DNA from: Spirirestis rafaelensis WJT71-NPBG6
GTDB lineage: Bacteria; Cyanobacteriota; Cyanobacteriia; Cyanobacteriales; Nostocaceae
Assembly: GCA_019359015.1 (NCBI GenBank)
Contig: JAHHID010000052.1
Location: forward strand, 1-52,238
Direction: 5' to 3'
Length of the DNA stretch: 52,238 nt
Shown here: positions 1-52,238 of the stretch, piece by piece
Position numbering within the stretch: the first letter of the stretch is position 1
Layout of the letters: each line of letters begins with the position of its first letter
Notes under the pieces: model-generated
Databases searched by the model: none
What the model was told of the DNA's origin: nothing
What the model saw: only the letters and a program-made list of their open reading frames with translations
Position numbers and translations under genes: made by a program

Positions 1-64
1 AAATGCTTAAGTACTCAATTAGGTTGGTAATACATTATCTCAACTATGGGTCAGTGGCGGTTGC

Positions 65-79
65 GGGCGCTATGCGCCC
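65..79. repeat. GC-rich palindrome
   Basis: The sequence gggcgc-tat-gcgccc forms a perfect 6-bp stem with a 3-base loop, followed closely by a gcgatcgc octamer (91-98). Short GC-rich palindromes of this kind recur in the window (near 7040, 14640, 16700 and 36050) and are typical dispersed repeats of cyanobacterial genomes. It lies inside the open frame leading into the first gene and may have displaced that gene's original start. Confidence 0.6.
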
Positions 80-163
80 ACAAGCTTAAGGCGATCGCAC
101 AATTCATATTTTGGTTCAGCAACGCCGACGATTTGCTCTCGTCTGGATAATCTAGAATTACGT

Positions 164-538
164 TTGTCGGGTGATATTAGTAGCGATGCATCCAGTAACC
201 AGCATATCGCCGATTTAGAACAAAAAATCGACTCTATAAATAATCGGCTAGCACAATTTGCCGAGGTAATTATGCAGCTTCAAAGTAATATTAATAATCA
301 ACCAAGGCGGGGTAAGTCATACTACGGCAATTCTTATAATCAAGGGCAACCTGTTAAGTTTCAGCCAATTACAGAAGAAAGTTTGGCTTCAAGGTTAGGG
401 GTAACTCCAGAAACTATTCGTAAGGAAAGAGAAAGTCAACCCGCGCCGCTTTTTTTCGCATGGTCTAAGCGCAAGGATACTTCTGGTATTGGCTGGGAAT
501 TTAATCAGAAAACGGGATTGTATCATCCAATTACTTGA
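164..538 (+). CDS. Hypothetical coiled-coil/HTH-like plasmid protein
   Basis: This 124-residue protein starts here at a TTG codon. Residues about 15-45 (containing LEQKIDSINNRLAQ) have the heptad pattern of a coiled coil. Residues about 70-92 (EESLASRLGVTPETIRKER) look like a helix-turn-helix. The tail is GWEFNQKTGLYHPIT. I do not recognise a named family; a small DNA-binding or accessory protein is possible. The frame stays open upstream to base 23 without an ATG, and the extra residues (RLDNLELRL just before the TTG) continue the coiled-coil pattern. The true start may therefore lie further upstream, for example at ATT 131, or may have been disrupted by the GC-rich palindrome at 65-79. Being real is supported by its non-random composition and the lack of any competing frame. 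Confidence 0.55.
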   Translation: MSGDISSDASSNQHIADLEQKIDSINNRLAQFAEVIMQLQSNINNQPRRGKSYYGNSYNQGQPVKFQPITEESLASRLGVTPETIRKERESQPAPLFFAWSKRKDTSGIGWEFNQKTGLYHPIT

Positions 539-823
539 ACCCGACAGCGATGATTATTTTAATAAAGCTATGCTCTAGCTCTTTTTTGATACATTACACT
601 AATCACTAGTAATTTTTTTCTTTTCCAATTAGTTCTATCAATTGCTAAATATATTGACTGATTTGCTTGAAAAATTTGAGCTAACCATTGTTGAATTATC
701 GGAAACCACAGTTTTTGTATATTCAGTATTGGTAAAGATGGGATTTGGTTATTTTTTTCGCTGCTGTTAATTAAGTCGTTACTTTTCTGCTAAGAAATTC
801 GATTTAGAAAAGTGTGCCATCCC

Positions 824-1003
824 AGATCCATGCCAGTTCCACAAATGAGCCATTGCAGATTCATTACAGTGACAATGTTGATCCAATAAAGATCCATTTG
901 TATGACATACGTATTTTATGTATAATTTGTCATTGCAACAAAAATTGACTATTGACAAAGATTATGCCATGAGAGATCCAATACAAATCCATCAGAGATC
1001 CAT
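824..1003 (+). repeat. Iteron-like agatccat repeats
   Basis: Copies of agatccat or close variants occur at about 824, 880 (gatccaat), 890, 974 (gatccaat), 985 (aatccat) and 994, all in the same orientation within 180 bases of AT-rich DNA. The spacing is irregular, unlike a classical 20-bp iteron array. They could be protein-binding sites; function unknown. Confidence 0.45.
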
Positions 1004-1100
1004 TACATATTCACCTAACAGTGGATTCGAGTAGCTCAAAAAAACCTTTGGTGAGTAGCAAGCTATGTTGCTGTCCGGATGGATTATCTACTACTTAGAA

Positions 1101-1230
1101 GTTGGATTTGTGTTGGGGAAGAGAGTGAATTGTTGGATTTGTGTTGGATGCTGTAATTTCGATATGTCAATACTTTTGGGTATGTAGGTTGGTTTTGGAT
1201 GTGTTGGGGAAGAGTGCATATATTCCCCAA
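1101..1230. repeat. gttggatttgtgttgg direct repeats and inverted repeat
   Basis: The 16-mer gttggatttgtgttgg occurs at 1101-1116 and 1132-1147, and a related copy (ggttttggatgtgttgggg) ends near 1210. The word tgttggggaagag occurs twice. An inverted repeat ttgggga (1204-1210) / tccccaa (1224-1230) follows, 37 bases before the stop of the leftward operon at 1267; it could act as a weak terminator, although no T-run follows. Confidence 0.5.
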
Positions 1231-1266
1231 AAAGTGCTATTTATCCAACCCAACCAACAGTCCAAC

Positions 1267-3270
1267 CTAATCGACTAATCTGTAACTATCTTCGCCTGTA
1301 CAAATGACTTTCTCTTTTTGCACAAGTAGGTTGAGTTCGTCGCGTATTTGTACTTCCGATATACCCTTGAATTTACTACCTGCATTCTGTTTAATTTGAC
1401 GTGGAGTCTTTGCACCTTTCCCCTTGAGATAATCAACCAGTTTGGTTTGAATTTCGGTTAGTTTAATGTCTGGGCTTGCTTGATTATCATCACTAGCATT
1501 TTCATCAACACGATGATTGGTTGTTTGATTAAGCGGACTATTTATACTAGTCGTGGATACATCAATATCAAATTCCAGCCTCAGTAGATTATCAAGATAT
1601 TCCGGACTTACAGTATCTAGTTGAATAGCTGGTTTAATTCCTGGCTTATAACTGGTGATGTCTGGCAGAATATCTAGCTGCATCGGGTCAACTGAGATAA
1701 ATATTAGCGGTTGTCCTAGTTGCTTGGATTGTGCTTTTAGCTCGGTAAATCTTTCTTTTAATGAGGAACGCAGTACTGCATCTTCTACAATCTTGGCATT
1801 AGTTATTAGGTTGTACAGCACGCCATAGCTATCGTTAACTGTGCCGTCTGCTTCAACGTTGTAATTACCTTGGGCGATGATGTAGAGGTTTTTTCTAATA
1901 TTGCTGTCACCGATACCCAAGGCAGCTAAATTAAACGATTGAGTGTCGATAATCAGGCAAACATTCAGTTCCCTGCCAACTGTAATAATGGTGCTGATTT
2001 TCTTGAGATAAGGTTGAAACCATTGTTCGTCCTTAACTGTTTCGTATTGAGAATGCCAATCAGCGAGGATTAACCTTACTGGTTGGTTGTCAAACTCGTG
2101 GCGGCGATGTTCTGGAACTCGGCGGCGCTGATCGTAAATAGAGTAAACTTGGTCAATGGCTGCCATCGCCAGTTGTGGTTCTAGGGGGTCGAATAAAAGC
2201 ACCCGACCTTTTTTGTCTAAGCCGCAGAAGCTGTCATTCTTCTGTGCGATCGCCCAAACTGAGGCTCCTTGAAATCGCTCGTTAAATTTGGTCAGCATAT
2301 ACGACTCAGTTACGCTTTTACCAGCACCAGTACCGCCGACAATGAGTGTTGAGCGCTTTGCAGCCAGGATTCTGTTAAGTGGTTCAAGTGTGGGACTGGG
2401 GCTGTCATGGGGCTTATCCTGAGTCGGCTCAATTTGTTGAGGTTCACCCTCTACAATTGCTCCCTTGTCTCCTTCTCCCTCTACCTTGTCTCTGGGGTCA
2501 ACAATTCCCTGTAAAGTCTGGGTTCCTTGCAAGTAGGGGGTTTTCTGCTGTCGTAGGAAGTTTATATACTCTTGGCGTTGTTCTTCACTCATCCCAGCAG
2601 TTTCAGCTTCAAACACCGCGTCTTTTGCCTCCATTTGGGTGATAAGGATTTCGGTTTCACCTAGGATTTCAGCCTTTTGGATGTCCACAGTGCGATCGTT
2701 AGCAACGAGATCCAAGTCGGCTTGCAATTCGACCTGCTTGACTGCCACTTCACGATAATCGTCCATTAGTTCTGACTGTGCTTTGAGTTCAGCTTGTGCT
2801 ACATCGCGTTTTTCTGCAATATTCTGGAAATTGGCTAGTTGGCGCTCGTCATCCTGGAGGTGACGCAACATCCAACCGGCAGAGGCAAACCCAACGAATG
2901 CACCCACTGCCCACAGTGGTTTCAGGGGATTACTGGCTTTAACTAAGCCTTTGGGTGAAATACCGAGATTGGGTACAACAGTGGTGGGCATTCCGTCTTT
3001 CTTCCACTGCTGCCAATGCCACAAGGTCATGCGGTAGGGACGGTTGTGATTATCGACACAGCGTAATTCGTTCTGGGGAGTGCGAAGGCAGAAATAAATG
3101 CGCTCTGTTGATTCACCTGTCCAAGCGATCGCCGAGAAGGTAACACCAATGGTGAGAGAAACCCCGATGCTGGCAATCTTCTTGTCAAAAGGCAGTTGTC
3201 CAAACCACCGCATAAAGCTGGACTGCTGCTGAAGAGCTAATTGTTCGTGTTGTTCTGTCAAGTAGCTCAT
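1267..3270 (-). CDS. Membrane-anchored P-loop ATPase (FtsK/VirD4/VirB4-like), plasmid type
   Basis: This 667-residue protein has two predicted membrane segments (about residues 32-50 and 118-136), a charged coiled-coil stretch (about 140-240) and an ATPase domain. The ATPase has Walker A GGTGAGKS at 312-319 and a hydrophobic strand LILADWHSQ consistent with Walker B near residue 400. A C-terminal 60-residue segment reads like a winged helix (LTEIQTKLVDYL to the end). This arrangement recalls DNA-pumping or coupling ATPases of plasmid transfer or maintenance, but it is not a close textual match to VirD4 or FtsK. It is the last gene of a leftward operon starting with parM-like and overlaps the preceding gene by 4 bases (ATGA), indicating translational coupling. 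A role in conjugative DNA transport or plasmid maintenance is inference. Confidence 0.72.
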   Translation of the reverse strand: MSYLTEQHEQLALQQQSSFMRWFGQLPFDKKIASIGVSLTIGVTFSAIAWTGESTERIYFCLRTPQNELRCVDNHNRPYRMTLWHWQQWKKDGMPTTVVPNLGISPKGLVKASNPLKPLWAVGAFVGFASAGWMLRHLQDDERQLANFQNIAEKRDVAQAELKAQSELMDDYREVAVKQVELQADLDLVANDRTVDIQKAEILGETEILITQMEAKDAVFEAETAGMSEEQRQEYINFLRQQKTPYLQGTQTLQGIVDPRDKVEGEGDKGAIVEGEPQQIEPTQDKPHDSPSPTLEPLNRILAAKRSTLIVGGTGAGKSVTESYMLTKFNERFQGASVWAIAQKNDSFCGLDKKGRVLLFDPLEPQLAMAAIDQVYSIYDQRRRVPEHRRHEFDNQPVRLILADWHSQYETVKDEQWFQPYLKKISTIITVGRELNVCLIIDTQSFNLAALGIGDSNIRKNLYIIAQGNYNVEADGTVNDSYGVLYNLITNAKIVEDAVLRSSLKERFTELKAQSKQLGQPLIFISVDPMQLDILPDITSYKPGIKPAIQLDTVSPEYLDNLLRLEFDIDVSTTSINSPLNQTTNHRVDENASDDNQASPDIKLTEIQTKLVDYLKGKGAKTPRQIKQNAGSKFKGISEVQIRDELNLLVQKEKVICTGEDSYRLVD

Positions 3271-3809
3271 CTTCTCCCCCTACTGCCACTCTTCATAAAA
3301 GCCAACATAATCGCGATAATTAGTGCAATCCCCAAGAGAGGCATCCAGTTGTTCCCCTGAGTTGGGGGTGCGTACATCTGTTGGATTTCGCTTTGTGCCA
3401 CAGTTTTTGATGTACTTGCCTCTACCCATTCAGAAACTGGTTCAGAGAGCGAACACAATAAGGCAACAGAAGCACTTGCACCTGTCATAATGTTGGCGAT
3501 CCTGAAGTGTTTCCCCTCACCACAAGCTGTTGCGGTAAAGTAAAAATGGCTTACCCCTAAAGCGAGAAACATTCCAACAGGGTGGACTTGTAGCAGGTGG
3601 AAGGTAAAAATAACAGCCGAATTAAGAGATGCACCCGCTACAATCTCGCATAGATTGCCAGCCCTTCTAAATGTCCTCTCCCGGTTGTTTTCTGGCAGTG
3701 GTTTCTGTTGTGTGTTGGGTTGTTGGGATTTCTGTTGTTGTTGAACCAGCCCCGTATATTGGAAAGGGCTGGTATTAGTTGGGGTTTCAGGTTCTTTCCG
3801 TGCTAACAT
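3267..3809 (-). CDS. Small plasmid membrane protein, unknown function
   Basis: This 180-residue protein has a polar Gln/Pro-rich N-terminus (about 45 residues), then hydrophobic segments around residues 60-110 and a clear membrane helix at about 153-172 (LLGIALIIAIMLAFM), ending in a basic tail (KSGSRGRR). I recognise no domain. Its stop overlaps the start of the P-loop ATPase gene by 4 bases, and it lies 13 bases after the coiled-coil gene, so all three are probably co-translated. A likely job is a membrane partner of the ATPase, inferred only from gene order. Confidence 0.6.
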   Translation of the reverse strand: MLARKEPETPTNTSPFQYTGLVQQQQKSQQPNTQQKPLPENNRERTFRRAGNLCEIVAGASLNSAVIFTFHLLQVHPVGMFLALGVSHFYFTATACGEGKHFRIANIMTGASASVALLCSLSEPVSEWVEASTSKTVAQSEIQQMYAPPTQGNNWMPLLGIALIIAIMLAFMKSGSRGRR

Positions 3810-3822
3810 CCAGCATCCCCTT

Positions 3823-4542
3823 TTAGCGGTTTCCTAGTCCATTCCAGAAATTAGTCCACCAATTCCCAAAACCCCGAACTGTACCGCTTGCTGATACGGA
3901 ACTGGCTGGTGTAGTACTGTCAGCAACTGATACTGGTATCGTTTCCGGTTGCTCAAGATTAGGGTTCAACGCCCTGGAACCGTGTCTGGCACGAGCAAGT
4001 AATTCCTGCCTTCTGGCTCTCAATCCCTCCTGGATGGTTTGCCGCTGCTCACTAATTTGGTGGCGACTCTCGATGGAAGACATCTTGTTTTCATGCCGCC
4101 ACAGTTCAGCCTGCAAGTCTTGGTGTAGTTGCGTGGCTATCTCGGTTAGTGCATTCTTCCGCTTTTGCTCAATCCGCAGCAAGTCAGCCCTATCTTGCGC
4201 GTCGATTTTCTGCATCTCCGCGTCAAATTCGCTGTTAAGTTTGCGGATTTTGGCGATAGCTGAAGCAACTTTGGAGCCGAACTGCTTCCGTAGTTCCGTC
4301 CACGTAACCTGCCCGTCTGCCAGCTTCTGCATTGCCTCAAAGTAGGTCTTGGCGTTTTCCAGAAACGGGTCGAGGTACTGGGCTAGCTGGTCGGCGTTCT
4401 GCGACATGTCCGCAAATTGTTCTAGTTTGCTGACATCTGAGAGATAAGCCAAAATGTCAGCGTCTACACCACCCCAGGCGAGGGATTTTTCGTCAATGTG
4501 GGAGCTATGCCCCATTGCTGGGTTAGAGATTCCAAAGTCCAT
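3823..4542 (-). CDS. Coiled-coil protein in the plasmid ATPase operon
   Basis: I place the start at the ATG at 4542 because GGAGAA sits 7-8 bases upstream; the longer frame would begin with a TTG at 4566 and only adds KQKKGEF before this Met. The protein is then 239 residues: an N-terminal segment rich in Asp/Ser, a long highly charged helical region (about residues 60-175, many Glu/Lys/Arg and alternating Leu/Ile), and a Ser/Thr-rich linker ending in GFGNWWTNFWNGLGNR, a Trp/Phe-rich amphipathic tail that may touch membrane or a partner. No named family recognised. It is flanked by two membrane-protein genes in the same operon, which suggests a structural or linker subunit of the same complex. 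Confidence 0.65.
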   Translation of the reverse strand: MDFGISNPAMGHSSHIDEKSLAWGGVDADILAYLSDVSKLEQFADMSQNADQLAQYLDPFLENAKTYFEAMQKLADGQVTWTELRKQFGSKVASAIAKIRKLNSEFDAEMQKIDAQDRADLLRIEQKRKNALTEIATQLHQDLQAELWRHENKMSSIESRHQISEQRQTIQEGLRARRQELLARARHGSRALNPNLEQPETIPVSVADSTTPASSVSASGTVRGFGNWWTNFWNGLGNR

Positions 4543-4562
4543 AAATTCTCCTTTTTTTTGTT

Positions 4563-4769
4563 TCAACTTTTCTTCTTAGGGAGATCCAAAAAATAAAATA
4601 TCAACAGGCATAACCCAGATTGAACTACCGCAACCAACCAATGGCTATACACGGCTGGATATTTTATTACTTGTAAGTGCCTTAAACTAAATGGTCGTGT
4701 CCAAGTGGCGCGTGGTTCGGTAAAATACCGGATAATTGCCTCTCTTCCTACCCGCGCGTCCAGGAGCAA
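4563..4769 (-). CDS. Small single-span membrane protein
   Basis: The product has 68 residues. A hydrophobic helix (about residues 43-61, HWLVAVVQSGLCLLIFYF) is followed by a positively charged end LPKKKS, the pattern of a single-span membrane protein. The gene ends 20 bases before the ATG of the coiled-coil gene, whose ribosome site lies in the gap. No family is recognised, and an internal start is possible. Its position within a tightly packed leftward operon is the main reason to accept it. Confidence 0.45.
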   Translation of the reverse strand: MLLDARVGREAIIRYFTEPRATWTRPFSLRHLQVIKYPAVYSHWLVAVVQSGLCLLIFYFLDLPKKKS

Positions 4770-4880
4770 TCAGTTCGTCCCAGATGGTTGCGTTTCAACG
4801 CGCTCCCAAGTCCAATCTGGCTTCGTTGCTGCTTTCAATTTGTTGGGTATAATCTCGCAGAGGCTTACGCGTGTCTGCGC

Positions 4881-5111
4881 TTATATAATCTCCATTCTTT
4901 GTGCTGATAATCGATTGGCAATCTCCACTGCCAGTTTCAAAAACTCTTCATCTGTGCAAAATTCGCATTCAGTAATTATTTCGGATGGGATGTCGTTAAA
5001 GTTCCATTCCTTCCATTGGTAAACCAACGTACTATGCTCTTTTCGGGTTAAAAATGCTAATGTTCCCAGTCCTAACACTTGGGTGCGGTTTAATTGATCA
5101 AGAATCTTCAT
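4881..5111 (-). CDS. Hypothetical 76-aa protein after ParR-like gene
   Basis: The small acidic protein begins MKILDQLNRTQVLGLGTLAFLTRKEHST and ends in a helix with LAVEIANRLSAQRME. Its ATG overlaps the stop of the ParR-like gene by 4 bases (5108-5111), so it is very probably translated with it. No known domain is apparent. The position suggests a third component or regulator of the actin-type partition module, but this is inference from gene order only. Confidence 0.55.
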   Translation of the reverse strand: MKILDQLNRTQVLGLGTLAFLTRKEHSTLVYQWKEWNFNDIPSEIITECEFCTDEEFLKLAVEIANRLSAQRMEII

Positions 5112-5449
5112 GCTGCCTCCTCCTCAAACAAGTCACCCAGGTCTGCATCAAATTCAAAGTTGTCTGGTTCTGGTATATATGTTTTAAGTGTTGGGGAATC
5201 TGCCTGTTGGGTCAATCCAACAATTCTGTTACCTGGAACCCAACTCATGAGCCAACCAAACAGTTTGGCGAACGGTATCTGTTTCGCCATCGACTGTGCC
5301 AATTTATGCTCGTACAAAAGGGCGTTGGTGAGGGTTGTTAGGTCAGCGCTTGTGGTTGCATTCCCTGGTTTGTCCAAAACCCTTTGTGCATGGGACTTGA
5401 GATACTCCTCAATATGTGGCTCCAGGCGTACTCGTTTGTTTTCAGCCAT
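5108..5449 (-). CDS. ParR/StbB-like adaptor of actin-type partition system
   Basis: The product has 113 residues. It starts three bases after the ParM-like gene stop, the usual position of the centromere-binding adaptor in type II partition operons. The N-terminus (MAENKRVRLEPHIEEYLKS) has the short basic strand and helix expected of a ribbon-helix-helix-type DNA-binding fold. The C-terminus is acidic (FEFDADLGDLFEEEAA), as would suit binding to the actin filament end. ParR proteins diverge strongly, so the assignment rests on operon position, size and charge pattern rather than a clear sequence match. It overlaps the next small gene by 4 bases. Confidence 0.6.
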   Translation of the reverse strand: MAENKRVRLEPHIEEYLKSHAQRVLDKPGNATTSADLTTLTNALLYEHKLAQSMAKQIPFAKLFGWLMSWVPGNRIVGLTQQADSPTLKTYIPEPDNFEFDADLGDLFEEEAA

Positions 5450-5452
5450 TGC

Positions 5453-6529
5453 TTATTTCCCCCGCTGCATCCGACCAAATGCCATGCGCTGTAACCCCAA
5501 AGCATTTGCCCAGCATCCGGATGGCACTGGGGTAATCCCTTGCGATTGCAACATCTTCCCGACGAGAGGCATTTCTACACCACCACCCCAAGCAACAAAG
5601 CTTTGTGCTGCATCTCTCCACTCTTCCACTTCCTTAAAAGCTAGGCGCAGGCGATCCGATAACCAAGGTTTGAGATGTCGGGCATAAATATGGCGGAAGT
5701 TAAAGTTACGAGTGCCATACTGAAAAGTCGTATTTTCGATACCCTGGCGGATAATCTCCACACTTCCAGCTTTGCCACTGCCTAAAAATTGAATTAACTC
5801 ACTGTCACTGGCGATCGCATCCAATAAATCAATACAACCACCAACTTCCAACACTTGGCGGTGGATAATTGCACCACCAGGGGCAAAAACTGTGGGAATA
5901 ACGGTAGAAGTACCAAAATCAATGGCGATGGCATGAGCGCTGCGGTCAATTAATGGCTCAGGTTTGACTGAAACGCAGTAGCTATAAGAGCCTGCGCCTT
6001 CGGGTACAACTAAACTCACGTTTAAATTGACCTGTGAGAGTGGCGTATTTTTGCCGTTAAAGCTGACTCTGTGACTGCCGTTGGTTTGGTCGGTTAACAA
6101 ATCTTTGAAAAGCTTCACATTATGTATAGATAGCACCAGATGTAGGTTCCACTCTGGACGATAGGGCAGGGTAGCCAACACCCCAAGTAACGTGTGCAAG
6201 CCATATTCAGCCTTCAACGTTGGGTCGTCACTGAGCTTGATATGGGTTGTTGGAGCTTTCCAACAGGCAAGTGTACCTGTGAGGAATTCCCGCCCGACTA
6301 AATCCAACCTGTCGCCTGAGTGGTAGAAGAAGTGTCCACCCTCGTTTGAAGAGAGGATATCGTGTAATTCTTCCTTGATTTCCAACACTTTCGAGGGTGT
6401 CCGCACTTTGATTTGGTTTGAAGAGTCCCGATAGCAGACTTTGGTAAGTCCTGCCCCAGAATCGACCCCAACGGCAATGGTTGGGCTAGTTTGGGATGTT
6501 TCAGCCTTTGGTGGCTGAGTAAGTATCAT
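5453..6529 (-). CDS. parM: ParM/StbA-family actin-like ATPase, plasmid segregation
   Basis: This 358-residue actin-like protein has the phosphate-1 motif AVGVDSGAGLTKVCYRD near residue 20. A phosphate-2-type strand (AIAIDFGTSTVIPTVF) lies near residue 200, and the C-terminal AWGGGVEMPLVG matches the adenosine-binding segment. ParM-family proteins polymerise with ATP and push plasmid copies apart through a ParR-centromere complex. The ATG at 6529 has GGAGAAA upstream. It heads a leftward operon that continues with the ParR-like gene and the ATPase/coiled-coil genes, and the divergent gap to 6773 is the natural place for its centromere and promoter. Confidence in the actin fold is high; the segregation role follows from family and context. 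Confidence 0.85.
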   Translation of the reverse strand: MILTQPPKAETSQTSPTIAVGVDSGAGLTKVCYRDSSNQIKVRTPSKVLEIKEELHDILSSNEGGHFFYHSGDRLDLVGREFLTGTLACWKAPTTHIKLSDDPTLKAEYGLHTLLGVLATLPYRPEWNLHLVLSIHNVKLFKDLLTDQTNGSHRVSFNGKNTPLSQVNLNVSLVVPEGAGSYSYCVSVKPEPLIDRSAHAIAIDFGTSTVIPTVFAPGGAIIHRQVLEVGGCIDLLDAIASDSELIQFLGSGKAGSVEIIRQGIENTTFQYGTRNFNFRHIYARHLKPWLSDRLRLAFKEVEEWRDAAQSFVAWGGGVEMPLVGKMLQSQGITPVPSGCWANALGLQRMAFGRMQRGK

Positions 6530-6772
6530 GATTAATTTCTCCAGATAGTAGGGTGGTCAGCACTCAATATGAAGCCATGACTGGGATTGAGGCGATTTTT
6601 GACAATACAAATCTGTCGCCCAACTTGGACTGCTATTTGGCTTGCAGCAAGGATTTTGGGCGTTTTTGGTCTATAAACGCTAGGCTAACACTATCAGTGC
6701 AAATAGTGCAAATACTTCTTTGGCTGCTAACAGTGTAAAACTTATCTTGTATGCGCTTGGAGAGTAAGATCG
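6530..6772. promoter_or_regulatory. Divergent intergenic region, candidate parC centromere
   Basis: This 243-bp gap separates the ParM operon from the rightward small gene. It contains the near-tandem word agtgcaaat (twice, around 6696-6713) and related pairs (ctaacactatcagtg / gctaacagtgt) between about 6681 and 6738. Centromeres of type II partition loci are usually direct-repeat clusters just upstream of parM, so this is the best place for one, but the repeats are few and short. Confidence 0.35.
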
Positions 6773-6976
6773 ATGCTGTATACGGCAAATAGTTCTGAAT
6801 TAATGGCACGACCGCGAATTACATTAACCGTGTCGGAGGATGTCTATCAGTATCTCTCTGACTGGGCTGAACGTGAAGAAAGACCCCTAGCTAACCTTGC
6901 AGCCTACCTATTGAGTCAGGCTGTCAAGGAACGTCAGGAGGTTGACAAAAAGCAAAATAAGGGTGATGGCAAATGA
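6773..6976 (+). CDS. Ribbon-helix-helix (CopG/Arc-like) small DNA-binding protein
   Basis: The core begins MARPRITLTVSEDVYQYLSD and continues ADWAEREERPLANLAAYLL-like, the classic pattern of a basic beta strand followed by two helices of ribbon-helix-helix proteins. They act as dimeric repressors or partition/antitoxin-type DNA binders. Two starts are possible: ATG 6773, with GGAG ten bases upstream, and ATG 6803, which gives the usual MARPRI N-terminus; the second fits the family better. The stop overlaps the following gene (ATGA at 6973-6976), so the two were probably one operon. A role as copy-number or operon regulator is inference. Confidence 0.75.
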   Translation: MLYTANSSELMARPRITLTVSEDVYQYLSDWAEREERPLANLAAYLLSQAVKERQEVDKKQNKGDGK

Positions 6977-7299
6977 ACGCAATTTCTATCAACCCACTTA
7001 CACTACCGTTACTTCCATTAAGCGAGCACTCGCTCCAAGCAGGGCGCAGCGCGGAGCTATCGCGCTTGCCAAACTGTTCAGCTACTTATTTTGCGGTGCA
7101 GGGCAAAAGTGTTCTATACATCGCTAAAATCGTTAACCTTGCTCAAAGATGGGCTGCGTATTACAGATGGGAGGAGGTAAGAATTACGCAAAAAGCTTTA
7201 AAAAAAATTTCAGCCAAAATAGCCACTCATTGTTCCATGAGTGACATTTTGGCTGTAAGATCAATTTGCGACAGTTTATTCAATTGTCGTGCGGGTTAG
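6973..7299 (+). pseudogene. Decayed GIY-YIG-type nuclease gene
   Basis: The start overlaps the ribbon-helix-helix gene and encodes MNAISINPLTLPLLPLSE, then LPNCSATYFAVQGKSVLYIAKIVNLAQRW, which resembles the N-terminal half of small GIY-YIG proteins. The YIG-equivalent reads LYIA instead of LYIG and the GIY-equivalent reads TYF, so key residues look lost. Eleven residues (LQAGRSAELSR, bases about 7030-7065) interrupt the alignment and are encoded by a GC-rich palindromic repeat. After RWEEVRITQKA the expected rest of the domain is absent and the frame runs into a strong hairpin at 7211-7255. I conclude a non-functional remnant; a short functional protein of different role is less likely. Confidence 0.6.
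7201..7255 (-). terminator. Strong hairpin with T-run for leftward transcription
   Basis: cagccaaaat (7211-7220) pairs perfectly with attttggctg (7246-7255) and cactcat (7224-7230) with atgagtg (7237-7243), leaving a 6-base loop. On the minus strand the stem is followed by AAA and then a run of eight T, the pattern of an intrinsic terminator. On the plus strand no T-run follows. It should stop a leftward transcript coming from the replication-gene leader region. Confidence 0.7.
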
Positions 7300-7814
7300 C
7301 GAACCTTTCCTGCAACTTATATCAGTACCCTTGTGTTTGGCGACCTTGTGTATCTGATTAAGTCAAGGGAACGATTCATCAGCGCGGCGCGTTTTTCGAG
7401 CACGCGTGTTTTTCGTCGTTACACTACGCGAGTAGTGCGTCTTCACACTTATCATCTTACAGGATAGCGTCCAGATTTATATGCTGATTCGCCACTTTTT
7501 GCTGCTAATTTACAAAAAAAGTAGAATCAACTTTATGTAAATTTTTGTTTCGCCATAGTTTTTCTTATCTGAGCCACATAAGCGTAAATAAATCGACCGC
7601 CTGATGCGTAAATTTTTTCGCATGGCTTGTGCGGCTAATCGGTCTTCGGGCTGGAGATTTATTTTTATGGTTCTCCCTAAGGCGAAACCAGATAAACGCA
7701 ATCTAGTAAAGCTCGTTGTCGGGAAGTTTCTCTTCATATGACTTTACGCCAAGATGTAGCTGTGTAATGACATACAACCCGCTCCAAAATCTACACAAAC
7801 TTTTGGAGAGTATC
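7300..7814. other. Leader/possible origin region upstream of rep
   Basis: No convincing gene lies here. It contains GC-rich palindromes (for example cactac/gtagtg around 7422-7437 and cgcggcgcg near 7383) followed by AT-rich DNA. A leftward open frame of 75 codons (7510-7737) is basic and unrecognised; its transcript would end at the 7201-7255 terminator, so a short leftward gene or antisense RNA is possible. Replication origins commonly sit beside the rep gene, so this is one candidate for the plasmid origin. Confidence 0.4.
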
Positions 7815-10800
7815 ATGTACGCATCATCATCTAACTCGGATCATCAGTCAGAAACCTTTGACATTCGCAACTTCCTAGACCGGCTTACCCCAGCCAAAGA
7901 GAAAAACAAGTACATTTGCCCCGTATGCGACGGACACAACTTAGGGATTAACCCAGAAAATGGGAAATATCAATGCTTCAACGGTTGTCAGTGCGACAAT
8001 ATCCGGGAAGCAATATCACCTTGGGCTGAAGTTGTTGGTAAGAGGGGAAGCGATCGCTCACAATGGACAAACACTCTTTACCCCAAATCGCGCTTTTCCA
8101 AACAATCGCCCAAACCAGCCCCAATCCCGCAAGGTGAACTAATTGTAGTGAGATTGGCGCAAGAAGCAACTGATGTACCCTCTCCCCAAAAACCGCAGTT
8201 TGTCCCAGACAGAGTAATCGACAAACTAAAATCAGATGGTGCAACAGCAGCAGAATTAAAGGAAATTACCGTTACCACCTATGATTATGGCAATGGACAA
8301 ACAGTTCATCGCTTTGAAAGCCCGTGTGCTGCTCACTATAAAGGACGCGCTAAATCCTTCAGCCAAAGCCACGTTGACAGCAGCGGTAAAACCAGGTGGA
8401 ATAAGGGGAATAAACCCTGGAAGGCATATCGGCTAACAGAAGCTATAGCTGCGGCTTCTTCTGTGAATGGAGTATCTATTTTACTTCAACACGAGGGTGA
8501 GGGTTGTGTTGAAATCGGTAGAGTAAGTGCGATCGCCGGCTTCACATTTCAAGGTAGCGGTTGGGATAAAAAGACTATATCAAATGAATATCAACGCGCT
8601 TTGTCCGCTGGGATAGGGCTAATAGTCTTCCTCCACGACTCCGACGACGCTGGATTGAAGAAAGCCCAACTATGCCAAAAATGCGCCGATAAAGTAGGAA
8701 TTGCATTTATCACCATTAACCCCCATGATATTTGCCCTGACTTACCATATAAGTCAAGTGATATCAAGGAAATTTTAGGGCAAATGTCAGTACCCGACTT
8801 TATCCGCAGACTGGAAGAAGAAATTCATGCTGCTGTTGCCAAGCGATCGCTCGAACGACAACAAGAAAAAGAACGAGAAGAACAACTTGAAGATGCTCGT
8901 CACTTCCAAATATCTCATTACGACCCAGAAAACCCAGAATCCTTTTACAAACCCATTTGTGAGAGACTGGGATTATCGCTTACTAATTGCGTAACCTCCA
9001 CCACTTTTGACGGTTGGGCTTATCGCAATGTGTTTGATAGTGCTCAAAACTGGCGGGTTATCGATTCAGCGTTTTATCGTTGGTCAGAGTCAGTTGAAGT
9101 TTGGCAGCACCAACCAGATAACCGTATTTACACTCTCGTTGCCGACGCTGGGGAAAGAGCATTTAAACTCAAACACTCAGACAAATTTGGCTGGCAGGTG
9201 ACTAAGCCTTATGAAACAAATAGTCACAAAGAATCAGCCTTTAAATTCTGCCGCAGCAAGTTAGAACGTCCAGAACCACTGCCAACAAATACACATTTAC
9301 TGGCATTCAACAACTGTGCTGTTGACGTGCGAACCGGGCAGCAGTTGCCCAAAAGTAAAGATTTTTACCTGACTCACCTGATACCGCACGACTACTCACC
9401 CAACAAACCATGTCCCGAAGTCTTCCATAAGTTTATAGTTGACTCTTTTGGTGAAGACATGCTCCCGGTAATTCGCGCATTTACAAGTATGTTTCTTGAC
9501 CCAACCGCTCCTTATGGCAGATTCCCGCATCTAATTGGGCAAAGTGGCGGCGGCAAGGGGACATTGGGACGGTTCTGGGGTAGTTTATTTGGGAAAGAAG
9601 GTTCTGGCAGTGCCGCTAATTTTGTGGATATTTCCACTCCTGAAGGGCGACACCAGTATTTAACTGGCAAGCGAATATTTGGTTTCCCTGATATGGGTGG
9701 CTACGCCGAAGGGGTACGGGCTTTCTACGAACTAGTTGACAATGGTTCTATGACTGGCAGGGCATTATTCAACCCAGTAGCATACGACAAACAGTGGTAC
9801 ATGCGGTTTTGGCTAGCCTCAGTAGACCACTTGCAAATTGAAAATGCTGGGGACGGCTGGGTGCGACGCGCTTACCCAATTCCCGTAAAAAGCAGGGATA
9901 TTAAAACAGACCCCGACTTGCGGGTGAAATTAGAAGCAGCAAAGGCTGATGTTATCAGTTGGGCGTTAGCAATGCCTCGTGACGAACGGGATCGGATACT
10001 GCTATCACGACCCGAATCAGAACGAGCAATAAATTTGGCGCTGGACGCAGCTTTGTACGCAGATTCTACTAAGAGTTTTGTAGATTTGTGCTTGCGTCCG
10101 TCACCAGAGGCGAGTTTTGTTCCGAATCACCTGCTGCACAGTTGGTATGTAGCTTACTGCAAGGAACATGGCTACAACCCATTGGGGATGAGTAAATTTA
10201 TTTCTCACTTAAAGACCATTTTACCGAGAAACTCTGTTGACCGCAGATGGTCGCCAACGATCAACGGAAAACGCGATCGGATTCAGGCACATTGGTCCAA
10301 TCTCGTATCGCTACCTGGGGTATTTGTTTCATGGTCTCCAGAGGGTAGGGACAGCGGGGAAAGACCGACGCCACCACAAAACCCAATTTGGATTTGCATT
10401 AAGTCCGAGTGTAATGAAGGCGGGTTGATGGATTTTGAAGATTTCTGGAGTCCGCCCGAACCCCCAGACGATTCGGGCAATGGGGGCAATGGCGGTAATG
10501 GCGGTAACGGTTCGGGCAATGGGTGTAACAGTAATGGCGGTAACGGTTCGGGATCGGGAGTTAACACCCCTACTTCTCCCACTCCCAACAATCCACCGAT
10601 TTTCCGGGGTGAAATTGTGGAAAATAATCCACCAAAAAGCCCAGAAGCCAGTCACAGCAAGACTGTCCAGGCTGTCCAGGGGGAAATTTTTCATTCCCCA
10701 TACCCTGGACAGGCTGAAACAACGCAATATCAAGGGTGTCCACCCTGTCCAATTGTCCAGGGTACAGGTTTCGATTTAGAAAAAAATAATGAAGTGACCC

Positions 10801-11468
10801 AGCGAAATTATCACTCTTTTGAAACGAATTTTTCCTCTAGTCCGATAACAGTGGGTGGACAAAATATGGACACCCTGGACAGTCCCTCTGGTACTGGGTT
10901 TCAGTCAACTGCCGTCAAGTGCGTTTTTTCAGGACAAATTGCTAATACACTCCCATTTGATTCATTCGCAAACGCGCAGGTAGTGTTAAATACCCTCACT
11001 GAATCAAATGCGGGTGAGTTGCTGTTTGATTTAACTAGTATGTGGAGCGAGTCAGAATTTGCAGCAGTGCGATTGCACCTCACACACGAACAACTGTCTT
11101 CAGTGAGACAGACATTAAAGCAGTATCGCGGTGCTACCCACTCCGACGCTGCTACTAACTCTACTGCTGCTACTAACTCTACTGCTGCTACTAACGAAAC
11201 CGTTGCTACACACGAAACCGTTGTTACTCACCAAACCGTTGTTACCCACCAAACTGCGAACGTAGCCATACCGCAGTTAAAAGTTGGAGATGTGGTAGCC
11301 AGTAACGATCCTGAAAGTAAGTCTTATCATTGGCGTGGTAAAATTACCCGATTCCACCCAGGAAATCCACAACTTTGCTATGTCAACTATCCGGAACGAA
11401 GAACCGAACTAAAACTAAAACTTACAGAAATTTCTTCTTTGCTCTCTAAATTGCGCTTATTAGAATAA
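7815..11468 (+). CDS. Plasmid replication primase-helicase (toprim plus SF3-type helicase)
   Basis: I place the start at ATG 7815, preceded by GGAGAG; the frame itself opens at 7716. The 1217-residue protein has an N-terminal zinc ribbon (CPVC ... CFNGCQC, about residues 34-58) and a toprim-like region ending in FLHDSDDAGLKKAQ (about 270-285). A helicase domain with Walker A GQSGGGKGT at about 575 precedes an ordered D/N-rich segment typical of superfamily 3 helicases. This resembles cyanobacterial plasmid Rep proteins (DUF3854/CyRepA-like). A Gly/Asn-rich linker (about 890-915), a hexapeptide repeat block (11133-11258) and a C-terminal SH3-like domain (LKVGDVVASNDPESKSYHW) follow. It should unwind the plasmid origin and prime synthesis. 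The long low-complexity linkers are unusual and suggest flexible tethering of the last domain. Confidence 0.82.
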   Translation: MYASSSNSDHQSETFDIRNFLDRLTPAKEKNKYICPVCDGHNLGINPENGKYQCFNGCQCDNIREAISPWAEVVGKRGSDRSQWTNTLYPKSRFSKQSPKPAPIPQGELIVVRLAQEATDVPSPQKPQFVPDRVIDKLKSDGATAAELKEITVTTYDYGNGQTVHRFESPCAAHYKGRAKSFSQSHVDSSGKTRWNKGNKPWKAYRLTEAIAAASSVNGVSILLQHEGEGCVEIGRVSAIAGFTFQGSGWDKKTISNEYQRALSAGIGLIVFLHDSDDAGLKKAQLCQKCADKVGIAFITINPHDICPDLPYKSSDIKEILGQMSVPDFIRRLEEEIHAAVAKRSLERQQEKEREEQLEDARHFQISHYDPENPESFYKPICERLGLSLTNCVTSTTFDGWAYRNVFDSAQNWRVIDSAFYRWSESVEVWQHQPDNRIYTLVADAGERAFKLKHSDKFGWQVTKPYETNSHKESAFKFCRSKLERPEPLPTNTHLLAFNNCAVDVRTGQQLPKSKDFYLTHLIPHDYSPNKPCPEVFHKFIVDSFGEDMLPVIRAFTSMFLDPTAPYGRFPHLIGQSGGGKGTLGRFWGSLFGKEGSGSAANFVDISTPEGRHQYLTGKRIFGFPDMGGYAEGVRAFYELVDNGSMTGRALFNPVAYDKQWYMRFWLASVDHLQIENAGDGWVRRAYPIPVKSRDIKTDPDLRVKLEAAKADVISWALAMPRDERDRILLSRPESERAINLALDAALYADSTKSFVDLCLRPSPEASFVPNHLLHSWYVAYCKEHGYNPLGMSKFISHLKTILPRNSVDRRWSPTINGKRDRIQAHWSNLVSLPGVFVSWSPEGRDSGERPTPPQNPIWICIKSECNEGGLMDFEDFWSPPEPPDDSGNGGNGGNGGNGSGNGCNSNGGNGSGSGVNTPTSPTPNNPPIFRGEIVENNPPKSPEASHSKTVQAVQGEIFHSPYPGQAETTQYQGCPPCPIVQGTGFDLEKNNEVTQRNYHSFETNFSSSPITVGGQNMDTLDSPSGTGFQSTAVKCVFSGQIANTLPFDSFANAQVVLNTLTESNAGELLFDLTSMWSESEFAAVRLHLTHEQLSSVRQTLKQYRGATHSDAATNSTAATNSTAATNETVATHETVVTHQTVVTHQTANVAIPQLKVGDVVASNDPESKSYHWRGKITRFHPGNPQLCYVNYPERRTELKLKLTEISSLLSKLRLLE
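10476..10560 (+). repeat. Gly/Asn-encoding low-complexity repeat in rep
   Basis: Repeated ggcaatggcggtaa-type words encode runs of Gly-Asn-Gly-Gly inside the replication protein, forming a flexible linker between the helicase domain and the C-terminal part. The array is prone to slippage and may vary in length between strains. Confidence 0.7.
11133..11258 (+). repeat. Seven tandem 18-bp units inside rep
   Basis: Seven consecutive 18-base units of the type gctactaactctactgct encode hexapeptides ATHSDA, ATNSTA, ATNSTA, ATNETV, ATHETV, VTHQTV and VTHQTA. Units two and three are identical in DNA. The Ser/Thr-rich array precedes the C-terminal SH3-like domain and is probably a disordered spacer. 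It is a coding microsatellite rather than a CRISPR or iteron array. Confidence 0.85.
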
Positions 11469-11569
11469 ACGACGTTCTGCTTTCACTCTTAGCATTTTCT
11501 ACGCAACTAAAACTCATAAAGAGAAGAAAACGTCAATATAAAGGAGAACCTCCCTTTTCTTGCTGTTTA

Positions 11570-11968
11570 ATGACACCCATCACCAATGAACTGATTGCCG
11601 AAATCATCCGTCGTCTAGTCGCTTCTCTCAACCCAGAAGAAATTATTCTGTTTGGTTCCTATGCTTGGGGAACACCCCATCAGTATAGCGACCTGGATTT
11701 ATGCGTCATTTTACCGAATGACATTCCAGAATTTGACCGCATCGAATGGGGAGTACGGGCATTAAACGTTTTGGACGATTTGCTGGTTGATGTAGATGTT
11801 TTAATCAAAACCCGTTTGGATGTTGAAACCTTTAAAACAGTCCCGGCTTCCCTAACACGAAAAATAGTAGAAAAAGGCAAATTACTATATGGACAAGGCA
11901 AAGCGCACTTTGATACAGTTCTGGTTGAAAAAAGCCCAGCGTGCAGCAGCCTGCTGCACAAAAATTAG
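11570..11968 (+). CDS. MNT-domain nucleotidyltransferase (MntA-like)
   Basis: This protein of up to 132 residues has the minimal nucleotidyltransferase signature: FGSYAWGT, then SDLDLCV with the metal-binding Asp pair, and a third acidic position in DVDVLIK. In HEPN/MNT modules the MNT protein modifies or neutralises its HEPN partner and acts as the antitoxin. The HEPN reading frame begins inside its 3' end (ATG at 11889). The natural end of such proteins is usually near KGKLLYG, so the last about 25 residues, read out of frame with HEPN, are probably not conserved. AAGGAGAA lies 21 bases before the ATG, rather far for a ribosome site. Confidence 0.8.
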   Translation: MTPITNELIAEIIRRLVASLNPEEIILFGSYAWGTPHQYSDLDLCVILPNDIPEFDRIEWGVRALNVLDDLLVDVDVLIKTRLDVETFKTVPASLTRKIVEKGKLLYGQGKAHFDTVLVEKSPACSSLLHKN

Positions 11969-12306
11969 CCCCGGAACTCCCAGATATCGCTATATATCAT
12001 TGCCAGCAAGCAGCAGAAAAAGCGCTTAAGGGGTTTCTGGTTCTCCACGATCAAGACTCTGGAGACACACATAACATTAACACTTTGGTAAAACTGGCTT
12101 CCGTATTTAAACCAGAATTGGCGACTGTATTAAAAGAAGCAGGATACCTGAGTCAGTACAACCAGACGTATCGATACCCGATGGAAGCAACAGAAGATTT
12201 TAATCCCACCCCTGGAGAATTGAAGAAAGCATACTCTTTGGCAAGTGAAGTTTACAAAAATGTTATTGACTCCATGCCTACTGAAGTTACGGGAAAATCT
12301 CAATAA
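11889..12306 (+). pseudogene. HEPN-domain protein, apparently frameshifted
   Basis: From ATG 11889 the frame reads MDKAKRTLIQFWLKKAQR, the expected first helix of an HEPN protein. Then the frame must shift near 11940-11955 to continue AAQKLAPELPDIAIYHCQQAAEKALKGF and the rest of the domain to the stop at 12306. The observed spacing between Arg and AAQKLA is 13 bases where 12 would keep frame, so a single extra base explains the break. The later part carries HCQQAAEKALKG, THNINTLVKL and RYP, all typical of HEPN partners of MNT proteins. If the shift is real, translation could only give the truncated 121-residue form from GTG 11941. A sequencing error or a programmed shift at this cag/gct-rich site remains possible. 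Confidence 0.65.
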
Positions 12307-12338
12307 TAATTCAAAGCAAATGTTTGTTGATATTGATC

Positions 12339-12472
12339 AGGACTTACGCAACTGGCACATATCTTCGTGTTAAGAGTCAACAGTCAACAGTCAAAAGTTA
12401 AGGTTTTTGGAATGCGTGAATGTGTGACTAGGGACAATTTTTGCGAAAAAATATGACACTTGCGTAAGTCCT
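12339..12472. mobile_element. MITE with aggacttacgcaa terminal inverted repeats
   Basis: The element is 134 bp. The left end aggacttacgcaa (12339-12351) is perfectly inverted at the right end ttgcgtaagtcct (12460-12472), and the match extends imperfectly for about 22 bases. The word attga flanks both sides (one copy two bases away on the left), which may be a target duplication. No coding sequence fits inside; the interior has a gtcaaca heptamer repeated three times (about 12377-12397). This end sequence belongs to a type frequent in Nostocales genomes. It depends on a transposase supplied elsewhere. Confidence 0.75.
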
Positions 12473-12635
12473 ATTGATTATATCGAAGCAGCGCATTTTA
12501 AGTATCTTATCTTTAAGCTCCTCTCAACCCCAACTTTCTCACTTAGATCGATATTTCTCGCTCCAACCCCACAGACCGCAACGAATACTGTTTATCCTTC
12601 CACGTTGCAATTGTCCCCAAGAGCTACATATCAGT
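12473..12635. other. Spacer between MITE and second partition module
   Basis: Pyrimidine-rich spacer of about 160 bases on the plus strand. I see no gene, no hairpin and no repeat that stands out. Confidence 0.5.
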
Positions 12636-13103
12636 CTAAAGCCCCAAATCATGAAAATTGGCGCTCTTTAACGAAAAAACCGCTTTTGCATCCAACGAGT
12701 CCTCCTCTTCATCAAGAGCTTCATCAGACTTTATCAGGCTTGGTGACTCACTCATATCAACATCCCTATTGCCGACTCCATTGCCATGCACATTTCCCCC
12801 ACCAGCAAAAAAAGAAGCAAAATCTAACCCAGCCCAACAGCACAAATTTTTACAGTGAAGCAGCAGTAATTCTACAGCCATACTCGTACGTTGTTTCAGT
12901 TCCACATCGCTAACACTATCCTTATCAGCATATGGCTGCAAGCACATACTGAGCATAGACAGAGCGATTTGAACTGGTGGCAAAGATATACCCCCAAGCC
13001 TTCCCTTTTTAATAAACTCTATTAATCTTCCCGAAGGACTATCTAAATCTACCTTTTGAATCCTAAACTCTACCATCTTCTGCCCCATAACCCCAACCAT
13101 CAT
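12636..13103 (-). CDS. ParR-like adaptor partner of the second actin-like protein
   Basis: The product has 155 residues (start MMVGVMGQKMVEFRIQK; internal Met codons at 13088 or 13076 could be the real start). It overlaps the stop of the second ParM-like gene by 4 bases, the same layout as parM-parR at 5108-6529. The N-terminal half has a short strand followed by helices (GRLIEFIKKGR, SLPPVQIALSMLSMCLQ), which fits a small DNA-binding fold. The C-terminal half is acidic and Gly/Ser-rich (SDEALDEEEDSLD), as in adaptors with a flexible tail. No direct family match was recognised, so the call rests on context. Confidence 0.5.
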   Translation of the reverse strand: MMVGVMGQKMVEFRIQKVDLDSPSGRLIEFIKKGRLGGISLPPVQIALSMLSMCLQPYADKDSVSDVELKQRTSMAVELLLLHCKNLCCWAGLDFASFFAGGGNVHGNGVGNRDVDMSESPSLIKSDEALDEEEDSLDAKAVFSLKSANFHDLGL

Positions 13104-14317
13104 TTTTTTTCTAAAAGTTGTTTCTTCTTAACCAATTGCAACAAAGCCGTGTGCACACCAAAACACTCCACAAGTCGGTCTATCAAAGGGTCATTCGCCT
13201 TAAGATTAAAATTATTTCTAATAGCCTTAACAACGCCACCACTACCCCCTCGCACCACCAAAGCGTGAGCAAAAAACTCCTTCAACTGCTTCTCTAACTT
13301 ATAAGATGCACCACCAGTAACCAACACCTCATCCACAATCACCAAATCCTCTGCCAGAAAATCCTTCAACCATCGTTCCACTAAAACCCAATAATCCAAA
13401 GTACTTTGCTCAATAGCTTGAAAAATCCGCTCAGTCATCGAAGACAGATTTTTAGAATTAGACAAACTTCCCAACAAAAACGCACGAATATATTCCGGCT
13501 TATCGCGTCCAAAATAAACAGCTTCCGCTAACCGTGCTTCCGGAATATTAGTTTTATCCAAACCAGCATTAGCAGCAACACTTTCAACAATTTGGAAAAA
13601 CCCCAAAGATGGACAATCCTTACGCTGAATTTGCCCCCGACGATACAAAATGCCAGTAATATTGTAGTGACCGAAAATTAAACAAAGAATATTACGCTCC
13701 TTAAACGGCAGTGCATTTTCGTCAGCCTGCCTAATCATTAACTGTCCCGCACCTTCTGGCTTAACATCCAAACAACTAAATTGAATTTCATATATATTTG
13801 ACCGAAAATTAAGTGTAAATGCATTATCTTCACCCAAGAGACTGGACATCAGCTCTTCTTTGTGCAGATAATACTCGGAAAGTGGCAGAAGCACTTCAAG
13901 TGCCACTCGAACCCTTCTATACAAATATTGCGTGCCGCAATAGCAATTCCTTCCAAGTCCCTCTTTCTCAGCTATGGCACAGATAATCGCACCACATCGC
14001 CATGCAGCCATCTCAAATTTTTGTTCTTTTTTTTTGCTACTTGACTGAAGTCGATAATTAGGCTTTTGAGCCAAAAGTCCAAAAGCCAGTCCCGTTCCAT
14101 CCTTCAACTTTATCCAAGCATCATCTTCCGGATTACAGTTGACAATTGAGAGTGCTGACAAGAGCTTTTTAGATAAACTTGCCACCTCCGGTTCCATTAA
14201 TATTAGTTTCTGTGGTCCGTTTGGTTCCACAGAGTACACCACCTTATTGAGCGATTTTCCCATATCGATGCACAACGTTAGGCGAAGTGGATCTAAGTTA
14301 TCTTTCATTGACCACAT
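13100..14317 (-). CDS. Second ParM/StbA-like actin homologue
   Basis: This 405-residue actin-like protein has a phosphate-1 loop LTLCIDMGKSLNKVVYSV near residue 15, a central strand ILCLIFGHYNITGILYRRG near residue 210, and VDEVLVTGGASYKLEKQL near residue 350, which fits the adenosine loop. In the second phosphate loop the usual Asp-x-Gly is replaced by FGHYN, so nucleotide handling may differ from parM at 5453-6529. The two actin genes share only family-level similarity and are about 6.5 kb apart. Either this is a second segregation system or it arrived with a fused replicon. The start could also be ATG 14308; neither has a clear ribosome site. Confidence 0.75.
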   Translation of the reverse strand: MWSMKDNLDPLRLTLCIDMGKSLNKVVYSVEPNGPQKLILMEPEVASLSKKLLSALSIVNCNPEDDAWIKLKDGTGLAFGLLAQKPNYRLQSSSKKKEQKFEMAAWRCGAIICAIAEKEGLGRNCYCGTQYLYRRVRVALEVLLPLSEYYLHKEELMSSLLGEDNAFTLNFRSNIYEIQFSCLDVKPEGAGQLMIRQADENALPFKERNILCLIFGHYNITGILYRRGQIQRKDCPSLGFFQIVESVAANAGLDKTNIPEARLAEAVYFGRDKPEYIRAFLLGSLSNSKNLSSMTERIFQAIEQSTLDYWVLVERWLKDFLAEDLVIVDEVLVTGGASYKLEKQLKEFFAHALVVRGGSGGVVKAIRNNFNLKANDPLIDRLVECFGVHTALLQLVKKKQLLEKK

Positions 14318-14719
14318 AAGTAGAAATACTCAGTTATTTTGGAGTCAGAATTTAGGACTTAAATAGTTCAAACCAAGGTAAAAAATAGTAAAAATTTAGT
14401 GGGAGCAGAGCACATTAGCTGCTAGAGTAGGCAGAAACTAGGCAAAAAATACTAAATATTGAACCATAACTTATTGATAAACCGACTTATTGAAGTAAGT
14501 AATCCGAAATACTTCTAGACTTTTTAGGCGGAGTTCCCTTAAAAACTAAGGTATTTTACGGTAGTCACCACGCCCAGAGTTGAGCCAGACTCTTGTGTAG
14601 TGCCATTGATGGTGGTTTAACGCCAGCCATGTCGCCTATATGCGCTGTACGCGCATATCGCCCCACAGGGGCGACGGCGACGGCTGGCTCCTGCGGAGGG
14701 CAGTAGCACAGGAACGTGG
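14318..14719. promoter_or_regulatory. Intergenic region with candidate oriT
   Basis: This gap separates the divergent second parM-like gene and mobC. An inverted repeat agagt/actct (14576-14580 and 14590-14594) is followed by tgtgtagtgcc, reminiscent of the inverted repeat plus nick core of mobilisable plasmids. A large nested palindrome follows: gccagcc (14622) pairs with ggctggc (14681), enclosing tatgcgc/gcgcata (about 14639-14657) and ccccacagggg. oriT normally lies directly in front of mobC and the relaxase, which fits. The GC-rich palindrome may instead be one of the dispersed cyanobacterial repeats. The region also has to carry promoters in both directions. Confidence 0.4.
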
Positions 14720-15124
14720 GTGGCGATGAGTAGTAAGACCAAAAGAGATGATGGTGTCGCGAGAAAAATTACGCATCCAGTGCGGTTTGCGGCTGATGAG
14801 TACGAGCAATTGAAGGAGAAGGCGTACCAAGCTAGGGTGTCAATATCAGAATTTATTCGTCGTGCTGCACTACGTCGTCGTGTTGTGGAACCACCGCCTC
14901 CACCACAATTGAATTGGAAATTGTATGAGGAGCTTAATTCTATTGGTGTTAATTTAAATCAATTAGCCAAAGCAGCAAACATTGCTGTCAAGTCAGGGCA
15001 AGGTGTGAACGTTGATGTTGAGAAATTACAAAAATTGGTGGACTCTTTGCGTACGTCCATTAAAGAAACTCAAATGCAGCTCTTGGAATGCGGGGTAACT
15101 GACGACGAGGAGGACTCAGCTTGA
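14720..15124 (+). CDS. mobC: MobC-like relaxosome accessory protein
   Basis: The product has 134 residues. ARKITHPVRFAADEYEQLKEKA then VSISEFIRRAALRRRV is a ribbon-helix-helix-like DNA-binding part, and GVNLNQLAKAANIA followed by an amphipathic helix (LVDSLRTSIKETQMQLL) is characteristic of MobC-type relaxase helpers. They bind oriT and help the relaxase open the strands. The frame starts at GTG 14720, with ATG 14726 as an alternative. The stop overlaps the TTG start of the relaxase (TTGA at 15121-15124), so the two proteins are translationally coupled. The candidate oriT lies just upstream. Confidence 0.8.
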   Translation: MAMSSKTKRDDGVARKITHPVRFAADEYEQLKEKAYQARVSISEFIRRAALRRRVVEPPPPPQLNWKLYEELNSIGVNLNQLAKAANIAVKSGQGVNVDVEKLQKLVDSLRTSIKETQMQLLECGVTDDEEDSA

Positions 15125-16599
15125 TTGCCAAGCAGTTTAAAAATCAAAGCTTCCGTTCCACCTTGGACTATGTACTCGGCAAAGAGAAAGCTAACATCAT
15201 CGACAGTAACATGGGCGGGTCTACCCCCAGGCAGTTAGCAAAAGAATTTGGGGCTTCTCGACGACTGCGATCCAATCTCCAACGCGCCTGCGGACATATT
15301 ATCTTATCAATTCCCCACCGCAGTGCTGACCATGAAAAAGGGGAGTACCATGAACATTTAGATGATGAGCAGTATGTAGCGATCGCCCAGCGCTGGCTAA
15401 AAGAAATGAAGTTCTTGGGCGAAAGGCTTCACCAAAGCCAGTACGTGATTGCCCGTCATCATGATACCGACCATGAACACATCCATATAATAGCTTCTCG
15501 CATTCGTATGGACTCTTCCGTTGTGTCGGACTCCTGGGACTACCGTCGCTCTGAAGTGGTTGTGCGCCAGTTGGAGAAAGAGTTTGGCTTGTCAGCTGCG
15601 CCCTGTAGCAGCGAACGAGTTGCAACGAGAGTTAAAGAGGAATTAGGCATTGAAGCCGCCGTCTCGCACCGAGCCGCCCAAACCCAAAAGCAGAAACATC
15701 ACACAAGCTTAAAGCCACCCGTTACCCAACTGCTGGCTGATGTTATAGATGCGGCAACAGTTGACCAGCCTACAGTTACTCAGTTGATTGGTCGTCTTCA
15801 GCAGCAGGGCGTTGTGGTTCATCCGCAGTTTAGCACTCAGGGGAACTTTAAAGAAGCGATCGCCTTTGAGATGGATGGGGTGAAAGTAGCTGGTTGGAAA
15901 CTAGGCAAGGCTTACAGCTTCCCCGGACTTCAATCTTGGCGGGGCGTAAACTACGACAGTGAACGTGATCTACTAGCACTCAAAAGAGCAGCAGCCGGAC
16001 AGTTAGTTGAACTACCTACTGAACAACTGCTAGTTAAGACGGAAGCAGCCGACTTGAACGCCAGTGAAGATGTCACCAGCACAACTTCTTCCACTCATTG
16101 TCCTGATACTCAAATCATAGAGGTCGCAGCTAATACACCAACGTTGCTGCCCGACTCAGAGCCAGAGCATTTGCATAAAATCTCAATAGCAAACGTAGAG
16201 CATCAGCAAGATGTTTGGGGCAAGTTGTCTGAACCACCCGCCCTAAGGAATACTACTGATGAAGAACAGCAGCTTCGGGCAGCAGAACTACTGAAAATAG
16301 CAGTGCCAGTTGGTGTAGAATTTATTAATCGCCTGTACAGAACAACTGGGCAAACCAGTTACAGATTCCAACACGCCATCTTGGAGAAGCAGGATTCGGA
16401 GTTGGTGTTCACTCACTTTGAGCGTGGCGAACTTTTCCGGGTTGAGATAAAACGCACGAATTCTGGACAGTTGACATATCAACCAGTGCGAGTAGGTTTT
16501 GTCAGCTTTGAAGATATTTCGCGCTGGCAAAAAATGCAAAAGCTTTTAGAAGTAGAACAAATGCACCAAAGGCAGGAGCAGCAGGTGGAACTTGACTGA
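15121..16599 (+). CDS. mobA: Relaxase/mobilisation nuclease
   Basis: This 492-residue protein with a TTG start overlaps mobC. Motif III is clear: HHDTDHEHIHII at residues 113-124, the three-histidine metal site of relaxases. Tyr17 (STLDYVLGK) is the likely strand-attacking tyrosine. The relaxase domain occupies about the first 200 residues; the remainder is a less conserved extension (about 200-490) with a possible helicase-like or DNA-binding role that I cannot name. The protein should nick oriT and carry the strand in conjugative transfer. No type IV secretion genes are seen here, so the plasmid is mobilisable at least, perhaps with helper functions elsewhere. Confidence 0.85.
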   Translation: MIAKQFKNQSFRSTLDYVLGKEKANIIDSNMGGSTPRQLAKEFGASRRLRSNLQRACGHIILSIPHRSADHEKGEYHEHLDDEQYVAIAQRWLKEMKFLGERLHQSQYVIARHHDTDHEHIHIIASRIRMDSSVVSDSWDYRRSEVVVRQLEKEFGLSAAPCSSERVATRVKEELGIEAAVSHRAAQTQKQKHHTSLKPPVTQLLADVIDAATVDQPTVTQLIGRLQQQGVVVHPQFSTQGNFKEAIAFEMDGVKVAGWKLGKAYSFPGLQSWRGVNYDSERDLLALKRAAAGQLVELPTEQLLVKTEAADLNASEDVTSTTSSTHCPDTQIIEVAANTPTLLPDSEPEHLHKISIANVEHQQDVWGKLSEPPALRNTTDEEQQLRAAELLKIAVPVGVEFINRLYRTTGQTSYRFQHAILEKQDSELVFTHFERGELFRVEIKRTNSGQLTYQPVRVGFVSFEDISRWQKMQKLLEVEQMHQRQEQQVELD

Positions 16600-16960
16600 T
16601 TGGGGTAATCGGTATATCGGATGAAGTTTTGTAAAGAAATGGTAAATTATGCGTAAAACTCATCGTTCTAAACTGAGAAGTAAGTAGATGCCGCGACACC
16701 CTTCGGGTTCGCCAGTCGCTACAACGGGGGGAACCCCCGCAACGCGCTGGCTCACCAATTACAACACTCCCTGCAATGTTATCTGACAGCGCGGGGTTTC
16801 TCTTATCACTCAGTTAATGAAGTATTGTAAAGAATTGGTGAAGTTTGCATAAAACTAGTGCGCCGGAAGCTGAGAAGTAAGTATAAGTAACTAGGACTGG
16901 CAGTAAATGTGATTTACTTAACATTGATGCAACTGCTTTCGCAGTGCTAGGGGGTGCTAC
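16600..16960. promoter_or_regulatory. Leader of tpsA1 with 65-bp direct repeat and GC-rich palindromes
   Basis: Two related segments lie at about 16622-16686 and 16819-16883. Each contains ttgtaaagaa, then a TGCGTAAAACT or TGCATAAAACT word 13 bases after gtaaag, and ends with ctgagaagtaagta. Between them sits GC-rich palindromic DNA (cgacacccttcgggttcgcc and ggggggaaccccc). A similar gtaaagaaatg word lies in front of the sigma-factor gene at 34221-34246 (minus strand). No gene was found in this stretch. The paired elements could be promoters or protein sites for tpsA1. Confidence 0.45.
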
Positions 16961-19900
16961 TTGTTAGGGATAAATGCTCTTGTGTGCAGGTTATTCTTGA
17001 GGTTAGGGATTGCTCCGGTGTGTGCATTCAGCGCCGCCGTGTTGCAGACACTGGTATTCTCTGCATCCACTCTCGCTCAAGAACTCAAGCCCATAGCTGA
17101 TGATACGCTGGGAGCAGAAAGTTCTCTGGTGACACCAACAAGCCCGCAAGCTGACAGAATTGATGGTGGAGCGATTCGCGGAGCTAACCTGTTTCACAGT
17201 TTTTCGCAATTTAATATCGGTGAAGGACGAGAGGCGTATTTTGCAAACCCAAGTGGGATTGAGAATATTCTGAGTCGGGTGACGGGGAGTGACGCATCCA
17301 GGATTTTTGGGAAACTTGGTGTTTTGGGTAATGCTAATCTGTTTTTGATTAATCCAAATGGGATTATTTTTGGACGAAATGCCAGTTTGGATGTTAGGGG
17401 TTCGTTTGTTGCGAGTACAGCGAGTAGTTTGAAGTTTGCGGATGGTACAGAGTTTAGTGCAAAGGCTGCCCAAAGCAAACCTCTGCTGACTGTGAGTGTT
17501 CCCATTGGTTTGCAATATGGAACGAATCCAGGAAAGATTCAGGTGCAGGGCGATGGACAGGGGATAAGGACAACATCTGAACTGATTGATACTACATCTG
17601 GGTTGCGGGTGCAACCAAATCAAACCTTAGCTTTGGTAGGTGGTGATGTCAGTTTAGAAGGGGCAACACTCAAGACCGCTGGCGGACACATAGAATTGGG
17701 CAGTGTGGGGGATAACAGTTTAGTCAGCCTCACCGCCATCAACAAAGGTTTTTCCTTGGGCTATGATGCTGTGCAAAACTTTGGGAACATTCAACTATCC
17801 CAACAGACGGCAGTTGATGCGAGTGGCGCAGGTGGTGGTGATATACAGGTGGTAGGCAGGAGAGTCACCCTGAGCAATGGTTCCCAGATACAAACAAGTA
17901 CTTTGGGAGCAGACAAAGGCGGAACAATGGTTGTAAAGGCTAGTGAGTTGGTGCAGGTAATTGGTAGCTCTGCTGATGGTCAGTTTTTCAGCAGCGTGCT
18001 TGCTCTAGTTTATCGAGGCGCAACCGGGGACGGAGGAAACGTGACGATTAACGCTGGTGAATTGCTGATTGAAGATGGGGCAGCGGTAAGTGCTAGCACA
18101 CGTGGTAGTGGCAAGAGCGGGAATTTGACTGTCACAGCCGACAAGGTGCAACTGATTGGTACCTTTACCGATGGTCAACCCAGCACCTGGTCTGCTAGCA
18201 CCTTGTCTGCTCAGGTTGAGCAGGGCGCAATCGGGGATGCGGGAGACTTAACGATTAACACCCGTGAATTGCTTGTTAAGGATGGGGCACAGGTAGGTAC
18301 TGGTACATTTGGTGGTGGCAAGGGTGGGAATTTGACCATCACAGCCGACAAGGTGCAACTGATTGGCATCTCCGGCAATGGTCAGATTGCCAGCGGCTTG
18401 TTTGTTCAAGCTGACCGAGGCGCAACCGGGAATGCAGGAGATTTGACTATTAAAACTGGTGAATTGCTTGTTAAGGATGGGGCACAGGTAGGTACTGGTA
18501 CATTTGGTAGTGGCAAGGGCGGGAATTTGACTGTCACAGCAGATAAAATCCAACTGATTGGTCGCTCTGCCAATGGTCAGTCTAGCAGTAAGTTGTCTGC
18601 TCAAACTAACCCAGGCTCTACCGGGGATGCAGGAGACTTGACGATTAACACCCGTGAATTGCTGATTGAAGATGGGGCAGAGATCAGTGCCAGCACATTC
18701 GGTGGTAGCAAGGGCGGGAATTTGATTGTCACAGCCGACAAGGTGCAACTGATTGGCATCTCCGGCAATGGTCAGATTGCCAGCGGCTTGTTTGTTCAAG
18801 CTGACCGAGGCGCAAGCGGGGCTGCGGGAGACTTGACGATTAACACCCGTGAATTGCTGATTCAGGATGATGCAGTGGTAAGTGCCAGCACATTTGGTGA
18901 TGGCAAAGGCGGGAATTTGACGATTAACACTGGTGAATTGCTGATTAAAGATGGGGCAGAGGTTAGTGCTAGCACATTTGGTAGTGGCAAGGGCGGGAAT
19001 TTGACCGTTACAGCTGACAAAGTGCAGCTGATTGGTCGCTCTGCCAACGGTCAGTCTAGCAGCAACTTGTCTGCTCAAGCTAACCCAGGCTCTACCGGGG
19101 ATGCGGGAGACTTGAGGATTAACACTGGTGAGATGCTCGTTCAGAATGGGGCACAGGTAAGTGTTGGCACATTTGGTGGTGGCAAGGGCGGGAATCTGAC
19201 CATTACAGCTGACAAAATGCAAGTGATTGGTCGCTCTGCCAATGGTCAGTTTCCCAGCGGCTTGTATACTCAAGCTGCCCGAGGCGCAACCGGGAATGCG
19301 GGAGACTTGAGGATTAACGCTGGTGAGTTGCGAATTCTTGATGGGGCATGGGTAAGTGCCAGCACATTGGGTGGTGGCAAGGGTGGGAATTTGACTGTCA
19401 CTGCCAAAAAAGTGCAAGCGATTGGTCGTAGTTTATTAACTGTTCAAGCTGCCCGAGGCGCAACCGGAAATGCGGGAGACTTGAGGATTAATGCTGGTGA
19501 GTTGCTGGTTCAGAGTGGGTCACAGGTAAGTGCCAGCACATTGGGTGCTGGTAAGGGCGGAAATTTGACTGTCATAGCTGACAAAGTGCAGCTGATTGGA
19601 ACCTCCGCCAATGGTCAGCTTTCCAGTGGTTTGATTGCTGGCACTCAAGGGACAGGAAAGGCAGGAGACTTGACTATTACTACACAGCAGTTACTTATTT
19701 CTGATGGAGCACTAACTACAGTCAGTAGCCGTGGAGAAGGTGTGGCAGGCAACTTTGGCATCACCGCTAGCTCTGTGCGACTCGACAACGGTAAGATTAC
19801 AGCACAAACTCTCTTTGGCAATGGCGGCAACCTTAAGCTAGACGTTGCAGACTTATTACTATTGCGCCGTGGCAGTGAAATTTCCACCACCGCAGGTACT

Positions 19901-20506
19901 GCACAGCAACCTGGAGACGGCGGTAACATCACCATCAATGCCCCTTCGGGCTTCATCGTTGCCGTCCCAAGAGAAAATAGCGACATCACTGCTAATGCCT
20001 TCACAGGCACTGGTGGTAGAGTAGACATTAACGCCTTTGGCATCTATGGCATTCAACCTCGGCAAAATCCAACTTCCCTGAGTGACATCACTGCTAGTTC
20101 AGAATTTGGCCTAGACGGCACAATAGAACTCAACACACCCGATATTGACCCCAACAGCGCCTTAATCAACTTACCAACAGTACCAGTTGACACGGAACTT
20201 GCCCAAGGCTGCAACTCCCCCAATTACGCTCAAAGCAGTTTCATCATCACCGGACGCGGCGGCTTACCCCCCAACCCCAAAGACATTCTCACACCTGACG
20301 CCGTAGAAGTAGATTGGGTGACTCTCAACCCAAACTTTGACAACCGCAAAAGTCCCTCTGTTTCCACACCAACAAAGCCCACGCCAGAACCGATAGTTGA
20401 AGCTACCGGGTGGGTGTTCAATGCCAAAGGTCAAGTAGTTTTCACAGCCGATGCACCTACCACGCCTCGCAATTCTTGGAACAAGTCAGCTGAGTGCCGT
20501 AGCTAG
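16961..20506 (+). CDS. TpsA exoprotein 1 (two-partner secretion, filamentous haemagglutinin type)
   Basis: The 1181-residue secreted protein starts at TTG 16961 with ggggg six bases upstream. It has a signal peptide (about residues 1-39, cleavage after ...TLAQ), then the TPS domain with GGAIRGANLFHSF, FNIGEGREAYF, and FLINPNGIIFGRNASLDV (about 50-165). About ten beta-helix repeat units of the form GDLTINTRELLVKDGAQV...KGGNLTVTADKVQLIG follow (about 350-900). The C-terminus has the cyanobacterial signature GCNSPNYAQSSFIITGRGG. Such proteins are exported by a TpsB barrel and act as adhesins or contact factors. No tpsB is adjacent on this strand; the only one (23167-25026) is in the convergent operon and could serve both. 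Confidence 0.88.
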   Translation: MLGINALVCRLFLRLGIAPVCAFSAAVLQTLVFSASTLAQELKPIADDTLGAESSLVTPTSPQADRIDGGAIRGANLFHSFSQFNIGEGREAYFANPSGIENILSRVTGSDASRIFGKLGVLGNANLFLINPNGIIFGRNASLDVRGSFVASTASSLKFADGTEFSAKAAQSKPLLTVSVPIGLQYGTNPGKIQVQGDGQGIRTTSELIDTTSGLRVQPNQTLALVGGDVSLEGATLKTAGGHIELGSVGDNSLVSLTAINKGFSLGYDAVQNFGNIQLSQQTAVDASGAGGGDIQVVGRRVTLSNGSQIQTSTLGADKGGTMVVKASELVQVIGSSADGQFFSSVLALVYRGATGDGGNVTINAGELLIEDGAAVSASTRGSGKSGNLTVTADKVQLIGTFTDGQPSTWSASTLSAQVEQGAIGDAGDLTINTRELLVKDGAQVGTGTFGGGKGGNLTITADKVQLIGISGNGQIASGLFVQADRGATGNAGDLTIKTGELLVKDGAQVGTGTFGSGKGGNLTVTADKIQLIGRSANGQSSSKLSAQTNPGSTGDAGDLTINTRELLIEDGAEISASTFGGSKGGNLIVTADKVQLIGISGNGQIASGLFVQADRGASGAAGDLTINTRELLIQDDAVVSASTFGDGKGGNLTINTGELLIKDGAEVSASTFGSGKGGNLTVTADKVQLIGRSANGQSSSNLSAQANPGSTGDAGDLRINTGEMLVQNGAQVSVGTFGGGKGGNLTITADKMQVIGRSANGQFPSGLYTQAARGATGNAGDLRINAGELRILDGAWVSASTLGGGKGGNLTVTAKKVQAIGRSLLTVQAARGATGNAGDLRINAGELLVQSGSQVSASTLGAGKGGNLTVIADKVQLIGTSANGQLSSGLIAGTQGTGKAGDLTITTQQLLISDGALTTVSSRGEGVAGNFGITASSVRLDNGKITAQTLFGNGGNLKLDVADLLLLRRGSEISTTAGTAQQPGDGGNITINAPSGFIVAVPRENSDITANAFTGTGGRVDINAFGIYGIQPRQNPTSLSDITASSEFGLDGTIELNTPDIDPNSALINLPTVPVDTELAQGCNSPNYAQSSFIITGRGGLPPNPKDILTPDAVEVDWVTLNPNFDNRKSPSVSTPTKPTPEPIVEATGWVFNAKGQVVFTADAPTTPRNSWNKSAECRS
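18040..19670 (+). repeat. Tandem beta-helix coding repeats in tpsA1
   Basis: Roughly 195-bp units are repeated about eight to nine times with high DNA identity. For example, an 80-bp run around 18349-18428 recurs almost unchanged at 18739-18814. Internal units may be lost or gained by recombination. The repeats also create a long false open frame on the opposite strand. Confidence 0.8.
20124..20331 (+). repeat. 208-bp near-identical inverted block, copy 1 (tpsA1 end)
   Basis: This block matches the reverse complement of 25197-25404 over its full 208 bases with about seven differences (about 97 percent identity). It encodes the C-terminal region around GCNSPNYAQSSFIITGRGG. The protein sequences on either side are clearly diverged, so the block is far more alike than the genes as a whole. 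Confidence 0.9.
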
Positions 20507-20530
20507 ATTTTAGAGAAGTCAAAAATTCTG

Positions 20531-23215
20531 TTACAGCCAATTGCCCAGCAGCACATAAGGTGCCCAATGATATGGACTATTATCCTTCTTAAAAACCGCA
20601 AGTTGAGCACGCTGGAGTGCTTCGGCTTTAGTCATCCCTGTCTGTAACTCTCGGTAAAACTCACTCATTACATCTGCGGTAGACTGGTCATCTACCGACC
20701 ATAAACTTGCTAGTGTACTACGTGCGCCCGCCCGCACAGCCACACCAGCTAATCCTAATGCTGCGCGCTTGTCTCCTAACGCAGTTTTGCAAGCACTCAG
20801 GACAAGTAATTCGATGTTGCTTGACCTGCTAGAATCGCTCACTCGCAGTAAACTATCAAAATCCTTTACCTTAAGTAGTTTATCCCAAGCGAGAATAAAG
20901 GTTTTTTCCGAATCGGAACTAAACTCGCCGTGAGTCGCTATGTGAACCACCGAGAAAGGCGCTGATTGCAGTTCTTTTTGCAAGTTGATTTCAGTAAATT
21001 TTTGATTCAAAAGTTCTTCACTTGTAGAAACTTCTGATCGGATTTGTTTTAACTCCCGTGGGACATTTTGCAATGCAGGAAAGCCAAAGCGTTCTTCGCC
21101 CACTCCCGCAGTTAAAGCGTTTAGCCGTACCTGTTGCAATGGTTTGGGATCAAAAAGTCGTAAACCAGGAGTGAGAGCTAAAGCATATTTCTCTATCAGA
21201 TATTTCTGCTGCTGTTGATCATAAAGAACTCCCATCGGGATATTCTGCAACGAACTATCCAGAACAAACACTAAGGTTTTGATGCCACTCTTGCTTAATT
21301 CTGCTTGTGCTGGTCGAATTAACCAATTATATATCTCCTGCGACTTCTCCTGAACCTGAAAAGTTCCCGCCACATCTAATAAGCTTTTCCGCAAATCTTG
21401 TACGATGTTTTCTACTTTTTCTTGGGGTATGACCGTTGTATATTTGCGAAGTTCCTTTTGTTCAGGCAACGTGAGAATAACTTCTATGCGGTCTGGTAAA
21501 ATAATTGGATATATAATTGCTGCTTTTTTGTCTTGCTGAACCACGGTGTCAATTTCGACTCTGGTTTCCACACAGGGTGAGCGAAAGAAGTTGTTCAGTT
21601 CCGCCAGTTGAAGCGATTCAATCACATTCCGGGCTTGCGTAAGATTATACTGCATAGTTTCAGGGCTTCCCTGATTCTGCAAACGCAAATCAACCAACTC
21701 CCGATAAACAGGTTCCACAGTTTCGCGGAAGGAAAACTGAATTTCTGGATTAATAGCGACTAAATCGCTACGCAGAGACTCAAGGGTTTTGAATGCTTCA
21801 TCGTATGATGCGATCGCTCCTGGAATATCTCCTTGCTGTTTGAGCAAACGTCCCAACTGCCATTGCCACTGATAAGCAATGTCCCGTGGCTCAAGAGTTT
21901 GGGCTATAATAAGTGCTTGTTTGGTCAAATTTTGTGCTTCAGATAACTGCCCCGTTTGTTTGTACAACCCGCCTAAAGTACCGAGGGCATAAGATTCTGC
22001 TCGCGCGTCTTTTAAACTTCGCGCCTGTTCAAGAGCGGTGGACAACATCTGAGCAATATCTAGCCATGACGGGTTATCTGCGTTACTTTTCTCTTTTAAT
22101 CGTGTTATATTTTCAGCATAGTTAATCCGGGTATACGCTGAAGTTCTACTGGGTGGGAACTTGCTAATTTCTGGTTGAATTTGAGACGCCAAAGTTAATG
22201 CAGCAGGAAATTGCTTCTTTTCCACAAGTAGGCTAAGTTGATTTAATTGTGCCTGAATGCGTGTGTTGGGTGGTGCGACAAGTGCAGCCTGTTGATAGTA
22301 TTTTAATGCAGCTTGAGTTTCTTTTTCAGCCTCAGCTTTGTTGTCCAGACTAAGTTGAGTTTTCCCCTGGGCGAGAGCCGTGTTACCTAAACTCAGCAAA
22401 GTATCACCAGTAGCTGTTGGAGATTTTACGCGCTGTGCAACTGCTAAACTTTGCTCTAAGACCTTTCTGGATGTATTTAAATCACCAACGACTCTAAGGA
22501 TATTACCGAGACTACGCAATCCTGTTGCTTTGAGTGGCGAGTCTCTTAGGCTTGTGAGGGTTTGCTGAACCTCTGTTAAAATCTTACTAGCCTGACGGTA
22601 AAGCCCTAAAGCTTGCATAGCTTGAGCAGTATTGATGCGGTTGCGGATTAAAGTCGCCGAATCGCCTATTTGCTTGTAAATCTTTGCAGCTTCTTGCCAA
22701 GTCGAGAGTGCAGCTTGAGTTTGCCCCTGTGCCAATTGTAACCGACCTTGCACATCTAGAGCCTGGGCGAGGATTGCAAAACGCTGTTTTGAGTTATCGT
22801 TATTTTTTAATAAATTCAGACTTTGGATAATTGCTTTTTCTGCTTGAGTCCACTGTCCTAGTTGCTGATAAACTAGGGAAAGATTGCTCAAAGCCATAGC
22901 TTCATTGAGTTTATCCCCATTGGCTTTAAAAGCAGCAGCTTCTTGTTCCAAAACCATGAGCGCTTCAGCAAACCGTCCAGCCTCATACAGTGCTTTGCCT
23001 TGTTGTAGAGATTTTTCGGTTTGAGCCGTGTTGTTTAGTGTTGTTTGGGTAGTAGAATTAACAGCAACAACGGTTGCTAAAACAGGTGAAAGTACTGTGC
23101 ACAGAAACGCGGTAAGCAGCGCCAAGACACACCGACTCAACCAACCCTTACGTAAACGCTTAGATATTAAAAAGGGTTGTATTGTATGGAAAAATACAGA
23201 CCGTTTTCTTGCCAT
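20531..23215 (-). CDS. TPR-CHAT protein, secreted putative cysteine protease
   Basis: The product has 894 residues. An N-terminal signal-like segment (CVLALLTAFLCTVLSPVLATVVA) comes first, then about ten TPR-like repeats (about residues 65-470), and a C-terminal CHAT domain. The putative caspase-like dyad is visible as HIATHGEF and LSACKTALGDK, and the domain ends HWAPYVLLGNWL. CHAT proteases are caspase relatives that can cleave partner proteins after sensing through TPRs. The gene overlaps the tpsB stop by 49 bases; a TTG nearer the signal sequence (about 23134) is another possible start. It is the last gene of the tpsA2-tpsB-CHAT operon, suggesting it processes or monitors the exoprotein. 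Confidence 0.85.
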   Translation of the reverse strand: MARKRSVFFHTIQPFLISKRLRKGWLSRCVLALLTAFLCTVLSPVLATVVAVNSTTQTTLNNTAQTEKSLQQGKALYEAGRFAEALMVLEQEAAAFKANGDKLNEAMALSNLSLVYQQLGQWTQAEKAIIQSLNLLKNNDNSKQRFAILAQALDVQGRLQLAQGQTQAALSTWQEAAKIYKQIGDSATLIRNRINTAQAMQALGLYRQASKILTEVQQTLTSLRDSPLKATGLRSLGNILRVVGDLNTSRKVLEQSLAVAQRVKSPTATGDTLLSLGNTALAQGKTQLSLDNKAEAEKETQAALKYYQQAALVAPPNTRIQAQLNQLSLLVEKKQFPAALTLASQIQPEISKFPPSRTSAYTRINYAENITRLKEKSNADNPSWLDIAQMLSTALEQARSLKDARAESYALGTLGGLYKQTGQLSEAQNLTKQALIIAQTLEPRDIAYQWQWQLGRLLKQQGDIPGAIASYDEAFKTLESLRSDLVAINPEIQFSFRETVEPVYRELVDLRLQNQGSPETMQYNLTQARNVIESLQLAELNNFFRSPCVETRVEIDTVVQQDKKAAIIYPIILPDRIEVILTLPEQKELRKYTTVIPQEKVENIVQDLRKSLLDVAGTFQVQEKSQEIYNWLIRPAQAELSKSGIKTLVFVLDSSLQNIPMGVLYDQQQQKYLIEKYALALTPGLRLFDPKPLQQVRLNALTAGVGEERFGFPALQNVPRELKQIRSEVSTSEELLNQKFTEINLQKELQSAPFSVVHIATHGEFSSDSEKTFILAWDKLLKVKDFDSLLRVSDSSRSSNIELLVLSACKTALGDKRAALGLAGVAVRAGARSTLASLWSVDDQSTADVMSEFYRELQTGMTKAEALQRAQLAVFKKDNSPYHWAPYVLLGNWL

Positions 23216-25026
23216 GTTCTTTCCCTTGAATCAACAGATATTAAAGGAATACCCCAGTCAAGACGAGCAGTAAAGCGATCGCCCTGTGACCAGCGCAAAC
23301 CAAGACCGACGGATGCTAGAGTGTTAGGATCTGGATTTTCTCTATCTGAACTGTTCCAGCCTACACCGAAATCAACAAAAGGGATGATTTGTAAAACGCC
23401 ATTGATTTGCGGTACGCGAAAAATTGGGACTTGGACTTCAGCAGAAGCAAAAGCGCCGTTATCCGTAAGTAGAAAATCTTGACGGTAGCCGCGCACACTA
23501 TCCAAACCACCTAAGCCAATCTGTTCTATGGGTAGGAGTGCTCTTGATGCCATTTGTATATCTGCACGAAGCAACAGTACGGTGTCAGGAGCCAAAAGAC
23601 GCACCCACTGAGCTTGTCCTTGCCATGAGAAAAAGCGGCTATCGGGAGGGTCATCATTAATTGTCGCACCCAACGCACCCAATCCAATGCTAAACTGAGA
23701 GCGAGCGGCGATAACTTCACGGCTGTTACGACTCGTCCATTCTTGAAAGAACCGCAAAGCTGATACGCGAGTACGTCCCTCTTCATCAGCCCCAGGCGAA
23801 AGTTCATTCGGGGGAAGTCCAAATTCTGGTTGGAACAACAGGGAAGATATGTCACTTTCTCGTCGAGAGGCGATAAAGCCAAGAGCAAATTCTTGCGTAG
23901 GAGTTTGGATAACAGGTTGACGGAATATCAGTTCGTAGTAGCGGGAAGCTGATTCGATATCTAGGGAATTAAAAGGACGTTCAATGATGTCGCTGGATGT
24001 TGTGCCATAGTAAAAAGAGAGAGTGCCATTTTGGGGATTGAGGGGAAATGTGTAGCTAGCATCAAAGGCGTTACTGCCATCGGTGTTGGTGTATGCTAAA
24101 CTCAGACCATCTCCAAATCCAAGTAAGTTAGCTTCGTTAACTTGTAATCGGCGGCGGAAACTACCAACACTAGGCGATCGCCTATTATCCAGAACGATTT
24201 GGCTACTGAAGGTTTGTGCTTCTTGTATCTTCAGTTGTAGTATACTTGCACCTGGACGTGTTCCAGCAGTGAGTTCAGCAGATAGGTTTTGAATCAAAGG
24301 GTTAAGTTGCAGCAGTTGCAAGGCTTCTAGCAAACGCTCTCTATTAAGAGGCGGCTCGGTTGCTCTACCTAGGCGACTGCGTATATAATTGCGTCTTAGT
24401 CGCCTGGTACCTGTGACTTGGATGTCTTCTAATGTACCTTCAACCACCTGTATTCTGACAACACCGGACTCCATTGTTTGAGGTGGGAGATACGCTCCAG
24501 AAGTGATGTAACCCTTTTTGAAGTAAAGTTCTGTGATGGCGGTACGAGCTTGATACACTTCAGTTAGTGAGATAGGTCTGTTGGTAAAGGGAGCGAGTAC
24601 CTTGGCTAACTCTTCCGGGCTAAATACAGTACTGCCAATAACTTCAAATCGTTTAACAATGATAGTTTCAGGAAGTTTGCCAGGGATAGGTTCACTCGGT
24701 GTGGGAGTTGGCTGAGAAGGTGGAAGTAAATCTTCCAGTGGAGGAAGTGGCTGTGGCGGTTTGGGTGTGGGAACTGGAGTAGGCGGGGGTGGTTGCACAT
24801 CCTGCGGCAGAGGGAGTTGTTGACTTTGGAAAGAATTGCCATCTGGTAGTTGTACAGGAGTTACAACTTGTGCTGTGAGGCGTTCAGGAATGATGAGCAG
24901 CAATGCAACTATACTTATCTGTAAGTACGTAGCTTGTAGTTGGCGCTTTAGGGCTAAAGCGCTCACGACAAACCCCGTAAAGCTTGTATGGTGGACTGCT
25001 AGCTTGTTTGGAAATTTACTTTTCAT
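23167..25026 (-). CDS. TpsB outer-membrane transporter (ShlB/FhaC/HecB family)
   Basis: This 619-residue protein has a signal region and a long Pro-rich linker (about residues 80-125), then a POTRA-type domain beginning TIIVKRFEVIGSTVFSPEEL with a second POTRA segment (GVVRIQVVEGTLEDIQVTG). The rest is a transmembrane beta barrel with SLAYTNTDGSNAF, QIGLGGLDSVRGYRQD and the typical final QNGLYFSIQYNPF. TpsB proteins recognise the TPS domain in the periplasm and thread TpsA through the outer membrane. The start overlaps the end of tpsA2 by 11 bases, indicating coupling. It is the only TpsB in the window and may export both TpsA proteins. Confidence 0.9.
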   Translation of the reverse strand: MKSKFPNKLAVHHTSFTGFVVSALALKRQLQATYLQISIVALLLIIPERLTAQVVTPVQLPDGNSFQSQQLPLPQDVQPPPPTPVPTPKPPQPLPPLEDLLPPSQPTPTPSEPIPGKLPETIIVKRFEVIGSTVFSPEELAKVLAPFTNRPISLTEVYQARTAITELYFKKGYITSGAYLPPQTMESGVVRIQVVEGTLEDIQVTGTRRLRRNYIRSRLGRATEPPLNRERLLEALQLLQLNPLIQNLSAELTAGTRPGASILQLKIQEAQTFSSQIVLDNRRSPSVGSFRRRLQVNEANLLGFGDGLSLAYTNTDGSNAFDASYTFPLNPQNGTLSFYYGTTSSDIIERPFNSLDIESASRYYELIFRQPVIQTPTQEFALGFIASRRESDISSLLFQPEFGLPPNELSPGADEEGRTRVSALRFFQEWTSRNSREVIAARSQFSIGLGALGATINDDPPDSRFFSWQGQAQWVRLLAPDTVLLLRADIQMASRALLPIEQIGLGGLDSVRGYRQDFLLTDNGAFASAEVQVPIFRVPQINGVLQIIPFVDFGVGWNSSDRENPDPNTLASVGLGLRWSQGDRFTARLDWGIPLISVDSRERTWQENGLYFSIQYNPF

Positions 25027-28000
25027 GGCACTTTGGTGATGTCTGCCAAGAATTCTGCTGTTGTGTTGGGGCTTGTGCTGTAAATATCACTTCGCCTTTG
25101 GGACCGAATACCCAGCCAGTGGCTTCAACTATTGGGGCTGGTGGAGTCGTATTTGGATTGGTAGAAATATTTGTTCTAGAGTTTTTGTCTATTTCGGGGT
25201 TGAGAGTTACCCAATCTACCTCTACGGCGTCAGGTGTGAGAATGTCTTTGGGGTTGGGGGGTAAGCCGCCGCGTCCGGTGATGATGAAACTGCTTTGGGC
25301 GTAGTTGGGGGAGTTGCAGCCTTGGGCAAGTTCCGTGTCAACTGGTACTGTTGGTAAGTTGATTAAGGCGCTGTTGAGATCAATTTCGGGTGTGTTGAGT
25401 TCTACGGTACCACTAAACTCACGGCTTACCCCTGTGGCGGTAATGTCACTTGTTTTATCAGATTCCACATCTCGGAATTGTGTGCCAAAGATGCCAAAAG
25501 CATTGATGGTCACATTACCACCAAAGAATTCAGTAGAATCGGCACGAATGTCGCTATTTTCGTTAGGAATAGCGACAACAAAGCCATTCTTAGCATCGAT
25601 GTTGATGTTACCGCCAGGAATATTGCTTCCTTGTGCGTTAGTAGTGATACTACTGCCACGACGCAGTACTAATAAAGAAGAACGCAGGTTGATATTCCCT
25701 CCTCCTCCTCTGGTGTCAGCGCTGATTTTTGCCTTGTCGTCGAGACGGATAGAATCAGCGTCCACAATTAATGAGCCTGCAGTACCTGAATTTGCACTGC
25801 TCACCGTGACTTGTGCGCCATCCCGAATAATCAGTTGGTCAGTTATTATCTCGATGCCTCCTCCCTGACCTGTGGAGTTAGTCTCTGTGTTGGCAAATAA
25901 GCCACTGGTAGCACCCGTTTCTCTGATAGCGTTGGCAACCTGTGAATCGATGGGATTGGGAAATTTAGCAATGCGGTTGGAGTAATTCGGGTCGCTACCA
26001 GAGATAGTTACTCGGTCTTTTGCATTGACAAAGATATTGCCTGCTTCTCCCTTACCAAATGTTGTAGTCACCAGTTGTCCGCCATTCACTGCCTCAAATG
26101 TGCTGGTGGCATTCACCCGGATGTCGCCACCTTGCCCATCCCCTCTGCTGCGGGCGCTCAAAGCTGCCCCGTCTGCCACCCGGAATGTGCGAGTATCAAC
26201 GTTAATGTCGCCAGCCTCAAAAGTGGTATCGGTACTGGTAAATAATCCACTGGGTAATCCACTACTGGAAACACTGCCTGAGATATCAACAACATCGGTA
26301 TTAATCTGTATATTACCTGCGTTGCCCTCTCCTTGGGTACTGGCTTTGATAATAGCGCCGTCTTTTAGCACTAGAGAACCAGCCTTGATGTTAAGGTTTC
26401 CACCTGAACCTATTCCCCCTGGCAGCACACCTAGGGTAATTCTGGTCGATTCCCCAGTCGGAGCAGTCTCTCCTCCAATGAGCAAGATCGTACCTTTGAC
26501 ATCTAAATTGATATTTGCCCCTCGTCCAATTCCTGTTACATCTAAATCGCCTTCAAGTAAAGCATTTGAACTCAAGGAAAGCTGTTCAGCTTTAATGTTG
26601 ATGCTGCCCGCATTGCCTTGTCCTAACATACGGGCAATCAATCCGGCGTAATTGCTCACAGAAAGGAACTCAGCCGTGATGTTGATATCGCCACCTTTGC
26701 CCACACCTCCAGATTCCACACTGCTGAATGCATTACTTTGGTATCCACTGCTACCAAAACCATCAAAGGAAACCGTATTGCGGACAGCGATATTTATGTT
26801 TCCAGCATTGCCTTGTCCACCAGGAAGTGTATCGGAGGCTTCACGAACGATGGTTTGCAGTTGAGCGCCATCACGCAAAAAGAGCGACCCAGCTTTAATG
26901 TCAATGTCGCCAGAGTTGCCCACAGCTCCAGAGTTGACCGTGCTGAAGACACCACTAGAGGATTCATTGCTACCCACCCCATCAAAGGAGACAATATCAC
27001 GGGTATTAATTGTAATAATCCCTGCATCACCTTGCCCACTGGTGCTGGCAACTAGTGCAGCACCATTCTTCAAAGCAAGCGTAAAAGCTTTAATGTCAAT
27101 GCCGCCCCCGTTGCCCACGGCTCCAGATTCCACCGTGCTGAAGGCAGTACTTCCATCAAAGGAGACTGTATCGCGGGCATCAATTAGAACACTACCAGCA
27201 TTGCCCTGTCCGAAGGTACTGACACTCAGTAGGCTACTGTCCGTTACAAAAAGTGATCCAGTTGTAATAATTAGGTCACCACTATTTCCAGTAGCACTAG
27301 GGTCTACATCGTTTGCAATTATGCTCGACTGTCTTATTCTGATTGCTTCTGTGGCATTGAGCGTAATATCTCCCGCCTGACTGCTAACTGTCCCCAACCC
27401 CTCCCCAATTCCAGCAAAAACGTTACTGCCTCCCGAAATATCCAGATTCCGGGCATTAATAGCAATACTGCCACCATTAGAAGCACGTACATCTACCCTG
27501 GAATTATTGCCCAAAGACACATTTGCCCGTTGCACTGCATCTGGAAAACTTAAGCTCAACTCTTTGCCATTCACATTTAACCCAACTGTTCCCGCTCCTG
27601 CCAATCCTCCTAACTCCACTCGCCCACCAAATGCATTCAATCTGCCACTATCCATGCTGATGTCGCCGCCAACTAGCAGCAAACTCTCAGCATCGGGAAC
27701 ACGTAGACCAAATGAATCTATACCTGATGGATCTAATCCTGCTGGTGCTGCTGAGTTATTTTGAATTGGCGCTGCAGCAATTTGATTGAATAGCAAGGCA
27801 GAAGGATTGACCGTCAACAGTGGAGGAGTATTAGGATTCGTTGCACTGAAAAAACCTTGATTGGCAAACGCAATGGCATTCGCAGTCGTTGCAACAAATG
27901 AACCTCCGACATTCAGGCTGGCATTTTTGCCAAAAATAATCCCACGGGGATTAATTAGAAACAGGTTGGGATTAGAGTTACCAGATGTGCTAATGGTTCC

Positions 28001-28345
28001 CAAAATCTCGGAACGATTACTACCTGTAACGCGAGTTATGATGTTCTGGATATTGGCGTTAGGACTAAAGAAATAGGCTCCTTGTCCTTCACCAACATTA
28101 AATTCCGAAAAACTATGGAATAAATTCGTACCCCGAATAGCTCCACCCCGAATCTCATCAATGGGAGAACCTGGAGCGAGGGGTGCAATAGTAGAACTCT
28201 CAGCGCCTAAGGTGCTATCGGGTACGATATTATTTTGAGCAAGAGCATAATCTCCCCCTGATATAGCAACAACCGCTCCACTAATTATTAAAAAATTCGC
28301 AAGATCTAACTGCCAACACCAATTCTTACAGCTTTGAAGCATCAC
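25016..28345 (-). CDS. TpsA exoprotein 2 (two-partner secretion)
   Basis: The product has 1109 residues: a signal peptide ending near ALAQ, then the TPS domain with GGAIRGTNLFHSF, FNVGEGQGAYFF and FLINPRGIIFGKNASL. A long beta-helix region of more varied repeats (units with SGNAGSINIKA-like words) follows, and the C-terminus GCNSPNYAQSSFIITGRGG is shared with tpsA1. It is the first gene of the leftward tpsA2-tpsB-CHAT operon, overlapping tpsB by 11 bases. Function as adhesin or contact-dependent factor is inferred from the family. The repeat region is less regular than in tpsA1, so the two paralogues have diverged except at the ends. Confidence 0.88.
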   Translation of the reverse strand: MMLQSCKNWCWQLDLANFLIISGAVVAISGGDYALAQNNIVPDSTLGAESSTIAPLAPGSPIDEIRGGAIRGTNLFHSFSEFNVGEGQGAYFFSPNANIQNIITRVTGSNRSEILGTISTSGNSNPNLFLINPRGIIFGKNASLNVGGSFVATTANAIAFANQGFFSATNPNTPPLLTVNPSALLFNQIAAAPIQNNSAAPAGLDPSGIDSFGLRVPDAESLLLVGGDISMDSGRLNAFGGRVELGGLAGAGTVGLNVNGKELSLSFPDAVQRANVSLGNNSRVDVRASNGGSIAINARNLDISGGSNVFAGIGEGLGTVSSQAGDITLNATEAIRIRQSSIIANDVDPSATGNSGDLIITTGSLFVTDSSLLSVSTFGQGNAGSVLIDARDTVSFDGSTAFSTVESGAVGNGGGIDIKAFTLALKNGAALVASTSGQGDAGIITINTRDIVSFDGVGSNESSSGVFSTVNSGAVGNSGDIDIKAGSLFLRDGAQLQTIVREASDTLPGGQGNAGNINIAVRNTVSFDGFGSSGYQSNAFSSVESGGVGKGGDINITAEFLSVSNYAGLIARMLGQGNAGSINIKAEQLSLSSNALLEGDLDVTGIGRGANINLDVKGTILLIGGETAPTGESTRITLGVLPGGIGSGGNLNIKAGSLVLKDGAIIKASTQGEGNAGNIQINTDVVDISGSVSSSGLPSGLFTSTDTTFEAGDINVDTRTFRVADGAALSARSRGDGQGGDIRVNATSTFEAVNGGQLVTTTFGKGEAGNIFVNAKDRVTISGSDPNYSNRIAKFPNPIDSQVANAIRETGATSGLFANTETNSTGQGGGIEIITDQLIIRDGAQVTVSSANSGTAGSLIVDADSIRLDDKAKISADTRGGGGNINLRSSLLVLRRGSSITTNAQGSNIPGGNINIDAKNGFVVAIPNENSDIRADSTEFFGGNVTINAFGIFGTQFRDVESDKTSDITATGVSREFSGTVELNTPEIDLNSALINLPTVPVDTELAQGCNSPNYAQSSFIITGRGGLPPNPKDILTPDAVEVDWVTLNPEIDKNSRTNISTNPNTTPPAPIVEATGWVFGPKGEVIFTAQAPTQQQNSWQTSPKCHEK
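25197..25404 (-). repeat. 208-bp near-identical inverted block, copy 2 (tpsA2 end)
   Basis: Reverse complement of the block at 20124-20331 with about seven mismatches in 208 bases. The two copies are inverted and enclose about 4.9 kb holding the CHAT gene, tpsB and the ends of both tpsA genes. Recombination between them would invert that segment and leave both tpsA frames intact. Confidence 0.9.
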
Positions 28346-28633
28346 AAAAAATACTTATTTTAGAAGATTAGAGGATGTTTAAAAACTTTGAGAGGGTAAA
28401 AATTATGCAAGTTGTCGAACCATTTAAAAATTTTGAATAGTTACGCTCTCGTCAGTGTCACTAAATTTTGATTAGGGTAAGGAAAGGTCGGTGATGTTAT
28501 GTATATCTGACAGGATCATGTTAACGGGTGACAGATACAAAACGATGTTTTTGGAATACTTTCTCCGAAAACATACCATTCAATTTGTACCGCCACCGCT
28601 TATTGGACGGAATTATCGCTCACAGATGATCCA
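28346..28633. promoter_or_regulatory. Upstream region of tpsA2 operon
   Basis: These 288 AT-rich bases between the small secreted protein gene and tpsA2 (both leftward) should contain the tpsA2 promoter. The gtaaagaaatg element of the tpsA1 leader is not seen here. No convincing motif stands out to me. Confidence 0.3.
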
Positions 28634-28930
28634 TTAACATTTCGGCTTCGGCGGTCTTGATGGTTGGTCCGTGGGCGAGGATGTGGGTTTGGGTATAGGT
28701 CGTGCCTGCAGGGTTAGTTTGTCTTCAGGCTGGTCTTTCATACATCGGGTTAGCCTCGATATAAGTATATGTGTGGATTTCGGTTTCACCGTGATACTTG
28801 TGCTTTGAAAGGTTCTTGGCGAAGTTGATTGAGCCGGGAAACTCAGTCCTACTCCCATAGCCGCTATTTCAATAAGCAAAATAGGAATCAGTAGTCTTTT
28901 TCTCAGTGGTTGAGTTTTGATGGTGTTCAT
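28634..28930 (-). CDS. Small secreted Pro-rich protein
   Basis: The product has 98 residues. LRKRLLIPILLIEIAAMGVGL (residues 9-29, basic n-region then hydrophobic core) followed by SFPAQS looks like a signal peptide. The mature part is Ser/Thr/Pro-rich and ends PSRPPKPKC. I do not recognise a family. It lies between the DUF928 gene and tpsA2 on the same strand, so it could be a small exported component of the same set. No clear ribosome site is visible, hence moderate confidence. Confidence 0.4.
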   Translation of the reverse strand: MNTIKTQPLRKRLLIPILLIEIAAMGVGLSFPAQSTSPRTFQSTSITVKPKSTHILISRLTRCMKDQPEDKLTLQARPIPKPTSSPTDQPSRPPKPKC

Positions 28931-29180
28931 AAAGCAAAAGTCTTGATTCTGGAAGTTATACTTTCCACCAAGAAAACAATAAAGTAGATTGCAATAATTT
29001 CGTTAATCCTTTTTTTCTTCAATTTTTCTCCTTTAAGGGATTTTACTATTGCGATCGCCTGTTATCTCCCATAATTAGCAAATCACGTTTCTTTATCAAA
29101 CTTCATCATATACCTGAGCAGAAAGTTCCCGCCCAATAATTTGACCATGCAGAAATCGTCAATATAGCCGCAACAATCAA

Positions 29181-29990
29181 TTATCGTTCCAAACCATAAC
29201 GCTGCACAATCGGCGCAGTAGCAAATTCTTGCAACCCAACAGCTTTTAACAAACCTATCCAATCCTGTGCAAGCACCGTAGAACCTGAATTAGTACGCCG
29301 CATATCAGCCAAATTCGTGACAGCATCCTGCCAAATTTGATTAACAGCGTAAGCAGTGTATTCTTCTGGTTTTGCCGCCTTTAACTGACTTTCGAGATTC
29401 GGGGTAAGCGCAACTTTTTGCACCCATGCTTTAACGTAATAATAATCAGATGTATTTTCCGGATTTCCACAGTAAACTTTAAAATACCATTGATACTTGT
29501 TGTTTGTCTGGAGGGCATACTGCGGATTTTGTGGCAAACTAATGCCAATGACACCAGACTTTTCAGGCAATGTCAAAGGTGTCTTGTAGATATTTTTGCC
29601 CCTCTCATCCTGAAATATAAACTCTCCAGAACGTAGATTTGTCGGTAAGTCGGGAAGATAAACCCAAAAGGTTGGATACTCAGAGACTGTTAATGCTAAG
29701 GAAGATGTTGATTCATTGACAGTTCCCTCACCTGGGACTAACGCAGTCACAGATTGATTCAAGTTTGGGCAGCCGTTACGCCTTGCCCCTCCTTGACGAC
29801 GACCTGTAGGTGCGCCGTTACGTGGAAAGTTCAGTTTCTCCAGGCGGTTTTGTGTATTAGCTTTAGGGTTTTTAGTCGGTTGGGCAACTTGTGCCTGTAC
29901 TGGTAATGAGTAACTTGCAACATTTAATAGTGTTAAAAAAATGACATAACCAAGTTTTGTCCGGTTGTTAGGTAAATGATTTTTGCTCAT
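29181..29990 (-). CDS. DUF928 family secreted protein
   Basis: The product has 269 residues with a signal peptide (VIFLTLLNVASYSLPVQAQ). Sequence features of DUF928 are GCPNLNQSVTALVPGEG, ALTVSEYPTFWVYLPDLP, EKSGVIGISLPQNP and YQWYFKVYC. The family is cyanobacterial, periplasmic or secreted, and of unknown function; it is often next to CHAT-CHASE2 genes. The start codon overlaps the stop of the CHAT-CHASE2 gene by 4 bases, so the two are translated together, suggesting a periplasmic partner for the CHASE2 domain. Confidence 0.85.
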   Translation of the reverse strand: MSKNHLPNNRTKLGYVIFLTLLNVASYSLPVQAQVAQPTKNPKANTQNRLEKLNFPRNGAPTGRRQGGARRNGCPNLNQSVTALVPGEGTVNESTSSLALTVSEYPTFWVYLPDLPTNLRSGEFIFQDERGKNIYKTPLTLPEKSGVIGISLPQNPQYALQTNNKYQWYFKVYCGNPENTSDYYYVKAWVQKVALTPNLESQLKAAKPEEYTAYAVNQIWQDAVTNLADMRRTNSGSTVLAQDWIGLLKAVGLQEFATAPIVQRYGLER

Positions 29991-32347
29991 AATGAACTAT
30001 CCAAATGCCTAATATTGCTATTTGCATAATTGGAACTTAATGACTGGGATTTGAAATTCAATCCTCGTATTATCCACAAAACAGCCGTAGCCGTTACCAT
30101 CAGTGTCAATGTTGGAGGGACAAGTGGTATCCATCCAGCTTGTGTAAAGATGCCAAGACAGATGATAAATAGTGTTAACAGCGCAAGGGCAATAGCTAGC
30201 CCAAGGTGCAACGGTTTGGAAAAGCGCCACGCTATGATTCCTCCCACCAATGACCATCCCCAAACCCAAAAAGCTTCCACCCATCCAGACCACCACCACA
30301 ACAAAGGTCTATCATCAAGAACGGCACTGAGGATATGGCTTATCATGTGCGCGCACACGAACACTCCCGGAATTTTCTTTTTGTTAGTGGGAGTTTTCCA
30401 GTGATCAGCAGTGCTTGGTGCAGTCACGCCAATCAGGACAATACGATTCTTCAATGACTCAAGGTTAATTTGGTCATTGTTACTGAGGATATCTCTAAGA
30501 GGTACAGTCTCAGCAATTTTTTCTTGAGGAAGCAGCGAACGATAATTCAGTAGCACTTGATGACCTGATGTATCTACTCTTTGATAGCCACTAGAATGTT
30601 CCTTTAATGATTGAAACACAACCTTGCCAATCTGTAAGTACCCTTCTTGAGTAATATCTGCGTTGATGCCTTTGTCATGCAAGTAATGTCGTGCCAGCTG
30701 AAGGCTAAAAGCATATTCTGCTGTACAAGGAGACTTCGGGGGAGGGGTTAAATGCAACAATTGACGACGAGGAATTTCATCATAGTCTGCGACAAAATCA
30801 CTAAAAGTCTGACGTTCTGGTGGCACTTCATAAGGGGGGTGAATGCCATCGGATGGGTTATCAAATTCAGCAGGAACTTTGCAGACTGCAAAAATACGAT
30901 CATCCTGCTGCAAACGATGAGCTAAATCTGGATAATTAGAGTCCACACCAAAATCACGATAAATATCTAGACCAATAGTTTTTGGTTGATATTGCTCAAG
31001 TTTTTGTAACAGTTGAACGAGTGCTTGATCCGATAGCGAACCTATCCCTTTCATTCCCTTCTGGTTCTGATAATGAATATCTGCTTCATCAACAGTCACT
31101 ACCAAAAGACGTGGATCTGTCCTTTCAATTGCTGGTCGCAACTGCATAAGATGGTCGTAAGCCTGCAATTCCCAAGGCTGTAGCATTCCTAAATAACGTA
31201 TTCCCATGAGACTTGCTGTAATTAGCACACTCGCCATCAGTATAGTAAGAATTTGACGTTTAGACTCGGTTTTTGGAGTGCTTAATTGTTTCCAAGTCAG
31301 TGGAACAACTCTGGGATTTTGGAAAATGACTGGTAACCAAGTTGCATTGGGAAATCTATCCTCCAAGCCTTGGAGCTTTTCTCTTGCTTCCCGTGAAGCC
31401 AGATACAAAGACTGTCCACTTGAAAATGCTACCAGAAAATGCTTTAGAAATTCCTGTGCTACCTCATCTGGTACTGGTTCCCGCATAACAATCATTTGCG
31501 GGATATGTAAAGAAGCAAGCTGCCGTGCTAACCCTAAACCATCACAGGAGTTAAAAATTGCTAGCTGTAAGCCTTGTGCGATCGCTCTTGTTAAAGCATA
31601 CTTTAATTCTTCAATTGTTAAGCTATCTGTTTTATTAATATAAATACGACCAATATCATTAGCTGTTTCACTATGTCCTGCAAAAAACAAAATATCCCAC
31701 TGTTGCCAAAGATAATTATTTAGGGTGTTGCGTTGCGGTTCTTCCAAAAAAACAGTTTCGGCATTAGGTAAATTTTCTAGCAATTGACGGTCTAGTTGAA
31801 CATCAATCCCACGACTATTGCCGAGAATCGCCAAAATTCTGACTTTGGGTTTCTGTAGTGGTTTTGGAGGTGTTTGTGACGCTGTAGTTGTTACAGCAAA
31901 TTCTGCTAATGAATATCTATTAAAAAAATCCCACAAATGCCAGGGAATTCTTTGTAATTCACTATTATCAGTACGAATTAATACTCTAATTTCTTCATTT
32001 CGTTTTAATTCTTCACGTAATGTATTATTAATACAGCGGAACTCCTTAGAGTCAAGCCATCTTTGTAGGCGATCGCTCAATATCTTGGCTTTTTGAGAAC
32101 ATTCTGAAATTCGCGTTCTTATAGACCCATCGTAAATAATTTCTTGGGGTTTAATGCGACTTGGCATCCCTAAAGAGCGATACTTCTTTTGCCACTGGCT
32201 TAAGCAGGTAGCCAAGTCGGGATCTGGTGGCAAGTTACCAGAGATTTCTATTTCTGGGCGAGCAAAATCTGAGCCAATTTCTAGCGTCACCAGAAACCCT
32301 TGGTGTGATAAATCACCATCCATTTTGAGAACAACTAACTTCGCCAT
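29987..32347 (-). CDS. CHAT-CHASE2 membrane protein
   Basis: The product has 786 residues. The N-terminal cytoplasmic half (about 1-355) is a CHAT domain with FFAGHSETAN and AIFNSCDGLGLARQL holding the putative His and Cys. A membrane helix (about 363-385) leads into an extracytoplasmic CHASE2 sensor (LMQLRPAIERTDPRLLVVTVDE through VLIGVTAPSTADHWKTP, about 395-670). Two or three C-terminal membrane helices (WWWSGWVEAFWVWGWSLVG, LAIALALLTLFIICLGI, LTLMVTATAVLWII) follow. The layout suggests a stress sensor whose CHASE2 reading controls a cytoplasmic CHAT protease-like part. It is downstream of the DUF1822 and sigma genes and overlaps DUF928. Confidence 0.88.
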   Translation of the reverse strand: MAKLVVLKMDGDLSHQGFLVTLEIGSDFARPEIEISGNLPPDPDLATCLSQWQKKYRSLGMPSRIKPQEIIYDGSIRTRISECSQKAKILSDRLQRWLDSKEFRCINNTLREELKRNEEIRVLIRTDNSELQRIPWHLWDFFNRYSLAEFAVTTTASQTPPKPLQKPKVRILAILGNSRGIDVQLDRQLLENLPNAETVFLEEPQRNTLNNYLWQQWDILFFAGHSETANDIGRIYINKTDSLTIEELKYALTRAIAQGLQLAIFNSCDGLGLARQLASLHIPQMIVMREPVPDEVAQEFLKHFLVAFSSGQSLYLASREAREKLQGLEDRFPNATWLPVIFQNPRVVPLTWKQLSTPKTESKRQILTILMASVLITASLMGIRYLGMLQPWELQAYDHLMQLRPAIERTDPRLLVVTVDEADIHYQNQKGMKGIGSLSDQALVQLLQKLEQYQPKTIGLDIYRDFGVDSNYPDLAHRLQQDDRIFAVCKVPAEFDNPSDGIHPPYEVPPERQTFSDFVADYDEIPRRQLLHLTPPPKSPCTAEYAFSLQLARHYLHDKGINADITQEGYLQIGKVVFQSLKEHSSGYQRVDTSGHQVLLNYRSLLPQEKIAETVPLRDILSNNDQINLESLKNRIVLIGVTAPSTADHWKTPTNKKKIPGVFVCAHMISHILSAVLDDRPLLWWWSGWVEAFWVWGWSLVGGIIAWRFSKPLHLGLAIALALLTLFIICLGIFTQAGWIPLVPPTLTLMVTATAVLWIIRGLNFKSQSLSSNYANSNIRHLDSSL

Positions 32348-32483
32348 ATACCCATTTAAAAATTGGGGTTTTGGAGTATCAAAATAACACGACTTTATAG
32401 TAAAGTCTTTTACACTAAGTTAACTCCGTAATCTTGAAAATGTGACTATTACAAGCAGCACCAGTATTTTTATATTTGGAAAT

Positions 32484-33470
32484 TCAGGTAAGAAAAACCT
32501 CTGTAAAACTGACATCACTTAAAGCAATTTTAACACTAAAACTTTCTCCAATTTCGCTACTAAAGTTTAATTGAATACTCTTTGTATTTCTTGCCGTTGC
32601 TTGCATCACGGAGATACCAGCTTCATCTAATACTGCCAGTTCGAGTTCTTCTGGTAAATAATTTTGACTACCAGTTGGGTACACTTTGATACCGACATTT
32701 ATTTCTTCACTAGAAGCTGGTATCAGTCCTACCACTAAGGCGATTGGTTGACTTTTTGAATCTCGTCCTAAGTCTAGTAGTTTGCCTTTCTGTACCCAAG
32801 ACGTTGAATCTTCTGGGTGAAGAGCTAAACTGTGTTCAGTCCCTCTAAATCTAAAAACGAGTTCTGTTTGTTGTTGCGGATTCAGAAGCGATTCTATAGT
32901 CTGCCAACCAGTATCGATAACATTCATGAACCACTGGCTCAAGTGAATTGGCTGTTGCACTTTTATGGCATCTTCATGCCACGCTTGGCTGTTGGTTAGT
33001 TGGTTCAGGTGTATGAGCAAATCTTCAAGGGAACTCAACTGGCTTAGATGTAACTCAAAAGAAGAAGGGACTGTTTTCATAAATCCCAATATTGTTGCTT
33101 CTTCAAGCGATGAGTCAAACTGTACAGCTAAGTAACCAATTCTATCTGAGCAAACTTCTGGTGGAACATAAATAACTTTCTGATTAGGTAACACCGGGAG
33201 ACACTCTATTTTCCCTAAACCAATAACTTCTAAATCAGCAATATCCATGAGAGTTTGTATGGCTGGGTGACAACTTAAACTTTCTGACCAAGAAGTTTGA
33301 ATTCCCATGCAACGCAGATAAAAATTTACAGCAAACACTGCCAAAGTGTTGAGATAAACCTGTTTAGCTTTCTGAGGGTTTCTCTGTTTTCTAAGAAACT
33401 GTTCTGCTAATGCGCGTGCTTCTAAGTTGAGCGGTACAGTAAAGGTTAAAGGTTCTGAGAAGTTTTTCAT
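32484..33470 (-). CDS. DUF1822 family protein
   Basis: This 328-residue cytoplasmic protein of a cyanobacterial family of unknown function is recognised from FTVPLNLEARALAEQF near the start, YLNTLAVFAVNFYLRCMGI, CLPVLPNQKVIYVPPEV and DRIGYLAVQFDSSLEEATILGF. The C-terminal part includes IALVVGLIPASSEEINVGIKV. DUF1822 genes commonly sit beside sigma-70-like and CHAT/CHASE2 genes. It lies 21 bases after the sigma gene, so co-transcription is likely. A regulatory role near the sigma factor is inference. Confidence 0.85.
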   Translation of the reverse strand: MKNFSEPLTFTVPLNLEARALAEQFLRKQRNPQKAKQVYLNTLAVFAVNFYLRCMGIQTSWSESLSCHPAIQTLMDIADLEVIGLGKIECLPVLPNQKVIYVPPEVCSDRIGYLAVQFDSSLEEATILGFMKTVPSSFELHLSQLSSLEDLLIHLNQLTNSQAWHEDAIKVQQPIHLSQWFMNVIDTGWQTIESLLNPQQQTELVFRFRGTEHSLALHPEDSTSWVQKGKLLDLGRDSKSQPIALVVGLIPASSEEINVGIKVYPTGSQNYLPEELELAVLDEAGISVMQATARNTKSIQLNFSSEIGESFSVKIALSDVSFTEVFLT

Positions 33471-33491
33471 AGTTTATTCACCACCTACTAC

Positions 33492-34133
33492 TTAATTTTC
33501 CTCGTTGCTACAGTATTCTTTTAACTTTGGAGATAGCTTTTTTATGCATCTGTAATAAAAGCTGCTAACTGTGGGAATTTTCATTCCAAATTCTGCTGAA
33601 ATCTCTTTCCATGATTTTCCAGACATTCGTCGCTTCACCAATGCTTGAAATGTTGCTTGAGGACATTTTTCTATGTGTTCATTCTTAAAAATGTCTTCCG
33701 GGTCTGATTCTATATATTTTTTAAGTATCTCTGTGAGGTCTTTTGGTTTTTCAGGTGAAGCAAAATTATCCAGATCAGCAATAGTCATTTTCATTCTGCG
33801 ATGATGAGTCTGGATTTTACGAATAGCGTCTTTAAAAAATCGTCGCTCCAATAGAACATTGACCCATACCATGACAGAGGCGCGTTCCGGTTCGTACTTG
33901 TCAATATTTTGACAAATATACAAGAAAAGTTCCTGACGTGCTTCGTTGTAAATATCTTCATAAACACCTGCGGGGAATTGATTTCTTTGTGGACGGCAAA
34001 GCTTGCCGGCGCGCACAATACCATTAACCAGCTTTGTTAAAGCAAGTTGCCGTTCCTGAGAACGCGGCGGGTGTCGCTGTGCCGAAATCGCTAGCTGTAG
34101 TAGATGTGAATCTAGTTCATCTCTTCTCGTCAT
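33492..34133 (-). CDS. Sigma-70-family-like factor (ECF/group 4-like)
   Basis: I choose ATG 34133 as start because GGAGTC lies seven bases upstream; a longer GTG-start version begins at 34190. The roughly 213-residue protein has a region-2-like helix set (YEDIYNEARQELFLYICQNIDKYEPERASVMVWVNVLLERRF). At the C-terminus SWKEISAEFGMKIPTVSSFYYRCIKKL is a region-4 type helix-turn-helix. It should direct RNA polymerase to a special promoter set. Gene order (sigma, DUF1822, CHAT-CHASE2, DUF928, small protein, tpsA2, tpsB, CHAT) suggests it drives this island. The gtaaagaaatg word in front of it recurs before tpsA1. Confidence 0.78.
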   Translation of the reverse strand: MTRRDELDSHLLQLAISAQRHPPRSQERQLALTKLVNGIVRAGKLCRPQRNQFPAGVYEDIYNEARQELFLYICQNIDKYEPERASVMVWVNVLLERRFFKDAIRKIQTHHRRMKMTIADLDNFASPEKPKDLTEILKKYIESDPEDIFKNEHIEKCPQATFQALVKRRMSGKSWKEISAEFGMKIPTVSSFYYRCIKKLSPKLKEYCSNEEN

Positions 34134-34190
34134 TTGAGACTCCAAACGTGATCTCTGGCGCGGAAGTGAATCTCTATTTCTCTCTCGCAC

Positions 34191-34777
34191 TCCTTTGGGG
34201 CACTTTATGCGAAACTCGTAAATTTGTTACATTTCTTTACATTTTGAGTCTAAGTTAAGAATCAAGGTGTTTTGTTCCAGAAGTCTTGAATGAGGTTAGC
34301 AATGAGGTGTAACGCCAAGGAATTACCCCTAAATTTTGAATCACTTTTGACATATTGGCAAAAGCAGTTAGCCAGGAACTGAGCCAAAGATGCGCCAACA
34401 ATGTGGCGTCAAGCCTTGCACAAGACAGTACTTTAGAGGTGTGGTGGCAAGTAGGTGTTAGCACTTCCTACACCGATAAGGGACTACCAACTAAGCGGTT
34501 TTATAAACAAAAACATACGGAGGGAAAAGATGAAACACAATTCGCGCTGTTTTGTCTAATAACCCAATTGCAAAGCAACTGCATACTTAGGCATAGAACA
34601 TACTGTAGGACTTATTGAAAGGGGACAATTGATCTAATCGGGGCGGAACACCAGCAGTAAATATTAATTTTTGTAAAGAAAAACCTCAGCTTTGCAGAAA
34701 AGAAGTCGCACTCGCAAGAGAAATAGTTAGAGCAACACATCGGTTTTCAACGGGGTCGTATCGACACCAGATAGGTT
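34191..34777. other. Non-coding region upstream of sigma operon and lasso regulator
   Basis: These 587 bases separate the leftward sigma operon and the rightward small gene. Near the sigma gene, the minus strand carries caaaatgtaaagaaatg (34246 down to about 34230), a likely promoter-region element, followed by gagtttcgcataaag. Short open frames in both directions (34255-34464 minus, 34355-34618 plus) overlap each other; I recognise neither. They may be remains of a mobile element. Another ttgtaaagaaa word is at about 34673. Confidence 0.4.
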
Positions 34778-34783
34778 TTGAGT

Positions 34784-34996
34784 ATGGTGCTAATTCGTGA
34801 CGTTGTTCAACAGGCTATAGCGACTGGTTATCTGACGGTTTCCGCAGAAGAAAGATTGCGACAACTTCTGAGTACAAAGTATGACTTGGAAGATTTAAAC
34901 GCTTTTATGACTTTGCAGGAAGCAGCGATGGCTGGGAGAGTTCGGCAAGAGTCGCGTGAGTTAATACGCTATCAGGGGCATGGCGATGAGGACTAA
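34784..34996 (+). CDS. Small conserved-looking helical protein
   Basis: The product has 70 residues from ATG 34784 (a TTG two codons earlier is the other option). The sequence VLIRDVVQQAIATGYLTVSAEERLRQLLSTKYDLEDLNAFMTLQEA is typical of small helical cyanobacterial proteins of unknown function, ending SRELIRYQGHGDED. It sits 39 bases before the PAS-AraC gene in the same direction, so it may be co-transcribed and could tune the regulator. No DNA-binding or enzymatic motif is visible. Confidence 0.6.
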   Translation: MVLIRDVVQQAIATGYLTVSAEERLRQLLSTKYDLEDLNAFMTLQEAAMAGRVRQESRELIRYQGHGDED

Positions 34997-35035
34997 TTTT
35001 TTAAAGCTCATTTAGTAATTGCAGGGAATCGAACT

Positions 35036-35950
35036 ATGGTTTTTGGCAACTGCATTTCAAAGCAACGCAATTCTCAAGTCACACTGCAGCTACAAGAGAA
35101 CTTGCAGTTTTCTGTCGAAGATGGGGTTTTTTGGGTGGATACAAACGCACGGTTTCTATTTATCAATGATGCGGCTTGTAGCTTAACTGGGTATTCCCGT
35201 GAGCAATTACTCTCGATGACTATGCACGACATATACCCTAACCTTTCAGCAAAAATTTGGGCAAAGTATTGGAGAACACTTAGGCAGCAAGGCTCTTTCA
35301 CCTTTGAATCTGTGTGTCGGACTCAGGAAAGTTGGAGCTTTCTGGTAGAAAACATTGTTATCTATCCTCTTCCTTATCTGGAACACGTTGGCAAGGAGTA
35401 TGGCTGTATTTTTGTTCGCAATATCAACAAAAGTAAGCAGTTAGATGTAAGCCTAAAGACATCGATTAAAGAGCTAGAATGCAGAGTCCAACAGCTGACT
35501 GCTGAATTGAAAGAAGCGAAAGAACAATCTTGCCGTGAGATTGTAGAAGCTCGCCAGACCTTGGAACAAGAAGCAGCCCCGCATTCGTTCTGGCCATCAA
35601 TTCCCCATCTGAATCAAGTCTTCGACTTCATCGAAGCCAATTATGGTCAACACATTACTGTGTACGATGTAGCCCAGGCAGTTGGTTACTCTACGGCTTA
35701 CTTAAGCAATCAGGTGAAATCTAAAACTGGACGGACTATACACAACTGGATTGTCGAGCGCCGGATGGCAGAAGCGCGAGCCTTGCTTCTAAAGACTGAC
35801 CAACCCGTGAATCAAATTGCTGCGGCAGTAGGCTATCCAGATCCAGGTCATTTTATCCGCCAGTTTCGCCAGCTCTATAGTGTACCTCCAAAAGAGTGGA
35901 GAAATATACATCGCTGCCAGTTCGGCATTCAGCAAGACGGAATAAATTAA
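35036..35950 (+). CDS. PAS-AraC transcriptional regulator of the lasso cluster
   Basis: The product has 304 residues. An N-terminal PAS domain (about residues 20-140: EDGVFWVDTNARFLFINDAACSLTGYSREQLL) is followed by a coiled-coil linker (about 145-185). The C-terminal AraC-type double helix-turn-helix has HITVYDVAQAVGYSTAYLSNQV and AEARALLLKTDQPVNQIAAAVGYPDPGHFIRQFRQL. The PAS domain may bind a small ligand or sense redox or light state. It is located directly upstream of the lasso-peptide genes, so the shared box before the exporter, cyclase and precursors is plausibly its binding site. That link is inference. Confidence 0.85.
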   Translation: MVFGNCISKQRNSQVTLQLQENLQFSVEDGVFWVDTNARFLFINDAACSLTGYSREQLLSMTMHDIYPNLSAKIWAKYWRTLRQQGSFTFESVCRTQESWSFLVENIVIYPLPYLEHVGKEYGCIFVRNINKSKQLDVSLKTSIKELECRVQQLTAELKEAKEQSCREIVEARQTLEQEAAPHSFWPSIPHLNQVFDFIEANYGQHITVYDVAQAVGYSTAYLSNQVKSKTGRTIHNWIVERRMAEARALLLKTDQPVNQIAAAVGYPDPGHFIRQFRQLYSVPPKEWRNIHRCQFGIQQDGIN

Positions 35951-36546
35951 GCTCAATGGCATACGAAGTATTGACGAGGCAGGGGTTTCACCACTGGCGA
36001 GAGTCCTATGGCTGACGCCACGGCTAAGCGCAGAGCGCACGCCAAGGGCGAACGCCTATCGGACACGCTGCGCGATCGCCCTGCTTCGGAAATCTCTGGC
36101 AGCATTGGTGTAATTTTTAACGTAGTTCCAGCCCGTCGCGCTACCCAAACTGACCCATTGTGGTTCTGACTTTTCACGTTATGTGGAAAAACCAACGCGA
36201 AACCTAACCCCCCAGCCCCCTTCCCTAAGAGGGAATGGGGAGAATTTAAAGCCTCTCAAAAAGCAGGAGAGAGGAATGGAAGCGAGGTTTTCCAGATAAG
36301 AGTGAAAAGTAAGATTGTGGTATTGTGGAGCGCTTAGCAAAGAAGTCCCGTCAATCCTGAGTAAAAGAATAAATGTCCTACTTTACAGCAAAATTTTCCA
36401 TTGAAATGAGGTGTGGGGGCACTTAAACTTAATGCTTTAGGGCATATAAATTTGTTGAACTAATCGATAGTCCATAGTTGTGTTGTTCTCTGGCTAGTTA
36501 GGTTGTTCCCGTTGCATATACATTAGGTTATTTCGCAACAACTCTT
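35951..36546. other. Intergenic region with dispersed repeats before lasso exporter
   Basis: A GC-rich cluster at about 36010-36090 (including gcgcgatcgccc) and a typical cyanobacterial noncoding repeat at about 36200-36295 (aacctaaccccccagccccc, hairpin cccttccctaagagggaatgggg-like, then gcctctc...gagaggaat) fill the middle. The last 160 bases are AT-rich and hold the shared lasso promoter element (36390-36435). No gene is seen. Confidence 0.5.
36390..36435 (+). promoter_or_regulatory. Shared lasso-regulon promoter element 1 (before exporter)
   Basis: The box aaaattttccattgaaatgag (core ttttccattga at 36394-36404) is followed 36 bases after its first base by taatgc (36430-36435). The same arrangement stands before the cyclase and before the precursor transcript. 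The ABC gene ATG follows 111 bases after the taat. It reads as an activator site plus a -10-like hexamer. Confidence 0.65.
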
Positions 36547-38370
36547 ATGTTTAAAGAAGTGCTGGACGTTGTAAGTAGCTACACAAAAACTTTCTGCCGT
36601 TCTCTACCATTTTTGTGGACAGCAGCACCAAGAGAAACAATCTTGATGATCGCTGGTGTGTTGTTGCAGGGAACTGTCCCCGCAATCAGCGTCTGGATTA
36701 CCAAGCAAGTGGTAGATGCAGTGGCAACAGCTTTAAACCAAGGGAAAGAAATTAGCTCTGTACTCCTCGCTAGCTTGGTAGCAGCATGGGTTGGGGCTTT
36801 GCTGCTAGAGGTTCTCCTGCGACCTTGGATGTCAGCAATTCAAGGAAATTTGGGCGAAAAGCTAACGGCTCACATTAACTTGCTTTTGATGCGTAAAGCT
36901 GACACTTTTCCCGACTTGAACCGTTTTGAAGACCAAAAGTTTTATGACGAGCTACGGATTCTCCAGGAACAAGTAAACTACCAGCCAATGAATTTTATTG
37001 GAAATTTGGCTCAGGGAGGCAGCAGTTTATTCACTTTGGTAACTATGGTAGTACTGCTGATTCCACTTGGGTTTTGGATTCCGTTTGTAATTATTATTAC
37101 AACCCTACCCCAAATTTATGTTTCCTTCCAGTATGAAATGATCATTTGGGGAGCCATGTATGAGAAAAGTCCAGAAGCTCGGCGGATGCAGTACTGCTCG
37201 TCAGTGATGCTTACTGACACCTACGCCAAGGAAGTGCGGTTGTTTAAGCTTGGTTCCTTGTTTATTAGTCGATATGTCAAAGAATTTCAGTCTTTGCATC
37301 AAACTATGCGCCATTTGCGGGGGAAACAAGCTTTTTGGGCAGCACGTTTGTCTGTGATGAGTGCTTTGGGGAATGGCTTTGCCTTTTATTGGGTGGTGCA
37401 GCAGGCTTTTAGAGGGGAAATTAGCCCAGGAAGTGTACTTCTTTTCGTGCAATCACTGGCTTACCTGCAACAGAATCTGGAACAGTGTATCAGTGTCTCC
37501 TTAACTACCTTTGAGACCCTGCTCTATATGCAGCAGTTTTTTGGTTTCCTACAGAGCCAACCAATAATGCCTGTGTGCATTCCTGGCAAACCAGTGCCTG
37601 TTCCCATTCGTTCGGGTATCACTTTTGACAAAGTGCACTTTTGCTATCCAGACAATCGGTCTGCTTTAGTAGACGTTTCCTTTACTCTGGAACCTGGTGA
37701 AACAGTAGCTTTGGTAGGGGAAAATGGGGCAGGCAAGACAACGCTAGTAAAACTGCTTACCCGATTATACGACCCTACAGAGGGAGCTATTTTGGTCGAT
37801 GGTGTAGACTTGAGGGAATTAGATTTGGATGCGTGGCGGCAAAATATAGCTGCGGTGTTTCAAGACTTTAGTCGCTATGCACTCACGCTGGGAGAGAACG
37901 TTGCTTTAGGAGACATTGCAGCACTGGATGACTCAGAACGCCTCAGACGTGCAGTCCAAAAAGCTGGTATAGCTGAACTGGTCGAAAAGTTTCCTCAGGG
38001 AGAGTTTACTCCTTTAGGTAAGCAGTTTGGCGGAACAGAACTTTCTGGAGGAGAGTGGCAAAAGTTAGCGATCGCCAGAGCCTTCATGCGAGAACAAGCC
38101 CAGTTACTCATCCTCGATGAACCAACAGCAGCCCTTGATCCCCGCAGCGAGTACGAAGTCTACCGCCGCTTTGTTGAACTAGCTCAAGGTAAGACTACGC
38201 TTCTGATTACCCACCGATTGGCTTCAGTAGGCATGGCTGACCGCATCTTGGTTCTGAAGTCCGGGCGGCTCATCGAAGAGGGTACCCACCAGGAACTTTT
38301 GCGACGCAGAGGAGAGTATGCCACGCTTTGGAATATGCAAGCTGAGCAATATGGTGTTCAAATAATTTGA
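36547..38370 (+). CDS. ABC exporter of lasso-peptide cluster (McjD/LarD-like)
   Basis: The product has 607 residues. The N-terminal about 340 residues form a six-helix membrane domain; the C-terminal ATP-binding domain has Walker A GENGAGKTT, Q-loop AVFQDFSRY, signature LSGGEWQKLAIARA and Walker B LLILDEPTAALD, followed by H-loop ITHRLASV. Exporters of this size and fusion type ship ribosomal peptides out of the cell and usually give self-immunity. It stands 5' of the cyclase gene with a shared promoter element ahead of each. No clear ribosome site is seen at the ATG. General lipid or multidrug export would be the alternative, but context favours the lasso peptide. Confidence 0.85.
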   Translation: MFKEVLDVVSSYTKTFCRSLPFLWTAAPRETILMIAGVLLQGTVPAISVWITKQVVDAVATALNQGKEISSVLLASLVAAWVGALLLEVLLRPWMSAIQGNLGEKLTAHINLLLMRKADTFPDLNRFEDQKFYDELRILQEQVNYQPMNFIGNLAQGGSSLFTLVTMVVLLIPLGFWIPFVIIITTLPQIYVSFQYEMIIWGAMYEKSPEARRMQYCSSVMLTDTYAKEVRLFKLGSLFISRYVKEFQSLHQTMRHLRGKQAFWAARLSVMSALGNGFAFYWVVQQAFRGEISPGSVLLFVQSLAYLQQNLEQCISVSLTTFETLLYMQQFFGFLQSQPIMPVCIPGKPVPVPIRSGITFDKVHFCYPDNRSALVDVSFTLEPGETVALVGENGAGKTTLVKLLTRLYDPTEGAILVDGVDLRELDLDAWRQNIAAVFQDFSRYALTLGENVALGDIAALDDSERLRRAVQKAGIAELVEKFPQGEFTPLGKQFGGTELSGGEWQKLAIARAFMREQAQLLILDEPTAALDPRSEYEVYRRFVELAQGKTTLLITHRLASVGMADRILVLKSGRLIEEGTHQELLRRRGEYATLWNMQAEQYGVQII

Positions 38371-38420
38371 CAGAGCCTTTTGGCATTGAGCAAAACCGAA
38401 GGAATATCCCATTTGAGCGA

Positions 38421-38472
38421 GAGATTTTCCATTGAGACTGAGTTTCGTACCCTTTAAATTTAATAGTGTGAT
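38421..38472 (+). promoter_or_regulatory. Shared lasso-regulon promoter element 2 (before cyclase)
   Basis: gagattttccattgagactg with core ttttccattga (38425-38435), then taatag at 38461-38466, exactly 36 bases after the core start. The downstream ...aatttaatagtgtg is almost identical to the precursor element. About 117 bases of leader remain to the cyclase ATG at 38583. Confidence 0.7.
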
Positions 38473-38582
38473 TAATGACTCCAATTGTAGATATCACTTC
38501 TGTTTGGCAAGAACTTTTTGCGTCCCAAGAAAATATTGTGCAACACGATTAATTCACTCAATTAGTAACAGCATAAAAAATT

Positions 38583-40481
38583 ATGAAACGTTGGTTTTGT
38601 GGCTTTTCATCAGCAATTGATAGTTCTCTGACAACCCTTCCTAAACCGCTTAATGGAGAAATGCTTTGGGAGGGAGCGAACCCTTTTTGGGTATGCGGAA
38701 ATTGGGGCAAACAGCAAATTATTACGCTCTTTGAAGGTCCTGTGCGGCTAGCTATTGTTGGTACTTGCTTAGAACCTTACGAAACTTTGGTTGAATTGTT
38801 CCAAAACGCTGTCAGAAATCACGACTACAGCAGACTAATGCGATTGCCTGGTAGCTATAACCTTATTGTACAAGACGAGGCTGACACTTATGTGTTTGTA
38901 GACGTAGCTGGTCTTAGACCTGCGTTTTATGCAGAATATGGCTCTTGTATTGTTTACTCCTCCTTAGGTGTCCCTTTACAACAATTGATCAAGGCAGAAG
39001 TAGATCCGTGCTGGATTGCTAATTATTTAACAGGACTTACAGCACCAAACTTAGTACAAAACCGCTCTCCTTTCCGCAATGTACAAGCTGTTCCATTTGG
39101 TCACTATTTACAAATAACCTCTGGGAAACCGACTTGTAAGCGGTATTGGAATGCACCACAGAAATACTGTAGCTTTTCTGAAGCGGCTGAACAGTTGCGT
39201 GAGCAGCTACTAACTGCTGTTGAAGGTAGAGTTCGCTTATACGGCAATGTAACCAGCGATTTGAGCGGTGGTTTTGATTCAACCAGTTTGGCTCTAATAG
39301 CAGCAAAGAGCTTTGCAAAGCAGGGTGAGAAGATTCATACAATAACCATTAAGGGCACTTCATCTACTGAATCTGAAGACGTTAAATGGGCGAAGCACGC
39401 AGCTAGTCTTTACCCAAACATTGAATCTGTGATGATTGAGAGTCACGAGTATCCTGCGGAGTTGAGTGACCTGGAGTCAATCCCTCTAACTGATGCACCA
39501 GATCCAGTCGTATTTTCTCTCGGTTTAATTAGCTACTCAATGGGAATTGTCAAGTCGAAAGGATCTCAACTTCATATGAGTGGAGAGGGTGGAGATCCCG
39601 TTCTTGCATCACATCCCTCATATTTAGCAGATTTACTAAAACGTAGACAGGTAGGAGTATTCCTCCAACACATTTATGGGTTGTGCCGAGTCAATAACTT
39701 GTCGCCACTAGATTTAATGAGTAGTGCTGCAAGACTAAGTTTCACTTCATATCGTCAGTGGTTACATCAACAAGCTAAAAAACTTTTGACTGGACAATCG
39801 CATCAGCCCCTTAGAAGCAAGCAGCCCATAAGTACAGTTATGGGATGGCATTATACTTTGAATCCTGCTACATGGTATACAAAAGGTTCCTTGGATTTAG
39901 TTGTCACAGAAGCTCAGAGGTGGGCAACAGTCGCAATTCCTTTAGCCAAATCTCCTGGAGAACATTGTTCTATAGATCTGATACAAGGGACTGGATTCAC
40001 CAGCCTAATTCAGCAGCAACTAGCTGAGACTTACGATGCCAATTTAGAATTTCCCTACTTTGATTCGTTGGTAATTGATGCCTGTTTTAGTGCAAAGCCA
40101 GAAGAGCGGACAACTCCATTTGCATATAAACCACTTCTCTCTAGAGCACTTGAGCACGATTTACCCAAAAGTATTTTTACACGGACTACCAAAGGTGATT
40201 ACACAGCAGGTGAATTTGTCGGACTCCAGCAAAATCTGCCGATCATCTATGAATTTTTTCAGACCTCTTTCTTAGCTGATCTGGGTCTGATTGATATCAG
40301 AGAATTTCATAATTACATGAAACAGCTTAGTATGGGACTGGCGACTGGTTCATTTCATTTCAATCAGACATTGACAGTTGAGCTTTGGTTACGCCGCATT
40401 GCAGATGCTAAGAACATTTTTTGGGAGCATTCAGCTTTCGCAAATGTACCGTCAGAGGGCAATTTACAGGCAGCATTGTAG
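38583..40481 (+). CDS. Lasso-peptide macrolactam synthetase (asparagine-synthetase-like, C protein)
   Basis: The product has 632 residues. The N-terminal about 180 residues resemble the glutaminase-type fold (SYNLIVQDEADTYVFVDVAGLRPAFYAEYGS) but begin MKRWFCGF, without the catalytic Cys directly after Met, so free glutamine hydrolysis is unlikely. The PP-loop SDLSGGFDSTSLALIAAK (about residue 220) binds ATP. In lasso biosynthesis C proteins adenylate the side-chain carboxyl of the ring Asp or Glu and join it to the new N-terminus. Neighbours B1, B2, exporter and the two precursors make this assignment firm; a plain asparagine synthetase is rejected. The gene has its own promoter element 2. 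Confidence 0.9.
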   Translation: MKRWFCGFSSAIDSSLTTLPKPLNGEMLWEGANPFWVCGNWGKQQIITLFEGPVRLAIVGTCLEPYETLVELFQNAVRNHDYSRLMRLPGSYNLIVQDEADTYVFVDVAGLRPAFYAEYGSCIVYSSLGVPLQQLIKAEVDPCWIANYLTGLTAPNLVQNRSPFRNVQAVPFGHYLQITSGKPTCKRYWNAPQKYCSFSEAAEQLREQLLTAVEGRVRLYGNVTSDLSGGFDSTSLALIAAKSFAKQGEKIHTITIKGTSSTESEDVKWAKHAASLYPNIESVMIESHEYPAELSDLESIPLTDAPDPVVFSLGLISYSMGIVKSKGSQLHMSGEGGDPVLASHPSYLADLLKRRQVGVFLQHIYGLCRVNNLSPLDLMSSAARLSFTSYRQWLHQQAKKLLTGQSHQPLRSKQPISTVMGWHYTLNPATWYTKGSLDLVVTEAQRWATVAIPLAKSPGEHCSIDLIQGTGFTSLIQQQLAETYDANLEFPYFDSLVIDACFSAKPEERTTPFAYKPLLSRALEHDLPKSIFTRTTKGDYTAGEFVGLQQNLPIIYEFFQTSFLADLGLIDIREFHNYMKQLSMGLATGSFHFNQTLTVELWLRRIADAKNIFWEHSAFANVPSEGNLQAAL

Positions 40482-40626
40482 TGGAAACAGATGACGAAAG
40501 CTCCCAAGGGCTAAATATCTAGAAGCTTGGAAGTGAGAATTGTCAAGCGCAACATCTTAGCTTCCATACATTAATGCGTTTTAATCCACCAAACTGACTT
40601 TTTAAAGAATAAAAGGAGAAAATTTC

Positions 40627-40896
40627 ATGGAAAAAATTTGCGTTCCATCACACGTTTCTACAACATTTTTTAAAGATACTGCTGTAATATTAGATGCACG
40701 AACAAACTCTTACCACGCATTAAATAATACTGGTGCCGATTTTTGGAAATCCTTCATGGAGAAGGGTTCGTTTGAAAGTGCGCTAAATGAAGTGTTGGAA
40801 TTGTATGACTATTCTTCAGATTTGATTAGAAAAGATATGGAAGAATTAGTTGACTCGCTTCTTCATGCCGGACTGCTTAAGAGGGTGCAAAGTTAA
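40627..40896 (+). CDS. Lasso B1 protein: PqqD-like RiPP recognition element
   Basis: The product has 89 residues, with a strong ribosome site (aaggag) eight bases before ATG. The sequence shows the PqqD-like pattern: VILDARTNSYHALNNTGADFWKSF and a C-terminal helix DMEELVDSLLHAGLLKRV. B1 proteins bind the leader peptide (through its Tyr-x-x-Pro motif) and present it to the B2 protease and the cyclase. The leaders of both precursors here carry YSKP, which fits. It sits between cyclase and B2, in the same direction. Confidence 0.9.
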   Translation: MEKICVPSHVSTTFFKDTAVILDARTNSYHALNNTGADFWKSFMEKGSFESALNEVLELYDYSSDLIRKDMEELVDSLLHAGLLKRVQS

Positions 40897-40978
40897 CTAT
40901 AAATTAATCGAAAAATACAATGTCATCCTAAGAAGATATTAGCAACCGACCTTTTCATTATCAAATTGGAGAAATATC

Positions 40979-41398
40979 ATGAACACTGAAATGACCCTAC
41001 AAAAAATTAGTTTTAAGCTTGGTTTGATAGAACGTTTGAAGGGTATATTTGCTGTAATCATTGCTTATATAGTTTTACGTTGGCTGTCACTTTCGACGAT
41101 TTGTAAAATTGTCGGTATAGCAAAGCGTCGCTGCTGGCGTGAAATAGAGGTTGAAGAAGCAGATATCGCGTGGGCAGCAGTGCGTCAATCTAGTTTTTTC
41201 TTTTTAGGAAGGGTAGCTTGCTTAGAATTATCGTTGGCATTTGTTCTTTTTGCTCTTACTAAAGGTCTATCGGCAACCTGCTGTGTAGGTGTGGCAAATG
41301 AACCATTTCGAGCTCATTCATGGGTCGAGCTTAATGGTAAATCTTTCCGTGAGTCCGAATACGTAGAACAGGTTTTCAATAAGCTGTTTACAATCTAA
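40979..41398 (+). CDS. Lasso B2 protein: transglutaminase-like leader peptidase
   Basis: The product has 139 residues with ggag before ATG. It has a hydrophobic N-terminal helix, then the McjB-type domain. The catalytic Cys is in GRVACLELSLAF and the His in FRAHSWVELNGKSF. The position 12 after the His, usually Asp (for example ...NDS in relatives), reads Glu here (RESEY). B2 cuts the leader after the residue following the conserved Thr. Split B1/B2 is the normal arrangement outside proteobacteria. The transcript appears to end at the hairpin 41434-41468. Confidence 0.88.
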   Translation: MNTEMTLQKISFKLGLIERLKGIFAVIIAYIVLRWLSLSTICKIVGIAKRRCWREIEVEEADIAWAAVRQSSFFFLGRVACLELSLAFVLFALTKGLSATCCVGVANEPFRAHSWVELNGKSFRESEYVEQVFNKLFTI

Positions 41399-41433
41399 TT
41401 TTATAAACAAATTAAAGATAATACCTACTACAT

Positions 41434-41468
41434 TATAAACCTAGTTTCTTAAAAAAATTAGGTTTATA
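41434..41468 (+). terminator. Hairpin downstream of B2
   Basis: tataaaccta (41434-41443) pairs perfectly with taggtttata (41459-41468) around a 15-base loop, and a T-rich stretch (aatattttgttttt) follows on the plus strand. It is 36 bases after the B2 stop and probably ends the lasso biosynthetic transcript. Confidence 0.55.
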
Positions 41469-41570
41469 AATATTTTGTTTTTGAAATTTATCTACATGAG
41501 AGCAAGTGTAAGAAAAATGTGGTTTCTTAATATGATAATAGCTGCATAACACTTTTTTTTATTGCTAAAT

Positions 41571-41606
41571 AATAAAAAAATGAGCTATTGATTGATTCAA
41601 TAGCTC
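41571..41606 (-). terminator. Intrinsic terminator of the lasso precursor transcript
   Basis: gagctattga (41582-41591) and tcaatagctc (41597-41606) form a perfect 10-bp stem with a 5-base loop. On the minus strand it is followed by A and a run of seven T (complement of 41574-41580). It lies 41 bases after the stop of the second leftward precursor gene and faces the right way to end it. Confidence 0.8.
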
Positions 41607-41646
41607 AAATTATACTGTTAGATTATCCTAATCAAAAAAATCTAAA

Positions 41647-41772
41647 TTAGAACAAAACTCTACGTCTATTGAACAATACTTCGCGAGATCGCCAACCAAT
41701 CCCCAATGTTATCTTAATCGCATCATCCACCTCTATCATTTGAGGTTTAGAGTATTGTTTCTTAGTGATCAT
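41647..41772 (-). CDS. Lasso-peptide precursor A1 (core GIGWRSREVLFNRRRVLF)
   Basis: The product has 41 residues, with a good ribosome site (aggagagag) before ATG 41772. The leader of 23 residues contains YSKP (residues 7-10), acidic VDD and the conserved Thr at -2 (ITL, cleavage expected after Leu23). The 18-residue core starts with Gly1 and has Glu8, giving an eight-membered G1-E8 macrolactam, with tail VLFNRRRVLF. The tail LFNR..R motif is shared with the second precursor. Too short for standard gene prediction, it fits every rule for B1 binding, B2 cutting and C cyclisation, and lies beside those genes. Strongly cationic with five Arg. Confirming the product needs mass spectrometry. Confidence 0.9.
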   Translation of the reverse strand: MITKKQYSKPQMIEVDDAIKITLGIGWRSREVLFNRRRVLF

Positions 41773-41806
41773 TTTCTCTCTCCTAGTTACTGGTAGTCTT
41801 GAGTAA

Positions 41807-41853
41807 ACTTTAATCATAGGCTGATGAATGAATCAACAGTCTATGATTAAAGT
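41807..41853 (-). other. Strong hairpin between the two precursor genes
   Basis: actttaatcatag (41807-41819) and ctatgattaaagt (41841-41853) are perfect 13-base inverted repeats, and the stem extends inward by ctg/cag with one G-T pair. No T-run follows on the minus strand, so it is not a classical terminator. It could stabilise or cleave the transcript and set the ratio of the two precursors. Confidence 0.7.
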
Positions 41854-41883
41854 GCTACGTTCTCCAAATTAAAATTATTTAAA

Positions 41884-42009
41884 TTAGAAGAAAATTCTAC
41901 CTCTATTGAAAAGTATTTCACGCTGATTCGGAACTCTGAACGCCAATGTCTCTTTAATGACGTCACCTACTTGAAGTAATTGTGGTTTAGAGTATTGTTT
42001 TTTAGTCAT
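41884..42009 (-). CDS. Lasso-peptide precursor A2 (core AFRVPNQREILFNRGRIFF)
   Basis: The product has 41 residues with ggag before ATG 42009. The leader of 22 residues begins MTKKQYSKPQL, nearly identical to A1, and has Thr at -2 (ETL). The 19-residue core starts with Ala1 and has Glu9, predicting a nine-membered A1-E9 ring and the tail ILFNRGRIFF. Ala at position 1 is unusual but known among lasso peptides. Compared with A1, leader and tail are conserved while the ring sequence differs, a pattern of duplication and diversification. It is the first gene after the shared promoter element 3. Confidence 0.9.
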   Translation of the reverse strand: MTKKQYSKPQLLQVGDVIKETLAFRVPNQREILFNRGRIFF

Positions 42010-42063
42010 GTCTTGATTCTCCAAAAGATTTACGTTTGTTTGTAGTTGAATTTATCAACCACA

Positions 42064-42110
42064 CTATTAATGTAAGAGGTAATCCACTCAATCTCAATGG
42101 AAAATCTTGC
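42064..42110 (-). promoter_or_regulatory. Shared lasso-regulon promoter element 3 (before precursors)
   Basis: On the minus strand: aagattttccattgagattg with core ttttccattga (42104 to 42094), then taatagtgtg beginning at 42069, 35 bases after the core start. Both words match element 2 before the cyclase almost exactly. The A2 start codon is about 60 bases downstream of the TAAT. Confidence 0.7.
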
Positions 42111-42240
42111 GGTAGGATAGGATATTTCTTTGGTCTTAATGAGTAGTTTTGAAACTGATTATAAGTACTCTGAAAAAATTAATTAGATATAGTTGGACAG
42201 CGCTACAAGCTGACAATAACGTGAGTTCGACGATACTTAG

Positions 42241-42948
42241 TTAAGCCGCAGTTACACGTCCCAACTCCTCTGGAGCAAGATAGGGATGAACCACCTGCCC
42301 ATCTTTAAACCAGATGACGCGATGGGTACAACAGGCAACCTCTGATTCATGAGTGACCATCACCACCGTCATACCACTAGCATTTAACTGAGTGAAAATA
42401 TTGAGGATTTCCTTTGTAGTACGAGAGTCTAATGCGCCAGTGGGTTCATCTGCAAGCAGGAGAACTGGATTATTGACAATAGCACGAGCGATCGCCACTC
42501 GTTGTTGCTGTCCACCCGATAGCTGATTGGGTTTATTGTGCAAACGTTTTTCCAGTCCCACTCGCATCAACGCCTCAGTTGCCCAATCTCGCCGTTCGTC
42601 TAGAGGAATGCCGGCATATACCATCGGTAGCATGACATTCTCCAAAGCAGTCAACTGGGGTAACAGATGAAACTGTTGAAAGACAAAACCTAGTTTCAAA
42701 TTACGGATATGTGCCAAATCTTTGTCACCCAGATGGGCAACATTCACTCCATCTAAATAGTAGCTTCCAGAAGAGGGGTGATCTAAGCAGCCAATGACGT
42801 TCATCATGGTGGACTTACCCGATCCAGAAGCTCCCATAATGGCACAGTATTCTCCTGCTTCTACAGTCAAATTCACACCAGCAAGAGCATGAACTGTGGT
42901 TTCTCCATAACCATAAACTTTTGTAATGTTTTTTAACTGAATGCTCAT
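42241..42948 (-). CDS. ABC transporter ATP-binding subunit (MacB/DevA/LolD-like)
   Basis: The product has 235 residues. Walker [11 protein letters not shown]-loop FVFQQFHLL, signature [14 protein letters not shown], Walker [13 protein letters not shown] and H-loop VTHE are all present. It lies two bases from the permease gene and is in the same leftward unit. Such ATPases power tripartite export of peptides, glycolipids or drugs. An intergenic gap of 231 bases separates it from the lasso precursor transcript. It could add a second route or immunity for the peptides, but the pair is more likely a stand-alone efflux system. Confidence 0.9.
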
Positions 42949-42950
42949 GG

Positions 42951-44156
42951 TTATGCACCTCTCAACGCAGCGATAGGATCAAGTCGAGCAGCTTGTCGCG
43001 CCGGTGCAACGCCGAAAATTAAACCAATGCTACCGGAAACGCCTGCTGCTAAGATAATTGCCCCCACGGGTACTGTCGGTTTCAAAGGGGTGAGGATACC
43101 AACAACGAGTGCACCACTGACGCCAATGCCTGTGCCAATTAAGCCCCCTGCTACTGAGAGGATAATTGCCTCAATCAAAAACTGGGTGAGGATTGCCTGT
43201 TGAGTTGCTCCTATTGCCTTCCGTAGTCCAATTTCTTGTGTACGCTCTGTTACAGACACTAACATGATGTTCATGATGCCAATACCACCAACCAGTAAGG
43301 AAATACCCGCTATTGCTGCTAAGACGAAACTCAGCGTCCCTGTCACCTGATTTACAAGATCCTGAACCGACTTGTTCGCGGCAACTGTAAAGTTTTTCTT
43401 GCCATGTCTGCGCGTGAGAATGTTGGTGGTTTGGAAAGCTGCTGCCCGGACGCTAGCTTTGTCCTTGGCAGAAAGTTCTAGATAGTCAATGGGAATGCCA
43501 TTGGGCGATCGCCTTCCTGCTAACTGACCTGCCATAGTAGTAATAGGGACGTAGGCTATCTCATCGGGATTATTACCCATAAAAGCACCTTTGGCTTGCA
43601 TCACCCCAACCACTTGAAAACTCAAGTTATTCATCTGCACTGACTGACCAAGAGGATTTTCGCTACCAAAGAGTTTGCGTGCGACTGCTGGTCCTAAGAT
43701 GACAACTTGGGCATTTTGCTGTTGCTCAATGGAGTCAAAAAAGCGCCCCTGGCGAACACGTAGGTTTCGCACATAAAGAATTCCCGATGTTGTACCTGTT
43801 ACATTTACTTTACTTATGCGTCCCTGACGGGATAATTGCAGGTTGCTACTCATCTGCGGGGCGACTTCCTGGACGGCAGGTGCCTGCGTTGCGATCGCCT
43901 CAGCATCTGCCAAAACCAGTTGTGCAACCTCAGTGTTCACTCCCTCCGCATTCTCGCCACCAGGAAAAACAGAGAGTTGATTTGGTCCAAAGGACTCCAG
44001 CTTTTGCTGAGTAAACTGCTGTGCGCCTTGCCCGATAGCAACCATCGCAATCACGGAGGCATTGCCAATGATAATACCGAGCATGGTGAGTGTACTACGG
44101 AGTTTGTTGGCAGTCAGCGTTTTAACTGCCATATTTGTACTTTCAAGTAGGTTCAT
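42951..44156 (-). CDS. MacB-like ABC permease
   Basis: The product has 401 residues, with an N-terminal membrane helix (KLRSTLTMLGIIIGNASVIAMVAIG), a periplasmic domain of about 200 residues, and three C-terminal membrane helices (about 275-395) with the FtsX-type pattern GGIGIMNIMLVSVTERTQEIGLRKAIGAT. The TM-less version of the MacB permease (ATPase separate) is the DevC/MacB type. It works with the ATPase encoded two bases downstream and with the membrane-fusion protein gene 230 bases upstream. Confidence 0.88.
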   Translation of the reverse strand: MNLLESTNMAVKTLTANKLRSTLTMLGIIIGNASVIAMVAIGQGAQQFTQQKLESFGPNQLSVFPGGENAEGVNTEVAQLVLADAEAIATQAPAVQEVAPQMSSNLQLSRQGRISKVNVTGTTSGILYVRNLRVRQGRFFDSIEQQQNAQVVILGPAVARKLFGSENPLGQSVQMNNLSFQVVGVMQAKGAFMGNNPDEIAYVPITTMAGQLAGRRSPNGIPIDYLELSAKDKASVRAAAFQTTNILTRRHGKKNFTVAANKSVQDLVNQVTGTLSFVLAAIAGISLLVGGIGIMNIMLVSVTERTQEIGLRKAIGATQQAILTQFLIEAIILSVAGGLIGTGIGVSGALVVGILTPLKPTVPVGAIILAAGVSGSIGLIFGVAPARQAARLDPIAALRGA

Positions 44157-44243
44157 GGTTTTGGTTTATAGGGATTCTTACATCTTGCACTTGGTAAAAC
44201 AAATGTCACAGTAGTTACATATTATTTGACTCCGTTCTCGTCA

Positions 44244-44292
44244 CGGGACTGTAAGTCCCGCCGCTTATAGCCTAAGTCCATTAAAATGGACT
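44244..44292. repeat. Two adjacent hairpins (cgggact and agtccatt stems)
   Basis: cgggact-gta-agtcccg (44244-44260) and agtccatt-aa-aatggact (44275-44292) are two perfect small hairpins side by side in the gap between the permease and membrane-fusion genes. Such tandem hairpins are common dispersed repeats in cyanobacteria. They could also stabilise or attenuate the exporter transcript. Confidence 0.55.
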
Positions 44293-44386
44293 GAAACTGG
44301 AACTGATTTAGGAGTATATTTAAACACTATTTCATGCAAATGTTAGTGGTTTACTCGTAATGGTGCATATCAGGATTGAAACAAAA

Positions 44387-45727
44387 CTAAAATCCAACAG
44401 TATCTACGCCCTCAATTTTTTCGTTGCTTGGAGGAGATATAAACACGCGATCGCCCTTTTTCAAACCTTCTAACACTTGAACTTGGTCACCACTGGCTGC
44501 GCTCACCTTAATTGGTTGGAAGCGTGTTTTAGTTTTTTCATCAGCAACATACACCCCTGTTTGACCATTAGGCTGAGTCACAACCGCAGCCAGGGGAATA
44601 ACTAAAGCATTCTTAATTGGCTCACCCAGGAACGTTAGTCTTACATTCATCCCTGACTTAAGCTTTGCTTGCCCCGTAGAGAGCGCCACTTTGACCCGAA
44701 AGGAAGTAATATTGTTTTCTTGCACAGCCCTAGGTGCAATTAGGCTAACCTGTCCCTTAAAAGTTTCGTTAGAATAGGTGTCTGTTTGAATATTTACGCT
44801 CTGATCTGGATGAATTTTAGAAATGGTGGCTTCAGGAATTTTGGCTTCAATTTCTAAGCCACTGGAGAGTTCAGCAATGGAGGTGGATGTTGCTCCTTCA
44901 TTGGAGGAGGCTGATGTGGTAGGTGTGACGAAATCTCCCTCTTGAGCAAAGCGGCGGGTGATGATGCCTGCAAAAGGCGCACGAATAACCGTATTGTTGA
45001 ATTGGCTTTGATAAAAGGCAAGTTGAGCTTTTGCCTGAGCCACTTCGGCTTGTGCTTGAGCAATTTCCTCAGGGCGCAGTCCGTTGTGGGCTTTGTTTAA
45101 AGCCTCTCGCTGTTCTTTGAGTCGCGCTAGCTCTGCTTCCAAATTTGCCTTAGCTTCCCGTTGTTTAGCAATAAACTCTCCAAAGGCGTTCCGGGAAATT
45201 GCACCCTCTTGAGCTGGCATTTGATTGCGTTTGAGTTCTTCTGTTGCACGGTTTAACCTTGCTTGGGCTGCTGCTACAGATGCTGAGGCAGAAGCAACTC
45301 TGGCTTTTGCCTCAGCAATTTCTTCGAGACGAGTTCCAGCACGCTTTAGTTCTAAGTCAGCCACAGCTTTTTCCAGTGATGCTAGATACTGATTGACCTG
45401 CGCCTGGACTTTCTCGCTACTCATACGGGCAATGATTTGTCCTTTGGCAACGCGATCGCCCTCGCTTACGTATAATTTGGCAATGCGTCCAGAATCTTCT
45501 GGACTTAGGTTAATTTTTCGCACAGCCTGCACCACCCCATTGGCTTGGATTTGCACCACCCAATCTTTGGTTTGTACCAATACAGTCTGGTTAGTTAAGT
45601 TTTGCTCAGAGGAAGTGTCTTCAGTCTGCAGGTAAATTGTTGTGGTGGTTCCTAAAGCTCCGATTATCAGGATTCCGAAAATCCAAGGATTTAGCTTCTT
45701 CACCCGACTCAACGGTAAAATTTGCAT
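44387..45727 (-). CDS. HlyD-like membrane-fusion protein (MacA/DevB type)
   Basis: The product has 446 residues. A membrane anchor near the N-terminus (PWIFGILIIGALGTTTTIYL) is followed by a lipoyl-like domain (LSPEDSGRIAKLYVSEGDRVAKGQIIARM) and a long alpha-hairpin with coiled coil. The second lipoyl half (NTVIRAPFAGIITRRFAQEGDFV) and the beta-barrel C-terminus follow. It would join the inner-membrane MacB-type transporter to an outer-membrane channel. It is the first gene of the leftward exporter set, divergent from the two-component system genes, whose regulator might control it. Confidence 0.88.
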   Translation of the reverse strand: MQILPLSRVKKLNPWIFGILIIGALGTTTTIYLQTEDTSSEQNLTNQTVLVQTKDWVVQIQANGVVQAVRKINLSPEDSGRIAKLYVSEGDRVAKGQIIARMSSEKVQAQVNQYLASLEKAVADLELKRAGTRLEEIAEAKARVASASASVAAAQARLNRATEELKRNQMPAQEGAISRNAFGEFIAKQREAKANLEAELARLKEQREALNKAHNGLRPEEIAQAQAEVAQAKAQLAFYQSQFNNTVIRAPFAGIITRRFAQEGDFVTPTTSASSNEGATSTSIAELSSGLEIEAKIPEATISKIHPDQSVNIQTDTYSNETFKGQVSLIAPRAVQENNITSFRVKVALSTGQAKLKSGMNVRLTFLGEPIKNALVIPLAAVVTQPNGQTGVYVADEKTKTRFQPIKVSAASGDQVQVLEGLKKGDRVFISPPSNEKIEGVDTVGF

Positions 45728-45939
45728 AGTATATTTTATTTAAGAGAATTGAGAAGCGAACCAGTTCGGTTCAATGCCTCAATCGTAGGAGCTTGCCTGT
45801 GTTCAGCACATGGATCTAAGTTCCCAAAAACTCTTGTGACCAAAGTACTGCAACTAATAGGACCTTGGTACTATACTCTTAAAGTAAATCGCGACCAAAG
45901 ACTCTGGTAAAGAGAAACTTCCATCGCGTACAGTATCAG
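45728..45939. promoter_or_regulatory. Divergent promoter region of exporter and two-component genes
   Basis: These 212 bases separate two divergent gene sets. Imperfect repeats accaaagtact (45839) and accttggtact (45862), plus a third related accaaag at about 45894, could be regulator sites. No lasso-type ttttccattga box is seen here, so this unit is probably not under the same control. Confidence 0.4.
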
Positions 45940-47250
45940 GTGAGAACCTTTTGTGAAGCCGCCAACACCGTGAACCGTCTTCTGCAACTTAAAACCCATC
46001 CTTTTCGTTTACTGCTCTACTTGGAATGGATTTTGTTGATAATTACAGTTCTGGGTGAGCTACCGTGGGAAGACATTCCCTACCTAGAAAGGCTGCTGGG
46101 AGAGTCTTCTAATACACCAAAACTGCTGCCGTACTCTTGGCTGCTAAATATACTTTGCATTGTAGGTTTCGGGTTAATGGGGTTGCGGTTGCCACAGGGT
46201 ACAACCGTGAGCAAATGGCTTTACACTGCACTGGAATTGGGAATAATCTGGCTCGTAACTGCCCTGGGAAGCTGGCGTATATCTTTTCTGTCTCCTTATC
46301 TAATTGTCGTCATCCGCAGTTGCCTAATTTTTAAACCAACGGGACGACTGTTAGCTACTGGATTGGTCTTTATCTCTTTCTTGCTATCACTGGTAATTTC
46401 GGTAAAGGATATTCCAGCGATTCAACAAGAACTGACACAACCCAAACCTGCAACGCTCAACGAAATCAGGATTTGGTTTATTATTAGTAGTATCAACACA
46501 GCATTTTTGTTTGGATTGGTATTAGTGTTCGTGTTGATGCTGGTGAATGCATTGCTGGCAGAACGCCAAAGTCGGCAAAAACTGACACTTGCCCACGACC
46601 AGCTACGCCAATATGCCTTACGGATAGAAGACCAGGCGACCTTACAAGAGCGTAACCGAATTGCCCGCGAAATTCATGATTCCTTAGGTCATGCAATGAC
46701 GGCTCAAAGTATTCAGTTAGAAAATGCGTTGTTATTTTGTCACTCCAACCCAGATAAAACCGAAGCATTTTTGACCGAAGCCAAGCAATTGGTAGCAACA
46801 GCTCTCAAAGAAATTCGTCAATCAGTCTCTAGGCTGCGGTCTGACTCATTGCAAGGGAAAACTCTAGAAGCAGCCCTCGCCATCCTCATAGAAGACTTTC
46901 GCAAAAGGACAAACATCTCTCCAGACTGCACAATCAGCCTGACCTATCCGATGTCGGCTGAAGTAAAGACTGCTATCTATCGCATTGTTCAAGAAGCCTT
47001 AACGAATATCTGCAAACACAGTGATGCAACACAAGTTACCCTTCAGTTGCAAACGATACATAGACACTTACATCTGCTGATTGAAGATAATGGTAGAGGC
47101 TTCAACCTAGAACAAAACACAACAGGTTTTGGACTTCAGGGAATGCAAGAAAGAACGGTAGCCCTAGGAGGTCATTTCAAGCTAGCAAGTGAAATAGGAA
47201 AGGGTTGCCGTATCACTGTTGATATTCCACTTGTGAAATTTCTGCCATGA
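45940..47250 (+). CDS. Sensor histidine kinase (NarL/LiaS type, HisKA_3)
   Basis: The product has 436 residues with a GTG start. Five to six hydrophobic helices cover residues about 22-205, followed by the dimerisation and phosphorylation helix with RNRIAREIHDSLGHAMTAQS. The ATPase has NICKHSDATQVTL, IEDNGRGFN and GFGLQGMQERT. This type autophosphorylates the His and passes the phosphate to a LuxR-type regulator, here the next gene, which overlaps by 4 bases. Its signal may be a membrane or envelope stress, consistent with a divergent exporter. Confidence 0.9.
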   Translation: MRTFCEAANTVNRLLQLKTHPFRLLLYLEWILLIITVLGELPWEDIPYLERLLGESSNTPKLLPYSWLLNILCIVGFGLMGLRLPQGTTVSKWLYTALELGIIWLVTALGSWRISFLSPYLIVVIRSCLIFKPTGRLLATGLVFISFLLSLVISVKDIPAIQQELTQPKPATLNEIRIWFIISSINTAFLFGLVLVFVLMLVNALLAERQSRQKLTLAHDQLRQYALRIEDQATLQERNRIAREIHDSLGHAMTAQSIQLENALLFCHSNPDKTEAFLTEAKQLVATALKEIRQSVSRLRSDSLQGKTLEAALAILIEDFRKRTNISPDCTISLTYPMSAEVKTAIYRIVQEALTNICKHSDATQVTLQLQTIHRHLHLLIEDNGRGFNLEQNTTGFGLQGMQERTVALGGHFKLASEIGKGCRITVDIPLVKFLP

Positions 47251-47921
47251 TTCGCTTGTTGCTAGTAGACGACCAAATTATCATTCGCCAAGGACTCAAG
47301 AGCTTACTAGAGTCAAAGCCAGACCTACAGGTCGTTGGAGATGCCGAAAATGGTCAACTGGCACTGGATCTGCTTGAGTCCCTACAGGGAACACCGCTAC
47401 AACCGGATGTGGTGTTGCTGGATGTGCGGATGCCCGTGATGGATGGTGTAGCAGCGACTCAGCAAATTTACCAACGCTTTCCGGAAACACAGGTTCTGAT
47501 TTTGACCACCTTTGATGACGATGAATACGTTTCGCAGGCAATGCGCTTTGGGGCGAAGGGGTACTTACTCAAAGATACTCCGTCAGAGGACTTAGCGATG
47601 GCTATTCGGGCAGTTTACCAAGGTTACACCTATCTTGGACCCGGACTGTTTGAAAAAGCACTTCCACACCAAAGCACCGCTGAGCCAGTTAAGCCAGCCC
47701 CAGCCATTCCTCCTGAATTAGCGGATCTATCGCCTAGGGAGTGGGAGGTATTGCGGTTAATTGCTTCTGGAGCGAGCAATCGTGAAATTGCACAGGCACT
47801 TTACATCTCAGAAAGAACTGTAAAAAATCATGTTACCAGTATTTTGAGTAGGTTAGGTTTACGTGATCGCACCCAAGCAGCGCTTTTTGCCAGTTCGTTC
47901 CTTGCCCTGCTGGATGATTAG
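47247..47921 (+). CDS. NarL/LuxR-family response regulator
   Basis: The product has 224 residues. The receiver domain starts IRLLLVDDQIIIRQGL with the phosphoacceptor Asp in VVLLDVRMPVMDG, and ends near ILTTFDDDEYV...GAKGYLLKD. The C-terminal LuxR helix-turn-helix is LSPREWEVLRLIASGASNREIAQALYISERTVKNHV. It overlaps the kinase by 4 bases. The divergent exporter genes (MacAB-like) are the most likely target. Confidence 0.92.
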   Translation: MIRLLLVDDQIIIRQGLKSLLESKPDLQVVGDAENGQLALDLLESLQGTPLQPDVVLLDVRMPVMDGVAATQQIYQRFPETQVLILTTFDDDEYVSQAMRFGAKGYLLKDTPSEDLAMAIRAVYQGYTYLGPGLFEKALPHQSTAEPVKPAPAIPPELADLSPREWEVLRLIASGASNREIAQALYISERTVKNHVTSILSRLGLRDRTQAALFASSFLALLDD

Positions 47922-48261
47922 CGGGACTTTATAAACCTATTTCTCTACTTGGACGTATTGACAGAATTCACTCGCTTTTAACTTGTTACCAATGCATCAA
48001 ATACAACCGTTACCTTCAAGTTCATATAAACCTCTGGATAACCACAGAAGAGTTGCCTTATACCGAGAGATTTTCTAGATTCTTTATTCTAGAATGAACC
48101 TGACCCAACCGAGTGCCATGAGCGCGACGGTTGGAGTATCTGTAAAATACGAGGAATATTGCGTTCATTAACTTTTGTACAAAAGTTCAATTGTATTTAT
48201 CTAGTAAAGTACAAATATAGATTAGATTTTTTATGTTTATCTAAGTTTGTGCTTTACTACA
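47922..48261. promoter_or_regulatory. Region upstream of parA with operator-like palindromes
   Basis: The gap of 340 bases carries the parA promoter. The perfect 18-bp palindrome is listed separately. Repeated agtaaagtac and ctttactac words lie within 70 bases of the start codon. Further upstream ttctagattctttattctagaat forms an inverted repeat. No gene was found. Confidence 0.5.
48170..48187. promoter_or_regulatory. 18-bp perfect palindrome upstream of parA
   Basis: aacttttgtacaaaagtt is exactly self-complementary. It lies 75 bases before the parA ATG, and the partly related words agtaaagtacaaa and tgctttactacaa follow. A probable autoregulatory operator or centromere half-site for the partition proteins. 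Confidence 0.7.
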
Positions 48262-49104
48262 ATGGAGAACAACACTCCTACAGTTGTCACCTTGGGACTA
48301 GCAGGCGGACAGGGCAAGAGTACCGTCGCGCTCATGCTCGGTCGATACCTGGGGCGGTTGGGGATTCCAGTACTGTTTGTTGATGCCGACCCCCAGTCAT
48401 CGCTTACTAGTTTTTTAGGGGTCAAGGTGCAGCCAAATACCCCTACCCTGCTGGAGGTAATCACGCAATCAGAAGACAAAACGCGACTGGTTGATGCGAT
48501 CGCCCCTGTACCGGATGTCCAACTAGACAACCGCACTATCAGTAACACCAACTTGTTTTTAATACCATCAGACGATGGGTTGGAGAACGCGAATTACAAG
48601 CTTGCATCCAGCGGCATTAGTTTGTTTATCCTGAGAAATCGCCTGCAGCCTATCGCCAACAACTTTGGCGTAATTATTGTAGACCCACCACCAGAGCGAT
48701 CGCACTTGGCACAAACTTCCCTTGGTGCTGGCGACAAGTGGATAATCCCCGCAGAAGCCAACGTCAAAGGAGTGCAGTCGTTGGTTAGAACACTCGAACT
48801 GGTAAAGGAATTTCAGCCAGCTTTACCCTATGGCTCACTCTTGGGAGTAGTACCCTTTCGTGCCAAGTGGACGGGCGTAAACCCAACAAAAGCCACTAAA
48901 AGCAGTATCACGCTCATGGGTGAAATAGTGGGAAAAGAGTTAATGTTACCCCACTTGCTTGAATCCGATGTATATAAAAATGCCATTAACCAACGGGTAT
49001 CACCAAGCGATTTAGGACAACCGGGATTGGAATATCCAATTTCAGTATTGGCGCAGAAGCTAAAACCAGCATTAGCCGAACAGTACGCAAAACTTATCCC
49101 CTAA
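48262..49104 (+). CDS. parA: ParA-family partition ATPase
   Basis: The product has 280 residues from ATG 48262 (five codons earlier a TTG would also be in frame). The deviant Walker A reads LAGGQGKSTVALML (KGGxGKST-type with Ala/Gly for Lys at the first position), then FVDADPQSSLTSFLG as A' motif. FGVIIVDPPPERSHLAQ is the Walker B segment. ParA binds DNA non-specifically with ATP and moves partner-bound plasmid. The first motif lacks the signature lysine at the usual place, so its activity may be altered. The next gene is its likely centromere-binding partner. Confidence 0.85.
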   Translation: MENNTPTVVTLGLAGGQGKSTVALMLGRYLGRLGIPVLFVDADPQSSLTSFLGVKVQPNTPTLLEVITQSEDKTRLVDAIAPVPDVQLDNRTISNTNLFLIPSDDGLENANYKLASSGISLFILRNRLQPIANNFGVIIVDPPPERSHLAQTSLGAGDKWIIPAEANVKGVQSLVRTLELVKEFQPALPYGSLLGVVPFRAKWTGVNPTKATKSSITLMGEIVGKELMLPHLLESDVYKNAINQRVSPSDLGQPGLEYPISVLAQKLKPALAEQYAKLIP

Positions 49105-49135
49105 ACAGTGTAATTTATAGTACTAGGAATTAGAC

Positions 49136-49579
49136 ATGAGCCTATTAGATGAAATTCGCTCTCGTGCAACCCAACCAACCGTAGAACCACGTATTGATGT
49201 ATTGCAGCAAGAGAAGATTGATGACACGTTGAATGCGATTGCCCACCTTGCACCGGCGGAGCCGATCGCACTTCCCCCGTCTGGAATATCAGAACTCAAG
49301 CGATTAGAAGAATTACTCGCCAACTTTCCAGAAATCGCTGCTAGAATACCCGTGAGGTTGGAAACTCCAATTAAAGACGAACTTGACGAACTATGTAATC
49401 GAGAGAAAGTCACAATCGAAACATTACTCGAAGCATTTTACGTAACTTGTAAGGACAAGGAATCGGTGATGAAGCAAGTCGTAAAAGATGCCAAAAAGCG
49501 CCTAAAAAGCCGTAAAGAAGCGGGTAATATTCGCTCTAGTCTCACCAAACTTAATAACTTAACTAAAAATAGAAAATAA
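49136..49579 (+). CDS. Partition partner of ParA (ParB-like, ribbon-helix-helix)
   Basis: The product has 147 residues. The N-terminal part (MSLLDEIRSRATQPT) is short and basic, like the ParA-activating tails of small partner proteins. The segment RIPVRLETPIKDELDELCNREKVTIETLLEAFYVTCK is a typical ribbon-helix-helix, and the C-terminus is Lys/Arg-rich. Small partners of this kind replace ParB in many plasmids. It lies 31 bases after parA. Confidence 0.7.
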   Translation: MSLLDEIRSRATQPTVEPRIDVLQQEKIDDTLNAIAHLAPAEPIALPPSGISELKRLEELLANFPEIAARIPVRLETPIKDELDELCNREKVTIETLLEAFYVTCKDKESVMKQVVKDAKKRLKSRKEAGNIRSSLTKLNNLTKNRK

Positions 49580-49787
49580 TAACGCGCTCTGTCAAGTAAC
49601 AACAACTAGGCGCGTAAGAAAAGCACTCCGAAAAAATCATACTTTTTTAAGGATAAAAATAATGAGTGCCGAACAAACCGTCGAGCGAAGCAACAGCTGT
49701 AGAAATCACCAAAGTTATCTTGGTAGATTTACAAAAGCTCTCCTCTTATTAGTGAGTCCTAGTAATTGCTTTATTCCTCAGCAATCT
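49580..49787. other. Spacer with a broken short frame before the IS element
   Basis: ATG 49662, preceded by aagga, opens MSAEQTVE and then drifts; shifting frame near 49685 gives EATAVEITKVILVDLQKLSSY before a stop. It may be a frame-shifted gene remnant left at the IS insertion site, but I recognise no family. Confidence 0.35.
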
Positions 49788-50693
49788 TATAGAACCCATT
49801 TGGGATCTTAGGAGAGAGGGTAAAATAAGAAATAAATGCCGTACTCCAGCAGTTTAAGCGATAAAGAGTGGGAAATCATTGAACCACTGTTGCCCCAGAA
49901 GAAGCAAACCAGACCGCCGAAGTGGACAAAGCGACAAATTTTAGACGGCATCTTTTATCAACTTAAGAACGGGTGTAACTGGTGCGATTTACCCAAAGAC
50001 TTACCGCCCTACTCAACGGTGTTTTGGCACTACAAGCAGTGGCGAGAAGCGGGAGCGTTCAAGCAGATGATGACGACGTTACATGAGCAAGTGCGCTGCG
50101 ACGCGAAAAAAAACCAAAGTGGACAACCCTACTAATCATTGACTCGCAAGCGGTGAAGAATACATGCAATGCCAGCGCTATGTCCAAAGGGTTCTGTCAT
50201 TACAAATGCACTAATGGCATCAAACGACATCTCGCCGTTGATACGCTCGGCTTACCATTTTTTACCCACTGTACTAAAGCCAATGTCAGCGATGACCAGG
50301 GCTTGATTGAACTACTGAGCAATAATCTGGATTACTTGCGAGCCAAACCCGTGAATATCCCGAAGATTACTATCCTGCTTGACCACGGTTATCACCCAGA
50401 CAAACTCACACTCGAACTACAAAAGCTCTATCCTCAAATCATGACCAAGATCCGGTTTCAACTCGCACCCAAGCCAACCAAAGCCGAAAAAGCAGCCCTT
50501 GGGAAAACTGGATTTGTACCTGTAGCCACCCGGTGGGTGATTGAGCGGTCAAATGCTTGGATGGAACGCTGTAAAAGTTTGGTCAAAAACTTTGAGAGAA
50601 CCCTCTCCCATGCCACAGCGAAGCTTAATCTTTGCTTCATCAGACTCATGCTCAAGCGACTGGCAAATCGATAGATCCCAAATGGGTTCTATA
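49788..50693. mobile_element. IS5-family insertion sequence, about 906 bp, ends intact
   Basis: The terminal inverted repeats are perfect over 21 bases: tatagaacccatttgggatc (plus t) at 49788-49808 and its reverse complement at 50673-50693. Flanking TA dinucleotides on both sides could be part of a short target duplication. One transposase spread over two frames lies inside, so the element may be active. It inserted 13 bases from the recombinase stop without breaking that gene. Confidence 0.88.
49836..50674 (+). CDS. IS5-family transposase, two frames joined by a -1 shift
   Basis: The first frame (49836-50135) encodes the N-terminal part: SDKEWEIIEPLLPQKKQTRPPKW, GCNWCDLPKDLPPYSTVFWHY. The second frame (to 50674) reads ...LLIIDSQAVKNT, then LAVDTLGLPFF, ILLDHGYHPDKL and WVIERSNAWMERC. 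The DDE triad is therefore visible: Asp in IDSQAV, Asp in LLDHGY, Glu in VIERSNA. The frames meet at a run of eight A (about 50106-50113), a classical slippery site, and the needed shift is -1. This is probably programmed frameshifting that limits transposase production. Confidence 0.85.
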
Positions 50694-50705
50694 ATAACGA
50701 TTATC

Positions 50706-51671
50706 TCAAACCAAATCTTCCAATAACGCAGTGATTTTACCCTGCGCCTTAGTGCGGTTGTCGTCGTAAATCATCAAAGTATTCAAACTCGCATGGCGGC
50801 TTAACTTTTGCACACTTCTGACATCTCCACTACTCGCATCCAGCGCAGCCGTCACCGACGAATGCCTGATTCTGTGCGGGCTGATAGTTTTAGAAATACC
50901 AGCTCGCTTTGCAATCGCCACAACAATCTTGCGGATGCCATCGCCCGTCAACCGATGCCCGTAATGCGGACGCAGCGAAATAAACAACGGTTGCTTGATG
51001 TCTAACTCCCGACGCACCAACAACCATTCCTGTAGCGCATTGCAAGAAAGGGCGTGCAAATCGATATTTTCCTTTTGGGTTCCCCTACCCTTCCCCAGGA
51101 TAGCCAGCGTTCGCGCTTCTAAATCCAAATCCTCAATATTGCAGTGGGAAACCTCCTCACGCCGCAACGCATTTGCCCACAACAGCCGCAGCAGCGCATA
51201 ATCCCGTTTCCCTTTCAACGTTTCCCTATCGGGTACTGCTAACATTTTCTTAAATGCTTCTGGACCAATCCCCGTTGTATCCCGGTAGGGCTTTACTTTC
51301 TCACACTTAATATCTGCAAGCGTCCAGTCGCACTTGCCCACCTTATAGGCATAATTAACCAGTGCCTTAATTGCCGCCAACCTGCGATTTACAGTCGCTT
51401 CCTTCAATTCCTGGTCAACCAGCATCGCCTTATAGCGCAAAACCAGCGTTACCGCCGAGAACCTGTCCATTTGTAGAAACTGCGCCACCAACACCGCAGT
51501 TGGTTCTTGACCGCACACCGTCATAAAAAAGTTCTTTAAATCCTTCGCATACTCGTGCCGGGTGCTTTTATTGCGCTTGCCCACCAACAACTCTTGCAAC
51601 AAGTCGCGTTCAACAGCTAGAGCAAAGGGATTTGCCCTGGAGAGTGAACCATCATTATCTGGTGGCGGCAT
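50706..51671 (-). CDS. Tyrosine recombinase/integrase (XerC/D-like)
   Basis: The product has 321 residues. The N-terminal SAM-like core-binding domain (about 25-120) is followed by the catalytic domain with Arg in NALRREEVSH, Lys in LGKGRGTQ, HRIRHSS (His-x-x-Arg), SRHASLN (His) and the nucleophile Tyr in LMIYDDNRTKA. All catalytic residues are present. It likely resolves plasmid multimers or catalyses insertion at a specific site. The gene is next to an intact IS end and faces away from the small operator-controlled gene at 51916. Confidence 0.9.
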   Translation of the reverse strand: MPPPDNDGSLSRANPFALAVERDLLQELLVGKRNKSTRHEYAKDLKNFFMTVCGQEPTAVLVAQFLQMDRFSAVTLVLRYKAMLVDQELKEATVNRRLAAIKALVNYAYKVGKCDWTLADIKCEKVKPYRDTTGIGPEAFKKMLAVPDRETLKGKRDYALLRLLWANALRREEVSHCNIEDLDLEARTLAILGKGRGTQKENIDLHALSCNALQEWLLVRRELDIKQPLFISLRPHYGHRLTGDGIRKIVVAIAKRAGISKTISPHRIRHSSVTAALDASSGDVRSVQKLSRHASLNTLMIYDDNRTKAQGKITALLEDLV

Positions 51672-51858
51672 AAACTATCGAAAAGATTCATTTTCGATAA
51701 TTAGCCTAACACGTTTGCTCTCGTCTCAGAAGGGGCTCCCAGAGGGCGGAGCTTTGGAGGTTGGGCTGTTGGGGCTACACAATCACTCCAACTTTCTTAT
51801 GTGTTGAGCCAGAACGGTTAATCAAATAATGCTTTAAGCATCCCATTCCTGATATGTT

Positions 51859-51913
51859 GATAGCAATGCTATCTACTTGATATCGATAGCTGTTGCTATC
51901 AATTGCGATATCA
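51859..51913. promoter_or_regulatory. Nested palindromic operator before the 51916 gene
   Basis: gatagcaatgctatc (51859-51873) and gatagctgttgctatc (51885-51900) share the GATAGC-N3/4-GCTATC palindrome, spaced by 26 bases centre to centre. tgatatcg (51878-51885) and cgatatca (51906-51913) form an outer inverted repeat around the second copy. The cluster ends two bases before ATG 51916. Such a dense set before a start codon is a strong sign of autorepression. Confidence 0.75.
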
Positions 51914-51915
51914 CT

Positions 51916-52134
51916 ATGCCTAACGAGAACAAACCCAGCGAGATGATCCGCGTCCCCACTCCCCTGATTCCAGCAGTTAGGGAATTATCCCGGCTGCACC
52001 GACAAGGACTTACAAACGAGGTGCTTCACTCTTTAGATGATTTGATAGCAGCGTTAGATAATGGCAGGGGTAGTCCCCACAATCACCTCTCCCAAAACAT
52101 ATCGACGATTTGGCGTTGCAGAATAGAAATATGA
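51916..52134 (+). CDS. Small plasmid protein with basic/helical N-terminal part
   Basis: ATG 51916 gives 72 residues, MPNENKPSEMIRVPTPLIPAVRELSRLH followed by RQGLTNEVLHSLDDLIAALDNG. The short stretch MIRVPTPLIPAVREL resembles N-terminal strand-helix parts of ribbon-helix-helix-like proteins. The frame is open upstream to 51877, but that would read through the operator. It is probably a small DNA-binding protein repressing its own gene from the palindromes. It ends 15 bases before the IS1-like gene. Confidence 0.6.
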   Translation: MPNENKPSEMIRVPTPLIPAVRELSRLHRQGLTNEVLHSLDDLIAALDNGRGSPHNHLSQNISTIWRCRIEI

Positions 52135-52149
52135 ATTAGGGCGATCGCT

Positions 52150-52238
52150 ATGAAATGTCCAAGGTGTGAATCAATCCATATTCGTAAGAATGGGCGACAA
52201 CGTGGTAAACAAAACTACATATGTGTTCCATGTAAACG
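52150..52238 (+). CDS. IS1-like InsA N-terminus, cut by window end
   Basis: The partial frame reads MKCPRCESIHIRKNGRQRG then KQNYICVPCK, with a CxxC...CxxC zinc-ribbon at the start. This matches the N-terminal end of IS1-family InsA-type proteins, which bind the element ends. The left end of the element should lie between 52134 and 52150, but its terminal repeat cannot be verified here because the right end is outside the window. Confidence 0.7.
   Translation, partial: MKCPRCESIHIRKNGRQRGKQNYICVPCK

Follow-up and report, generated by a model that had tools for sequence, protein, structure and literature searches.

The window, a 52,238-nucleotide stretch of Spirirestis rafaelensis WJT71-NPBG6 DNA, carries at ∼35.0–48.0 kb a conserved region that we consider to be a lasso-peptide island; we assign the explanation as a whole, including chemistry, export, regulatory switch and cassette exchange, a probability of about 0.83. 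The kind of cluster is already known: a cyclase (C), a leader-recognition protein (B1, an RRE), a leader protease (B2), the leader motif and a ring acid at core position 7–9, which define a lasso cluster at the sequence level, are all present. The preliminary description had proposed a complete cluster at 36390–42110, with exporter, C, B1 and B2 on the plus strand and two 41-codon precursor genes on the minus strand. These six genes were recovered where it had put them, the plus-strand four by coordinates as well as by Pfam and NCBIfam models (B1 scored below the lasso-specific ones). The conserved island proved wider than that span, and several features had been overlooked: an operator common to three units, a PAS-AraC regulator, a MacAB-like pump with a two-component system next to it, and the mosaic origin of the locus. 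The precursor group, the operator and the cassette exchange were each unreported in the literature searched, the RODEO paper being outside that search.

Biosynthetic enzymes and two minus-strand precursors

The 632-residue C protein (38583–40481, plus strand) is asparagine-synthetase-like (Asn_synthase) and scored 340.7 bits against macrolact_Ik_Al (NF033561; cut-off 300) and 96.2 bits against the isopeptide-bond-forming cyclase model NF033535, under its cut-off of 525. All 14 cyclases aligned keep its SGGFDST loop (S228–T234), without change at the Phe or elsewhere. B1 (40627–40896, plus strand; 89 residues) is PqqD-like (45.1 bits; cut-off 23.4) and fell below both lasso-specific NCBIfam B1 cut-offs (49.8 versus 70 and 22.8 versus 80); its AlphaFold model, with a mean pLDDT of 91.8, comprises four strands, three helices and one short strand. 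B2 (40979–41398, plus strand; 139 residues) is a transglutaminase-like leader peptidase (Transglut_core3; lasso_biosyn_B2, NF033537, 69.3 bits, cut-off 33), in which Cys81 and His113 were invariant in an alignment of 15 sequences; its predicted structure is poor (mean pLDDT 63). Searching solved structures by sequence with B1, B2 and C gave zero matches, and a class-wide cyclase search of 388 drawn genomes at E ≤ 1e-80 returned the own genome only.

Precursor A1 (41884–42009) and precursor A2 (41647–41772), both on the minus strand and 41 residues long, have predicted cores of 18–19 residues, AFRVPNQREILFNRGRIFF with a ring from Ala1 to Glu9 and GIGWRSREVLFNRRRVLF with a ring from Gly1 to Glu8, respectively. 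The YSKP leaders, the Thr at −2 and the Glu at core positions 8 and 9 expected from the preliminary description are present: both leaders read Y(−17)SKP(−14)...T(−2)L(−1), with Leu (A1) or Met (A2) at −12, and Glu9 and Glu8 are the sole core acids. Lasso leaders characteristically have Y(−17), P(−14), a hydrophobic residue at −12 and T(−2) (PMC10368454). GGAG precedes the ATG of both genes, a stem-loop (41807–41853, minus strand) separates them, and an intrinsic terminator 3′ of A2 (41581–41607, minus strand) consists of an 11-pair stem followed by a T run (one observed versus 0.1 expected in shuffled sequences).

Conservation of the small frames with the B1, B2 and C genes, on which the preliminary description had made its proposal depend, was borne out by precursors of this type in all 17 clusters, window included; they are intact in 16, among them G023, where they lie on a second contig. 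The first precursor scan demanded an acid at position 8 or 9, and the ring count therefore rests on a leader-only search together with the two G023 precursors. That search, whose query leaders derived from the window precursors and the first acid-requiring scan, yielded 22 intact precursors from 17 sources (the window, L021 and L027–L041), two of them the window's own. A precursor with an in-frame stop (L035) was excluded from the intact set, and weak matches in L034 (plus strand), L039 (minus strand) and L041 were left uncounted. Tyr, Pro, Thr and Leu were invariant in 18 aligned leaders and likewise in the rest of the 24 intact precursors, all of which have Thr-Leu at the cleavage site. The first acid stands at core position 8 or 9, directly after an Arg, in 21 of 21 distinct intact cores, counting the L030 core, which was misparsed with its acid at 6 and assigned by eye to position 9 (in L030, another Thr stands close to the cleavage site); a second acid is absent in 20 of the 21. 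Core position 1 may in this group also be Arg, His, Trp or Leu.

The precursor model matched 11 of 217 family genomes, namely the 10 that contain the cyclase and one more with a weaker match (10/10 cyclase genomes versus 1/207 others; Fisher p = 2e-16); since loci of this kind had gone into the model, the informative side of this co-occurrence is that 206 of the 207 others lack a match. Judged by a dN of 0.07 and a dS of 1.2 against its L027 homologue, A1 is under purifying selection; between the two precursor copies of L028, silent changes were not in excess. None of the NCBIfam precursor models attains its cut-off on A1 or A2, so that model-based annotation would miss both. Against lasso_cyano (NF033528; cut-off 33) A1 scored 15.7 bits and A2 gave no match, and neither was listed at E up to 1 by the albusnodin model (NF033525; cut-off 30), which matched seven of 18 group members at E up to 0.1, those scored falling under the cut-off.

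Chance frames were ruled out as an account of A1 and A2 by the conserved leaders and the precursor-cyclase co-occurrence, as was a single real precursor, each of the two having a start signal and relatives. It is barely credible that the enzymes are genuine and A1 and A2 are not their substrates, the true precursor lying elsewhere: short frames do occur by chance and the NCBIfam models remain below cut-off, but the leaders are conserved in 17 of 17 clusters, selection on A1 appears to be purifying, the precursors accompany the cyclase, and the pair is equipped with operator, start signals and terminator. We retain A1 and A2 as the probable substrates. B1 would bind their YSKP leader, B2 would cut after T(−2)-L(−1), and C would activate Glu9 (A1) or Glu8 (A2) and link it to the new N-terminus. 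Both products should, as predicted from their cores, be cationic lassos, with a nine-residue ring for A1 and an eight-residue ring for A2; their role would most likely be growth inhibition of competing microbes. The calculated neutral monoisotopic masses, each for the core less one water, are 2361.297 (A1) and 2242.271 (A2).

Products cyclised head to side chain yet unthreaded, on the reasoning that short, Arg-rich tails would not support threading, are unlikely. Threading is unreadable from sequence, and some relatives (L021, G023) have just 6–7 residues past the ring; against this, A1 and A2 have 10, including Phe, Arg and Leu that could serve as plugs, and the enzymes are of the lasso type.

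Fusilassin-type peptides are examples of lasso peptides with split B1 and B2. The window shares with such systems (PMC10368454) the A, PqqD-like B1, transglutaminase-like B2 and C genes as well as Y(−17), P(−14), T(−2) and a ring acid at 7–9. It differs from those described there in that Arg always precedes the ring acid, the cores are strongly basic, relatives may begin with Arg, His, Trp or Leu, the precursors lie on the opposite strand, and one type of operator stands before three units. The invariant Arg offers a testable clue to substrate recognition by this cyclase group, and members starting with Arg, His or Trp would test which position-1 residues a lasso cyclase accepts. With the albusnodin/ikarugamycin family the window shares a C protein above the NF033561 cut-off; however, a plasmid search with C returned actinobacterial records only, at just 24.6–29.6% identity to the 20 listed of 28, precursors of the relatives score under the albusnodin cut-off, and no acetyltransferase was found among the window proteins scanned. 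The lasso_cyano precursors (NF033528) and the LLY cluster of Cyanocohniella are likewise cyanobacterial, and A1 weakly matches the leader part of the lasso_cyano model, but the cleaved LLY product is stated to have 36 residues (PMC9332814) as opposed to 18–19 here. A cluster in Roseofilum from black band disease (98-residue RRE, 135-residue B2, 633-residue C, ABC-transporter genes on both sides; PMC9967302) resembles the window in sizes and layout, a likeness drawn from the description and not from sequence; the available portion of that paper mentions no operator, and its main text does not contain the term 'precursor peptide'.

A shared upstream element and a PAS-AraC regulator

The exporter, the C-B1-B2 genes and the precursors are each preceded by the element TCCYAY-N12-TTTTCCATTGA, at 36367–36411 (plus strand; exact 29-mer 36376–36404), 38391–38484 (plus strand; 38407–38435) and 42046–42138 (minus strand; 42094–42122), respectively. 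It forms a 21-bp direct repeat, with TCC half-sites 21 bp apart, and overlaps the −35 box. The 7.07-Mb own genome contains three exact matches, all at this locus, which ruled out background sequence as an explanation, and zero further copies at one mismatch. Across 217 genomes we found 17 exact matches versus two for the reversed pattern; 12 of the 17 lie in four lasso loci, and one is found in G180 behind an exporter gene of 92% identity, without a cyclase. G116 and G117 each have one copy before an MFS gene and no full-length relative of the PAS-AraC regulator.

Relative to the start codon, the GATTTTCC box stands at −97 in the four precursors with a copy directly upstream, at −154 to −156 in four of four exporters, and at −159 to −167 in four of four C genes. 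A TTGA box, a 17-bp spacer and a TANNNT hexamer follow one another in 13 of 14 copies; the −10 hexamers agree with the consensus at only 3–5 of 6 positions. The upstream scan covered 47 stretches, a subset of the genes of these loci, and found no operator upstream of the MacAB-like operon. At 3–4 mismatches to the 15-base box, matches occur at about −360 of the L036, L037, L038 and L040 precursors and at −374 in L029, in each case without the 29-base pattern.

The gene at 35036–35950 (plus strand) encodes a PAS-AraC family protein (HTH_18 85.4 bits, PAS_9 38.6 bits) that, by sequence and position, is the likely regulator of the cluster, presumably as an activator. It is adjacent and 88% identical in L031, and when its DNA-binding half was compared across 15 genomes, the best matches were the four with operator and cluster. 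In G127 the gene and the cluster are on separate contigs, in G090 the resemblance is confined to the DNA-binding half, and stops were flagged in the regulator matches of these two genomes (one TAA; two TAG). Class II operators of AraC/XylS proteins consist of tandem direct half-sites 21 bp apart, the proximal one overlapping the −35 box. The window has this layout (two direct half-sites 21 bp apart, −35 overlap, regulator nearby), a likeness of arrangement and not of operator sequence, and its regulator differs in having a PAS domain. The PAS-AraC protein would bind the tandem operator, with the proximal half overlapping the −35 box, and co-activate the exporter, C-B1-B2 and A1-A2 promoters by class II activation.

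A reading of the element as a dispersed repeat or a site of recombination, and not as an operator, is rather improbable. A ∼90-bp stretch containing it stands inverted at both sides of the C-to-A cassette, which itself appears to have been exchanged, and G023 has an extra one-mismatch copy in opposite orientation between pump and precursors. Nevertheless, copies stand before genes in promoter orientation at near-fixed distances from the start codon, no exact or one-mismatch copy occurs elsewhere in the own genome, a −35/−10 pair overlaps the element, whose TCC half-sites have a 21-bp spacing, and the inferred breakpoints fall inside C and at the start of A1, outside the element. As an operator, it would provide a handle for activating a possibly silent cluster through one regulator, three promoters and a 29-bp site unique to this locus in the genome.

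Mosaic structure of the locus and probable cassette exchange

The exporter is 95% identical to its L030 homologue and 78% to that of L027; for cyclase C the corresponding values are 66% and 84%. Informative sites switch at ∼38904 (from 118:16 to 135:456) and ∼42003 (from 108:12 to 7:28), which delimit, as best-fit and approximate ends, a cassette at 38904–42003 comprising most of C, B1, B2, A2 and A1. Trees of 13 cyclases and 11 exporters contain conflicting splits with a support of 100 each (L035, L037, L039 and the second L032 cyclase were omitted; L021 and L029 are present in the cyclase tree only). From these comparisons it looks as if C-B1-B2-A (∼38.9–42.0 kb) came from one lineage and the exporter/regulator frame from another, homologous recombination having brought the former into an older frame. 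Unequal evolutionary rates without recombination are a very poor explanation: the exporter may evolve more slowly than C, but the order reverses, C exceeding the exporter in the comparison with L027 (84 versus 78%) and falling below it with L030 (66 versus 95%), and the informative sites flip at both ends.

We lean slightly towards a more general reading, in which a conserved frame for sensing and export (PAS-AraC protein with three operators, MsbA-like exporter, MacAB-like pump and kinase/regulator pair) serves as a socket into which complete enzyme-plus-precursor cassettes from an arginine-rich lasso group with R-[D/E] closure are exchanged by homologous recombination. Strains would thereby alter the product and retain switch and export. 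The exchanged cassette would be a natural case of product change with regulation and export untouched, useful to pathway engineering and to explaining RiPP variety.

Export and signalling genes and extent of the island

The 607-residue MsbA-like ABC exporter (36547–38370, plus strand; ABC_tran 120.7 bits), 94–96% identical in L030, L031 and L033, would carry the lassos over the inner membrane. On the other side of the precursors lie a MacB-type ATPase (42241–42948), a MacB/FtsX-type permease (42951–44156) and a MacA-like membrane-fusion protein, or periplasmic adaptor (44387–45727; TIGR01730 178.6 bits, cut-off 94.9), all on the minus strand, followed on the plus strand by a histidine kinase (HisKA_3; 45940–47250) and a LuxR/NarL-type response regulator (47247–47921). 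The pump and the two-component system, up to 47921, accompany the closest clusters. The ATPase and permease occur with related clusters, and membrane-fusion and FtsX genes are present in 12 of 16 stretches, in six as the close type and in six as a type of 21–31% identity (L031 and L103 taken as one, and the two L032 clusters as one); they were not found in the L021, L029, L032 and L035 stretches. MacAB-like genes are common in general, and here they may be mere neighbours of the cluster. Alternatively, the pump may provide outer-membrane exit or self-protection, perhaps controlled by the adjacent two-component system.

An adaptor, an FtsX permease and an ATPase likewise adjoin the darobactin RiPP cluster (DarBCD; MacAB-type export), but the window proteins score far under the DarB, DarC and DarD cut-offs, and the window adds the MsbA-like exporter and the kinase/regulator pair. 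The stretch at the right edge of the island occurs singly in its own genome.

Architecture of the lasso cluster and predicted products

The locus is a real lasso-peptide cluster; its kind is known, and its arginine-rich precursors form an unusual group. An ABC exporter (36547-38370), the cyclase C (38583-40481; NF033561, 340.7 bits, cut-off 300), the PqqD-like leader-recognition protein B1 (40627-40896) and the transglutaminase-like leader peptidase B2 (40979-41398; NF033537, 69.3 bits, cut-off 33) lie on the plus strand, so that coordinates and family models bear out the gene set proposed in the preliminary description. The two 41-codon minus-strand precursor genes proposed there are also present, at 41884-42009 (A1, 41 residues) and 41647-41772 (A2, 41 residues), both convergent to the enzyme genes. 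Read along the minus strand, the order of elements is candidate operator, A1, stem-loop, A2 and intrinsic terminator; the long, AT-rich stem-loop (41807-41853) has no T run and may tune the ratio of A1 to A2. The structure model of B1 (mean pLDDT 91.8) comprises four strands and three helices and closes with a short strand, a predicted fold that we take to be near the RRE pattern.

Alignment of 18 precursors shows Y, P, T(-2) and L(-1) to be invariant, along with a single core arginine immediately before the ring acid. The first acid of the 21 distinct intact cores (D9 in ten, E9 in six, D8 in three and E8 in two) always follows an arginine and is the sole acid in 20; the exception, at locus L034, has two later aspartates. 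Core residue 1 is Gly in nine, Ala in five, Arg in three, and His, Leu, Ser and Trp in one each. Rules for lasso precursors, as stated in an excerpt of PMC10368454, are a ring acid at 7-9, a YxxPxL motif and T(-2). From its sequence, the A1 core AFRVPNQREILFNRGRIFF should close an Ala1-Glu9 ring (2361.297 Da) and the A2 core GIGWRSREVLFNRRRVLF a Gly1-Glu8 ring (2242.271 Da), with predicted net charges after ring closure of about +3 and +4, respectively, by hand count.

The layout is close to that of a Roseofilum cluster described in part of PMC9967302, which comprises a 98-residue RRE, a 135-residue B2, a 633-residue C and flanking ABC genes on each side; the term 'precursor peptide' is absent from the main text of that paper. 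A cluster with a 36-residue product appears in an excerpt of PMC9332814, the excerpts of PMC11392904 and PMC8600333 give no precursor sequence, and the main texts of PMC13352647 and PMC8498205 contain no word beginning 'cyanobacter'. No NCBIfam precursor model reached its cut-off for A1 or A2; the RODEO precursor tables, outside this comparison, could list them. Two of eight relatives' precursors scanned were just over the cut-off of the short leader model lasso_leader_L3 (19.3 and 19.6 against 19).

Conservation and probable mosaic ancestry

A cyclase search of the 217 family genomes yielded 16 matching places in ten genomes, the window counted, and scanning named genomes brought in Microseira wollei (L021), for a total of 17 clusters. 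Contrary to the possibility raised earlier that the small frames are not conserved with B1, B2 and C, precursors were present in all 17: sixteen clusters hold 24 intact copies (22 from the leader search plus two in G023, where both lie on a second contig together with the pump-and-kinase half of the island), and the 17th (L035) holds a stop-broken one. A model built from 18 of these precursors matched 11 of the 217 genomes, the ten with the cyclase and G031 (Fisher p = 2e-16); since the model derives from loci of this sort, its matches in the ten are partly built in, which does not apply to its absence from 206 of the 207 other genomes. The G031 match (E = 0.002) has a different core and stands beside a distant lasso-type cyclase. 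Between A1 and its L027 homologue, dN was 0.07 and dS 1.2. The two L028 copies differ by six non-silent codon changes and no silent one (dN 0.05, dS 0.04), and selection is therefore not visible there.

Some clusters are incomplete: B1 and B2 were not found at L029 (6661-8983; C and precursor) or L035 (5489-7863; C and a precursor interrupted by an in-frame stop), nor B1 in the second L032 cluster (10737-13567). These three may use B proteins supplied in trans, or they may be decaying. At L027, B1 (9030-9296) carries an in-frame stop midway. The window's own genome has a second lasso cluster (G000:C10; L041, 4223-7827) with C, B2 and B1 and two precursor-like frames that are longer and of another type (MKKQYSTP..., MKLMKQTYSTP...), whose cores are unlike those of A1 and A2.

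The signs of an exchanged cassette are strong. The window exporter is 94-96% identical to those of L030, L031 and L033 versus 78% to that of L027, whereas C shows 61-66% and 84%, respectively. At 725 informative sites between 38371 and 41398, L030 is favored over L027 by 118:16 left of 38904, and L027 by 456:135 right of it. At the other end of the cassette, L027 is favored by 28:7 below 42003 and L030 by 108:12 above. The C protein tree separates the window, L027, L028 and L029 from the other nine, and the ABC protein tree the window, L030, L031 and L033 from the other seven, each with support of 100. Together, the identity reversal, site flips and tree splits make exchange of an enzyme-and-precursor cassette probable, with one junction probably in the early portion of C and the other where A1 begins.

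A candidate operator and its likely regulator

Self-comparison revealed a common stretch of 45-95 bp upstream of the exporter, C and A1, each copy in the sense of its gene, which we regard as a sharply defined candidate operator. Its core, TCCYAY-N12-TTTTCCATTGA, contains two TCC half-sites spaced 21 bp apart. In the own genome (7.07 Mb), the only three exact matches are these copies; no copy carries a single mismatch, six carry two, and up to three mismatches the pattern and its reversed control each gave 92. Across the 217 genomes, 17 exact matches faced two for the reversed control, and 12 of the 17 fall in the lasso loci of G000, G023, G090 and G127. The others comprise one after a 92% identical exporter gene in G180, cut by the contig end and with no cyclase following; one each before an MFS gene in G116 and G117; and one each in G061, with no related gene, and G125, with a weak ABC match only. 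G023 has one-mismatch copies at both precursors and a third, oppositely oriented.

Counted from the GATTTTCC box, the start codon distance is -97 in the four precursors directly following a copy, -154 to -156 for the exporter (4/4) and -159 to -167 for C (4/4). A TTGA -35 box is provided by the CATTGA end, and 13 of the 14 copies, which are related, have a TANNNT hexamer after a 17-bp spacer; these hexamers share only 3-5 of six positions with the -10 consensus. The 29-base pattern was absent from 33 of 47 upstream stretches examined, among them stretches before pump genes, regulator genes and one L030 precursor. At loci L021, L027, L028, L029, L032, L034 and L036-L040, the stretches covered lack the pattern, and no PAS-AraC neighbor was found.

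The DNA-binding half of the likely regulator, the PAS-AraC gene (35036-35950), was searched in 15 genomes; its best four matches (100, 94, 91 and 64%) are in the genomes with operator and cluster, followed by G116 (60%) and G117 (58%). Against this pairing, the G127 regulator is on another contig and G090 shares only the DNA-binding half; stops were flagged in both matches. The literature searched nowhere combined lasso peptide, AraC family, cyanobacteria and promoter.

In the gap between regulator and exporter, the window has additional DNA relative to L031 (36168-36314). At L036, L037, L038 and L040, which are related, a ATATTTTGCATTGAG-like box, three to four mismatches from the operator's GATTTTCCATTGAGA, lies at a near-constant ~360 bases before the precursor and may represent a related site for a different regulator. 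The exact copies in G116 and G117 (L061, 7972; L062, 8023) precede an MFS-like transporter gene and include a -35/-10 region; at L061, this gene lies downstream of two large genes judged by eye to be polyketide-like. A similar switch may serve another pathway in these genomes.

Pump genes and the island edge

Upstream of A1 and on its strand, genes for an ATPase, an FtsX permease and a membrane-fusion protein (42241-45727, minus strand) may, judging from sequence, serve export to the outside or self-protection. Membrane-fusion and FtsX genes, of two quite different types, occur in 12 of 16 stretches, as a raw count. The histidine kinase/LuxR-type regulator pair beyond them (45940-47921) is 95, 94 and 80% identical to stretches in G023, G127 and G090, and these matches break off at 47.92-47.99 kb. 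In the four remaining genomes of the genus, only parts of this stretch are matched, at 64-67%; in one of them, G078, the next genes (48.1-49.6 kb) match at 83%, which fits an island edge at this position.

Where the conserved island ends (47949-47995), a 40-50 bp stretch is single in the own genome, occurs at several places in G023, G127 and G180, and is also found in G078, G080 and G090. A transposase fragment and a phage-type integrase lie 2-4 kb past the island at the right contig end (50153-51671). On the other side of the cluster, at 32484-34190, a DUF1822 gene adjoins one whose sigma-70 region 4-like match falls slightly short of its cut-off.
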